A stretch of 64,000 bases of DNA from Gyromitra esculenta (taxonomy: Eukaryota > Ascomycota > Pezizomycetes > Pezizales > Discinaceae), in contig JBCAML010000017.1 of the NCBI GenBank assembly GCA_038503075.1, positions 1,488,001-1,552,000 on the forward strand. Direction: 5' to 3'. Below are positions 1-64,000 of the stretch, in pieces. The position numbers and the translations under genes are program-made. The notes below the pieces were generated by a model. The model saw only the letters and a list, made by a program, of their open reading frames with translations. It was not told the DNA's origin and did not search any database. The first letter of the stretch is position 1; each line of letters opens with the position of its first letter.

Positions 1-907
1 TGAAGGGTGGAAACAAGATATGCCCACCAATACAGGGAGAATGAAAAGGAAAAAAGTACCCATCTATAGGATAGAGCTGAGGAGTAAAGAAAGGTGGAGA
101 AATGGAGCCTGATAAGGATGGTCGAGATGTTAAGGCAGAAAACCAAGCCAGATATACCTATACTTGCATCCCCCCCCAGTTTGGATAAAGGAGTGGCAGG
201 ATTCATTCAGCAAAGGAAACACGAGAAAAGCAGGTATTTTTGAATCATGAGGGCAATAACACTTAAGTTAGTATTGGGAGTTTTGTGGATGCCATCAAGG
301 AAATCCAGTCGAAAAAGCAGTTGACTATTCCATCAAGTCATGTTGTGTCTATTCGGACTAGGGAAAGAGGCAGGCCAAGGGTCAGAAAGGTTAACCAACC
401 GGAAATTAGGAATTTGGAGAAAAAGAGCAAGCGTGCAAAGCCGGTATAGTCAGTTCTAAGCCTAAATTCTTAGATCAGAGATTGGTACAGTAGTATGTAT
501 AATTATAACATCACCTGAGTTATTCGCAAGAGCTCATTAAAAGTTTCAAGCCGCAATTTTGTTTTAATAGCCAACCTTACTATTGAGGAGCACTTGGCCT
601 GAGTCGGTGAGTTATAGAGTCGCCGAGCGGGGTTTTAAAAGATTTGGATGTTTGGGTGTCGGGGCTTTCCTATCGATAGGACTGCTGCATTGTCAGCTTT
701 CGCCCGCATCTCACTCTCGAGGTTTTACTCCAGCGGGCAACAAGCAAGTATCATTCCGCTGCTGTACATGATCCACGCCTTATCGAAGGAGAACTTAAGC
801 AATCAACTCCGGGTATCGTAGCTACCAAAAGTATCCAAATCAAAAGCCATATATATACATCAAAACGAGCGAGCCTCCTTGCTATATTCAACCAGCCTCA
901 CCATTCA
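1..907. other. Intergenic, no gene recognised
   Basis: No reading frame here looks coding on either strand and I recognise no repeat or RNA gene. The last part lies downstream of the 3' end of the minus-strand MBL-DUF6603 gene. Confidence 0.5.
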
Positions 908-3900
908 TTATATAACCCTTGGTGCTGCCATGTAAATTTCATCAAATCTTTCGATCGCTGCCACTGGCATCTTCTCCTCTTCCTTCCTATCCCATTTGAA
1001 CGCGTCCTCCCAAGCCTCTACAAGGCCGAGTAGGTCCCCTTGACCCCATGTTGTCTTCACCTCACTCCATGCTTGTTCTGGTGATGGCCCAGACTTGAAC
1101 GTTGGCTGCTGCGTTACCGGTATTTCAGGTGTGTGTGCCGTGTAGTTATTTTCGAACACTGATTGCTTCATGGCTTCTGCAGCCTTGAATCGCTTTGGTG
1201 GTAGAAGGTCCCAGGTTGCAAGTGGCGCGAGAGCAAGCACGCCGGTCATTAGTTCAATGGTAGGAGAGTCGCCGGAAAGGAGTGTGGAGATGTTGTTGCC
1301 GCTTACTGCGGGATCTTCAGCCTCAGAGTCTGTGAAGTATTAGTGTATCGGCTCCGAGGCGTGGAATTTTCGGATAGGGAAGGCTTACATGGACCCCAGA
1401 CTGAAGTGGGGAGATTGCTCGTTACTTTCTGCAGACGAAACTTGCCAACCGGCACATCTTTCCCGCCCTGCTTCGCAATAATATTGATATTCAAAGTAGA
1501 ATCTATCGAATTGACATGCATCGGCTTGAGAGAAATACTGTTGTTCTTGAATGCTACTGCAGGCAGACCTGGTTCCCCATATGTTACCTCACTAAATGCG
1601 ACCTTACTCTGAACTCTGAACGCGAATGGTCCAGCTCTAACAACCCACGGCAAATTGCTGCTCCCTTTTGTATTCGCATCCACCTTACTGGGCACGGCTC
1701 CGGATTCCAACAAATGCATTAGTTGCGGCTTATCCGATTGTGGAGCATCGGCAAGACTTTGATCCAAAAGCTTGACGAATTCGCTCCACCCTAACGCTGT
1801 AGGCCTATTTTTGCCAGGACCAAAGTGGCACGAGAATCCAAACATGCAGAAGTCAACATGTAATGTTCCGGAAAATGGTGGCCCTTCGATTTCTAGCACC
1901 GCAGAGAGATCAAGTGATATGTGAACGGTCAACAACCAGAGATCCTTAGTGTAGCTTATGTTGACGCTCACGCCAACCTCGCCGGTGAAGTAGAATGGAT
2001 TGAAATTGATCAAGAAGTCGGCCCAGGCGCTGAAATTTGCGCTGACCGGACCGCAATGAACAACAGCAGAAAGATGTGCGCCGCCCATGCAAACCTTTGG
2101 AGTTAAAGCAAAGTAAGAATCTCCGGTAATGCTAATATTGTTGTCTATATTGGCCGAAATCCCTAGGCGCGCTGGTCTTGGATAGTAGCTTGGTGGTCGA
2201 TATGATGCGTGATATCCCCCGACGCTGTATACCCAGTCGCCCTTGTATGGGCTTCCTGAGAACCAGCAATATAGTGCGAAACCGCCAGATAACTTGCATG
2301 AAGGAGTCAAGATGAACGAGTTCGGCGACAACTGACCATCGATCTGGAGGGTACCCTTTTCAAAGTCTAAAGAAGCAATGATACCTAATTCGACATACAC
2401 AAATGGTTCAGGTGAATTATTTTTTGGCATCGTTGCTACCGCGTCCCCGAAGATGTTGAGCACCAGCGTAGGGTTAAATTCCATTACCACGGCAGCGGTC
2501 ACCTTCAGCAGTTCAAAAGCAGTGACTGTGAATCCTACTGCGATCCAAAATTTATCTTGCTCATTGACAACCCACCCTGTATTTTGGCTGCCGCCAGCTG
2601 GTGCGCTGAAGTAGTTAGTCAACACAGACAGTGGATCACTAGGATCAGCGCTGCCCCCGAGATCAGCGATTAGTGGGAATTGGTATATGTTATCGAGTGT
2701 TGGATTTACAAGGCGAGAATTATATCCGAATCCAAGCTTCACACCCGTAATTTCCGCAAATTCCAATTCTGCCAGTGGCCCATTAAGCTGCGCAAAGACG
2801 AAAACTGAATGGAAGGTACTTCCGCCAGGGGGCTGTTGGGTGCCTGAAGGGACTACCTTCCCGCTCGCATCGACATAGACATCTCCGTATGAGCCCACTG
2901 CCATAAGCGTATAAGGTGGTAATCCGACGATACATCCACCAGAGTACATAGATCCCTTTTTCTCGAACAGACCAGCAAGTTCAAGTGGTGGGTTTTCAAA
3001 TGCTGCCGCAAGCCCTTCGATACTGATGATAGGGACGATACTTGTTAGATCGTCAAGCTTTGTCGTGTTAAGGTCAAAGCCGATAGAGAACCCTATTATC
3101 TCAAACTCAACAGGACCTAATTTGCATCTGGCGTTTAGTGATAGGGAAAGGATGTTGTCATTTAGCCCAAGTCCGACGTTACTTATCTTCAGTGGTCCAA
3201 TGGTCTTCTCCAGCGGTGCTGTGGCAGGATCGCCGCCAAGTTTTTGCGACGCTGAGGGGTTTGTCTCCGGGGAATGGTTTTTGGATGCTGAAGGATTTTC
3301 CTCTGAACTTTCTGGGTCTTCTGTTTTGTGGCCAAACCGATAATCTAAAACCACCGTGTCGTTATCTACAACCATAAAGTGAAACCCAGTAGTAATAACC
3401 ACATCTGAGTCCTGGCCACTTCCAGACGCCCCCGCACTCTTCTTCGAGCGCGGCTCCTTATACCTCAAAGGTCGATCTTGTTCTTGAACTAAGGGGTCCC
3501 TTAGCAGCGCCAGGTCCTTTCTCGTTAACCCAGCAGCAGTATCGTCTTTGTCGATATGTACCCAAACGATATCCATTTCGGTAAACGGTAGCCCGATATC
3601 TCCGGCAATCGGTACCGTCGGTAGTTTTGGAAACTTGTTTACTGAAAAGGTAACAACCCTTTTCGGTGGTGGTGGTTTCGCCCCAGCCACTGATGTGTGG
3701 TACTGTATTTGGAAGAACGTGAACCTTCCGCCATCCCCGAGGCCAACGCTCAGTTTAAAAACGAGTGCGGTGAGCTCCGAGCCACGCATCTGGACGACTC
3801 TTAAGCCCTCAAGTTCCGAGCCACCCTCGAGGGGCTGAAGTTTTAGATCCATGAAATCCGGGATCATGTCTGCGATACTTGGACAGATACTCTTAATCAT

Positions 3901-6900
3901 TGCCTTGACCGAAGAATTGGGGCTCGTTGCTCCAATTTGCGCAGAAAACTCCCAACCCTTTCCATCATTACCAACACCATATTTGTAATCCAATTCAAGC
4001 TCTAGATCGCCGAGAGCAAGGATCCCACCACAATCGAAGTATGTCGGGGCTTTCCCTCCGTATTTATAGTGCACGTATAGAGACCTAGTTTAACCTTGTT
4101 AGATTAGGAGGTTCTCCTTTCGATAGTGGGTATAAGTACCTGATATCAATATCCTGTAGCATATTCATCATCGAATCACTGCAAGCCGGATCCATTAAAC
4201 TGTACAATGCGGCAAAATTTAGGTTTAACGCAGAAGCAGAAAACGTCCACTTATCAGTCAGGCTATACTCAAACCACCCATCCAGCACTGCAGTTTTGAA
4301 TCGGCTAGTGAGGTCTCTCGGATGCAGGCTGATTTTCGTTTCCAGTTTGAGAGTGAAATCTTTCGCAGTTTTGCTATGGTAACATTGAGCATATACCTTG
4401 ACTTTCGCAGCCACAAGTGGAGGGACATCCTTCTTCGCATTCTTGAAGGCTTCCACGTCACATCTAATTTTACCGGTGAAACTGATAAATTTTGGGCTGA
4501 GCTGTAAGTCTAACGCGTAAACATCGAGGCTAATACCATTTGGTGGCTGTTCAATTTCAACTCCAGGGATAAGCTTAAGTAATGGGATACTGGTTGCCAG
4601 CTTCTTCCCTGATACGAGACTGACGATGGGAATATCCAAATATTTCTCATACTGCGGAAAAAGTCCCTTTCCACTCAATGCTGGCGACCCTGGGGGAGGA
4701 TCCGGAGATGAGATCGGTGTTAGAAGCCTTGCCCTGAATATATTTCCGGGATAATGGTACCCGATCAAGAATGTCACTTGTTCGTCTTTTCGTTCGCTGG
4801 AGTTTAGGAAGTCGGCTGGCGCCTCGAAGTCGATGTTAAACCCTGCGATTTTAAAGCCGTTGGGATCGTCAGTTACGGTAAGCACGATCTCCCGTAATTT
4901 GATATCGCCGGCCCACGCAGGCATAAAATCCCCAATTTGGGGAAGTTTGAGACCCGGGATCTTTATAGCGCTTGCCAGAAGATTGAGTAGGTCACTGACA
5001 GACATGCTCCCTTGACTGTTGTTCCATTGTAAACGGATCTCCGCACAGTTGTGGCGAAATGTGAGAATCGTAGTGAATTGGGTGTTCTGGGTCTTGATAT
5101 CACATTGGAGGATCAGCTCCGGGTCAACCTTGCTCGTTATGACATCGGCTTTCGTAGTGGTTAGTCGCGTGACTTTCTTTTTGCCAATGATTCGCGGAGG
5201 TTCGGGGATGGTTATGTCATGGAAAAAGTTTTGCAGGAATTTCTGAACTGCACTCGTCGAATCGTCTGTCATCTTGAATTGCAACCGCAAGAAAGACGTA
5301 CAGCTCGCGGACGGAGAAAACCAGAGGGCATTCCTCACATCAGCCCCGTGTTCGAGCTGTAGATCAATTTCTTCCGCCACAAGTCCGAATACACCAACGT
5401 TACTACCCGTAGAGGCTGCAGATTTCTGGCTGCCACTCCCCTTTTGGAACTGGAATGCCTGAACAACGGTTAGAAGAGTGATCTTTGGCGGCGTCTTACT
5501 CGACGGGTCAAGACCCATGACGAGGACTGAAGTGCCTCCAGGCTCAGGGAGAACTATGCTTTCAAATTTGGTCCAGAAAGATAGGTCCCATTTGGGAGAG
5601 GAATCAGAAAGTGCCAGAGTGAATACACCACCAATATGGGATATGGAGAGCCCGTCGCCAATAATATACACAGTCTTTGCCGCGAACCCAGAGGTCTTGA
5701 GCCAGCAAAACATAGGATCGTGATCCAAAAGGAACGTTTGCCTATCAGAAAGGGGTGCATCAATCAAGCCAATCTGGCGTCCAGGGATGGAATGGAGGAA
5801 ACTATCCAGCGGGGTGTCGATCGCGGCAGCACGGAACTGAGGCTGGGGGTCCCCCGATATAGTTTTCGGAGAGATACCTGAGGCAGTATAATAAAACGGA
5901 GTAGGTGAGGCAGCTGGAGGGAGTGGATTATGTGGATCAGGCGATGCCTCCACTGGCGGTAGTTGAATGTTTGGCGGCATAAAGCCTACTGCAAGTACAG
6001 TGTGCCTAACATCTGTAGGTTGTACATTTCCTTCTCCATCTACAGATGGCCCACTCTCGTCCTGAACCCCCTCTGACTCCGACTCCAGGTTTGTTGCTTC
6101 GAACAACTCGCTTAGGGGAAATAATTCATCTAGCTCCTCCATTTTTGCCTCTGAATAAGGTCCGAAATCCTGTACCGCCTCCACCCCAGCAAAGCCGTCT
6201 TCCGCCGGCGCTGCCCATTCCCCTCCTCCCTGAAAGGCCTCCACCCCACTCTGTTCACCGCCAAAACACTGACTAATCATATATGTCAACTCTCCTTCAG
6301 ACAACTCCGTTTCATTCACACCGTCTTCATTCTCATCCCGCTCGCTCTCATTTTCTGGTATAGTCTCCGGTAATAAACCCGAATCCGCATTCTCTATTAC
6401 CATACCACTATCAAATTTCATGTCATCCGCCGAGGTCCAATCGAAAGGAATTAGTGAGATCGTCACATTGTCAGTGAATTCGGTATCCACCACCTCTGCC
6501 TCGTGCACGTTCCCAGCTTTTTTGTATCCCCTGAAATATATATTCATATTCGCGTCCCAGCGGGCAACGAAATACTCGATTTGGTCTTGTACAAGAATGT
6601 GTTGAAAAGTATTCTCATCATGTCTGAGTCCCATCACCTGGCTAGATCCGAACGGCGAACACCCTTTTCCCGTAGTCGATATAAAGTCCCAAAACTGGCT
6701 GCATTTGTGAATGGTCCAGAGTTTTAACTTGTCTGCTGATGCGCCTGGGAGAGTATCATTAAAGAAACCTGCCCAACGATCGGGGGTCCGGGTGCGGATT
6801 GCGTTGTGAAAAGGCTGGTAGGCAGTTTGTCCTTTATATGCGTCGACGTTCATCCTCTCAAAAACGGGCTTAAGGGAGGTTTTCAGATCCTTATATGCCA

Positions 6901-8172
6901 ACCAGTGTGGCCAGCAAGTCGCATGTACAAATTGGTTGGCGCCTCTTATACCCTGAAATTGATCGTAAAGGGCAGTGAGAGTGAGGATTGTCTCCCATCC
7001 TATAGTATAGAAGTTATATGAGATGGAGACTTCCCAGAACTTTAGACGTTTCTAGAACACTCACTTGGATGTCCATACTGGGTACCAGCGCTAAGAATGA
7101 CATTCATTGGTTGTAGTGCTTCAAAGAGCTCTATGGGATTGTTGTAACTTGATCCATGATGGCTAAGCTTCATGAGAGGTATCGACACATCCTCAGACCT
7201 GGGGTTCATCCATTTTGCTAACTGTCTATCAACATCACACTCGGCATCTCCAGAGAAATAATGGAGTGGTTTCCCATTCGGATCGAGGATAACACACGCT
7301 ATCGAAGATCGGTTCGAAGCAGAATGGGAGAACTTTGAAGGCATCATATTACCATCCGTACCAATACATACCGCATCGCCGGCGATAATGAACAATCCAG
7401 GGGCGCTGTGGTACAAATCGGAGACGTAATGGTTGAAAGCCTTTCGTAAAACAACGGGGTCCGTGATTTGTTGCATAGTGGTGTTATCCACTATGGTCGA
7501 AGTCGTGGTGAATAGCTCTCTCCCGATATATGCTCCGGCAAAACCTTGATTCCAGTAACAGAGCCTACACAGCTCGGGAACCGATTTGTAATTTGTGGCA
7601 CCGGCATTACTGTTCTTGTTGAAGGCTTTTTTGACGTCGATACCCAGCGTGAATCCGACTTTATCATATTCAAACCTTACGAGAGAGCCATGATACGACT
7701 TTGCCTTTCCCTTCACAGAGCTTTCGTTTTCCGCCCAATGCGGAGCATAGAACGTCGTCAAACAGTTCTGGTATGTTCCTAGATGTGCTCGACTTTGATA
7801 CTTCATGTAGTTGCAAATCAGGTTTTTGGGGTTAACGTTGACGCCATTTTCTTGCTGGCTCTGTATCTGGGTCTGTATATCGTTGGCTAATAGGGTGATG
7901 ATTCCGCCATAGTGATCACTGTCCCAGTGGGTAACGACGATGGAATCGAAGCGAAACTGGCCATCGGGACAGTCATAACGGTCTTGCAGTGTTTGGATGA
8001 CCCCGTAGAGGTTACTTGGGCCAGCAAAGCGTTTACCGCCGTCAACAAGGACGGCGTGAACGAGGACGGGCTTTCCGTTTCCGCCTTGCTGGGGGTCACG
8101 CGAGAGAAGGTGAATGGCAGAGTCCCCAGGACCAACGTTGATATGATAAGAGGAAAGCGCCCAATCGGTCAT
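908..8172 (-). CDS. Giant MBL-fold hydrolase fused to DUF6603-like C-terminus (about 2361 aa)
   Basis: Predicted exons on the minus strand are 8172-7065, 6999-4140, 4084-1389 and 1329-908. The introns use GTGAGT, GTACTT and GTAAGC donors, and all phases agree. Residues about 10-90 look like a ComEC-type metallo-beta-lactamase: HINVGPGDS, LVDGG (42-46) and the metal motif THWDSDHYGG (81-90). FSGDAE (about 306), LSHHGSS (about 336) and YGHP (366) complete the fold. The middle is low in recognisable motifs, with an acidic stretch near 550-700. The C-terminal third contains features I associate with DUF6603 (roughly residues 1600-2130): long beta-rich, glycine- and phenylalanine-rich sequence with FALTPKVCMGG, ADFLINFNPF and EGPPFSGTLHVDF. 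No signal peptide or membrane segment is evident. The MBL part probably hydrolyses a phosphoester, but its substrate is unknown. Without the introns the locus breaks into four ORFs, so cDNA is the key test. Confidence 0.72.
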
Positions 8173-9228
8173 AATGGGAGGCAGGTATTTGTGGAGGGAT
8201 TGCGGGCTATTCGCATCTGCAAACGGACGAATAGATTAGAGATATATAGATTCTTTCTCGTGATCGATACAGATGCTCCGCTGATGGATATCTCTCGATG
8301 TAGTGCTATGGACATGGAATTCAAAGAAGGCAGATCACGATATGCCTGTCCCCATCTCCAGTGTTTAAGATGTCTGACCCCCACATAGCTCTTGTCCAGC
8401 TCCCAACGGGACTTTAGTGATGTTGGCAGAGACTGGTGTAGAATGTGTTGGACAAACAGCTGCACGCAGATCATTGAGGAGACGCAGGACCTCTAGCACA
8501 CGATTTGGAGCTTGTTCGGATTTCAACTGACCAAGCCGCCATCGCTTGCCCCTATTGCCCACCGGGCAGTGTATGTAGGAGCGGGGTATGCATTGAACTC
8601 TGAATTGAGTATGGCATGGGGCGCGAGGGCATAGAGTAACAAGAGCACGGCATGGTTAGAGTATTCAGCACTTCTATCGTGCATTTGGTGGCGCCGAGGA
8701 AATGTCGTTCGAAAAGAGTACCTACGTAGTCCAAGTGCTCTACGCAGAGTACCTTCTCAGCTCTACAGCTGCCGTACGACCCCGCGTAGATAGTGAGCCC
8801 CACCTGTTGTAGGCAGAAAGACGCATGATGCATGCAGAGCGCCATCTACTCTAAAGTGCTCTACTCTAGAATATGGCCTCACGCGGTAGGTGGGGCTGAA
8901 GGACAGGCAGGCCCCACCACCCCACATGCTGAGGCCCCCTGAGCGATAACCCTGTATGCACCATCTACACAAAGCGACTGTCCCTATCGGCTCAGCTCTG
9001 CCCTGCATACTCAGACATACACACCTACATGTGGCTGGCAGCACTACCCTGGTAGGAAACATAAGGAGATATGTAGGAAGTTAGACGGTCCCGACCCTCG
9101 AAGTGCTGCCGTTCCCCAGGTGTGGTTTTAAAGAATTTCATAAAGCATACCGTAGATCTCAGTTCTTCCCTAAGGATTATCTTCTCCTCTCTCCTCTATC
9201 CCAGCCTAGTCCCTACCTTGTCGTAAAC
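8173..9228. promoter_or_regulatory. Shared divergent promoter region of the giant-gene cluster
   Basis: About 1.06 kb separates the start codons of the minus-strand MBL-DUF6603 gene and the plus-strand giant gene, so it probably contains both promoters. It is rich in small palindromes. An 8-bp inverted repeat (GGTGGGGC at 8889-8896, GCCCCACC at 8911-8918) can form a hairpin, and AGTGCTCTAC occurs near 8736 and 8851. ORFs in it look like chance. I recognise no known factor site. Confidence 0.45.
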
Positions 9229-12200
9229 ATGGTGAGTGTCATTATTCCTATGCTAGTATCAGCATTTCACCTTAGTCCTCCAATTTGCGAGGATAACGCC
9301 GACAACCCTTTCTATCTCGCCCCCATAACCCAGCCTGATTACAGCTCTATTCGTCTCGACCACGCCAGTATCGCCCACGACGTTCAAGACCATATCGACC
9401 TCACCAACACCAGGCCCGCAACAGCGAATAACCGGGTTTACGATATTTCAACCAACAAGCCCCGTCGCAATAGACTCGGCATCATCCTCCACTGGAGTCT
9501 CCCAAAACCCTTCCGCTGGGGCACAAGCGCAACCGAATCCGGCGCCAAAAAGGAACAAACAAGTAACAACCGAGGACAAACGTACGAACCAGATCCAAAG
9601 ACACTCCAAGACCCTAGCTTCCCATCTCCGCCAAATCGCTGGCTCGTCATCCGCAGAATCGACAAGAACTCGATTGTCCCCCAGGAGCCTACGTTTCCAG
9701 AATTCGACGCCTGGGTCGTTGAGTCTGACCGGATACGCCATCTCTCGGAAATTGGCCCAGATGTTGACCTAGAAACTGATGTTGTGCCGTTCATTAATAG
9801 CAGGATTATGCTTCCAGGCAATGAGAGGGAAGACAGGGACCCGATCAACGTGCAGGGAGAAACATACCTAGGATACCGGGCACCAGCGGAGAACTGGCGT
9901 GAGGTCGATGCCCCGAATCCCTTCAGGAAACATATCAAGGGCATCCCAGATCGTGCCGATCTAGGCGTGCTGACGAGTTCGAACCCTTTTTTTGCGGACT
10001 ATCAACCGCATTGCTCTAACGTCTTCAGCATCACGGATACTTTCGAATACACTGTTGATCTGGGAGATGGAAAAAAAGAGAAACGATATCTTGATAAGGC
10101 GGATGCCAGTTACTGTGTCATTGGTTGGCACTCGACCGCAGGGGAGGATCTCTTTCTGGGTCTTGATATGACGGTTGATCCAAAGGAGGATGATCCGTAT
10201 AAGAAATATTTCAGCGCTCTCGGAATGGCCGCTACGGTATCATCGAAAGATAAAGATGAGTGGGTGAGTATGATTGGAAAGGGAATGAATCCGGCGACCT
10301 TGAGTGTTGGCAGGATTTATAATGTATCTTGGCAATTTGATTCTAAACCTCAAAACGTTTGACCCCCAGTTTCTATTAAAGAGTCCAATTCATAACAATT
10401 GAGTGAAGATGGGGGGAGATGAACTCAAGCCCTTAAATATTACAATCCTTTTTTTATTGTCCAAGAAATCTGAGACTGACTTGTTGCAGCCCTTCCGCAT
10501 CACCAAGGGGTCCGAATTCAGCCAAACCGTGCCGATTGCTGTTTCGACGACTGCTAACTGCGCGGTTAAAGTCTTTCAAGATGGCCTTCCTATTAAATCC
10601 GTACCCTCGTCAGAAACAGACGCCGAGAAACCCTGGGGAAAGCTTACCGAGCAGGCGATGCTCCAAGCGGCATCCGCCGGTAACAATGGTGGGGTCGCAG
10701 AAATGGATAAAGCCAAGGAGTTATTGGAGCAGAGAGGAATGTGGCGGCATGATGAAGGGGGTTCAAGATGGAAGGTTGACGCGCTGGGTAGCCCTCCCAT
10801 CAAACCAGAGCCTGTGAAGAGTGGAGGAGTCGTATCCCCTGAGCCCGTGACTGGGACAACGCCTGCGAAGTCTGGACCAAAGTGGAAGAATTTTGCAGCA
10901 CTGGTGAAATCACACCAAGATGCTATTTCGGGCAGGAAAGGGACTTGGAATGGTAAGGAAACAGCACTGGAAATTTTAGAAAAGGTGAATACGTGGCAGC
11001 GACATCTAGACACGCTTAACCGACGGAGGAAGCACACGCAGTGGCTTTTATTTGCAGAATGGTGGAAATGGATTGCAGAAGAGCATCCGGAGGTAGGAAA
11101 GCATGCACCTGACGTCATTTCTCGGGAGACAACCGTCCACTCTTTGGTCTCAGTGATAAAAGATTTAGAGCACAGGGTGTACACCCTTGAGAATCGAATT
11201 ACCCAGTCAGTTAAGGAGCTAGAGGAGAAACATGAAGTGCCCTGCAAAAAAGTCCCTGCTGAAAGATTCTTCACCCCGAAAGATCCATCGCTATTTATCG
11301 CTGGTATCCCGAATCCGTGGCCGTCAGACTACAATGAACTCCTACCAGTCCGTCTCAGCTCACAGCTTATAACTTCAATCACTCCTCCAGACTCCCCGCC
11401 AGATCCCCACCCCTGGGAAGGGTTTTCAGAGTTTCGGGAAAAGCTTAAAAGCTGGGAAATCTTGCCCTACAAATTTTATAGCATTGAGTGTGCCATCTTT
11501 GATGAATTCGCAGCACTCCGAGTTCGGGATCAGGCCGTCAGTCAAGGGTTGGAGATACAACCAGCCAGTGCCATCCTTCCTCACTATTACGGCCCCCCAG
11601 CTGAAGTGCTAGGTACGAAGTCCAACGATAATGAGCTAGTACGGAAGTATGGGTATAGCTACTGGAACAACACCCAGCCTTTCTTCCCACTATTCTGCGA
11701 GTGGGAGGCAATGTACTTCCACATCCCATTCGAGCACTGGGAAGCACAAGATGGGGCAAGCTCGATCGCAGCGGATATGAAGACTATGCGCTACGGTATC
11801 AGCGACAAGTCAGATCTCCCGCACATCAAAGACGCCAGAATGCTATCCGGCCGGAACATGCTGCTCCCGCAGACAGGCCAAGCGCTTGCCAATGATTTTT
11901 CGCGGTTATTGGATAAAATGACGAATGACGAAAAGGCTTCGGCGATTAATGCGGCAAATCCTTCGTGGCCTGACTTGATGAAGAATATTCCCATCATGTC
12001 TAGCTCCATGAAGGGTCTTCGGGCACACCTGACTACGAGAGTTTCCGCCACGCATATTAAACCTACTATTAGTATCCCAGGGAGGGCATCAGTAGCACTC
12101 CCTGATGCAGCTGAAGCGGCAAAAGATATTGGTTTCATAGGCAAGCGAGGTGAAGAGCTTGTATCATTAGTCGGCGATCAAACCGGGCTGACACCATACG

Positions 12201-13771
12201 GGAGTTTGATCGAGGTCAACGAACAATACTGTCCATTTAAACCGGTATCCCACGGACAAATGGTGCTAACAAGATTGAATATCGTTGATCGATTCGGACA
12301 AGTATTAACCCCGATTGGACCCCAGGGCGGGCCGAAACCAAGGAATGCCCCGCTTTCATGGATTTACCCGTGTATAGGCGAAGAGTTCAAGCCCTCTATG
12401 ATCACATTGAAAGACGGGACTACCGCTCCATTGACCGTCGTACCTGAACTTGAACCCGGGAAGTGTGGCGTTATGCAGCTGCCGCCGGGACTGAATCAAT
12501 CAGCGAGGATAAACGGGTGTTTTGTAATGTCCGAACCGCTAAATGGCGGCATTGAGTGGAGACCAGCAAATGATTGGGAGAACCCTGTATGGGGATGGCT
12601 GGTCGTCAATTATGCAGATTATGGGCTTCAGATATTCAATCCTGATGGTATACTCTCTTACTTTTCCTCCGTGCGATTGAATCTATAATTGAACCTACCT
12701 GTAGGAACATTCCACTGTGAAATTCGGCTCGGCAGCCCAAGCGGCGTCTCACAAGGTGCCAGAAGACTCAGATTTGGACAGAAGTCCCATAAGTCCAAAC
12801 CGAGCCAACTTGACCGCCTGGTCAAGATGCTTGACGATGAACACTCTCTTAAATCCTTCTTCGCAGTTATCAACGGCGCAATATCAAACACTTCGCATAC
12901 GCCAGAATCATATGCAAGTTTCTTGCAAGGATTGATAGGACGGCCTTTTGCACTAGCCAATATGGGTTGGAGCTTGGAGCTTGCTGGTCCAGAGTTTGTG
13001 AACCAAGCTACCTCAGCGATCCCGCATCCAGAGAAGAAAATATTAGGCGAAAAGGGGTACGAGTTCAAACTGAAACTCGGTGACCGTGAGAAGAACTACG
13101 ATGGTTTGGCAGGATATTTCGCGAACCGAAAAGGGTCTGGCCTAGATTTATCAGAGTTATTCACTTTCTTTCCACCAGACGAATCTTCTACGGAGCGTAA
13201 TAAAGACCCGAAGGTCATCAACACCACTCGTATCACCTCTTCAACATATCCTAAAATCAGACCTTATTACCCTTCCAACGTAGAAGAAAGTGGTTCAGCT
13301 AAGCAGCACAATCGCGCATTACACGTCTTTGGCGCAATCATTGACCCTTTCTCAAGCGTGCACGCTACGACAGGGATAGTCCCAATGAGTGCGATAAAAC
13401 TACATCCATGGATTGTCGAAGTCGCGATGCGTAAGCTGGCTGCATTTTTCCGTCTTGGTCCGCTATTAGTGACTAGCGACCTCCCCACCCCGACGGGGTA
13501 TCTGGATGATAAGCCCCTAGAGACGAAAGCAGCCAGTAGTGATAGTAAACCTGACAGCGGCAGTAGTGCGAAAGTGAAGCTGCCAGCAATCACTTCAGTT
13601 GACAATTGGACGTGGCTGCAGCCATATTTTGACGGCAAAGCTACACGGCTCGCAGAGGCAGGTTTGGAAAAAGGTGGCAATGAAGTAAAACCGGCGTGGG
13701 AAAAAGCGCCGTATACAGCGCTAGAGGGGTATTTGCAAGCAACATCCAAATTTGTAGATGTGCAGAAGTAA
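9229..13771 (+). CDS. Giant uncharacterised protein, bacterial-like family (about 1450 aa)
   Basis: Predicted exons are 9229-10356, 10490-12647 and 12705-13771. The second intron (donor GTATAC at 12648, acceptor GTAG at 12704) removes an in-frame TAA. The first has a weak donor (GTTTGA at 10357; 10324 GTATCT is an alternative). Motifs in order are LHWSLPKPFRWG (about residue 88), PNRWLVIRRID (about 133), YCVIGWHS (about 294), CEWEAMYFHIPFEHW, then CPFKPVSHGQMVLTRLNIVDRFGQ and GWLVVNYADYGLQIF. A helical, possibly coiled-coil stretch lies near 590-625. I recall the same kind of motifs (NRWLVVR, FNP..AG...LTRLR.VD.FGQ, P.CGWLLPN..D..L.IYD) in large bacterial proteins of unknown function. There is no signal peptide or catalytic motif I can name. 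The start is uncertain: ATG at 9229 is followed directly by GTGAGT, which could be a splice donor. Confidence 0.65.
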
Positions 13772-14258
13772 CTAGGTTATGGCTAGTGGGTAATTTATAG
13801 CGCCTTGACTATACATGGGGATTTTTATAGAACAATGTAGATGGGTGTGGTGGGGCAATTGACCACCCCGCCAAACTTCGTGCAACCACCAGTTTTTGAG
13901 TTGTGAAGATAGGCGAGACCCACTTCCCTGTTGAAATATATAATCTTTGTGTAACCCCACGTATCGACTGGAGGGTAGCTATGTCTGGTATTGGGCCTCA
14001 AGCCACTGAACTTGTTCGTATCTCAGCCGTGATAGCTATAGCGGCTGCCTGCCATGAATGTTTGTGACTGCCTCAGCTGATGTTGAATCACAATGGATAG
14101 TTAATTACCTCTTTACAGTTGCATTGCTTAAGCAGCTGACACACATCTGACCTCAATTTCTATACACCCGGCCACTGTCTCCCATAGTCAGAAATAGGAT
14201 CCGTTTGCAAAGGCAAATCCCACAAAGGTCCAAACCCCTCCGAGAAACCCCACCCACG
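13772..14258. other. Intergenic spacer between the two plus-strand giant genes
   Basis: About 490 bp hold the 3' end of the upstream gene and presumably the promoter of the next. I see no coding frame, repeat or RNA gene. Confidence 0.45.
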
Positions 14259-17200
14259 ATGGCCGCAATTGCTCCCCGCCATAGAGTCCTTCGCAAGCTC
14301 CAGGGCCAGCTTTCATCCACCCCCAGTGGTGGCGAGCCAGGCGAAGGGCCCAGCCTCGAGGCCGGAGAAATGCAGCTTTATTCCTACTACCTCCCGTCTC
14401 TGGAGGCAGGCCGCACCTATGAGATTCACGCAAACCAGACAGTCAACATATCAAACGGTGAGGTACATAAATTTGGAACCGACGATCAAAGTTCAATACT
14501 CCAGACTTTCCAAGTCTATGCTCCGCGCACCAAGCTCGAGGAAGGAGACATCCACAGCGTTTATCCTTTGCCTGGCCATCCAGTGTCCGGAAGAATTCTT
14601 CCGCACATCATCTTTAATGACCCACACCTGCCGTGGGAGCGTTTCGCCCAGGGTCCACCGCCAGAGAGCAAGACAGCAGGCAGAGTTCCGTGGTTAGCGG
14701 TCATCGCGTTTGAGCCTGCAGAGTTGCAGCTGACGGACAGTCAGTTAGGTGCAGGTGGGTTGTTCGCGCCAGGCGCGAAGGTGAAGCAGTCAGATTCAAT
14801 GGCCGTATCGTTGAATGCTGGGGACGCAGCAGGTATGGCGGGCAATGTTCAACTCCCATTCCCCAGATCACAAGACGCTCCCGACAGTATTGATAAAGCA
14901 ACGTTGTTGAATATGATCTTTTTGGACCCTGGCCTAGCATATGCGTTGCTCGGAAAAGAAGCGCAACCCTTCCAGCCAACACCGGATTTAGATAAGTATA
15001 AGTATTTTTCACACGTGAGAAATGTGAATACAGAGGGTATGGCAGATGCAGGGGTCCAGGACCAAGGCCTATTCAGTGTTTTGGTGTCCCATAGAACAGG
15101 ACCATGGAATCTCGATAAGCCAAAGACCGTAATCGTACATCTCGTCTCGTTGGACGGAATGGCTCATATCGCTCTCCCGGATCCGAGTGACTCGAAGTCA
15201 TCAGGAAACAAAGTGGGATTAATATCGCTGCATAGCTGGGCTTATACATGTACTCCGCCGGAGGGTTTCGACTTTGTGGATACCATGGCTGCCTTAGGAA
15301 AGCAGAGTGAAATGACGCTCCGCTTGCCAGACGATCAAATCAATAAAATAGTAGCTTCTCTTCCGCCGACCACAAAACCAGACATCTTCACTGCGATGAA
15401 CGACCGCCTAACGGCCGGCTACACTCTTCTTCGCCATCGGCTTCCAACAGGCGAACCTACAGTTTCCTTTTACCGCTCTCCGCTGACGCCTTTTCCTATC
15501 AATCAATTCTCACAACCGGACTGGCCTGCACAGTCGAACTTCGGCACGGACTACCAGATACTTGATAGCAAAGTTGGTGTGATGGACATCAGCTACTCTG
15601 CGGCGTTCCAACTCGGAAAGGTCCTAGGAATCGCAGATCCGGCTTTCCGCGAGTGCCTAACGCGGGTCCGTGGAGCGCTATACAACGCAGCACAAGAAGC
15701 AGCCGCAATCCATGTTTATGAGGCAGATAACAAGTACTGGAAAACTACGGATGTGGTGGGTGCGAATGCGATTACGCAGATGTTGAACTGTCTAGATAAA
15801 CTTAACCCCGGATCTGAGGTAGCCCCAGATTGGGCGAAGAGGTGGATGAGGTCGGAGCTGGATGGCACAGCCAGAAAAAATAAAAGGCTAACAAAAATGA
15901 ACGACCGTTTTTTGGGCACCACGTTAGCACAGGAGATGGAGAAGCTGGCAGGTGTGAAGCTGACGAATAGTCTACAATCCCCACCAAACGGTCCCAGAGA
16001 AACTCCATATAATGAATTTAATCAGCCGTACTCTACTGATTGGGCAAATATTGTCAAATGGCTCATGGACTGCCTTTTCTTATCAAACATTCCGGCCCAT
16101 TACCTAATTCCGGAGCCTGCCTTCCTCCCCCAAGAAAGTCTTCGTTTCTTCCATATTGACCCAAACTGGCTTGACTGCCTCATTGACGGCGCACTCAGCC
16201 TTGCCAACCACCTTGACCGCGACGACGATATAATTCGACAATCAATAAAAATAGCCTTCAACAACTACCTTTCCACCCCCATTGCTGGCAAGATGACCAC
16301 GCAAATCCCATGTTGCGGTTTTTTCATCCGTTCAAAGGCGGTGAAAGGTTTCCCGGATCTCCACATCAATATCAAATGGCCAGATTCTATCTCACCGCCA
16401 CCAACAGCAGCGGACGTTCTTCGCATGGAACGCCTCAACGAAGATTTGTTGTTTTGTCTCTTAGATCGCCTTCCTGATGATCCTGCGTTGGCCTCCATTA
16501 TCATCTCTCAGCCGTCGCACCAACAGTGTTTCTCCCTGGGCGAGGCTCTAACCGCTTCTCCGCGATACCTTGAATTCGCGGTGAAAAGGTTATTCCAGAC
16601 CGATACAAAGCAAGAAGGGTGGGGATCATTTTCGCCGTTGAAGTGGAAAGAAGGCGATCCTCGTTCTCCGGCGGCTCCGATATATGATTGGGATACGAGG
16701 GTGATCCTCGTTAAAAACATGGTGCAAGCGATGCTCAATGATCTGAGGACGATGAAAGAATTTGCAGGAAGGGCGCCGCAGGATGAGTTAGATACATCAA
16801 TCAAAGCGCTGGCATGGCCATATGAGTGGCTTGACAGGCCGGTGTTCCCCGTGATGGACGACGAGCTTGCTAGGACGATGACATATATGTACCACACCTT
16901 CGTAAAGATAAATGGTCTTTCCGGGGAACCACAGAAGCAATTGCTAGCAAGCACGATTCCGCAACTGAAAACATTGTTTAAGAAACCGCTTCCTGCCTTG
17001 GATACTCTGGAAGCTTATTCTCAAGTCCCAGTGGGCGGGGAGGTAAACAGCGCGTTTGTTGGATTACAGCTGAACGACCCTATTTATAGCTTAGAGATAA
17101 TCAACCGAATGGCAAGTAAGGATAAGAAGGAATGGGAGCAGGCGATAAGGAAATTGCCAGTGGGGAACCCAACCACCGACCGAGGGAGCCCTTCGGATAC

Positions 17201-17996
17201 TCTTCCGAACCTTGGTGACGGTGATGATTCAGGTGAGCCATTCGATGCGTTCAGAAAAATGCCACAACCGGCGAGGAGAGACAATGATTCTTATTCATTC
17301 AAATGGAGCACTTACTAATCCACAAATTACCTTCAAATTTTAGATCGAGAACGAGTTCCCCGAGACCCACCAAAAATTCAGGAACCTTCGCTACCTACTT
17401 TCCGCGCGCCTCACTTCCGCCCTTTCCGTGGAACTCCCCAGAGTCTCCCTGATCCCAATCTCAAATACGGTATCACAGATTCGCAATTCATCATTAAGAT
17501 CTTCCCTGCCACATCCGCCGGCTCAGATAGAGGTCCCTTAGTCCCAAGCCTGAACTACTTCACCGACATTATCTTCAGCATTCAGCGCAATCCTTCCGGA
17601 GACCGCAGCACGGTCCTAAACCTTGTTTCTCTCACGGTGGATATCCCTATTGGAAGACCGGGTAAACACCAACATAAGAACACGAAACTCACGACATCTT
17701 ACACTGGGAGAGGCGCCAAGATGTTGAGCAATCAACGATTCAGCACCTTTATTGCGCATCCAACGGGCGAGAGTCCGACTGGGACGATGACAATTACAAT
17801 ACTGCCCAAGATGAGGGGAGAAGGCGTGGAGATGCTAAAAATCCCGGAATTATCATTTCAGCTGTTGGATGTGGCGGTGGAGGACGGCGATAGCCCGGTA
17901 CCATTTGAGGTTGTGGAGAAGTATGAGCATGGGAATGGGATTGTGACAGCGACGACATTCATACACGTGGAGAGGCTTAGTCAACCCAAACCATAG
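14259..17996 (+). CDS. Second plus-strand giant uncharacterised protein (about 1208 aa)
   Basis: Two exons are predicted, 14259-17232 and 17344-17996. The 111-bp intron has a GTGAGC donor and a TTTTAG acceptor, and phase 1 is kept across it. Without it the first ORF ends at 17318 and the C-terminal 217 codons are lost. Motifs seen include IHSVYPLPGH, LPHIIFNDPHLPWERF and VPWLAVIAFEP near residues 100-150. Then come YSAAFQLGKVLGI (about 446), NIPAHYLIPEPAFLPQESLRFF with FHIDPNWLDCLIDGALSL (about 615-645), and CGFFIRSKAVKGFPDL (about 686). I recall very similar strings (LPHIVL..TLPWER, AWQLGRLLAL, FNYLVPDE..LPPESIRFFYLD, SGFLLRS..V.GWPGL) from large bacterial proteins without assigned function. 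No transmembrane segment or signal peptide is seen. Lying 487 bp downstream of the 1450-aa gene, it probably works with it. Confidence 0.7.
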
Positions 17997-19171
17997 GATT
18001 CCTTGAGTTTTTTAGACCCTGATAAATGCCACTCTTGTTATTTGAGATTGAGTTATTTGTCACGACCCAACAACCTCTGATCCCTGAAAATAAACTAAGC
18101 TTAATTTAGACTGGTTCAGACATATCGAGTAATATTTAGTGAATATGTATCTCGGCTAGTCTGCGATAAAAGGTCTTGCGATTTGTGAGCCTCAGGATAC
18201 TCAGCTAATTGCACATATAAAGCAATCCCCACCGCTACATGGCCCAAAGGTCGAAATTACCGATACTCAGAACATTGTTCTTGACTAAAACGCCGCGCTT
18301 ATGGTTCTACCAATATCGCTAGTATACATGCCGTGGTACCGTGGTGCCTGTGCCAAGCCAGCGGCGACTCCGTGCTTTCTAGTTGTTTATACCGTGCCTA
18401 TCAGTATCAACCAAGGACGCTGCAGTTTACCACCTACCGGTTATAACGGAAAATTTTAACGGGAAAACCTCGGGAGAAGCTACATGTACTCCACCGCTCG
18501 ATATGTGCTCATAGAAGTAGACTAACCGAACGGGTGAACACAGCATTTGTTGGTCTGTTCCAACCCTATAACGGCCCTCGCCAGATTTCGGATGCCCTTA
18601 TAACATCGGACTTTGTTGGATGGAATGTCTGCTATAGCAATTGTTGCTCTGTTACGCTCACTAATAAACTCGTTTACCTACTGTTATTTGTGCGTTATGT
18701 AAGCTTCGCTTTGAACTAGCAGAAATTACCAACTAGTACTAATTTTAGTAGTATTAGGTGGACACTCTACTCAGGGCAAGTCCTGCCCCGGATCAGCCAT
18801 TCGCCTCTCGGAAATTGAATATTATTGCAAGTCGGGATTTGGCTCGATTGGCTCCCTTGCTAGTTGCCTCGCTAGGTGTCTTAGAGTATTTCCCTGTTGG
18901 CCAAATGACGACAGCCAATGCGCTAGTAGCTACTAATATACCTATGCTGCGGCTATAAGAGCGTTGCACGCCAATGATTCTCAGGCCAAGAAAGCGAGTA
19001 CGTAGTGCGGTATCGCACAGTACTCCGTCTCTGCCTCTGCTGATCTCTCCAGGTAGGGCTTGGCGCTGTGACGTCCTGGAACAGTAGAGTAATATAAAGA
19101 CACCAGGTTTGGCTGCTGAATTTTTGGAGCTGGCAGCAGTACCTTGCGGACATCTCGCCGAGCTTATCAAC
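17997..19171. other. Intergenic; GH32 promoter at the right end
   Basis: Nothing coding is seen. A TATA-like AATATAAAG near 19090 lies about 80 bp before the GH32 start codon, and a CRE-like TGACGT lies near 19070. Confidence 0.4.
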
Positions 19172-21274
19172 ATGCGCTACACGTTTTCTTTACTTGCCTT
19201 GCTTTCCGGAGCCGCAGTTGGCCAAAACTACTCCACAACAAATCTCGTAGATGTGGATATCGCCTCGGCGCCTAACAATACTCTGTTCACCAGATGGAGA
19301 CCAACTTCACATTTTATGGTGAGTTGTGTGCCTTAAGCTCCGCGCGCGATGCTAACTGGGTATACAGGGACCCCATTCATGGATGAACGATCCTTGCAGT
19401 CCATCGTACGATCCCGGTTCTGGATTATACCATATTGTATAGATCCCTCTCCAAGCTAGATATTGACGAAGGAAGGTCTAATATTTATTTAGATGTATCA
19501 ATGGAATCCACACCATATCAATTGGGGTAACATCTCTTGGGGCCACGCTGTTTCCAAAGATCAAGTGACGTGGGTCGACGCTGGAGGTTGGGAAGACAGC
19601 CGTGCGAAAGCTTTAGGGACTGGTCCCAATGGCACCTTCGACCATCTCGGGATCTTCTCGGGGTCGGGTCAGTTTCTGCCTGCAAACCAGTCTTATGGTT
19701 TTCCTGGCTTGAATTTTGCGAGCGGGCCCACGGAGGAAACGATCATGGTCGTTTTATATACCGCGGTGCAGCATCTACCAACGAGTTGGAGTATTCCGTA
19801 TATCAACTCCACTGAAACGCAGTTTGCGGTCGTTTCTACCGACGGTGGGCTCACGTTCGATAAATTCGAGGGTGAAGGCGTCAATCCCGTCATCCCACAA
19901 CCACCACCGAGTTTGAATATCACAGGGTTCCGCGATCCTATTTATGGCAAATGGCCTGAGCTGGACGATATTCTATTTGGTGATTCCTCGATAGGCAACT
20001 TTTACTCCGTTTTCGGCTCTGGTATCAAGGGATTTGGAGGCCGCTTACCGCTCTATTACGCTCCTACGCACGATTTGACCGACTGGAGATATCTTGGGCC
20101 CCTTTTTGCTGCTCCGCCCAATGGGACTTGGAGTGAGACTTACTCTGGTTCGTACGGCTATAACTTTGAGATGGCCGGCGCATTTTCTCTCACGGAGCTG
20201 AGACAAGATGGTGGCGACGATGAGTCTGTTCACAATTTCGTGATAATGGGAACCGAAGGAGGCAACACCACCAAACATCCATCACTCCAGTGGGCGCTCT
20301 GGTCTGAGGTAGCAATCACCCGCTCCGCCAAGAATGGATCAGCTGAAAGTGAAATCTTGTCTTCTGGCGTTCTTGACTGGGGGTCTTCCTATGCTTGGAA
20401 CTGTTTCTGGGACACGCCAAAAAGTCGGAGGATTGCATATGGCTGGGCAAGGGAAGATATGAACGTAGCCCAGACAGCCCAGGGATGGCAGGGCGTGTTT
20501 ACTCTTCCTCGTCAGTTGTATGTCAAGGTCTACGAGAGCATCAAAAACACGAATGGCATCATTTCGCAAAAGGGGTCCTGGACTTCTCAGCGGAGGGCCG
20601 ATGGAACATGGAAGGTGAAAACTTTGGGAATGCAGCCTGCATCGGAGGTCGTTGAATCTTTGAGAAAGGGCGCCAAGAAGACTTCTGTAGAAAAGACAAC
20701 TGTCCAGGCCAACAGCTACACCAGCATCGATGCAGATAGTCTCTCGGCCAATATCCATGCAGAGATTGATCTTCCTTATAACTCGACTATACCCGTTGGT
20801 TTCGTTGTTCGCCGTTCACCTGATGGCGAAGAAGAGACCTTGATCGTTTATGATCCTGTCGCGCAGGAACTTTCTGTCGTCCGCGAAAATTCCACCTCTC
20901 TAGACTCAGCATATACCAACACCTACCCGAACGTAGCACCGCTGTTTCTGCTAGACTTCCAGAATAGCAATGGTAACTGCTCCGACCCTAGGAGAGAAAC
21001 ACTCACACTGGACATCTTTGTCGACAACTCCATGATTGAAGTCTTCGCGAATGAACGTGTGGCCATCACTTCGCGAATCTACCCTGCAAGGATTGACTCG
21101 ACTGGGATTGGAATGTGGACTGGTGAGGGCGAGGGTAAAGCTACTTTTAGAAAGGTCGCTGTTTGGACAGGGTTGAAGAATGCCTTTCCAGAGAGACCAG
21201 CTAATAGCAGTACTGCTTTAGTCTTTGATACTCCTGAAGAGACTGGAAACTATGTCTGGTGGCCAGGGAACTAA
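19172..21274 (+). CDS. Secreted glycoside hydrolase family 32 (invertase/inulinase type)
   Basis: Exons are 19172-19318, 19368-19436 and 19493-21274, giving 665 aa. Introns of 49 and 56 bp have GTGAGT...CAG and GTATAG...TAG ends. The second exon carries the family's nucleophile motif (WMNDP, Asp57) and would be missed without splicing. Further signatures are GFRDP (Asp about 220, transition-state stabiliser) and YNFEMAG (Glu about 298, the expected acid/base position). The C-terminal part has the beta-sandwich motif DIFVDNSMIEVFANE. The N-terminus MRYTFSLLALLSGAAVGQ is a clear signal peptide and there are many N-glycosylation sequons. It should hydrolyse (or transfer) beta-fructosyl units from sucrose, inulin or levan outside the cell. 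The FEMAG context in place of the usual WEC leaves the exact specificity open. Its neighbours suggest no pathway cluster. Confidence 0.92.
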
Positions 21275-22292
21275 GGCTTGTTTGTCTGAGGGGCTATTAA
21301 TCCTGTACATTACAATACTTAGCAAGCGGTATATTTTTATCTGATCTCTCCAGGGTTCGAGATACATGTAGCCATCTCGCTCGATGACCTTAATTTTGTA
21401 TATTGGCAGCATTTCACGTGGCTCGTAAGACTAGTATTGTGGGAAATGGAAAATGGAAAATGGAAAATATTGAAACACCTATCAAGTATCTGACGAGAGT
21501 AAGGAGGTACACGTCCATATAGGTTCGAAGTAGGGCTAGATACAGGGCACGCCCTCTAGATACCCCATCACGCGACGTTAACATACGTACATACGCAGAA
21601 GGATTCTCTCGCCCTTGGGTTGATCTATCTCCCTTATCTCTGGTTATCTTTTATTCAGTGCAGCTGACCTACGGAAATAGGGCTAAATCTCCATTCTGTT
21701 TTTCTCTTTGGGCTTCCATCTCACCTATCTATCACACATGCACCCAGTGAATAAACAACAACAACCTATCTATCTATCCCACAAAACCGCCCCACCACTC
21801 CTTACAGCAAACACTCATCCGCTGTCCTCCATCCCCTCGAGCTCCTCAGCGAAATCATAATCTTCTACAATGCTTTCCACTGTATAATAGATACACGACT
21901 CCGGTGTGGAAAAGCTGAGTACGACCAGGGAACTCAAAATCACGACGAATCACTCGAGACCCTTATCTGTGGTACATCGGGATGGAATGTACGTTGCCAA
22001 TGCCCAGAACCACGTAAGGAGGAATCCTACATCGATATCTCATCCCACTCCCGCGCCATGTGGCGAGTACAGAAATTTCATCCTCACTATCTAGCCTAGA
22101 GACTCGAGCTTTGAGGCATTGTATAGAGTGCTGGGTGTGAGATTGTCTGTGGCACGCATCACAGCCCTAGCCCTGATGTCTACATCCATGCAAGTTTGTT
22201 GGTCGTACATACACCCAAGACCCCACTCCGTCCTATCTATTCTACTATATATTATCCGCTCGTTGGAGAATTCCACACCCAGTATTTCAATT
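21275..22292. other. Intergenic with a short GGAAAAT microsatellite
   Basis: The tract at about 21441-21468 repeats GGAAAAT/GGAAATG units. The rest is non-coding, pyrimidine-rich towards the downstream gene. Confidence 0.4.
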
Positions 22293-23678
22293 ATGGCTCG
22301 CTTTGATGATCTACCAGTTGAGCTCCTGGTGGAAATTGTTAGTTATCTCCCACGCACAGGTCGGACCCCCGAATTCCCTCCTAAGAAGCATCTGCGTTCG
22401 TATATCGCCGATGTTTCTCCCGTCTCCCGTCGCCTACACGGCATCGCGGAGCCTCTCCTCTATAGATCAGTGGCTACTATTAGCGGCCATATCAACGCCA
22501 GTGGAAAGCCTATCCGTTACTTCCTGCGCTCAATAATTTCACGTCCGGCACTTGCAACATATATCCGTGATCTCAGCGTCGATTGTTCTTTGTCGAGGGA
22601 CGACCATTACTACGCAGGGAATATTAAGGTCGAAATTCCAGCAGAGCAGCTTGCAAGTGAAAACCAATTATTTGTGGTCACCGCAAAACAAAAGGGTTTA
22701 AAGGGTTCCCTGATCCGCGATCTCGAGGAGGGGGTCCAGGAAGCTCAGGTAGTTTTATTGCTCCACCTGCTGCCAAAGCTGCAGGAGCTCCATATCAGAT
22801 CTGACGATATAACCGGGAGATTCGACAGAATCCTCTTCAAACTCGCTTCCACTCGCCGTCCCGGACCACCCACCACATTCTCACAAAAGCTACCAACATG
22901 CCTCCAGTCATTGCATGAATTATCGTGCTCCCACACGAACGACAAACTCGGCCTGACGCCGCGGAAACTTATACTCGCCTCCGCGCTACCATCTCTTCAT
23001 ACGATGGAATGTATCCAGATCGACAGCAACGGATTCTTCCCGCAGGACAGCAACGACACGGACTCCGATTCTGACATCGAACCCTATCTCGACATCGAGG
23101 CCTACTACGGCACTTCATCCGTCAAAAGGCTACACTTCCGGAAAAGCTGTGTCGACGCAAACACATTTGAGCTCATCCTCCGTATCCCGAAGGAGCTTAC
23201 TCATTTCTCGTATGAGCATGGAGGCCCCAGATACGGATATGCTCGCTTCTCACCTGTCGAATTTGGATACGCGCTTAAACACGTGCGGGATTCGCTCGAG
23301 GGGCTTGAGCTCAGGCTTGAAGAACTTGATCGTACGGCGGCGGGGGGAATCGGGTCGGTTGGTTCGTTGGCGCGTTATCCGAGACTGCGTTGTATACAGA
23401 TGGAGTATGATATCCTACTTGGACCGAATCCGAAGGAGAATAATGTTAGGCTTGTGGATATGCTTCCACCTGCGGTCAGGGTGGTTGATTTAACGGGGGG
23501 GTGGAAGTTTGAGGATAGGACGGAACAGTTGGTTGGTGCAGTGGAGGCGAAGGAGGCCCGGATGATGCCGGATTTGGAGGAGGTTTGTATCGGATGGTGT
23601 GATGATGATGTGGATAAAGAGGTAATGCAGCAGCTGCGGGAGAGGTTTGAGAATGTTGGGGTGAAGTTGCGGGGATGA
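22293..23678 (+). CDS. F-box domain protein (461 aa)
   Basis: This is an intronless frame starting at ATG 22293. An upstream ATG at 22119 in the same frame would add 58 residues with no family character. Residues 4-60 fit an F-box: FDDLPVELLVEIVSYLP followed by a helical segment ending near RRLHGIAEPLLYRSV. The remainder is weakly leucine-rich (for example LLHLLPKLQELHIRSDD), as in fungal F-box proteins where it forms the substrate-binding part. It would act as a substrate adaptor of an SCF ubiquitin ligase. The target is unknown, and such genes are very numerous in Pezizomycotina. Confidence 0.82.
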   Translation: MARFDDLPVELLVEIVSYLPRTGRTPEFPPKKHLRSYIADVSPVSRRLHGIAEPLLYRSVATISGHINASGKPIRYFLRSIISRPALATYIRDLSVDCSLSRDDHYYAGNIKVEIPAEQLASENQLFVVTAKQKGLKGSLIRDLEEGVQEAQVVLLLHLLPKLQELHIRSDDITGRFDRILFKLASTRRPGPPTTFSQKLPTCLQSLHELSCSHTNDKLGLTPRKLILASALPSLHTMECIQIDSNGFFPQDSNDTDSDSDIEPYLDIEAYYGTSSVKRLHFRKSCVDANTFELILRIPKELTHFSYEHGGPRYGYARFSPVEFGYALKHVRDSLEGLELRLEELDRTAAGGIGSVGSLARYPRLRCIQMEYDILLGPNPKENNVRLVDMLPPAVRVVDLTGGWKFEDRTEQLVGAVEAKEARMMPDLEEVCIGWCDDDVDKEVMQQLRERFENVGVKLRG

Positions 23679-23971
23679 ACAGTTAATTGTACTATGGCTT
23701 TATCAGGAATTGAGATTATTCAAATTGAGATTCATTTCTGGATACTCTGTTTCTCGATTGATGATTATTGTGTCTAACAAAACTTAAAGCCTCCACTAGG
23801 GTTCAAACACCGACCCTCTAGATCTAGTAATATATTCGAACTAGGAGTAATTTTGGATGTACATATCTACATTAGGTAACTCTAGTTAATACAAAGTTTC
23901 TGGGAAATGGAGCACTATAAATAGATATAAAAAATTAAGTAACCGTTGCACTAGATTCAAATGTATCACAT

Positions 23972-25848
23972 CTATTTCTCAGAATCGTTAGCCTGTGAAG
24001 CCTTCTTTTTAACCTCCGCCTCCCTCTTCTTCTGACGCATCATCCGCAATCGCGCAACAGAAGCACACAACGGGAATAATAAAATGCTAACAGCACACCA
24101 TGCAAAGAGTACTAATATTACAAAGTCAGCCCTCTTCCCTTCTTCGCTTCAAAAAAATCAAGTGATATAGATACCTCCAAAGTTCAATCCGATCCTAGAA
24201 TGGACGTCGAAAATGATGGTTCGACTAGCCTCCACTATATTATGCATGGGCCACGCATATCCGTACTTGTAAAATCCCGGTGAAAGAGGAACGAAGTAGA
24301 ATGAAACGCAAACGTTGCAGATAACCCAGAAAATCAACCATAATGAGAACCAGGGGGGACCGAGAAGCATGCACATATTTTCTGACGGAAGGCTTCATGT
24401 ATAATCAAGTTAGAACGAACCATGGCAAGGACAGAGATGATCAGGCTTACCCAAATGATGTCATGCCTACCCAGTTGAGCATCCAGTAAACAACGAAGCT
24501 ACCTCGGCCAAAGGCGGATGCGTGGGAAACCTCGGTTTCGCTACCGGGAGGTCGGGAAAACGGAACACCGTAGGCGAGGGAGACGAGGGAGTAGCAGAGG
24601 GAAAGGAACCCGAAAGTAGTTATGGATGCGAGAATGCGCCAAATGATGAAATTTGCGAATTTGAGTGGCCGGTGGGCTATATGATTTTACCATTAGCTAT
24701 CTAGCATGGAAGATGTTGGGAGGAAGTGTTCATACATCCTGGAGCTAATAAGGACCCGTGAATTGGCATGAAGAAAGGAAATGCGAAAAACGAGAAGATG
24801 ACCAAATCTAGTCAAGGTTTCGCATCAGTATCTTTTTTAATCATGCGAAGCTAGAATTGAACTTACAGATCAGACCCACGGATGTGGATGGTGTGGCTAC
24901 TGGTATATCGAACGGCCGAAGGTTGTATTCGGTAAACCCAATGGCAGGATTGAGGACTTGTGGGGCCATTTCTATATTTTTCCGCATCGAAGAGTCGCTC
25001 AGGTCCCTAACTACTTCAGATATCCACTTTGATCCAAAGGTTGCGGCGATCTCATCTCGCATCATTTGGACCTCAGGTAAAATATCTAGGAAATGAAATT
25101 AACATCCTGCTTCGGCTTCGGCTTCTAATGCGGTAGCCTACATTCATCGAGAATTGCTTCCTGCCTCGCTTCCACAAAAATTACCTGCCCAGCACCCATA
25201 GGGTCATATGTCTTGTTCCCTTTTTCCAGTGCCTCCTTCAACAAAGCAGTGGCATTGGCATTAACTATCATGGCTACCCAATTATGCTGGTGATAGATAT
25301 TCCTCCGTACTTCCAAGGGATCGTTGTCGAAATCGGAGGGGGCCATGAATCGATAGCCCAGATGCGGGCCTGGCTTCACGGAGTGTTCCTTCAGGGTCTG
25401 AACGACGAATGGACCAACAACAGGATCCGCATCTAGATAAGGTGCCATTTGACCATCGAAATCGACGACAAGGACGGTAAGAGTGGAATATTTATTGAAA
25501 AGATGAAAAAGGGAGCCCCAATCTATTAAACAATCAGCAAATATAGATAACGGCAAGACTGTCGAAAGTCAATAATAACGAAGGTAAGCCCACATAGTGA
25601 TAGGAGCGCTAAAACCACGCATCCCAGAAAAAGAGCTACAATCACAAGTAGCTGTTAGTAAATATCAATGAATCCTAATGCCTCCGAGCCTAACGATCAA
25701 ACATACTCATGGCAAGCCATTTTCGGAAGAGAGTCTTCCTCTTGGGAGCCAAATCTGGATGCCAGAACCCAATTTCATCGGGCTCGTCCTGGATCTTCTC
25801 ATCTCGAGTCTGGGAAGTGTTGCTGCTGGAAACTGGGGACGAAGGCAT
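23972..25848 (-). CDS. SNG1/DUF3533 family membrane protein (479 aa)
   Basis: Eight exons are predicted on the minus strand: 25848-25707, 25635-25594, 25522-25142, 25085-24867, 24807-24736, 24676-24451, 24392-24175 and 24111-23972. All phases agree. The family pattern is clear: one transmembrane segment near the N-terminus (TLFLGCVVLALLSLYWGSL), then a large loop with VVDFDGQ, PHLGYRF and INANATALL, then LNPAIGFTEYNLRPFDIPVATP before a bundle of about five transmembrane helices. The last section has FVVYWMLNWVGM, GPPWFSLWLIFWVI and the diagnostic GYAWPMHNIVEASRTI. Yeast Sng1, the founding member, is linked to nitrosoguanidine resistance and membrane lipid asymmetry. Function here is inferred only from family. 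A TATATA lies at about 25914-25920 on the promoter side. The exons are far too short to be noticed one by one. Confidence 0.88.
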
Positions 25849-26808
25849 CTTGGCTTAGATCTTGGCTTCGATCTTGAACATTCGGCACTACCCGTCTGCC
25901 AGACATGTAGACGATATATAAGATGTATGACATTAAAAAACGTAGAAAAAAGCGGCGAAAGGAAAGATAATTATTCACACACTAGCGCAAACTCCGGCCG
26001 CAAACTCCTGAATTTAGCGGATAGAAGGCCCTGCGAGGATTTGGCTCATTACGGTGACGTTATTTGCAGTTAGATTCCCCTAACCCTGACACGATTTGTC
26101 AACGGAACCCAAGCCGAGGCCCTTTCAGGGAATAGGACCTTCTTTGGAGTATAGCGCAACCGGAAAAATGCGGGTTTATGTAACAGTTTGCTTATGTTCC
26201 TAGCCCAACGGCGGAGGCTTTATTGTTTAGAGGATTAGTCGGAGGCTCTGGAGTACAATTGTTGTTGAGGTCTGTCGTTGATTTCTCAGCTAGCCCGTGA
26301 TTGTGATTACTGCCACGCGTGAAACCGTAGTGCTGAATGTTATAAATTGAGGAGTAAACGATGACGATGGAAGATGGGAGATGGAAGAATGAGGGTTGCA
26401 AGCTCAAGCGTATGGAAAGACACGACAAGATGGGGTCTATATTGAGGAGACATGAGGCTGCACATGACGTGAATGCTAACTACATGCTATAGAGTAAATC
26501 TCATCACACTCCATGCATTCGAGTGATAGCGGATGAGGGCTGGGATGAACTACAGTCCACAGTACAGTACATTTACCAAAACTCAGACTCGAGTTTCAAT
26601 CGACAGTCGATGGACTGATCCGTGCCCGTGCACTGCATGTGCATGGTGGACCCTGCCAAGCACCAACCAGCGTCCCGTGCTCTGGCAGCACAGCTCACTA
26701 CCTTTCTAGTATTCAGACACGTCCAGATACCTATTCACCGAGCCCCTTCTTATCATCTCCAGTATCTCGGTTCCTTGCACAAACCTCCCTTCCTAGAGCC
26801 AATCAGCC
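25849..26808. other. Divergent intergenic region
   Basis: This region separates the minus-strand SNG1-like gene and the plus-strand nucleotidyltransferase-like gene. It holds a TATATA about 65 bp upstream of the former and a CT-rich leader before the latter. No gene is seen. Confidence 0.4.
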
Positions 26809-29641
26809 ATGGCCCTCCCAAGTCCCCCCAGGCTCGATGAGGATGATCCTTCAGTATCGGAAGTAGTACTTGAGTACTTGAGCTATCACCTAGAGCTATA
26901 CCAAGCTCGCCAGAACCAACTCAAAGTTTTGAAGAAGGAACCTAGCCTGGCCTTTACTTCGGGCCGTCATGTTCCTCAGCTGCGAGAAGTCGCTGCTGCC
27001 GGAATCGTCAAGTCTCTTCGGGAGGATCCAACTGCCGAGACCGCGAAAATCATAACGGATTCGATCCCACCCCATCTGTTGGAATCGGTTGTAAAAGACC
27101 CTAGGATACATTACAGATCGTTTAGGAGAATAAACGCAAAAAGGGTGGAAGGAGTGGCAGCAGGTGAAGGTGATGAGGTTGATGAGTGGATTCAAAGAAA
27201 CGAAAAATGGATGAGGGTGGATGGAACGGATTGGGGACTGGTTACGTTGGAAGATGCTACAGGCGAGTGCTTTAACTTTCGGCGGTGTCGTGCACACGAC
27301 TAACGTATCGTAGCAATATTTCCCACCGCGACCCACACATCGGAAGAAATCATAATCCCCCGTCGCCTGCCACCATCTGCGTCTTTCTGTTTCTTGGATC
27401 AAAAGCGCCTTTCGAGCTTGTCTATCCTTCCTTCCACCGAAAGGTTTATCGAGACGTTTAACCGCGTCACGGATAACTGTTTGAATGGTCTGAATTGGAG
27501 CAATGTCCTTCTCGCTGGAGGCATGCCCTTGAACGTACTTCTTTGCGTGGATCCCAGTATGGATAGTGACTTTATTGAAAGCGACCTAGATATATATATC
27601 TATGGGCTGAACCCCGAACAAGCGAATAAGAAGATTGAGCACATCTACGAGGTATGGAGTACCAACGTTGGTGAGAAATCGATACGAGCAGGGCTTTGCG
27701 TCAAGAACACCAAAACTATAAATTTCCTTGGCGTATTCCCCCAGAGGAGGATCCAGATTGTCCTCAAGATCATAAAGAATCCCGCTGAAGTCCTACTGAA
27801 TTTTGACCTTGATCCATGTGGGGTTGGATTTGATGGAACGAAAGTCTTGATGCTACCACGTGCCGCGAGAGCTTTGGAAACGGGATATACCACGTTCACT
27901 ATGCATCTTGTACACGGTAAGTCGGATTTTTAGTGTGAACAGTGGTGTTGTTTGTACTAACAGATGTAGGACATCACTTGGGTGAGGATTCTTGGTATTT
28001 TCTACCCCCGACGTGGAACTTGGCGGTTGAATCTACTTATTTCCAGGTGATCGTCGGGCAACCCAAGAAAAGCGAGTTTACAAGTATGCCTCCCGTGGAT
28101 TCGGGATCCGGATTCTCCCATGCTATATGGATGATTTCATCCTTGATATGGATGGACGCCGGCCATTCAGTGCCACTAACCCACCCACGAATCCATTCGG
28201 AAAGATTTTTAGGGGGCTCAAGGCGGTGAAAAGGATCGCGTTTGCAGCAGAAGACATGGTCCGCCGTTTTGTGCTTAGTGAGGTTGACGGGGAGATAGTC
28301 GACGCGGGCGAGTTCGATGCCAGATCGTGGGTGTCAACGCGACACGGAGATATTCCGTTGTGTTCATTTAAAACGCTGGATGCTCTGAAGCAACATATCG
28401 GACAACCAGGAGGGAGACTTGGAATTGGGTGTTTCGAGGTGTTTTTTAGACATTGCGCAGCGTGGAAACTGGAATATGAAGGGAGGTTGAAGTAGGCATC
28501 GAACTCTGACTGACCACCATGAGAGACCCAGGATTACCGATACTGACAGGAGCAGAATTGATTACAACGACTTCGCAGATACTTATGCAACTGAAGGGAC
28601 ATACGATGACCTACCATCGTTCTCTTGGAATCGAAGTTTCAGGGCAGACAAGCTCATGAGAGATATCGACTCCTATAATACGCACCTGCACTGTAACATG
28701 CTCGGCTTATTTGATCACATGGAGGATGGCCGATATCGGTATGAAGGTACAAACGCTGCGATGCCCCACAGGTCAGAGATGCATTTTACTAACGGATAAT
28801 GGTACCAATGTTAGAATGTCAACTTAGAAATATGAAAATCAAGCCTGCGCGTATGACTTATGCGAAAACATTTCAAGACGTCATGCACCAACAACTTGCG
28901 ATTCCAATATTCATCCCCATAGAACTCGAGGACCGTTTTGAGACAACGTACAACATGGCTATGAAAGCTGTCGGACTTACCGACCCACTCTTCCACCGCC
29001 ATGTCGACGCAGACAACAAACTGATTGCCCGACAATGGTTGATTGGTAACCAAACGATGTGGGCTCGCATCAACCGCGCGATTGACGAGTAATACCACAT
29101 AAAAATCGCGTTATCATCATAAGATAGCTAACATGGCTCATACAGGATCTTCGAATCTCTCTGGACTTTCTTTCATATCCAACAGCTCACACCCGGCCGT
29201 ATTTCCGCTGTCTTTGGTGGTGAAGAAGATGATTACTTTGATGAATCCGTGTTACGGGGCCTCATCCGTCACCATCTTGAGCGACGTATTCCTCGCCCTT
29301 TCGGGACTTTTCCATCCGACAAAAACATCGATGTTAGCCAAGGAAAGATTACTATCGAGAATTTCTTCGCGTGGCCATCGGATGAAGAGAGGCAGCTGTT
29401 TGGCATCTGGGTTGCAGACTCCCCGCATTATGTCTTTAGGGGCATTGAAGCACCATATTCCTCCACGGAAACATTCGATGAGGACGATAATTCCAAGGAT
29501 CCGGATGAGGAAAGGTATTGGGGAAGTGATGACGAGAAGGAAGAGGGGAAGATATGGAGGAATATAATGGAGGAAGTTAAAAGAAAGAGAAAAAGGATTG
29601 ATAGTCAGTTGATTGAAGGGGAGAAATTTGCAAGGGTGTGA
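26809..29641 (+). CDS. Conserved fungal protein with nucleotidyltransferase-like signature (about 826 aa)
   Basis: Predicted exons are 26809-27262, 27314-27916, 27970-27981, 28047-28491, 28550-28746, 28815-29088 and 29146-29641. The first intron appears to be GC-AG (AG|GCGAGT, branch GACTAAC). The third exon is a 12-nt microexon giving GHHL; skipping it keeps frame. Around residue 219 LLAGGMPLNVLL is followed near 240 by SDLDIYIYG, resembling the GG...DxD metal-binding signature of the polymerase-beta nucleotidyltransferase fold, though the spacing (about 20) is longer than usual. RIQIVLKIIKNPAEVLLNFDLDPCGVGFDG and RRATQEKR further on match a family I recall from fungi and some large DNA viruses, with no established function. 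The C-terminus is highly acidic and then basic. No signal peptide or membrane segment is present. The biochemical role is not established. Confidence 0.72.
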
Positions 29642-30002
29642 GGTGATGTTGTTGAGATGAAGATCGAGAACTCATGAGGAAATATGCAATATTTTTTTTC
29701 CGATGGAATGGAAAAGCGGGATCTCTGAATTTGGTGTAATTCATAACGAATAGTAACGCAATAAATCCGGGGCCATATTTTCTGGCCGTAATTAGATATG
29801 CCTGCTCTCAATGCGAAACCCGCGATACGGGGAAGTAACAATATTTTGGATTTATAGCCATGTATGTTATAACGACGTGCCCCACAGATTTTCCTGTGGT
29901 GGATCCACTTACTCCTTAAGCCCTTGACCAGGAAATCGCCATACCGAAACATATGATAGTCAGGGTAACCCTAACCCGCTTTGTGTTGGAGATGCTTCTT
30001 AA
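29642..30002. other. Intergenic, no feature seen
   Basis: AT-rich sequence downstream of the nucleotidyltransferase-like gene and before a small MITE. I find no coding frame. Confidence 0.4.
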
Positions 30003-30004
30003 TA

Positions 30005-30172
30005 CAGTGGAGTCTTGATAGTGGCATACGGTTGGGAATGAGAAATGGTATGCTGGTGGCGAGATATGCTTCTAGAGAGTGGAATCTTGGCGCCAATTTG
30101 CTATACATTTATCATCAGGAATATTGAACAATATGTATTTATCGAGAATATGCTACTATCGAGACCCCACTG
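30005..30172. mobile_element. 168-bp Tc1/mariner-type MITE
   Basis: Terminal inverted repeats of about 27 bp start CAGTGGAGTCTTGATAGTGG at the left and, read from the right end, CAGTGGGGTCTCGATAGTAG. The element is flanked by TA on both sides (30003-30004, 30173-30174), the target duplication of Tc1/mariner elements. Differences between the arms are transitions, as RIP would cause. It has no coding capacity. Confidence 0.75.
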
Positions 30173-30454
30173 TACTAGATAGGGGCTGTATGCCCACCTC
30201 TAGCAAACAAGCAATCGGGTCTTCTATTCCTCCCTACGTGCCTCAATATTACAATACTTTGTTATTCGCGCCGTCGAGTGAGATTTTGTGATCTTATTGA
30301 AGACTATTGACATTTATCACGTCGCCAGATTCCAAAAAGGCATGATTATTGCTAATAGTTTCAGCTCCCAGACAATTCTTTATGAAACTCTTTTTGCCCG
30401 TTACGGAAATTCAAACAATTCACCCTCTAGGACTTTGCTCCTTTGCCGGATCAG

Positions 30455-31909
30455 TATATATGTTCCGACCGGTTTGTAAGTGGGGCCGGTTGACAAATCG
30501 GTCAGCCAGTTGATAAAGAGGCCAACTCTAGAAACCAGTCAACCAGTTTCTAAAGTGTTGTTTGCAGTTGGCCGGTTTCTCAAGTGTAGCAACCATCCCG
30601 TTAGCCTCTCTCTTTTACGCCCAAATCTTACAGCCCGAGGACGGCGGCCGCGGGTATTACAGCCACTATGATGAACGGGTACGGCGGCCTACCTGGCGCA
30701 AAACCGCAAAAATCATCACTTATGGAAAATTGAAAAATGAAAAACTAATAAAGCGAGCCATATGAATTGCAAGCGATGATTTCAAGTGATAATTCATGAT
30801 TTGATTCCCCAGCGCCTGGGCGCCAACCTTCTAGAAGTCCTCTTTTCTTGGTGTCAGTTTCTGCAGAGAGCACTTCCAGACTATACCTCCTAAAAGCTTG
30901 CTCACCTGGTAGGATTGTGGAATTTTTGACGAGCTCTCAAAAGTCAATATCACCTGGAGGTTGGGGGAAAGCATAAGAATCTTAGCATTGTTTAGGGCAT
31001 TCAAGTTGTTTGCACTCTATATATCGCTCTATTGATCTATATACCAATCTCTCTATATCTATATAAATATATATCTAAGCTATGGAGGAGAGGGGCGCCG
31101 GAGTAGGTAGGAAAGTGAGTAGGAAAGCAAGCAGGAAACAGACCCCAAAGCAGACTGGAAACAAGCGCCAAAGCAGGCAGGAAAGCGAGCAGGAAACAGG
31201 CCCCAAAGCAGGCTGGAGACAGATCTTGAAGCGAGCACAAAACAGGAGCCAAAGCGAGCAGGAAACAGACCCCAGAGCAGGCAGAAAATATGGCCATGCT
31301 CCTGTCACGCTGGTCTTTTGAGGTTAACGAATATGTGCGATATCTTCAATTCTGTAGTACTAAGCTATTTACATACATGATCTCTGCACTCTCTGCTCTC
31401 TTAATAGCTCTCTTCTCGGGGTATTGGTAATGGAGGACCTTATATGTTTTTTGCTCACAGCCGCTATTAAGCATTTCTTGTTGAGCCTTATATACTTTTT
31501 TCATTTTTCATTTTCCATTTTCCATAACCAATGATTTTGGCGGTTTTGCGCCAGTAGGCCGCCGTTGTTGCTGTTGTCCATTCATTAGGTACATAGGTAG
31601 GCCGCCGTAAACGAGTGTGTTAAGACAGTTAAATCAAGTGGAGAAAAAAAAGCCAGGCGATGGCAACTTTAATACCTGTTTTAGAGTAGCGTGCTCATGT
31701 TTTCCATTATATACATAACTTAGACAAGGTAAAAAAATAAAAATAAAAATAAAAATCCTTGAGGTATCGGCCAGCCCAAATTTATCTTTAGGTACCGGCC
31801 AGCCGATAAGTCAAGTTGGACGGTTTATAAACCGGTTGACCCATTGGTGGAGCGGCCTGGCCAGTTTGTCAACCGGCAATCTCGAGAAACCGGTCAGAAC
31901 ATATATATA
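30455..31909. mobile_element. 1.45-kb fold-back-like element with long degenerate inverted repeats
   Basis: Outer arms begin TATATATGTTC(C/T)GACCGGTTT at about 30455 and, inverted, end at about 31909, both followed by CCGGTTGACAAA. A second matching pair lies inside: GGCGGCCTAC(C)TGGCGCAAAAC with an adjacent ATGGAAAAT-rich tract at 30680-30752, and its inverse at 31500-31580. The arms are therefore a few hundred bases long and much diverged. The core contains a purine-rich repeat array (31095-31290). No transposase is visible, so it is non-autonomous. Ends are approximate. Confidence 0.6.
31095..31290. repeat. Degenerate AGCRAGCAGGAAACAG-type repeat array
   Basis: Units such as AAGCGAGCAGGAAACAG and CCCCAAAGCAGGC recur at irregular spacings of about 30-40 bp within the core of the fold-back element. 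A frame across it encodes a lysine/arginine/glutamine-rich 79-residue peptide, which I take to be a by-product of the repeat. Confidence 0.6.
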
Positions 31910-31910
31910 G

Positions 31911-32400
31911 TTCTGTCCTATGTGCCAAGATATGGTATTTGCAAAGCGCACATACCATTTATCAATACCGGCAAATAGTATCACCTTTAATATGCGTTGT
32001 TCCATAAGCAAAGCTTGTACCGTATGTCAATTTTTTTATTTCTAAAAATTTGAAAATAGGTTTTTACAGGACTAATAAATTTTCTGAGTTGGCAGGAAAA
32101 AAAATACTCTATCTCATTAATATTGAAATTTCCCACCAGCGAAACATCATAAAAAATTAGTTTTCGCTTTTGCATGTTTTTGTTTATTTTGATTTTAATT
32201 TTTTTCAGACTATAAAAACTAGTTTTTTTTGAAAGTGCACTTTGAATATAGAGCAACACTTTTAATATAAGTTGTACCAAATACAAAGTCGTTTTATTTG
32301 TAAATATTTGTATATAGTATGTTCTACTTTGGAAGTAGAACGTACTATTTGGAAATGGTTTGAACGCTTTGCAAATACCATATCTTGGCACAGGGCAGAA
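31911..32400. mobile_element. 490-bp AT-rich MITE
   Basis: About 48-bp terminal inverted repeats: left TTCTGTCCTATGTGCCAAGA, and the right end read inward TTCTGCCCTGTGCCAAGATA, continuing with ATGGTATTTGCAAAGCG in both. The interior is very AT-rich and holds a smaller palindrome (GTTCTACT...AAGTAGAAC near 32320-32342). No coding sequence or clear target duplication is seen. It abuts the end of the fold-back element. Confidence 0.7.
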
Positions 32401-32639
32401 CGTATACACGTAAAACGCTTGAAATTAAGTTAGTGGGGATGCATACATATACTATTATGCACATTCAGCTGAATGAAATAATAAATAATAAATAAACTAT
32501 GCGTACATATGTATCCAAAAACATAGCAGAGAGCATCACGACATGTCGACTAGACTCGTTTTCACTGATATATCCAGAAACCCCTCAAATATAAAATTAA
32601 ACCGTTTGGCAACTATTATTCCCATCATATCACCACCAA

Positions 32640-34122
32640 TTAATCCAACTGTCTTCCAGATCTCTGCAGTAACAGCCTAACTACTTGATCGCGCCCATTT
32701 TCCGATGCCCACGATAGCGGCGTTCGGCCCCGATTGTCCTTGCAGTCCAGTCGCACACCCTCCTCTTGAAGCAACAAGTTCACAACATTTACGTGTCCAT
32801 ACTTCACAGCATACAATAACGGTGTCCGATTCTTACTATCCAAGCTGTTTATATCCACTACCTTCTCCTGAAGCAACATACTCACTGCTTCTTGGTGGCC
32901 GTATTCAGATGCAATCGACAGTGGTGTTCGGTCTCGTTCATCTATACAGTCTACGGCTACTCCTGGGGTTTCGAGGAGTAGCTTGACCGCCTCATCGCGT
33001 CCATGCCTCGCTGCCCAGAATAGCGGCGTTCGACCAGCTGCATCCTTCCTGTTCACATCGACATTCCGGGCCTTGAGCAGCAATCGTACTGCTTCTTGTT
33101 TTCCTTTTTCACACGCCAACGACAAAGGAGTTCGGAGTTCGTCGTCCGTGCAGTCCTCTTCCACACTCTGTTTTTCTAGCAACAGCTTGACCACCCTAGC
33201 GTGTCCGTGCATCGCTGCATATGCGAGGGGGGTTCGGCCTCTTTTGTCTTTGCTATTCAAGCCTACGTTTGACTCCAGAAGCAAACGACTCACTACCTTC
33301 TGGTGCCCGAATTCGGATGCTATCGACAACAACGTTCGACCTTGGTTGTCTTTGTAATGCAGATCTATTTGTCTTGTCTGGGCTGTGAGGAGCTGGTTCA
33401 CGACCCCGTCACGACCGTATCTCGCTGCCCAAAATAACGGCGTCCGACCACTTATATCCTTGCTGTTGACGTGCACCCCTTTCCTCTGGAGTAGCATCCC
33501 CACAACTTTGCTGTGCGCGTTTTCAGCTGCCCACGACAACGGTGTTCGACCTTTCGCATCTTTCTTATCGAAATCTACTCTTGCGGATTCCAGGAATAGC
33601 TTAACCGCTTCTTCATGCCCCTTCAATGCTGCCCACAACAACGGGGTACGGCCGCGCTCATCCCGGCAGTTGGGATCTACCTCTGCTACCTGAAGGAGAC
33701 TTCTAACCACTCCAGCGCGCCCTCTCATTGCCGCCCACAGCAATGGAGTACAGCCTTCCCCATCTGTGCTATTGACATCGACTTCGCCCGTTGGTAGCTC
33801 TGTCTCCACGTCCTCGGCCATGTCTGTAGAGTACGGTGCAGGTCCATCGTATGCTGGGGGATTGACGTTGGTAGGTGGGTCGACATAGGTGGGTGCTTTC
33901 TGGGAGCTAGAGTCGTTGGAAACGGAAGGGTCTCGATTCACAGACCTAACTTCCTTTACAACGCCCCTACACACGGAGGTTAGCGGTAATAGTTGGCGAT
34001 TTAGTAGAGAGCATATACCTTGCAGGTTCCGGATGTTTGGAACCGCTACCCTTCACCTTCGCCGCTGATACGGGAATGCAAAGGAATCGAGACGTCTTTC
34101 GTTTCAGTTCCTTGAAAGTCAT
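32640..34122 (-). CDS. Ankyrin-repeat protein with 11 repeats (476 aa)
   Basis: Two exons are predicted on the minus strand, 34122-34019 and 33966-32640. The 52-bp intron has a GTATAT donor and a GTGTAG acceptor. The N-terminus is short and basic (MTFKELKRKTSRFLCIP), followed by a proline-rich linker and then eleven consecutive ankyrin repeats of 34-36 residues. Each carries the (G/D)RTPL..A...GH...V..LL pattern, running to the C-terminus. No enzymatic or membrane domain is seen. Such proteins mediate protein contacts, and in fungi similar stand-alone arrays often come from larger NACHT/ankyrin families. Here no NACHT or other N-terminal effector domain is in the frame or upstream within 1 kb, so it may be a complete small member or a remnant. 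It lies between two transposon-rich regions. Confidence 0.85.
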
Positions 34123-35252
34123 AACTTTAAATGACGTTTTGGCTTAAATATTCAATTTCTTGAATGGGATGCGGGATAGTTCTAGCTGGAGGGGAAGAAG
34201 GCTTTGGGTTCAAGATCAATGTCTCTCGCTGGATGCCTAAGAAGCACAGGCGACTGTCTGTATTGCTCACCCCGCACGGTGTGGGCTGTGTTGTGTTACC
34301 TCGTACTCTTAGACGGGCATGTCTCAGAAGCAAGCCAATCATAACTGACCATAGACCGGAACACCATAGGTTTCAGGCAACACAGGACTGAAATGTAGCA
34401 CAAATAGTCATGTCGAGCTGCAAGATACGGTAACGTGTGTAGCATAGAGTATACTAGTAAGTAGCGAGGAATTGCTGATTCTAATTGATTCAATTGAGAT
34501 GTGGCTTAGAGCGGTTAGCGATTTGCCAAGGCTCATGACTCAGCTAAGCCCTGTAATAAACAAGGGTCCAGTCATAGACCGTCACTCGGAAAAGCTGGCC
34601 TAGCTAATCGTGACAAATTTCTTATAACATCACGCCCACGCTACCAGCCATGTCTCAAATACCACTTGAGAAGTCGTCTTCGCGAACTATACCACCGGAC
34701 AACAAAAGGAAATTAGGGGAAAATAAGTCATCCCTAGGCCTTGGTCAGTACCGATGTGTAGTAACTCCCTCGTCGTAGTCTTCCTCTCACAATCAGCAAT
34801 ACGGGATTGAAACTTAAGCCAACCCATTTTTTAAAGCTCAATTAGCGACATTGGCTTAAGGATACAACGTAATGATAGGTTGCTATCCATGTGATTTTGG
34901 ATCATGGTTGTATTTGCATGTGGCAATAGGTATTTGGATCAAAGAAAACTAACAACTAAACCCATAGCGTATTTTTTACTACTTAAGCATGTGCTCCCTT
35001 CATTTCATTTGGAGCAATCAATGACTTTCTGAGCATAGATATACCCAACTTCGAAAAACTATTAGCTATAGCTTGGACAATAAGAAGCCCGGCTAAGCAG
35101 AGTCTCGCGTGATAGGCAGGGCTCTGCGAGGAGCCAAGATCTAGTCGCATCTGCATCTGGATGCTTTTTGGATGTTAAATTTAGAGAGGCTAGAGCTCTA
35201 CTGATAAATGCCAAGTAATATGGTGTTTGTTTAGAAACAAAGACATTCTCTC
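34123..35252. other. Intergenic, no gene seen
   Basis: This is upstream sequence of the ankyrin gene and the edge of the retrotransposon nest. Stop codons are frequent in all frames. A CT microsatellite near 35245-35260 marks the approximate border of the first LTR. Confidence 0.4.
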
Positions 35253-35640
35253 TCTCTCTTCGATCGCCCCCCCCGCGAAAGGAAAGTTACTAAAGAAGCA
35301 GGGCAGTCGACAAGAGTCACGATGTTTCTACTGTGTCCTACGTGCCTAACTCGCGAGTTAAGTGTGGGAGTGTTCATAACAGCGACAGCGACGAGAGTTC
35401 TAAGCGCAGAACCGAGTAGTATTAAAACAATATGGTAGAAAGTAGTTAACGAACGTTCTTAAGGAAAGAAGAAGAGAATAAAGCAAGAAAATCCATCCTT
35501 AAATACCCCGCTTGCCACGAAACCCAATACCCGAAGAGAACCGAAATACAATAACATTATCTTTTTTACCGCAACCCCTAAACCATAACAACCAACAAGT
35601 CAATACCTAACCCTATACCCAATATCCTAAAAAGTAGCCC
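35253..35640 (-). repeat. 3' LTR of gypsy-2
   Basis: Shares long segments with 47546-47965, for example GTGTGGGAGTGTTC, and the TATTTAAG-type promoter box appears in the same relative place on the minus strand. The inner border follows the polypurine-like GACGGGGGC on the minus strand. The outer border is degraded. Confidence 0.65.
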
Positions 35641-35747
35641 CCGTCTTAAGCGAGCCTCCGCGAACCCAGCCGTAGTAGCCGTCGTAGTAAAACACATTGA
35701 GGGCAGTGGCGTCTTGAAGATCTTCCGCAGGTTCCCAAGCAGGATGA
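35641..35747 (-). pseudogene. C-terminal half of the gypsy-2 chromodomain
   Basis: The minus-strand translation reads HPAWEPAEDLQDA, then ALNVFYYDGYYGW, matching the second half of a retroviral chromodomain. The first half is 5.7 kb away at 41462-41600, on the other side of gypsy-1. Confidence 0.75.
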
Positions 35748-36131
35748 TTTCATGGATGACTGTTGTTGTTGTTCGTCAGATATAAGGTTGCGAGTACGTT
35801 ACGTTGTTCCTTATGCTTTCTTTGGGTTTCACAGAATGAATGTCTTTGTCATCGAACGAGTTGGGATGTATATGTCGATTTCCTCTTATTGTACTTTTCT
35901 TCTTCTTTCTTTAAGAACGTCTTCTATTGTCCACTCGTGTATTACAAAATACAAACCTCGGTTATACCTCATAACCTTACGCTGTCGCTGTCCTCAAGTC
36001 CTCTATACTTGAACACTTCGTAGAGCCTCGCGAACTCCGTAAACACTCTTGTTGCCTGCTTTCCTCTTCAAGAAGACTGCTCATCTCGGGGATACCCGAG
36101 AACTTGAAGCGAGAAACCTCGCCCCTCGAGA
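35748..36131 (+). repeat. 5' LTR of gypsy-1
   Basis: Begins TTTCATGGATGACTGTTGTTG-like sequence and ends CTCGAGA. It shares AACGTCTTCTATTGTCCACT and most of its 3' half with 41051-41457. It is followed by TTACGTTGCTTCC, comparable to the primer site of gypsy-2. Confidence 0.82.
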
Positions 36132-36359
36132 TTACGTTGCTTCCTCATCCACACCCTCTACCCCGCTTTTTTACGCTGTCACATAAACCCCAACGCCGCC
36201 ACGAGAACCCCGCCTGCCCCTGACCTTCCCGACCTTCGAGAATTTCCAAGCTGCCGCCAACGCCGACCTCGCCTCCGCCTACGAAGAATTCGATCCCATT
36301 ACCAACAACGGGTCGACAACCTCACGTATGCAGACCTACAGCTGGAAGAGGCTGTACAG

Positions 36360-37290
36360 GAACGAAACAATATGACGGCAAGATTCAATACCTGCCAATC
36401 CCAACTACAAGCAGCAGAAGCAGAAATCGCCCGCCTTCGTAACGCCGCCCCCACCACCTGCACCATCGCCACCACCCCCTCCTGCTCACACTCGCGAGGC
36501 CGCCTGATAAGATGCCTGACCTGCAAGTTCAACGGGTCTCGCGATAAACTCCCTGGGTTTGTTCTACAGCTCAGGTCAAAACTCCTTGCGTTAACGCCGA
36601 TCGATTTTCCAACAAAGAACAATATGATATTGTATGCTATCGCCGTCTTGAGTGAGCCGCCTCGAACAAGTTCGCCACTCCGTCCTTCCCGACGAACTAC
36701 CACGCGAACTCTGCCGATTTGATCACCGCCGAAACAGCCTTCGGCGATCCCGACCCTCTCGGCACTGCCCGCCGTGAACTGCATCAACTCCGACAAGGGA
36801 AGCGGGATTTCTCCGCCTACTCGCCGACTTTCAACGAATCATGGGACGTCTCAACCATGACGAGTCGCCAAGAACGACGCTCTAGAATCCGGTATGTCGG
36901 ACGAGTTAAAGGAAGCAGTAGTAACGGTCGCCGACTTCCCCACCACCTTCACTTCCTTCTGCGCCTTTCTTCTCCACTTGGACAATCGCATCCAAGCAAG
37001 AAGAGAAGAAAAGAAGAATACTGCCCGCAACACTATGGGGCAATTCACAGCCCCTGCCGCCGCCCCCGCCGCCTATACTCCCGCTTCCTCCTCCTTCGCT
37101 CCTGGAGGACTCGTTCCCACGATCTCTCCTTTGGCCGAACCTCCACCTCTCGTCCCGCCCCCGAACAACGATGCTCAAATAAACTAAGAAGGAAATTATC
37201 TCCTAAGAAAATCCTGAGACAAACCAATAACCGTTGCCTGTTCTGCGCCGAAGCGCCATATCTTCTCAAACTGTCCCTCCGCCTCCAAGC
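36360..37290 (+). pseudogene. gypsy-1 gag remnant
   Basis: Split over several frames. Recognisable pieces are FNGSRDKLPGFVLQLRSKLL (about 36527-36590), matching the gag of gypsy-2, and a cysteine-bearing NRCLFCAEA at about 37215 in zinc-knuckle position. Confidence 0.65.
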
Positions 37291-37579
37291 CGTCCCGCCA
37301 TGAGTGAGTCACTAATACCGCCGCCGTACTCCCAGCCTCCCTCTCGTCTTTCCGCCACCTTTGCCACCTCGTTTCCTGCCTTCGATGCAGCAGACTCAGT
37401 TGAGTCTTTAAACTAGTTCAACCGTAGTCGCCATGCGACCCTGCTCTGGTTTCGTTTTCTCCTTTGTCACGTTCTCTATTTCTGGTTTTCCAGTCGAATG
37501 CACATGATGATAATTTGGATTTAACATTTTGTAGTTTCATGTAGCCTTTCCCACCAAAATAAAATCATAAAAACACACG

Positions 37580-39440
37580 CACTTCTTGACACTCGCCTCA
37601 GGGTTCGCTTTCATTGATGAAAAATTTGTGCGTCACCATTCCCTTCCCTTATCTCCCCTAAAAACCCCTCGCCAATTGGAAGTCATTGACGGCCGAACAA
37701 TTGCTTCGGGAGATATTACAAATCTTTGCCACCTAGAGCTTTCCATCCAACAAGACACTGAGAAAGCCCCTTTTTCGTCACCAAGCTAGCCATTACCCCC
37801 TAGTGCTCGGTATCCCCTGATGAATCTCCATGACATCCATCTACAATTTGCGAACAAAAGCATTGAATTCAATTCTGAATTCTGCACCACCCACTGTGCC
37901 CCCAAGAACCCGTCGTTTCAGCCGCCGCCATTCCCCTCCAAAGAAAGCTTAAACGCGTTTCATTGGCGCAGCTAGCTTCCGCATGCTCGCCAGGAAAAAG
38001 GGTACTCAAGTATATTCCATGTCCCTCTACGAAATCAATAGAGTCCTCGATAGCAAGACTACCAAGGAAGAGTGGAGACAACGAATACCCGCCGAGTACC
38101 ACGAATACCCTGATATGTTTGACAAAGCTAAAGCTCAAGCGACTCCCTCCCCGACGACCTTATGACCATAAGATCACCCTGCAAGAAGGCAAAGAACCAC
38201 CATTTGGCCCTCTCTATGGTATGTCACGAGATGAACTTCTAGTTCTCAAAAAGTATATCGAAGACAACCTAAAAAAGCGATTTATCCGCGCGCTCATCTT
38301 CCGCCGGTTCTCCAGTCCTCTTCGCCGCCAAACCCGATGGTTCCCTCCGCCTTTGTGTTGATTACCGTGCGCCTTAACGCTCTCACGGTTAAAGACCGAT
38401 ATACTTCCCCCGATCAAAGAAACGTTGGACCGTCTCGCAAAAGCTCGCGGTATTCTAAACTCGATCTCCGTGACGGCTTTCACCAAATTCGCATCGCTGA
38501 GTGAGAGGAATGGAAAACAGCCTTTCGAACCCGATATGGCTTATACGAATATATGGTAATGCCATTCGGCCTCACCAATGCCCCCTAACCTTCCAACGCT
38601 TCACAACGACTCTCTCGAATACTTCGATCTATTCTGCACAGCGTATCTCGACGATATCTTGATATACAGTGATACCCTCGCGAACACAAGGTACACGTCA
38701 GGCAAGTTCTCAACGCCCTTAGAGCTAATAACATTCTTCTCAAACCTGAGAAGTGCGAATTCCATGTCCAATCAATAAAATACCTCGCCTAATTCTTACG
38801 CCCGAAGGAATCAAGATGGACGAGACAAGCTCAAAGCAGTGCGCGACTGGAACCGACCCAAATGTGTCAAAGATGCTGCAAGCCTTCCTAGTTCGCAAAC
38901 TTCTACCGAAGCGTTTATTCTGTGATTTTCTCGCCTCGCGCCCCTCATCGCCTTCACAAAAAGGCATCACCTTCGAATCTGACTGTCGGTTCCTGAACTC
39001 GCTCGAAGCCCTAAAGACCGCGTTCACCGGCGCCCCTGTACTTATCCACTTTGACCTCGAAAAAGATCTTTGTAGAATCCGACGCTTCCGACTTCGTCTC
39101 CGGCGTGTTCTCTCCCAACTTGACGACACGGCGTACTTCACCCCGCGCATTCTTCTCCAAGAAACACTCACCTGCCGAACGCAACTACGAGATCTACGAC
39201 AAAGAGCTCCTAAAGAATCATCCGATGTTTTGAAGAATGGAGACCAGAGCTTGAAGGATCGTAACTACCCATCTCAGTCATTACCGACCACAAGAACTTG
39301 GAATATTTTATGACTACCAAGAACTTAACCGACGACAAGTCGATGGGCTGAATATCTTTCACGTTTTGATTTCGTCATCACCTATAGACCAGGGGTACAA
39401 GGAGGAAAACCGGACGCACTGACTCGAGATCGGGAGATCT
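37580..39440 (+). pseudogene. gypsy-1 protease, reverse transcriptase and RNase H remnant
   Basis: Protease flank GFAFIDEKFVRHHSLPL starts at about 37604. RT pieces include GRTIASGDITNL, the [20 protein letters not shown] segment (about 38200-38260) and a [11 protein letters not shown] active-site motif near 38643. RNase H is marked by [12 protein letters not shown] near 39070. At least six frame breaks are present. Confidence 0.8.
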
Positions 39441-39569
39441 CCCTGAAGAAGGGGATGAAAGACTAAGACACCAACATCAAGTAGTCTTAAAGGAGAAGAA
39501 CATTGATCCTAAGTTGAGTTTGTTTTCGGGTTCTTTATCAAATGAACCCGCTGAATTGATGCCTCCCTC

Positions 39570-40760
39570 GATAATTTAATGAACCTTGGATATAATGCTG
39601 ACCCGTTCCCAAAGAAAATCCTCCTAAGACTCAAAAATGGCGAACAACAATCCAAAGAGATCACCCTAGAGATTGTACCGAGGTCAATGGCCACCTTTAT
39701 TATCGGCATAAACTCTATATCCCCCGACCATGACCCTCTTCGCCTTCTCATCCTACAACGGCATCATGATGCCCCCTCAGCTGGCCACCCAGGACGTGAA
39801 AAATCCTTCGAACTCATTTCAAGGCATTTTTATTGGCCAAAGATGAGAGAGTATATTGGCCGTTATACGCGAAACTGTCATACCTGTCGACGAGCAAAAC
39901 CAAGCACCCTCTACCCAAGGCGTACTAAAACCACTCCCAATCCCTAATCGCCCCTGGGAAGAGCCTATCAATGGACTTTGTCACCGGTCTCCCGTAATCT
40001 AATGGCTTTGACGCTATTATGGTTGTCGTAGACGCTCTCGAAGATGCGGCACCTTATCCCGTGCAATACAACTGTCAACGCTGAGAAACGGCCGAGCTCT
40101 ACCTCCAAAATGTTTGGAAACTCCACGGACTACCTTCCCATATCACTTCGGATAGAGTGAACGCAGTTTACCGCTAAGTTTTTGAAACATCTTTGCCTAC
40201 GCCCGAATATCTCCGCCCGGATGTCAACGTCTTTCCACCCCGAAACAGATGGTCAAACCGAACGTCTTAATGCCGTCATGGAACAATATCTTCGATGCTA
40301 TGTTTCTTACCAACAAGACGACTGACAAAATGGTTACCTATTGCGGAATTCGCTCAATAACCAAGAGTCACCAAGACGAAAGCCTACACCTTTCTTCGCC
40401 AACTATGGTTACCATCCTCGCTTCGATACCTCCGTTATCTCTAATGACCGCTCCCCTGCACCCTAGATGCCGATGACTTCGCCTCTAAGATGGAAGAACT
40501 TAGAGACTTTCTTAGAGTTCAAATGAAGACAAAGACAAGATACTTTCGGCACAGCGCTAATCGACCGCACCCCCGCCCCTTCATTCAAAGTCAATGACCT
40601 TGTCTTCATATCCATGAAGAATACATGAGGACGACTAGGAATTCGATAAACTGACTGGAAGTGGAGTGGTCCCTTCTCCGCGAAACGAATAATCTCCGCA
40701 CACGCCTGAGATAGACTGCCATCGTCTATGCGAAATACCATCCGGTATTTCATGTTTCAC
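39570..40760 (+). pseudogene. gypsy-1 integrase remnant
   Basis: The zinc-binding HHCC region is intact in one frame (HHDAPSAGHPG ... CHTCRRAKP, 39579-39947). The catalytic core continues in other frames (MDFVTG-like near 39970, then [16 protein letters not shown] near 40240). Stops prevent a full-length product. Confidence 0.8.
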
Positions 40761-40829
40761 TAATCAAAGCTGCTCCTGTCGACCCACTCCCGGGTCAGAT
40801 CATCCCACCACCACCCCCAGTCCAAGTCA

Positions 40830-41025
40830 ACGATCATGAATATCTTGTCGAGAGTATCCTGGATTCTCGCATTCGCCACGAAACTGCAATATCTGGTTGA
40901 ATGGACAGGTTATGCTTTACCCACGTGGAATCAGCTAACTACCATACGGAAACTGAAGCAGTGGATGTCTTTCACCGACAATATCCCAAAAACCCAGCGA
41001 AGATATTGCCACGTTTCATAGCCTC
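40830..41025 (+). pseudogene. gypsy-1 chromodomain remnant
   Basis: Fragments EYLVESILDSRIR and LQYLVEWTGY fit the N-terminal half of a chromodomain, followed by a worn C-terminal half in another frame. In chromoviruses this domain directs insertion to modified chromatin. Confidence 0.65.
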
Positions 41026-41050
41026 ACACAGGTTGAGTGTGATGCTTGAT

Positions 41051-41457
41051 TTTCATTGACGACTGTTGTTGAGGCGTCGCGAGTACTAAGGTCGCGGGCG
41101 CCATGCGTTACGTCATTGTTCCTTATGCTTTTGCTCACACAGAATGAGTCAAGTCTTTGTCACCATCGAACGAGTCGCTGACAAAGATATGTCGAAGCTG
41201 ATTTCCCCTCTTATCGTACATTTTTTCTTCTTCTTCTTTAAGAACGTCTTCTATTGTCCACTCGTGTATTACAAAATACAAACCCTGCTTATACCTCATA
41301 ACCTTACGCTGTCGCTGTCCTCAAGTCCTCTATACTTGAACACTTCGTAGAGCCTGTGGAACTCCGTAAACACTCTTGTTGCCTAGTTTCCTCTTCAAGA
41401 AGCACTGCTCATCTCGGGGATACCTGAGAACTTGAAGGAGAAACCTCGCCCTCGAGA
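41051..41457 (+). repeat. 3' LTR of gypsy-1
   Basis: Direct repeat of 35748-36131. The stretch from TTTAAGAACG to the CTCGAGA end is nearly identical, the 5' part is more diverged. Confidence 0.82.
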
Positions 41458-41461
41458 GATA

Positions 41462-42225
41462 GCGTAACCAGTCCCACTCCACGAGGTATTGCAATCGTCC
41501 CGATGGGTTCGTTGGTCGAGAATTCTTTCGATAAAGTATTCCTCCCGATCGTTTACGATAACCGGAGCTGGGGCGGAGTGATTTGTCCCAAGAAAGATCA
41601 TTTGGGGTAGGTTTAAAACATGAAAAACAGGGTGATATTTAACCGGTTATAAGATCTATCTCATAAGCAAAAGGGGAGACAATCCTTTTAACCGCATAGG
41701 GACCCATCCATTTCCAGTCTAATTTTCTCGCATTACAGGTTGTTCAAATGTTCTTCATAGATATGAAGACCTTATCGTTGACCTGGTAAGCAGTTCGGTC
41801 TTTATTCGTAGCCGTCTCGTGAATATCTTGTGCTGTTCTGATTTGGGTACGAAGGTAGTCGCTTAGCTCTTGCATTTTATTAGCAAAAGAAGTTGCATCT
41901 AAGCTTTGAGGGGTAGTCTGTGTTGGGATAACGGAAGTATCGAATCGTGGATGGTAACCATAGTTCGCAAAGAAGGGGGAGACTTTGGTACTGGCGGATT
42001 CCTGATTATTGGCAGAACTCGGCCATTGGCAGCCATTTACTCCAATCTTCCTGTTGATACGATACATGAACGAAGGTATTGTTCCATTACGGCGTTGAGC
42101 CTTTCAGTTTGTCCATCTGTTTCGGGTGAAAGGCAGTAGACATTCTGGCTTGGATTCCGAGACGTTTGCAAAGTTCCTTCCGTAAGTGGGCCGTGAACTG
42201 AGTCCCGCGGTCTGATGTAACGTAT
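41462..42225 (-). pseudogene. gypsy-2 integrase C-terminal part and first half of chromodomain
   Basis: The minus strand holds the conserved [20 protein letters not shown] box (about 42130-42072), then KVSPFFANYGYHPRFDTS near 41985 and a chromodomain start (EYFIERILDQR, about 41560) that runs into the gypsy-1 border. Frameshifts are present. Confidence 0.8.
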
Positions 42226-42230
42226 AAGGG

Positions 42231-42634
42231 TTTCATGGATGGTTGTCATGTTGTTCGGTTAGCGGTATAGGTGTTTGTTGCGTTGCTTTGTTGATCGTTC
42301 TATGCGTTTCCTTGCTTTCCTTTATAATGAGTCATACGTTTGTCATCAAAGAGATGGATTATGGGTATATAAGCGAAGGGATTTTCCTCTTGTTGTACTT
42401 TTCTTCTCTTTCCTTAAGAACGTCTTCTATTGTACACTCATCGTATTTAACAAATACAACCCTGATTACACCTCGTAATTCCCCGCCGTCGCCGCCTTCA
42501 AGTCACCATAACTTGAACTATTAGTAGAGCCTGTAGAATCTTCGCATACTCTCCTGTCGTTGGATTCTCGTTCAAGTAGCACTGCTTATCTTGGGGGATA
42601 CCTGAGAGCTTGACGAGAATCTCGCTCCTTGAGA
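42231..42634 (+). mobile_element. Solo LTR (gypsy-1-like) in the gypsy-2 integrase
   Basis: 404-bp LTR starting TTTCATGGATGG and ending CTCCTTGAGA, with a TATATAAGCG promoter box near 42366. It is flanked by perfect 5-bp duplications AAGGG (42226-42230 and 42635-42639). It has the opposite orientation to its host element and no internal sequence, so it is a solo LTR left by recombination. Confidence 0.88.
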
Positions 42635-42639
42635 AAGGG

Positions 42640-44281
<1,642 letters not shown>

Positions 44282-44375
44282 GAAGGTCTAGCAGTATACC
44301 ATTGTGCTTTGGCTAACCGATCTAGCGTTTCTCTGATAAGTGGGGAGGTGTATCGGTCCTTAACAGTAATCGCAT

Positions 44376-45821
44376 TTAGTCCTCGATAATCGCGTAGTCT
44401 TGGAGTCGTCTTTCTTTACAAAGAGGACGGGGATCCGCGGGAAGAGCTGCGCGAATAAAGCCCTTCTCTAAATTATCTTCAATGTATTTTTTGAGGACAA
44501 TGAGTTCTTCTCGCGACATTCCATAGAGGTGGCCAAACGGTGCGTCCTTCCCGTCCATCACCTGTAATTTGTGATCATATGAGCGTCGTGGAGGTAAGCC
44601 TTGAGCCTTGCTTTTGTCAAACATATCCAGAAACTCGTGGTACTCAGCAGGTATCCTTGTTTTCCATTCTTCTTTGCTGGTCTTTTCCTCTAAGATTTTA
44701 TTAATCTCGTGACATGGCATGCTTGGGAAGAGCTTTTTCGAGTGAGTGTCCTGAAGTGGCAGCGCCAATAAATGACAAGTTTAGTCTGGGAGGAGCGGGG
44801 ATCGAGGGTATGGATACAGTAGGTTGATGAGACAACGGGTGCGCAGAGTTTGGAGCTAAACTCAATGCGTTTATCGGTGAAGTGAAGGTGGACATCATGG
44901 TGGTTCATCCAAGGGATTCCTAATACTGTGATAGTGTCCAAGTTGGGTGACGCAAGGGGCTTGTTCCTGATGGTGTTGGATAGACAAGTTAATGTTGGCG
45001 ATATGAGTGATGTCTCCCGAGGCAACTGGACGGCCGTCGATCACTTCAAGTTGTCTAGGTGTTTTTAGAGGAAAAAGTGGAAGAGAGTGGTGACTCGCAA
45101 AATTTCTATCGATGAAAGCAAATCCAGAGGCCCCAGAGTCTAGCAAAGCGTGTGTTTTGATGATTTTATTATTATGGGAAATATTGCACGAAATTACAAA
45201 GTGTTCCCCATCTAATTGATCCTCCACGCTTATACTCGAAACTGAAAACCCGGAAATTGAAAATGCAGACAAAGGAGAAAAAATTGGAACCAAGGCAGGG
45301 TCACTGGTCAGCCTTGGTTGAACTAGTTTAAATTCTCTCCTGAGGTGCTTGCGGATTCCAAGGCGAAGAACTGAGGTGGGAGAGGTGGTGGCGGTAGCAA
45401 GGAGGCTGGAGGGGTGCGGCTGGCGGGTGGTGCGGTGAGGGCTCCCCTCATCGTGGGTTTCTTTGGAGCGGAGGGGCAATTGGCGTAGGAGTGATCGGGG
45501 GTGGCACAAAACATACATTTGCCAGTAGAACGGCACCATTGTTTTTCTTCCTCTGATAGCTTTCATCGTCCATTCACCATGGTGTAGCGTTGGTCCTGAG
45601 GGGACGAGAAAGGTTGCTGGTGCGTCGAAGGAGAGGTCCCATAGGAGAAGGCCTCCTGGTACAAATGATGAGGCAGAATAAAAAGGAGTCATTGCATTGG
45701 TTGGGGCGCTGAACTCTCCCATATTCTCGCGGGCATTCCCTCGTTTCTCTGCTTTGCGGGCTCGTATACGATTGTCCATCCTGGTGAGGACTAGGATCAT
45801 GTCGTTGAGGGTAGCGGGCAT
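44376..45821 (-). pseudogene. gypsy-2 gag C-terminus, protease and RT start, frame-broken
   Basis: Three overlapping minus-strand frames cover it: 45821-44895 with LLDSGASGFAFIDRNF (aspartic protease DSGAS), 45025-44690, and 44768-44376 with RRSYDHKLQVMDGK and [17 protein letters not shown] leading into RT. A CX2C-type zinc knuckle (MFCATPDHSYANC) lies near 45514-45476. Confidence 0.8.
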
Positions 45822-45848
45822 AGCGGGCGGCGAAGACCATCGCTTCCT

Positions 45849-46480
45849 TCAATTCTTCGACATACCATGTTCGAGGGCATCCATCTTTGAATTTTCGTCA
45901 AAGTTTAGTTGCCCCACGATGCGTTGAAAATCGCCAGGTAGGCGGAAAAATCGCGTTTGCTTGGCGGGCTGGTGTAGTTCTCGTCGTCGCGTCTGGTGGG
46001 GTCGGGGTCTCCGGCAGTCTCCAAAGCGGCGATGTGGGCGGCGGCGTTGGTCCAGGTTGTGAGGGCAGAGGGGAGGACCGTGGGTCGAACTCGGTCCAGC
46101 TCCTTCCAGGCGGTTGATTGTGTAGAGAATCATGGTATTCTCATCAGCCGAATCGATCTCGTTGACAGCAAGTTTTGAGCGGAGTTGGAGGATGAAACCG
46201 GGGAGTTTGGCCCTAGATCCGTCGAATCTCTCTGGTCCGGCATGCGTTCGAGCGATGGGTGGTGGCTGATGGCGGCGGGAGTGGCAGTGAGGTTTGCGGG
46301 GGAAGGGAGAGGGTTGCGCGGGCTTCATTCCGTTCACGACGAGTCGGTCAATGAGGTTGAGGCGTCACTGACCCGTTGGTCCTGTTGTTGGGCGTGGTGG
46401 TTGGCATTGTTTGCTTGGATCTGGGCGGTGTTGAGCTTTATCTCTAGCTCCTGCGTTCCTTCCTGTGGGACGTCGATCGA
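45849..46480 (-). pseudogene. gypsy-2 gag N-terminal remnant
   Basis: Minus-strand FDGSRAKLPGFILQLRSKLA (about 46222-46163) matches the gag of gypsy-1. The frame is broken downstream at about 45849. Confidence 0.7.
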
Positions 46481-46490
46481 TCTTCGAGGG

Positions 46491-46959
46491 TTTCATGGAT
46501 GGTTGTTAGGTCGCCAATGGTTGGTATGGTTGTCTGGTCGCGTTCTTTGTTATTTTGTTCGATATGTTTCTCTTGGTTTCTGTTACAATGAGTCATGTAT
46601 TTGTCATCAAAGAGATGGATTATGGGTATATAAGCGGGTTTTCCCTCTTGTTGTACTTTTCTTTCTTCTCTCTTTAAGAACGTCTTCTATTGTCACTCTA
46701 CTTGTATCCTATAATACAAGCCAGGATTCTCTCAGACTCCTTCGTCGACCCCGTGATACTTCTCATAACTATCACGCCACTACATCAACGTATTCCATTT
46801 CTTGGGACTTAAGTTAAGCATCTCGCTGCCGAACCTTGCTCCCCTTTATCAGAGCTCATGAATCATCGTTCAAACTCTCGCTGTTAGTTTCCGTTCGGGC
46901 ACTTCGCTTTTCGAGATACCAAAAAGCGGCTTTTGACGAAAACTCAGCTCCCTGGGAGA
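46491..46959 (+). mobile_element. Plus-strand LTR near the gypsy-2 5' end
   Basis: Starts TTTCATGGATGG and has TATATAAGCGGG near 46628, like the other LTRs, but its 3' part is more diverged. Flanks GAGGG (46486-46490) and GAGAG (about 46958) may be a worn target duplication. Its right end is approximate. Confidence 0.65.
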
Positions 46960-47061
46960 GAGTACTTCGTTAAAGCTTCCTCCTGGAAGATCGATTATAT
47001 AACTCAACAGGGTCGTCTCAAAAAATGCAAATGTGGGGAAGCGGGCGCGTGGCGACGGCGG

Positions 47062-47460
47062 TCTGAAGGAGTGAGATTCTCATCAAGCTCTCGGTATCCC
47101 CGAGATGAGCAGTGCTACTTGAATGAGAGTCCTAACAACGAGAGTGTGCACGAGGTTCTACAGGCTCTATAGGTAGATCAAGTTATGATGACTTGAAGGC
47201 GGCGACAGCGATGAGTTACGAGAACTGAGGGTTGTATTGTAGGATACAACGAGTGTACAATAGAAGACATTGCAAAGAAGAAGAAGGAAAAGTACAACAA
47301 GAGGGAAGACCCTTCGCTTATATACCACATCCTAACTCTTTCGACGACAAAGACATGACTCATTGCAACAGGAAACCCGTAAACACAAAGAACAAACATC
47401 AAAACGCAACGACCATGTACCCATGTACCTAACCTATCAACGAAACATCCATCCATGAAA
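47062..47460 (-). mobile_element. Solo LTR, minus strand, near the gypsy-2 5' end
   Basis: 399-bp LTR, on the minus strand starting TTTCATGGATGG, with the promoter box TATATAAGCG. It is bordered by perfect GGCGG duplications (47057-47061, 47461-47465). No internal retrotransposon sequence adjoins it. Confidence 0.85.
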
Positions 47461-47545
47461 GGCGGCTCCTTCAGAGGAGGAGGTGACGGGCGGGGGAGCT
47501 CATTGTTACTTCGGCGTAGGAGGTGTAGATGGGAAAAGAACGTAA

Positions 47546-47965
47546 TCTCACGGTTTGATCCCTCATTAAGCCCTTTAGTATCCCTGAAGGTGAGCAGTGC
47601 TACTTATACGAGAGGCCAAGCGACAAGAATCACGATGTTTCTACAGGTCCTACGGGGGTCTAACTCAAGGCGAGTTAAGTGTGGGAGTGTTCACAGCGAC
47701 AGCGACCGCGAGAGTTCTAAGGCAGAACTGAGGTAGTATTAAAACAATACGGTAGAAGTAAAGTAAGAACGTTGCTTAAGGAAAGAAGAAGAAGAGAATA
47801 AAACAACACAAAACCCATTCTTAAATACCCCACTTTTTCCACGAAAAACCCAATACCCGAAAAGAACCGAAATACAATAACATTGTCCTTTTTTACTGCA
47901 ACCCCTAAACCTTAACAACCAACAAGTCAACACCTAACCCTATACCCAATTATCAATCCGTGAAA
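47546..47965 (-). repeat. 5' LTR of gypsy-2
   Basis: On the minus strand begins TTTCACGGATTGATAATTGG and ends CCGTGAGA, followed by TTACGTTCTTTTCCC in the position of a primer-binding site. Similar in its middle to 35253-35640 and to the tandem LTRs at 49136-49947. Confidence 0.75.
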
Positions 47966-48735
47966 TCAACCCAAGCAAATGCATAGGGTGAGATTGAGAT
48001 CTCCAATTCTTGGCAGTCAAAATTGCGTGTGTTACTCTAGTCAAGTGCGAGTTGATCTCAGAATTAAGTTCATCTGTATGAGAGGGGATTTGTGGTAGAT
48101 ATATCGTAGTAAGGTATATCAGCTGTGCGCTCTGCGACTGCTGGTGGCGGCCCGTAAACTATGCAACTTAGGCAATGCCATCCCTCCGGTTTATTAGTTG
48201 AGTAACATTGCCCGGGTAACTGGTGCGTACCCTGCTCTTGGTTTCAATTGCCTTTAATCCTGGAATTAAAAGTCATATATACAGCTACAATACTCGCCTG
48301 ACTTAAATCAAGGCTGCAAGGACCCCGAGACCGTGCAACCTGCTGCAGTGCAGCTGCTAGTTGGAGTCCGGACAGATTGGATCACTTCCTACGCATTTGG
48401 TTCAATCCTCTAATGGGCGACTAAAGTATAGCGCGGCGTGGAAAAACGGGTGAAGTTGTCACTGCTTTGTTTGAAGGTACAGAAAGAAAGCCGCATGCCT
48501 GAAGAATCGTGGCACACAACAGCTTAGATTCAGCGTCAATCAATATTTACTAAAACGGCGTACTAATTTCACCATACCAGGGTAGCAGTGAATGACGCGA
48601 ATTCATCTAGACCCAACTTAGGCAATAGAGATACCTTGTTGCAATTGAAGTTGCATGTCTCCCCGTTCATTGATAACCCTATCTCCAGAGAAGGTGCTTC
48701 GGGTTTATGCACCTATATACACCTGGTAACGTTAA
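47966..48735. other. Spacer between gypsy-2 and the LINE
   Basis: No coding sequence or repeat is recognised. An 84-codon frame at 48588 crosses the LINE border and looks accidental. The region ends in the left copy of the LINE target duplication. Confidence 0.4.
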
Positions 48736-48753
48736 TAGATTCAGATGAAGCTC

Positions 48754-49130
48754 TTCAGCTCCAGATACTATCCCTTATAGCATCTGGAAAAGAATCAACT
48801 CCATCAATCCACAAATCATCCATCAATTGCTTAATCCACTAGCACGTTATGGATATCATCCACTCCAACTAAAAAAAGCTTTTGGCATCGTTCTTCCAAA
48901 GCCCAACAAAGAGTTGTATGACTCCCCATCTTCTTTCAGAATAATTGTACTACTCGAAACCCTCTCAAAAATTCTTGAAAGGATCTTCGCCACGCACCTT
49001 GCTTTTCTTTCCCAGTCAAATGGACTTATTCACCCTAATCAATGCGGATCTCTATCACTCATTTTCACGGGCAATGCAGTATCTGCACTGCTACATGACA
49101 TACAACTCCTCTAAGCTGCCGACAAAAGTC
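48754..49130 (+). pseudogene. LINE reverse transcriptase, N-terminal part
   Basis: Frame from about 48827 reads ARYGYHPLQLKKAFGIVLPK, then FRIIVLLETLSKILERIFA and LIHPNQCGSLS, matching the first RT blocks of Tad1-type elements. It stops where the tandem LTR pair is inserted. Confidence 0.8.
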
Positions 49131-49135
49131 TTGAC

Positions 49136-49533
49136 TCTCACGGTCTCACGGTTCAGTCTCGTTAAGCCCTTCAGTATCCCCGAAAGCAGCTACTTAAGCG
49201 AGATACTAACACGTTCGAGGAGTGCAGTGTTTCTACAGGTTCTACAGTGGGTATACTTCAAGGCCAAGTATGCGATGTTTCACAGACAGCGAAAGTTCTG
49301 AGATAACCAGGGGTAGTATTAAAGAATACAGGTAGAAGTGAACGAGAACGTCGTTTAAGGAAAGAAAGGAAAAGATAGTGAGCAACAGCGACCCATCCCT
49401 TAAATACCCCACTTTTCCCTTATTCAAACACATAACCGAAACTTAACCGAACAACAAAGACATTATGTAAACAGAACAATACGCAACAACTCCAAAATCA
49501 ATCCTTGCCCATTAATCGATTTAATCCATGAAA
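49136..49533 (-). repeat. LTR copy 1 of a tandem LTR pair
   Basis: Starts (plus strand) TCTCACGG and ends ATCCATGAAA. Related to the gypsy-2 5' LTR. The outer flank TTGAC (49131-49135) pairs with TCGAC at 49948-49952 beyond the second copy. Confidence 0.72.
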
Positions 49534-49947
49534 CACGGATGAGTCCCTTGTTAAGCCCTTCAGTATCCCTGAAGGTGAGCAGTGCTACTTAAGCGAGGTA
49601 AACAACACGTTCCAGGAGTGCGGTGTTTCTACAAGTTCTACGAGGGATCTATCTCAAGGCGAGATAAGTGCAGCGAGGTGAACAGTGACAGCGAGAGTTC
49701 TTGAAGAAGAACCGAGATAGTATTCCAGCAATGACAGGAGAAGGTAAATGAGAACGTTGCTTAAGAAAAAAGGAAAAGAAGACAAAGAACTGACAAACTC
49801 CAGCCGCTTAAATACCCCGCTTTTCTATACAAAATCCAATAGCCGATAGCAACCGAAACACAAAGACATTATCCACCACACAATCCGAAAATCATAACAA
49901 CCATCGAACCGAAACCTAACCCTATGTCCAATCCTTAATCCATGAAA
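49534..49947 (-). repeat. LTR copy 2 of a tandem LTR pair
   Basis: Directly abuts copy 1, with only CACGGA at the joint where TCTCACGG is expected. Ends CCATGAAA followed by TCGAC. The pair shares one target duplication, so it behaves as one insertion. Confidence 0.72.
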
Positions 49948-49952
49948 TCGAC

Positions 49953-51170
49953 CCTCTTCCTCAACATTAAAGGAGGTTTCGACAATGTCAACCCAACCAT
50001 CCTAAAAAAAGATTCCTCAATCACAATATTCCCCAATATATGATTTCTTGGATTATCTCTTTTTTGCACTCCCGCGAATGCGCCCTCCTTTTTAAAGGGT
50101 CCCCTCGCACCTTTTTACCAGTCTCCGTTGGAGTTCCTCAAGGCTCCCCAATCTCACCCCTCCTCTTTTGCATTTATGTTGCTCCCCTTCATTTGCAAAA
50201 TGAGTTTAAATTCACATTCTCTTACGTCGATGACTTTGCAATCACGGTTTTTTCTCAATTATCCGTAAGAATGCTAATCTCCTCGAAAAAGCCCACGCAC
50301 GACATTAACCAGATCGGCCAGGCAATCAAGGTTAGCTTCTCTATTCCCAAAACCGAACTCATACATTGGACAACAATCCATAATCGTCTTCCACCAACTC
50401 CAGGAGCCGCCATTAATCTTAACGGCCACACCTTTTTACCCCTCTCATGCGTTAGATGGCTAGGATTTTGGTTATCCTACAATTTTAACACAAACACCCA
50501 TTTTCTCAAACGTTTTTCCTCAGCCCAAAAGGCTTTTTTTGCTATCAAATCCCTCTCACCCTCCGGTTCGGATTAACAAGCCATAATGCACGCAAACTCA
50601 CCATGGAACTAATTAGACCCATTCTCTCTTACGGCATTTAACGTATTTACACCATCTGAATCGATTCTCAACAAAATAAACTCCTTTTGGAATAACGTCC
50701 TAAGGTGGATTACAAATTGTTTCTCTTCCACCAACATAGGAGCCCTAACAAGAGAATCCTCCCCGCCTCCCATGCTACCTTTTGCACAATACTTACGAAG
50801 ACGCCTTACGCCATTCGCATAGCGACCTTACCAGTATTATTCAATCCTGCTTCAAAGACGCCTTCCTCCTAATTTTCAAGCGGACGCACTCCTCTCCCAT
50901 TACTCGAATACATCTTAAAGGCGCACCAGGAGACCTGCACCATAACTCTAACGCCAAGAGCCGTGTAAGCGCCTTTAATAATCGACTCTTCGCAAAGTTA
51001 AGCGTGGAAATTTCTCCCCGCCAACTACTACCCGGCCTCTGTCCTATTCTAAAAGCCCAATCCAAACCGCGCAACGATAATCGAAGCCAAGCAATGCACC
51101 CATCACATCCCAACTCATTGTAGATTGGGATTCGTATGCACCACGCCCGACTATTACCCTTACCACACCT
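49953..51170 (+). pseudogene. LINE reverse transcriptase, catalytic and thumb part
   Basis: Contains FLNIKGGFDNVNP, then VGVPQGSPISPLLFCIY and FTFSYVDDFAI with the catalytic YVDD (about 50225), and KTELIHW with VRWLGFWL. Frame breaks at 50574 and later. The frame from 50782 carries the post-RT segment (SPITRIHLKGAPG). Confidence 0.82.
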
Positions 51171-51175
51171 CAATG

Positions 51176-51598
51176 TCTCAAGGAGCGAGATCTCGTCTAT
51201 CCTCAAAGGTGAGCAGTCTACTTGAACTAGCGACAGGAGTTTAAGCGATGATTCCATTACAATCGAAGGGAGTTCGGATGACTCCGACAAATAAACTACG
51301 TTTGAAGTAGTGGCGTGATAGAAAGAGAGGTATCACGGAAACGACGAAGGATTATGTGGGAATCCCGACTTGTTTTGTAGGATACAAGTAGAGTGACAAT
51401 AGAAGACATTACTTAAGCAGAAGAAGAAAAGTACAACAAGAGGGAAAGCCCTTCGCGTATATACTAAAATTCCAGTTCTTACGATGACAAAGACATGACT
51501 CATTGTAACGAAAACCCAAGAAAACAGAAAGAAAGATAACGAAACGCGACAACCACGTACTACGTACCTGTCCGACCAACTAACAACCATCTACGAAA
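51176..51598 (-). mobile_element. Solo LTR in the LINE 3' part
   Basis: 423-bp LTR, starting on the plus strand TCTCAAGGAGCGAGATC and ending CTACGAAA. Flanks CAATG (51171-51175) and CAACG (51599-51603) are a 5-bp duplication with one transition. It carries the shared TCTTCTATTGTCAC block on the minus strand. Confidence 0.78.
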
Positions 51599-51602
51599 CA
51601 AC

Positions 51603-52040
51603 GTGCTAGCTCATCCATTCATGAAATTTTTGAAATTCATGGCTGGACGCATACACCAAATGAGAGCTCATAAAAGCTACCTCAAGGCCCATACCTCTTG
51701 GTCTCATAACGGCCCTACAACCTGTCCCCTCTGTGGCGACACCTCTCAAAACTTTTTTCACGCTATTCTATATTGCTTTGCGCTGTCATCCGAACGAAAT
51801 TTATTTATTCCCTTTATAAATTCCCTAGATGCAGACTCTCCAATTTGGAACGACATTTCTTCTCTAATTGCTCTTTCTGAATTTATTTCTAAAACAAGAA
51901 CAAATTTTCCTCCAATCAAAGAAATTGTTTTATCAGATCTTTCTTCATCCGGCTCTTCAGATATTTTATCATCTGTTTCTTTACATTCTATATCATCTCT
52001 TTCATCTCTTTTAAATTTTTTCGAATTAATGGAGGATTAA
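51603..52040 (+). pseudogene. LINE C-terminal fragment with CCHC motif
   Basis: A 145-codon frame containing HTSWSHNGPTTCPLCGDT then FHAILYC, the cysteine-histidine motif found after the RT in Tad1-type elements. It is followed by a low-complexity serine-rich tail and an AT-rich 3' region. Confidence 0.75.
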
Positions 52041-52247
52041 TCTTTTCACGCTGGTTTTATTTTTCAAGGCACATGTTTGCCAAATAGGGAATTTTTGATA
52101 TAAAAGTTTTGTTTTTTTTGGAGGGTTGAGGGGGTTTTTGGGTTTTGTTCACACTATAACTTCGGTTGCATGTGACATTCTTGTACCAGATTTAAACAAT
52201 GAAACAATGGTTTAACAAAAAAAAAAAACTAGATTCAGATGAAGCTC

Positions 52248-52717
52248 CACCATGATCACCGTAATTACGCGAGCGATGCTGGGGCCTGGAAACCATTACC
52301 CCACAATATTGATAGAGGCTAAATGGAGATCGTTTTAGCCCTAACCCTTGTTCAATATCAAGAAGTACGTATCGATGGAGCACTAAACAGGCAATGCCCG
52401 ACGCAACAATCTCGAAACCCTTACAAAGTCCGCTGGAAAGAGAATATCTTGCTGTACAGCCTAAAATATTCGAACTAGAAATGCGGGGAATAAACTCGGC
52501 GGTCGGGGGAATTGCAAAGAAACTATTGTGATTCTCGGCTCAGTAGTGTATGATGTGCCGAAATTGAACTAGTGAGAAGCGCAGCATATGAAATCATCCC
52601 ATAAGATAAAATCTCACCCTAGGGTTTATAAGACGGACGAATGGCGATCCTGCTTTATAGATGAGCAGGGAATTGTATAAAGGGAGCCGTGGAACCGGAG
52701 TTGATTGTGGTAATAAT
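52248..52717. promoter_or_regulatory. Upstream region of the alpha-galactosidase gene
   Basis: About 470 bp between the right LINE duplication and the GH27 start. TATA-like TTTATAAG (52625) and TTTATAGA (52654) lie 60-95 bp before the ATG. No gene is present. Confidence 0.4.
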
Positions 52718-55013
52718 ATGGCTTCCTTTCGAAGAATTGGCTTGACGGGTGCCCTGTTGATCGCAGTGGCGTCTGCTGCGCAAGTGGATCGGACTCTTAC
52801 CCCTCCTATGGGATGGAATTCGTACAATCACTACTCTTGCTATGCAAATGAAGTCATCATCAAAGCGAATGCCAAGGCACTGGTCGACCTCGGTCTAGCA
52901 GCCGTTGGATACAATTATGTCGTTCCAGATTGTGGCTGGAGGTATGTCTAAGAGTTTTTGTTGGCTCTAAAATCTCATTCAACTCTCTCTGAACCTTGTG
53001 CCTGCTTTTAGTTCGAAAGTGCGAACAGCGGATGGACAGATCACTTGGAATACTACCTACTACCCGTCAGGGTATCCAGCATTGATAGACTATGTTCACG
53101 ACCTCGGATTGAAGTTCGGGATATATTCCGGCGCTGGTAAATTGGCCTACTAATTGGGATCCCATGGTAAGCTGCTGACTTGTGTGGTGATAAGGTACAT
53201 GGGAATGCCACCCAGAGGGTGCAAACTATCTTATTCAGGCGTCGCTCGGTACTTTCTACCCGTATTACCAAACTCCCACGAACCAACACTAATACGAATA
53301 GGCCATGAACAAAGCGATGCTGAGACATTTGCTTCATGGGGGGGTGATTATCTGAAATAGTAAGAAAACGCAGCTGCGCTGCAATTCACAGAAGTCCGAA
53401 GGCTAATACGTCGGTACAGTGATAATTGCTGGGCAGATGGCAAAAATAATGTTGTATATTTTCCCAACGAAGACCCATCGGTCCGTTTCAATGCCATGGC
53501 CACGGCGTTGGCATCCGTTGACCGCGATATCGTATATGCAATTTGTCAATGGGGAATTGGCGACGATCTACCGGAATGGGCGGGTAAAATTGGGAATTCT
53601 TGGAGAATGTCGAACGACATCATCAATAACTGGATCTCCATCTTCAGGATCACCAACCAAGTTGTGCCTCTCTCGAAGTACTCGAGCCCGGGACATTATA
53701 ACGATATGGATATGTTGATGGTGAGAGAATACAAAAAGTAAATTCGACATAAGAGATTTTGTAATACTAACATATGCAACTAGATTGGCAACGGGGTCCT
53801 CACATTTGAGGAAAGCAAAACTCACTTTACGTTGTGGTGCATTGAGAAATCACTCTTGATGATTGGATCTGGCCTCGAGGCGAATCTTCTTGATCCTGTT
53901 GCTCTCCAAATCTTGAGCAACAAGGAACTTATCGCCATCAATCAAGACCCTCTCGGGCAAGCAGCAAAACTGATGCGCCGATTCACTGAAGAACAATACG
54001 ACATTTGGGCTGGCAACCTTTCAGATTCCCGTACAGTGCTGACGATAGTCAACTGGTCGCCGGTTGCGAAAACGGTCACAGTGAACTTGGCCGATGCTGC
54101 GATTCAGAGCGCAGGGAAAGCTAGAGATGTCTGGGCAGCTACAGATCTCGGGGCATTAGATGGTACTTATACAGCTCAAGTTGCCGGACATGGTGTAAAA
54201 TTACTAGTCCTCGAGCAAACCACGCCGGCTGGCGTCTATATCAACCGAAAATACACCGCGGCTAAGTACGAGTCCCTATTCCAAGACAATGTCAGCGACG
54301 AGGGCTAACTTTCTCAAACCTGAAGCACTACAACCACATTCCAGAGCGTTTTTGGGATTACAAGCAGCGTATACAATTTTGCGGTAGTGTCTTCCTCACA
54401 GCAAACCAGCTCCAGACAGGTTACTGTTAAGATTGGAGCCACGACAAAGCAGGTCACAGTAACAGGGTCTAACTATACCATCACATCTGTAGTCCTTGCT
54501 GCAGGTCAGAATTTCGTTCAAATTCAAGACCCTGCTGGTGCCATCACGTCCATCAAAGTGACCCTGGCTGGAACATCAAATTTCTATTCCGCACAGACCG
54601 CTAAACTTGGAGGAGCCACATCACTTATAAAATGTGCGGACGCGGATGGATGCTTGCCAACAAATTACAAGGTCATCAACCTCGACGTATCTTCAAACCT
54701 GACATTCTCAGGAATATCAGGCGGGACCGTTGCTGGGTCGAAATTCGTCTACTTTGATTACATCAACTATGACCTTGCATACGACTCTGCGTGGAGTGGC
54801 TTGGGCACGAATATCAGAAATGCTTCGTTTTCGGTGAATGGAGGTAAGGCAAAGATGTGGTCTTTCCCGATATCGGGTGGTGACTGGCAAGATACGGGAC
54901 GTATGGGTATTTTGTTGGATGGTTTCAAGGCTGGAACCAGCAATTCGATTGTAGTGACCGCACCTGGCTGGAACTATGGGCCGGACGTCGTGGGCCTAGA
55001 TGTTCTATCATAA
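52718..55013 (+). CDS. Secreted alpha-galactosidase, GH27 (about 645 aa)
   Basis: Seven exons are predicted: 52718-52941, 53012-53136, 53195-53248, 53302-53359, 53420-53720, 53784-54290 and 54345-55013. The signal peptide covers MASFRRIGLTGALLIAVASA. Family motifs are TPPMGWNSYNHYSC, DAETFASWGGDYLKYDNC (nucleophile Asp155) and WRMSNDI (acid/base Asp220), followed by SPGHYNDMDML. A C-terminal beta-rich extension of about 220 residues, resembling a carbohydrate-binding-like module, is in the same frame but separated by TAA and TGA. The last intron (54291-54344, branch GGCTAAC, CCAG acceptor, non-standard GTCAGC donor) would remove both stops. If it is not spliced, the enzyme ends at 54308 without the extension. 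It removes terminal alpha-1,6-galactose from melibiose, raffinose or galactomannan outside the cell. The ATG at 52718 was chosen because the signal peptide begins there. Confidence 0.88.
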
Positions 55014-56285
55014 TTAATGTTCATAGCCAATGATTTTGATCACCGTGCGTTATTTGTGCAAGATCAGCCGAGAGGAGATATTTCATGCGAGTTTCCCGAA
55101 TGAACTGAAGGGGGCACGTTGAAATAGTAAAAATTACGCTGTGGGTTTAGTGGCAGGTTTCCTCTGACTAAACTTACCTATTGTCACGTCCAATAGCATT
55201 GATATAACCACAATGGATACAGCCATAATCACCTTCTAGGTATTTCCCGTCGTATTGTTGCTTCGTGCTCTCTAAGAAATACCATTGAGTTTTGGGGTAG
55301 GAGTCAACTCGGGTGTCTTGCTAACCATGGAAATTCTATCAAATATATATCATGGAGATTCAATTTCTACATGTATCTAGAAGATTAAATGTAATTCTAA
55401 AGGGCACCTCTTTCATTCCCCGAGTGAAATGAAGGGGGCGTACGCTGGAATGGTAAAAATTAAACTGTTGGGCTTGATGCAAATTTCGTCAGACTCAAAT
55501 TGCCTATTAATGTCACGCGCACCGGATACTAACACAACTGCCATGAATACATCCAATCGCCTAAAGATATTCGCATTGTTATTGCTGCGCTACGCTTCCC
55601 AAGATATTTCATCAGCTAAGCTAATGTTCTGGAGCATGGGTCAGCTCAGTGGTCTTGTATGTTAACTACATGTAGGAAAACTCTATGAGACATCACGTGG
55701 ACTTGGTTTCTACATGCACACGTATCTGCGACATTATGTGTAATGCTAAGTATTAATAGGCACTCCTACAGTTTTTTATTGCCATACAGGGGCGTCGTCG
55801 ATGAAACCTACCGTTCTCGTTTTCCTTTGTCATTCGGGGGTGTTGTCGACAAAGTAGGCCTTTCCTGTATCATTGGTGTCGATTCATGACTGTATACGAA
55901 TGACAATCGGTGAAATTACCTTGCATCAGTCGACCAACTTGAAGAGAACATCATCCTTATGGATTCATGTCGCCTAAATGTTTCTAGCTATTTTTAATCT
56001 TTAATAGTGAGAATGAGAATTTGATTGATTGTAATAGATTTCAAGATGCATATGGCTTCTCTATTCCCGAGTTACCTCAGCAGTGTGATTACTAATGAGT
56101 TGAAATATCCCTTCAATTCAAGATGAAACCCAAGCCTAAGCCATTATATAGATAACGACAATAGCTGCCACACAACGTACTATACAGTATGCCACTCCCA
56201 TTCACACTAGACTGCTAAATCTGCATAAATTAATCTACAAAAGCCGAGCTCACCAGACAGCACCTACTTTTTTTTGTCCATCACG
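55014..56285. other. Intergenic with a degenerate tandem duplication
   Basis: Two diverged copies of a segment of about 330-350 bp lie at 55081-55410 and 55411-about 55768. Both start TTTCAT..., share TGAAGGGGGC and GTAAAAATTA, and align through TTTCTACATG to their ends. No coding function is seen. Confidence 0.6.
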
Positions 56286-56600
56286 ATGGAAAGATCACTG
56301 GAGATCAAATACGTTCACAGTAAAATCCAAGAGTATACCGCAGACTGGGATTTCGCATGCGAAAAACATTTTGCACATATAAATGCCCTTTGGGATAGTA
56401 TTGCGCGCGATAAAGCTGGCGCCGGAGAATCGAGAGGGTCGCTGGGGAAAACAGTGATCCAGAATCGCGATGAAGAGTTTTCTGTTGTAACTGAAAGACT
56501 TCAGCGTAAGGGATTCAAGTACCTGGCTAAAATAGAAGGTTGCGAGATAAGACTGGCGGCCCTTGAAGGGAGAACTTTGTTTGTTCCAGAATTTCAATAG
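56286..56600 (+). CDS. Small hypothetical protein (104 aa), doubtful
   Basis: One exon from ATG 56286. The sequence is hydrophilic and probably helical (MERSLEIKYVHSKIQEY..., ending FVPEFQ) with no signal peptide or known motif. Codon use looks more gene-like than the AT-rich surroundings, which is the only support. It may be a chance ORF or a relic exon. Confidence 0.3.
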   Translation: MERSLEIKYVHSKIQEYTADWDFACEKHFAHINALWDSIARDKAGAGESRGSLGKTVIQNRDEEFSVVTERLQRKGFKYLAKIEGCEIRLAALEGRTLFVPEFQ

Positions 56601-57786
56601 ACTGTGATAATTAATTTCTTTCATAAGCTTAGTGAAAGCAATATAAAATTGTTTAATTCTAAATGTTATATTTTCTCTGAGTGTACGTGTCTGAGCACTG
56701 TCAGTACACGTAGTAGCCACGCTTTCGCGGGCCGATGCGCATATCGAGTGATCTACTGCCCAGTAGAACATCTATCGCGCAAAACAATGCGCCGTGCCAC
56801 AATGCGATCGATGGTTCCGGAACCTAATATCAACTTGATTTTAGCTTGAACCTATGGTAGGTATTACGTCTCATTCACGTCTCCCCTGTTATACAATATA
56901 GATACAATTGCACCATAGGGCTGGGACCAATCCCGGATTGAACGGAACCCGTCTCTACACGCGTACGGCGAATCAGGTCGGGGGGCTCAGCCAGGCGTGC
57001 ACGGGTTCCTGCTCGGAAAATCTAGCATCGGTGCGCCCGGAACCCGGAGTCGGCGTTGATTTAATGATTTCTGTGTAACAAATTACGTTTCGATAAGGCC
57101 TGGCTAGGTAGGGACCCGGAAGTCCGTATTCTGCCTGTAGAGTGTGATATTTTCGTTGTCTAATGTTCGACCCAGAATCCCTAGATTTGATAGGAATGAT
57201 TCCACTATTGCTTCTGCAGTTTGTAGTTGTTGGTGATCTCCCTAGTCATGGATAATCGGTTATCTCCGAAATCTCCGAATACTTCACAAGCCACAGTCAA
57301 ACAAGCTTTGTGGTTTGGTTACACCACAGCGTGTATCGAATCCTTCGTATCACAATGCTCGATACAAATCAAAAAACATTATCACCTTCTTATCCTACTT
57401 TCACCGCTAAAAACAGTCTTCAGAGATAGCAAGCTCTATAATATTTTATCTCATAGTACATAGCACAAACGGCCGTATCTATCAATGCTACCAAAAATAC
57501 AGTTTAAAAAACCGTTCAAACCAATTAAAAATGCCAAGATGATCACATTAAGAAAATAGGAAACCGCCTCTAGTGATATGACGGTTCATGCCTAACCAGT
57601 CTAGAAAAACGAGAGTAAGGAGGTGAATTTCGAGGAGTGATATCCAAGAATAAATGCGTAGTAAAAAAAGAAAAAAAGAAAACTCGAAGAAGAGGCAAGA
57701 ACCGTAAAAGCCTAAGAAATGAAAATTTAAGTAACCGGATGACATACATGAAACAAAATCAATTATAAAATAGCTCGAACAAGCCT
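56601..57786. other. Intergenic, no gene seen
   Basis: AT-rich with frequent stops on both strands. Includes the 3' flank of the MFS gene. Confidence 0.45.
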
Positions 57787-59671
57787 CTATCTCAAATTGA
57801 TCGGCCATTTCTTCCTAATAACTCCGCCGTACTTGTACACGAACGGAAGGAATGGTAGCAATAGGATCGCTAGAAAACCCAATAACGTATTCCCCCAACC
57901 CAACCCGAGAGTTTTGTACATGGTCGGCCCGGCCATGGGTAAAAACGCACCAAATAAACTTCTGCAAGCCGTTAAGCTCGCCATCACGCTCGCTGCATAC
58001 TCTGGGAAAGCATCGATCAGGTATGTCTGCACCGGGATAAAGATCCCCATCATTCCGAAACCGAACGGGATCATCCCGAGGATGGGGACGATCCAATGTG
58101 CGTGTTTATCTGCTGCCCACCCGTACCAGAATAGCGAGATGGGGAGGAAGATTCCGAAGAAGATGCAGGCGGGGAGACGCATTTCAGGTTCGGCCACACC
58201 ACCGTTACGTTTGGCGAGTCTGATGACCGTTGCATCCGAGAGTTTCGCGACTGCACCGACACCGAGGAATAGTCCTAATCCGATGCCGAGGAAGGCAAGA
58301 CCTGTCATGTCTGGTTCCCACCCATACTGGCCCTGGAAGACGGATGTGATGGTCGTGAAGAGCAAGTATAGCAGACCGTAGGTGATGGACATGTAGAGCG
58401 ACAACAGCGCCACGATGGGTGAGAATATGAGGAGCTTGAGAGGGCGGATGAGACTATGTAGAATAACCTGGCGTTTGGTTTGGGGCTCGGCGTCTTTATC
58501 GTACCAAGATATCAGGTCCTTGTTGCCCGTGAGCTCGCGTTGAATGACAACCTTGCGAGCTATGAGGACCCGCGGGTTGGATTCGCTGTTCAAGACCCAG
58601 ATGAGAGCCGTGGCGAGGCCGGAAGCGATGAGGAGAACCCAGAAGACCCATCTCCAGCCCGCACGCTGAGCCAAGAACCCACCTGCAATGGGACCAATGA
58701 CGGGACCGAAGAGCGGACCCATCGTGTATATAGCTGTCGCCGTGCCCCTTTGCTCCGTCGGAAAGAGATCGGAGATGACACCTCCACCGATCGTCAAGCA
58801 TCCAGAACCGCCGACGCCAGAGAGGAAACGGAAGATGATGAGGGATCCGAGATTGGGAGCGAGAGCACAGCCGATTTGCCAGACGACGAAGAAAGAATTG
58901 GAATAGTTGAGAATCACTGCACGGCCGTAAATTTCAGAGAGGGGAGACAGGACCAACGGGCCGACCTAGGAAATGTCAGCCAAGGTCGAGTGATAATCCG
59001 GTGAACCTGGTCAGTGATCGGTAATGGAAGGACTTACAGCGTAGCCGAGAACATACACGGAGACGACGAAGGCGGAGAGAATCGTGGATGAATTATCGAA
59101 GTCTTTATTCATAAAACCTACGCCAGGTGCGAACATGGAAGAGGCTAGGGGACTGCGTTCGACGCGTTAGATGATACCCTGCGATAGAAAAACAACTTGA
59201 CTGGACGAGGCCCAAAATCGACAAGAGCGTAATTACCTGATAAGCGTTATGCTGCTGACGAGAGCTAAAATTGTCCATTTCAATTTGGGTGTGAAGTTCC
59301 TAGGGCAAGGTTAGAGGAATATAGGTTTACCGCTTCAAAGCAAATGAAACTCACCTTGGATTCTGGGGATCATCTTGGCCATCCCAGCCAATGATATTAT
59401 TTTCGAGGTCGGTGACGGGATGGAGACTGTTGTCCTTGATTGCAGGTTCCTGTGAAGCTTCCTCTTTTTGTTCATGAACGGTCTCGGTCCGTATAGTAGT
59501 CTGTGAGATGTCAGTGTGTTATCGCGAGCGGATGGTTTCCAGACATACTAATTCATGTTCAGAATCATTTATCCGATCCGCCGTATCTGGTCTACTCCCG
59601 AAATCACTTCGGCGATCTTCGATGGACTCCTTTTCATCTGCCGTTGAGGGCGGGGGAGGGGCAAGGCTCAT
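57787..59671 (-). CDS. DHA1-type MFS multidrug/polyamine-type transporter (541 aa)
   Basis: Five minus-strand exons are predicted: 59671-59549, 59500-59355, 59299-59237, 59152-59038 and 58965-57787. Donors GTATGT, GTGAGT, GTAATT and GTAAGT all keep phase. The cytosolic N-terminus (about 110 residues, acidic, with WDGQDDPQNP) is typical of fungal DHA1 proteins. Twelve transmembrane helices follow, with motif A as GPLVLSPLSEIYGR after helix 2 and the motif C-like GPVIGPIAGGFLAQRAGWRWVFW in helix 5. RFLSGVGGSGCLTIGGG and SLTACRSLFGAFLPMAG support the drug:H+ antiporter-1 group that includes fluconazole and polyamine exporters. It is divergent from a Zn2Cys6 regulator 1 kb away, its probable regulator. 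The substrate cannot be read from sequence. An AT-rich TATA-like tract is near 59758-59780. Confidence 0.9.
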
Positions 59672-60689
59672 AACGGACTGATCGAGATAAAGGGCAAAAG
59701 AAAAAAGATAAATCGAACTGCGTCGAAGCAGCTTGGTGTAACTTAGGTTGGATACAGAAATATAAATTAATATACTGTACCAGGCACAGGTACGAAAGGA
59801 GAGTGAGAATGAGGAGCCAAAAACAGCTGCAGAATCGACAATGCGATGATGCGCAGAGTTGTATTGATATAGACACCTGAATAAATAGGGTTTTTTTTTA
59901 CAAGGAAATCCGGGAGGTTTTTGTCTGCTGCTCGGGATGGTCTTGGGTTCCGTGCGGGTTCCGCCCAAGGTTTCCTGCACGCAAAAACATGGCTGGGCAG
60001 GGGTATTGGGTTCGGGTATGGCGTCTTCGTTGGATTATGCGACATTCTAGGTACAAGCGTAGGGGGTGAGGTTGGAACGGCCAGGATATTCGGCCACAGC
60101 GATTAAGTTATGAAAAACTATTTTTCAGGGCCGTAGAAACTCAGAAAGCCACTATCTCCGAGCAAGGACATAATCCCGCCGTCCTAGCCTCGCATTCTTT
60201 GGGGCACAATCTAAGAGTTGGCACTTTGCGAATTTGAGTCAAGCTAACCTGGGAATTAATCAAGGACGTGTTTAAAGTCCCTAAGTCGACTCGGGTGGTT
60301 AATGCTGCACCAGAATGCTGAATGTTGGGATTCTCATCAATATCTATTCTGTGTGGTGTTTTGACTTGTGGCTGGGCGACAACGGAACCCAAGAACGGTT
60401 GCCCCAGCCACACCGCGGAGTTAGGGACATGTTATGTACCTCCCCACTCTGCCTGTGCATTCTGACGTATGGGATATGGTGAGAGTTATATCCTCTAATT
60501 ATCCACCACATCACTCCCCGCAATACTTCCATTCGGTATTGTCACTGTTATTGCTTACAGCCTTACCGTGCTCTGCTCCCCCCAGGCACCGGTACTCCGT
60601 AGCTACATACCTCTCATACCCTCTTCCACCATTATGTATCCTGCTTTCCTCCTCCCCGCCCCCGCCTGAACATCCCTTGGTTTGCTGCA
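59672..60689. promoter_or_regulatory. Divergent promoter region between transporter and regulator
   Basis: About 1 kb holds both promoters, with a CT-rich stretch before the regulator's start. No obvious CGG inverted or direct repeat of the usual Zn2Cys6 kind stood out by eye. Confidence 0.45.
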
Positions 60690-63114
60690 ATGGAATCTTT
60701 AGCTTCCCTCCCCATCTCGGCCACTCCTTCGGCATCCGCCCAGTCCGAGTACACCCGCTTCAGGGCCTGCGACGAGTGTCGTCGGCGAAAGGTGACTTCC
60801 CGAGTTCCGCTGGCAAAGAGGGAGAAAAAAAAAGACAGCCACTAGCACAAAAATACTTGCTAACTGGATTGAATCATCAGATAAAATGTGATGGGCGCGT
60901 ATCAGGCTGTCGACATTGTTTGAACTCCGCCACCCAATGCGTCTACAATAACACCACACGAAAGAGCCGGAAGAGAGCAACTTCCTCGCCAAAGGCTGCG
61001 TGAGTCACCCAGTCGCGGTTACATGTATGGAGAGGTTTGATATTAACGGAACCCGAACCCCGGAAGCGTAGATCGGATTCTGAGACCACCGTGAATCTTG
61101 AGGAACGACTCGAGCGGATCGAGCGCGCTGTAAGAGAACATCTAACAAAACGGCTGTCTGCTGTGACCCAAGATGCCAAGGATTCGGGCACTGACCTAAC
61201 CGATTCTACCCTGGACGATACCTCTGAGATCGATGAGGGAAGGTCGAGACCAGCCAACCCTAACCCTTTGAAGTCCAAACAGAGGGCACTGTACCTTTGG
61301 AGAGTTACGAATGAGGAATCGATCGGGGTGGATGGCGGGCTGATTTCAGATTTTCAGGGAAAACTCAAGTTCATAGGTCGGTGTTGTGGCTTCGGTTTCA
61401 CGAAAATGGCTTACCGTGCTTAGGTGAATCCTCCGTCTTTTCGGTATTCCTTCCCCGAGGGATGCAGTGGATTTGCGAAAAGATTGGAGAACCAAACTTT
61501 TGCGATCCCCTCAGCCCCACCGCGGTGATGGAATGGAATCAGATCCCGCTACAGGATTGCCGAATCGATGTCTCAGCTGATTACCACTCCTGCGGGAGCT
61601 TCTTCGAAGGCAGCGAGGCTCCCTTGCCCTCTCGCCATCTCATGCGGAAATATATAGATGGTGGGTGTGTCTACGGGATATCTGTCGAGAGGAGGATTTG
61701 AGACTTACACGCGATCAGACTATTTCGATAGAATCAATTATGCACTACCGATTTTCAATAGGGAGAGGTTCTATGCGGAACTTGGTATGTTTTATCAAAA
61801 CGGCTCACGAGCATCACCTGCCTGGCTATTGGCTTTCTATACGATAATGGCACTCGGGTGCACTAGTAACCCTCTCGAGGAACCCGCCGCAGTGCGGGCG
61901 GCGAACGAGACACAAGCGCTCGCATTCTTCAGGACTGGCTGTCGGAATATACCAACGGTGTTGTTCTGCAACAGAGATATTAGTGGGATTCAAGGGCTAC
62001 TTGTCACCGTAAGCTTGATGACCGATAGAAGTGGAATACCAACTCACGGATAATCTAGGTTCTCTACCTTTGGGAGACAAAATCAACAGAAGGCAGCTTC
62101 ACGCTTCTCGGTGTCGTCGCCTCTATCGGAAGCGAAATTGGCCTTCACCGTTCTGGTGCTCATCTCGGCCTTGGTCCACAAGAAATTGCACTCCGACAGA
62201 ACTTATTCTGGATCGCATACATCCTCGACAAAGATATGTCCCTCCGTATCGGGCGGCCCTCATCGATAGCGGACGACGATGTCACCGTACGGCTTCCGCT
62301 AGGGAATGTGGATAGTTCATGGGTTTTATACCAACGCGCCAGATTAGCAAAGGTTGTGTCCAAAGTAAGCAGCTTGCTATGTTCACAGGTCAGTACAACG
62401 TTGCCAGATGATGCATTATTGGGAACAATCAAGATGCTAGATGCGCAATTGGAGGAATGGAAGAATGGGTGCGAGATCATGCATAAAGACGAGAACACTC
62501 TTGGAGATGGCGATCCGATGATGGCGCTGTCTAGTATCCGGTTGAAGTTAGCGTATTTTACTTGTTTGGGTGCCATCAAACGGTATGTATCCGTTACCTT
62601 GCCCTCACATCAAGAGTAGCGACTAAGAGCCGATATAAAATTTGACAGACCTCTCAATCCCGCATTCGACATGCAGGACGAAGAAAACCCGGGTGGACTC
62701 TCGGAGGGGTTTGAGACTTGCTTGTACGCAGCTCGCGCCTCCATTGATCTTATTGATCATTTTGAACAGCATAACCTCAAAATGCTAAGATCAACCGCGA
62801 TCTACCTTGTCGCTGCCACGGTAACCTTATTCACCAACATCATCAATTATCCGCTCTCTGAGGCTACCACCAAAGACCTGCATCATATGAAGCGAACATC
62901 AGAATATTTAAAGGCTGCCTTGCAAAAGGGCTGTCCAGGGATTAGTGAAATGTTCTTTTTGACATATACGCTGTACAGCATGGCGTCGCAAACAGTTGCT
63001 AGATTCCAGATGGGCACGGGCAACACAGGGAATGGAGGGGATGAAGATAGTGCAAAGTCGAAAGATAAAGTGGTATATCGGATATATAGGAACTTCTGTC
63101 CGGGGGAGCAATGA
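60690..63114 (+). CDS. Zn2Cys6 fungal-specific transcription factor (680 aa)
   Basis: Seven exons are predicted: 60690-60791, 60881-60999, 61072-61376, 61424-61660, 61719-62008, 62059-62582 and 62649-63114. The DNA-binding cluster is split by the first intron: CDECRRRK then IKCDGRVSGCRHC...C (Cys27, 30, 37, 44, 47, 54). A leucine/arginine-rich segment at about 78-97 (LEERLERIERAVREHL) can serve as the dimerisation coil. The fungal_trans middle region includes YFDRINYALPIFNRERF, then GCTSNP, and LYLWETKSTEGSFTLLGVVASIGSEIGLHR with RQNLFWIAYILDKDMSLRIGRPS. The third intron has a weak donor (GTCGGT). Likely target: the divergent MFS gene next door. No gene symbol can be given. Confidence 0.9.
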
Positions 63115-64000
63115 TATGAAGGGGAAATATGACAAACAGGTTGCGGAAATTACTAAAATACAGTTAACTGATGATCTCTTTCGAGTTGTCCTTTCCTGTG
63201 TCCTATTTAGGAGGTGGTGAACCTTTCAGTGCATACGGTGACGAGTTTCGGTTTTTTTTTGGGTTGTTTTCCATTCAGTTAGGGCTAACGGGAGAGGAAG
63301 GTAAGAACTGATATATCCTCAACCTCGGCATAATTTTATCCGTAAGCATAGCGAATCCTAAGGTGCTTGGGCTTAGGTTGCTTTATTATCAGCAATGAAT
63401 ATAGCGTTGGAAATAGCCTAAATCTTTATTTATATTGTATTTAATTCGAATGGATAATATTTTGAATAATATTTTGATAAGACCCACTTGCGAGCGATGT
63501 CAATGATTTCTTATGCACTGGGGATAAGCAAGTAGAAATCAAGGCATGTGGTGCTTTTCTCTAATTCGTTTAGCATCTTAGTATTATACTCTAGCTGTAG
63601 ACAGTATAGATGAGTCAGATATAGCTGGTGTTTGTCATTGTGTACTACATATAGGTGACAGTCAGCTAAAACCCCGTAGCGCCGCTGTGAAGGGTTATGT
63701 AATAAACGTTAGTTTCCGGAGATAGTCGCGTAGAAGAGTCGTGAAGTCGAAAGCCTAAGACCGTGTGCGTTGTTGAACGCTACGAGGTTTTGTCGATTTC
63801 GACTCTCGCCACCGAGACAGGAGTGAATATATACAACCCTCTTTGGCGGATGCGTGGATGTTAGTGATCCGAGCGGAAGGGCCTCTCCGACACGCGATGA
63901 TGCAATTTTGATCGATAGCGGGCGGCAGCTGGTTACTCTTTTGGGTAATTGAAAACAGAGGCGATCTAATATCCCAGATGCTTAGAGCAGTAAACCCGTA
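63115..64000. other. Right-end intergenic sequence
   Basis: No coding frame, RNA gene or repeat is recognised. The sequence is AT-rich near 63400-63480. Confidence 0.45.

Follow-up and report, generated by a model that had tools for sequence, protein, structure and literature searches.

Three giant genes of the fungus Gyromitra esculenta, here called g1, g2 and g3, represent protein families that are, on good support, parts of one unit, and their connection to bacteria is equally well supported. The genes lie in the window, the whole 64-kb stretch of DNA analyzed here, which closes a contig of 1.55 Mb in a 47.1 Mb genome. We judge the chances to be about even that they descend from an operon of bacteria and form a polymorphic-effector conflict apparatus with a nuclease-like payload.

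Gene models and further fungal copies

Open frames and a spliced model place three neighboring giant genes, all intact, within 17 kb of the window. The first, g1, is a fusion of a metallo-beta-lactamase (MBL) domain with DUF6603; it occupies 8172-908 on the minus strand and encodes 2361 aa, with four exons (8172-7065, 6999-4140, 4084-1389 and 1329-908) drawn from the splice model and comparison with homologues, and three introns (7064-7000, 4139-4085 and 1388-1330) from the splice model. It is divergent from a tandem pair on the plus strand, formed by g2 (9229-13771, about 1450 aa), with modeled introns at about 10357-10489 and at 12648-12704, and g3 (14259-17996, 1208 aa), with a single modeled intron at 17233-17343. 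Promoters are expected in the divergent intergenic region between g1 and g2 (8173-9228). The donor of the first g2 intron (10357) was set by eye, guided by alignment with three fungal homologues, and yields the 1450 aa; alignment runs unbroken across all g1 junctions and across the second one of g2 (three homologues each), and the g3 junction, which falls within a poorly conserved linker, is given by the model only. A sequence-only reading of this DNA had arrived at the same three sizes, the 17-kb span and six introns, with one divergent and one tandem pair, and the gene models confirm it. Directly past the cluster, at 19493-21274 on the plus strand, is an open frame that by eye is GH32 invertase-like; farther on, the stretches 36001-40000 and 50001-52000 show strong GC skew (-0.30, -0.20, -0.29) relative to the rest of the window.

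A search of the organism's own genome uncovered one further DUF6603, one further g2 (36% identity over the longest piece) and one further g3 (39 and 48%). These form a second set on contig C6, from 2317151 to about 2336600, where the contig ends at 2346138. An MBL exon again lies ahead of DUF6603, and the order (g2 minus, g3 plus, g1 plus) differs from that of the window. That a single genome holds all three families twice, in diverged form, argues against chance. A retroelement gag-like frame, assigned by eye, is found beside the second set and close to the contig end (L011, 8718-9899).

By the names among the matches listed, g3 is found in asco-, basidio- and chytrid fungi. Locus tags in Amanita phalloides put a g3 gene (002208) between two g1 genes (002206 and 002210), and a Fusarium protein of predicted 3863 aa (P0195) contains a g3-like part, MBL and DUF6603 together, which may reflect neighbors merged by gene prediction. 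The g1 and g3 listed for Neonectria punicea are on separate contigs of unequal size, so that linkage in fungi is less tight than in bacteria; genes listed for some further fungi have distant locus tags.

Domain content of the three genes

The DUF6603 domain of g1 (1609..3213, minus strand; PF20248, Pfam E=4e-147) scores 491.3 bits against a curated cut-off of 27 and covers positions 1-501 of the 502 in the profile, which by score makes it a full member and bears out the earlier recognition of DUF6603 in this cluster. The Pfam entry describes a domain of unknown function and is silent on g2, g3 and the variable ends considered below. Among the open-licence papers searched, a set with few subscription papers and without a bioRxiv collection, none names DUF6603 or PF20248.

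The N-terminal domain of g1 (7000..8172, minus strand) is an MBL of the ComEC/Avs1a type, identified through NCBIfam, PADLOC, PDB and motifs. In Pfam it is under the cut-off (E 0.012), but it is clear in other libraries (NCBIfam Avs1a, 7.6e-16; PADLOC LmuA, 2.4e-22), and phmmer aligns it with ComEC structures in PDB at 1.1e-4. Exon 1 holds all of its motifs, HWDSDH (residue 82), GD (308), HHGS (338) and GHP (367), corresponding to HxDxDH, GD, HHGS and GHP, which we take to be the zinc-site motif set of ComEC-like MBL fold hydrolases. The gene nevertheless differs from ComEC/Rec2 in the fusion of its MBL to DUF6603 and in the ComEC membrane channel: the NCBIfam ComEC profile aligns to the MBL part only (residues 299-391), no channel family was found in the g1 exons with Pfam and NCBIfam, and the highest 19-residue hydropathy is 1.67. 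In PHROGs, matches to tail families and to families classed as unknown are confined to the MBL exon (1e-12 to 2e-7).

MBLs of the same kind belong to AVAST (Avs1a), Lamassu, Hachiman and DRT and are exchangeable between systems, according to PMC12799240. The partner proteins of these systems have no match among g1-g3 in NCBIfam or PADLOC. At the level of score, the g1 MBL reaches 57.8 bits against a curated cut-off of 420 for Avs1a and 15.5 bits against a curated cut-off of 220 for the 6A-MBL anti-phage system. AVAST type 1 has a partner NTPase, and Lamassu has LmuB, an SMC-like ATPase, as partner; g1-g3 contain no partner match for the former, and for the latter the MBL alone matches LmuA, other Lamassu matches being absent from g1-g3.

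In both g2 and g3, no known domain was found, nothing coming near the cut-off of any Pfam or NCBIfam family. The view that the MBL is the sole recognizable enzyme in the three genes holds across Pfam, NCBIfam, PADLOC and PHROGs searches. SpvB, Rhs, PAAR, VgrG and sheath domains are absent from g1-g3 among Pfam matches to E=10 and PHROGs matches to E=1, and the same library searches found no known injection parts.

Linkage of the families in bacteria

A scan with the g3 alignment, covering 84,980 species by a single genome each, gave 83 relatives, and 80 loci were kept, from bacteria and two archaeal records. Some of these are repeats: L043 and L044 come from opposite ends of the same chromosome, and three loci stem from one SAR324 MAG. 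Searches with family profiles built from at most 30 sequences per family found g1 in 71/80 loci, g2 in 74/80 and all three in 62/80. In 60 of these 62 complete loci the genes follow one another as g1 > g3 > g2 on a single strand, whereas L079 and L091 start with g2. In bacterial loci g3 is frequently split in two, and some of the missing genes are explained by contig ends (e.g. L037, L051, L054, L064, L066).

Because these loci had been picked through g3, the linkage test was repeated in samples comprising 326 genomes in total: 176 from the family around Chitinophaga and 150 from the genus of G002 (Streptomyces noursei, L017). DUF6603, g3 and g2 were found in 16, 11 and 9 genomes of the former and in 19, 12 and 10 of the latter. 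The adjacency count left out weak g3 rows, namely G059 and G076 in one case and G270, both G272 rows and one G207 fragment in the other (E 1.4e-12 to 9.5e-4); with these dropped, g2 and g3 occur in precisely the same genomes, every one of which contains DUF6603 (hypergeometric 3e-11 and 8e-11). At every g2 place (9/9 and 17/17, 26/26 in all), the same strand carries g3 no more than 1.5 kb away and DUF6603 no more than 12 kb away, counts that become 8 and 14 places when the centre genome of each sample, itself found via g3, is excluded. The usual gene order is kept in 24 of the 26, DUF6603 being positioned after g2 in G017, and the second g2 place of G309 qualifies only through the DUF6603 of its neighbor copy, its own upstream side ending at a contig end. 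Linkage in both samples rules out a chance cluster of three families. The earlier proposal that the three genes belong together is upheld, and the outcome that would have spoken against it, families found mostly alone and unlinked, is the opposite of what is seen.

Linkage is not fully mutual, however: only 8/19 and 17/28 DUF6603 places have g3 within 4 kb, leaving 11/19 and 11/28 without it at that distance. DUF6603 thus has other forms besides the three-gene unit, in the Chitinophaga sample frequently of about 1150 aa. A form without g2 is found in the Chitinophaga family (G018, G059, G069, G076, G079, G091, G136) and in Streptomyces (G270), with open frames mostly of about 1140-1230 aa, 756 in G136 and 1612 in G270. 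In G059, G076 and G270 it adjoins a frame of about 1000-1150 aa with marginal similarity to g3, and this g2-less form may represent a sister system. In G272, conversely, a g3 fragment occurs with DUF6603 absent.

The families also occur on plasmids, where 8 of 72,556 records contain g3 and 11 contain DUF6603, annotated as "DUF6603 domain-containing protein" and "hypothetical protein", and a single genome can hold up to four complete copies (G249). On the Paenibacillus polymyxa plasmid p-YT9A (L100), a baseplate-like gene and a GH-E family nuclease gene lie about 8-9 kb from the operon. A phage origin is not supported, as g3 is without match in phage records and none of the 39 pattern matches in IMG/VR, all from one pattern, was confirmed.

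Variable genes at the two ends of the core

The gene that precedes the core frequently encodes an enzyme, and the kind of enzyme differs between loci. A same-strand gene lies ahead of g1 in 41 loci, and 16 of these were picked for Pfam. Clear matches are a calpain (L022, 2.3e-8), a subtilase (L091, 2.5e-21), DUF4135/LanM (L053, Pfam 1.9e-18 and NCBIfam LanM 5.8e-18) and a class-3 lipase (L038, 3.1e-16) ahead of a DUF6603 type of 3200 aa. An MBL is barely over the Pfam cut-off in L067 and is matched by NCBIfam ComEC in L035 (1.9e-14). Weaker are EEP in L061 (9.4e-5), HNH in L085 (8.8e-4) and trypsin in L029 (0.0067), and motifs with profile comparison alone indicate EEP in L015 and L052 and MBL in L050. 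Pfam matches of the corresponding genes in L018, L071 and L092 are weak and unhelpful, and in L020 the gene is a more distant sigma-54 regulator. Across 20 stretches ahead of DUF6603 from the two genome samples, 8 contain a recognized enzyme: a subtilase (L116, 1e-44), MBLs by NCBIfam ComEC (L108, 5e-9; L121, 6.7e-13) or by motif only (L109), and EEP in L118, L119, L120 and L122 (0.0011-0.0026, under the Pfam cut-off). No enzyme was recognized in the other 12, perhaps partly owing to poor mechanical gene calling in GC-rich genomes. Recognized enzymes mostly lie -11 to 58 bases from the g1 start, with larger gaps in L035 (106) and L022 (152). An exchangeable candidate effector is thus found beside a constant carrier, as expected of conflict systems, several of the matches being below Pfam cut-offs.

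The 3200-aa type of DUF6603 is also found in L028, L032, L033, L039, L049 and L055, where a PKS-like gene family, so labeled from one sequence judged by eye, follows downstream. In L028, L032, L033 and L039 a lipase-family gene lies ahead of it.

At the other end, a fourth gene follows g2 within 300 bases in 52 loci, and in some loci this gene after the core is a propeller. Among 11 such proteins searched in Pfam, propellers are clear in three (Kelch in L023; lactonase/YncE in L031 and L053) and weak in two (L026, L041), and six are without any match. Tail-collar proteins are encoded one gene beyond this slot in L022 and L024. Within single proteins, among the best 120 of 161, DUF6603 is joined to PF00753 (MBL), PF09458, PF07819, PF00561 and PF10282, of which we take PF09458 to be H_lectin, PF07819 PGAP1 and PF00561 an alpha/beta hydrolase.

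Origin of the fungal genes

Trees were built from 189 sequences for the DUF6603 core, 104 for g2 and 73 for g3, of which 41, 39 and 35 are fungal-clade sequences, counts that include unnamed metagenome proteins. In each tree the fungal clade is one group apart from every bacterial sequence, with support of 1.0, and the nearest bacterial locus in all three is L070, from a Saprospiraceae MAG, with pairing support of 0.898, 0.976 and only 0.222. The root was assumed, and the direction from bacteria to fungi is argued from the bacterial side, where the families are more widely spread and keep the operon order; with that root, the trees of all three families support the horizontal transfer from bacteria that had been suggested. 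One fungal group per tree and a common nearest locus make a single capture of the whole operon by fungi, with later spreading and scrambling, the likeliest course to judge from the sequences. In the operon of a gammaproteobacterial MAG (L081), with gaps of 13-17 bases, the MBL is already fused to DUF6603, and this locus is not the sister of the fungi.

Predicted structure and localization

The structural model of DUF6603 is a confident, huge amphipathic beta sheet of long strands with one hydrophobic face, 21 of its 27 strands being amphipathic. A sequence search of PDB gave no match, and weak fold matches include ApoB-100 and LptD, with TM-scores of 0.08-0.16 in the best rows and poor superposition. 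The long strands and single hydrophobic face recall bridge-like lipid transfer, AsmA/TamB and ApoB-type sheets, yet the DUF6603 sheet superposes poorly on the solved proteins listed. The g3 model is largely confident, and no convincing PDB match was found for it. In a crude hydropathy scan, 55/57 g1 and 77/77 g3 proteins are without a signal-like start, and 12/57 g1 proteins have a stretch resembling a transmembrane helix. The same scan gave signal-like calls for 21/65 g2 proteins and for g2 of the window; we tentatively read these starts as the conserved first beta strand, and g2 may still be secreted. An ordinary outer-membrane porin was rejected for DUF6603, a family also present in Gram-positive bacteria and fungi and nearly always without a signal-like start in g1.

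A candidate conflict apparatus and its alternatives

A constant core with exchangeable enzymes and binders, patchy in distribution, partly carried on plasmids and present in up to four complete copies per genome, has the build of a biological-conflict system and leads us to take the MBL as payload and DUF6603 as a carrier facing lipid or membrane. The conserved core DUF6603 > g3 > g2 would form one assembly, in which the enzyme of the first slot would be the payload, the protein of the last slot would recognize the target, and the very large amphipathic DUF6603 sheet would contact lipid or membrane. In g1 of the window, the ComEC-like MBL fused to DUF6603 would be a nuclease payload, and with it the complex would act against an invader, a competitor or an incompatible partner by degrading its nucleic acid. 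We infer the conflict and membrane roles, and likewise those of payload and recognition. A fixed carrier with interchangeable enzymatic and recognition modules is likewise the plan of polymorphic toxin systems, those of the TcdB/TcaC and PVC routes among them, and Tc/Rhs and PVC toxins differ in the Rhs, SpvB, PAAR, VgrG and sheath domains that g1-g3 lack. Polymorphic toxins draw on shared pools of effector domains, and lipase-like, subtilisin and propeller modules recur among them (PMC3482391); NTP-dependent conflict systems likewise have common effector-domain pools (PMC7159879), as do anti-phage systems for pairs of MBL nuclease and protease (PMC12799240). Against this reading, the library searches of g1-g3 gave no known Tc/Rhs, injection or NTPase-sensor parts, the lipase and PKS-like neighbors of the 3200-aa type would suit a metabolic function equally, several first-slot matches are under Pfam cut-offs or motif-based, 12 of 20 sampled regions have no recognized first-slot enzyme and six of 11 fourth-slot proteins no Pfam match, and the MBL motif is present in just 22 of the 41 g1 proteins of the fungal clade, some of the 19 without it being partial.

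Within the conflict reading, the apparatus could act inside the cell as an immune system, its core sensing phage (in bacteria) or mycovirus or a foreign nucleus (in fungi). The enzyme of the first slot would then be released or activated, much as happens in Avs, Lamassu and Hachiman but on a giant scaffold in place of the NTPase. The Avs1a/LmuA/ComEC kind of MBL is in keeping with this, as are the rarity of signal-like starts in g1 and g3 and the frequency of nuclease-like and protease genes among recognized first-slot genes; such MBL nucleases are common to unrelated defense systems (PMC12799240). We nonetheless regard this version as unlikely: Pfam, NCBIfam and PADLOC found no NTPase or other sensor domain in g1-g3, and tail-collar, Kelch and lectin modules would be unusual for intracellular sensing. 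Fibre-like, propeller and lectin modules slightly favor action outside the cell (offence) over action inside it (immunity). Quite unlikely, in our estimate, is a machine for handling lipids or metabolites, in which DUF6603 would bind or conduct lipid and lipases, PKS and lanthipeptide enzymes would act on the cargo. Consistent with it are the amphipathic strands, ApoB-100 and LptD among the weak fold matches, the class-3 lipase ahead of the 3200-aa type and the hydrolase accessions PF07819 and PF00561 fused to DUF6603, the PKS-like family in six loci and the LanM-like gene in Chitinophaga. That the proteins are structural or for storage, without payload, and that their variable neighbors are hitch-hikers would account for the 12 of 20 regions of the sample scan without a recognized first-slot enzyme; the closeness of most recognized enzymes to the g1 start and the occurrence of enzymes fused to DUF6603 make it very improbable.

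More tentatively than for the conflict apparatus as such, and as something we consider possible though doubtful, DUF6603-g3-g2 could be an unrecognized class of delivery apparatus, spread over many bacterial phyla and some archaea, in which membranes are engaged by a giant beta sheet or barrel made of a single chain, whose two ends bear exchangeable parts, an enzyme on one side and a receptor-binding protein on the other; fungi would have captured it whole, once, and retained a nuclease-armed version.

Three large families, without a known function in the libraries searched, now form one testable unit across many bacterial phyla, two archaeal records and fungi, and their variable ends point to where payload and target recognition should lie. 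Capture of a whole operon of a conflict-like system by fungi, if true, would be rare and would bear on fungal defense and on the distinction of self from non-self.
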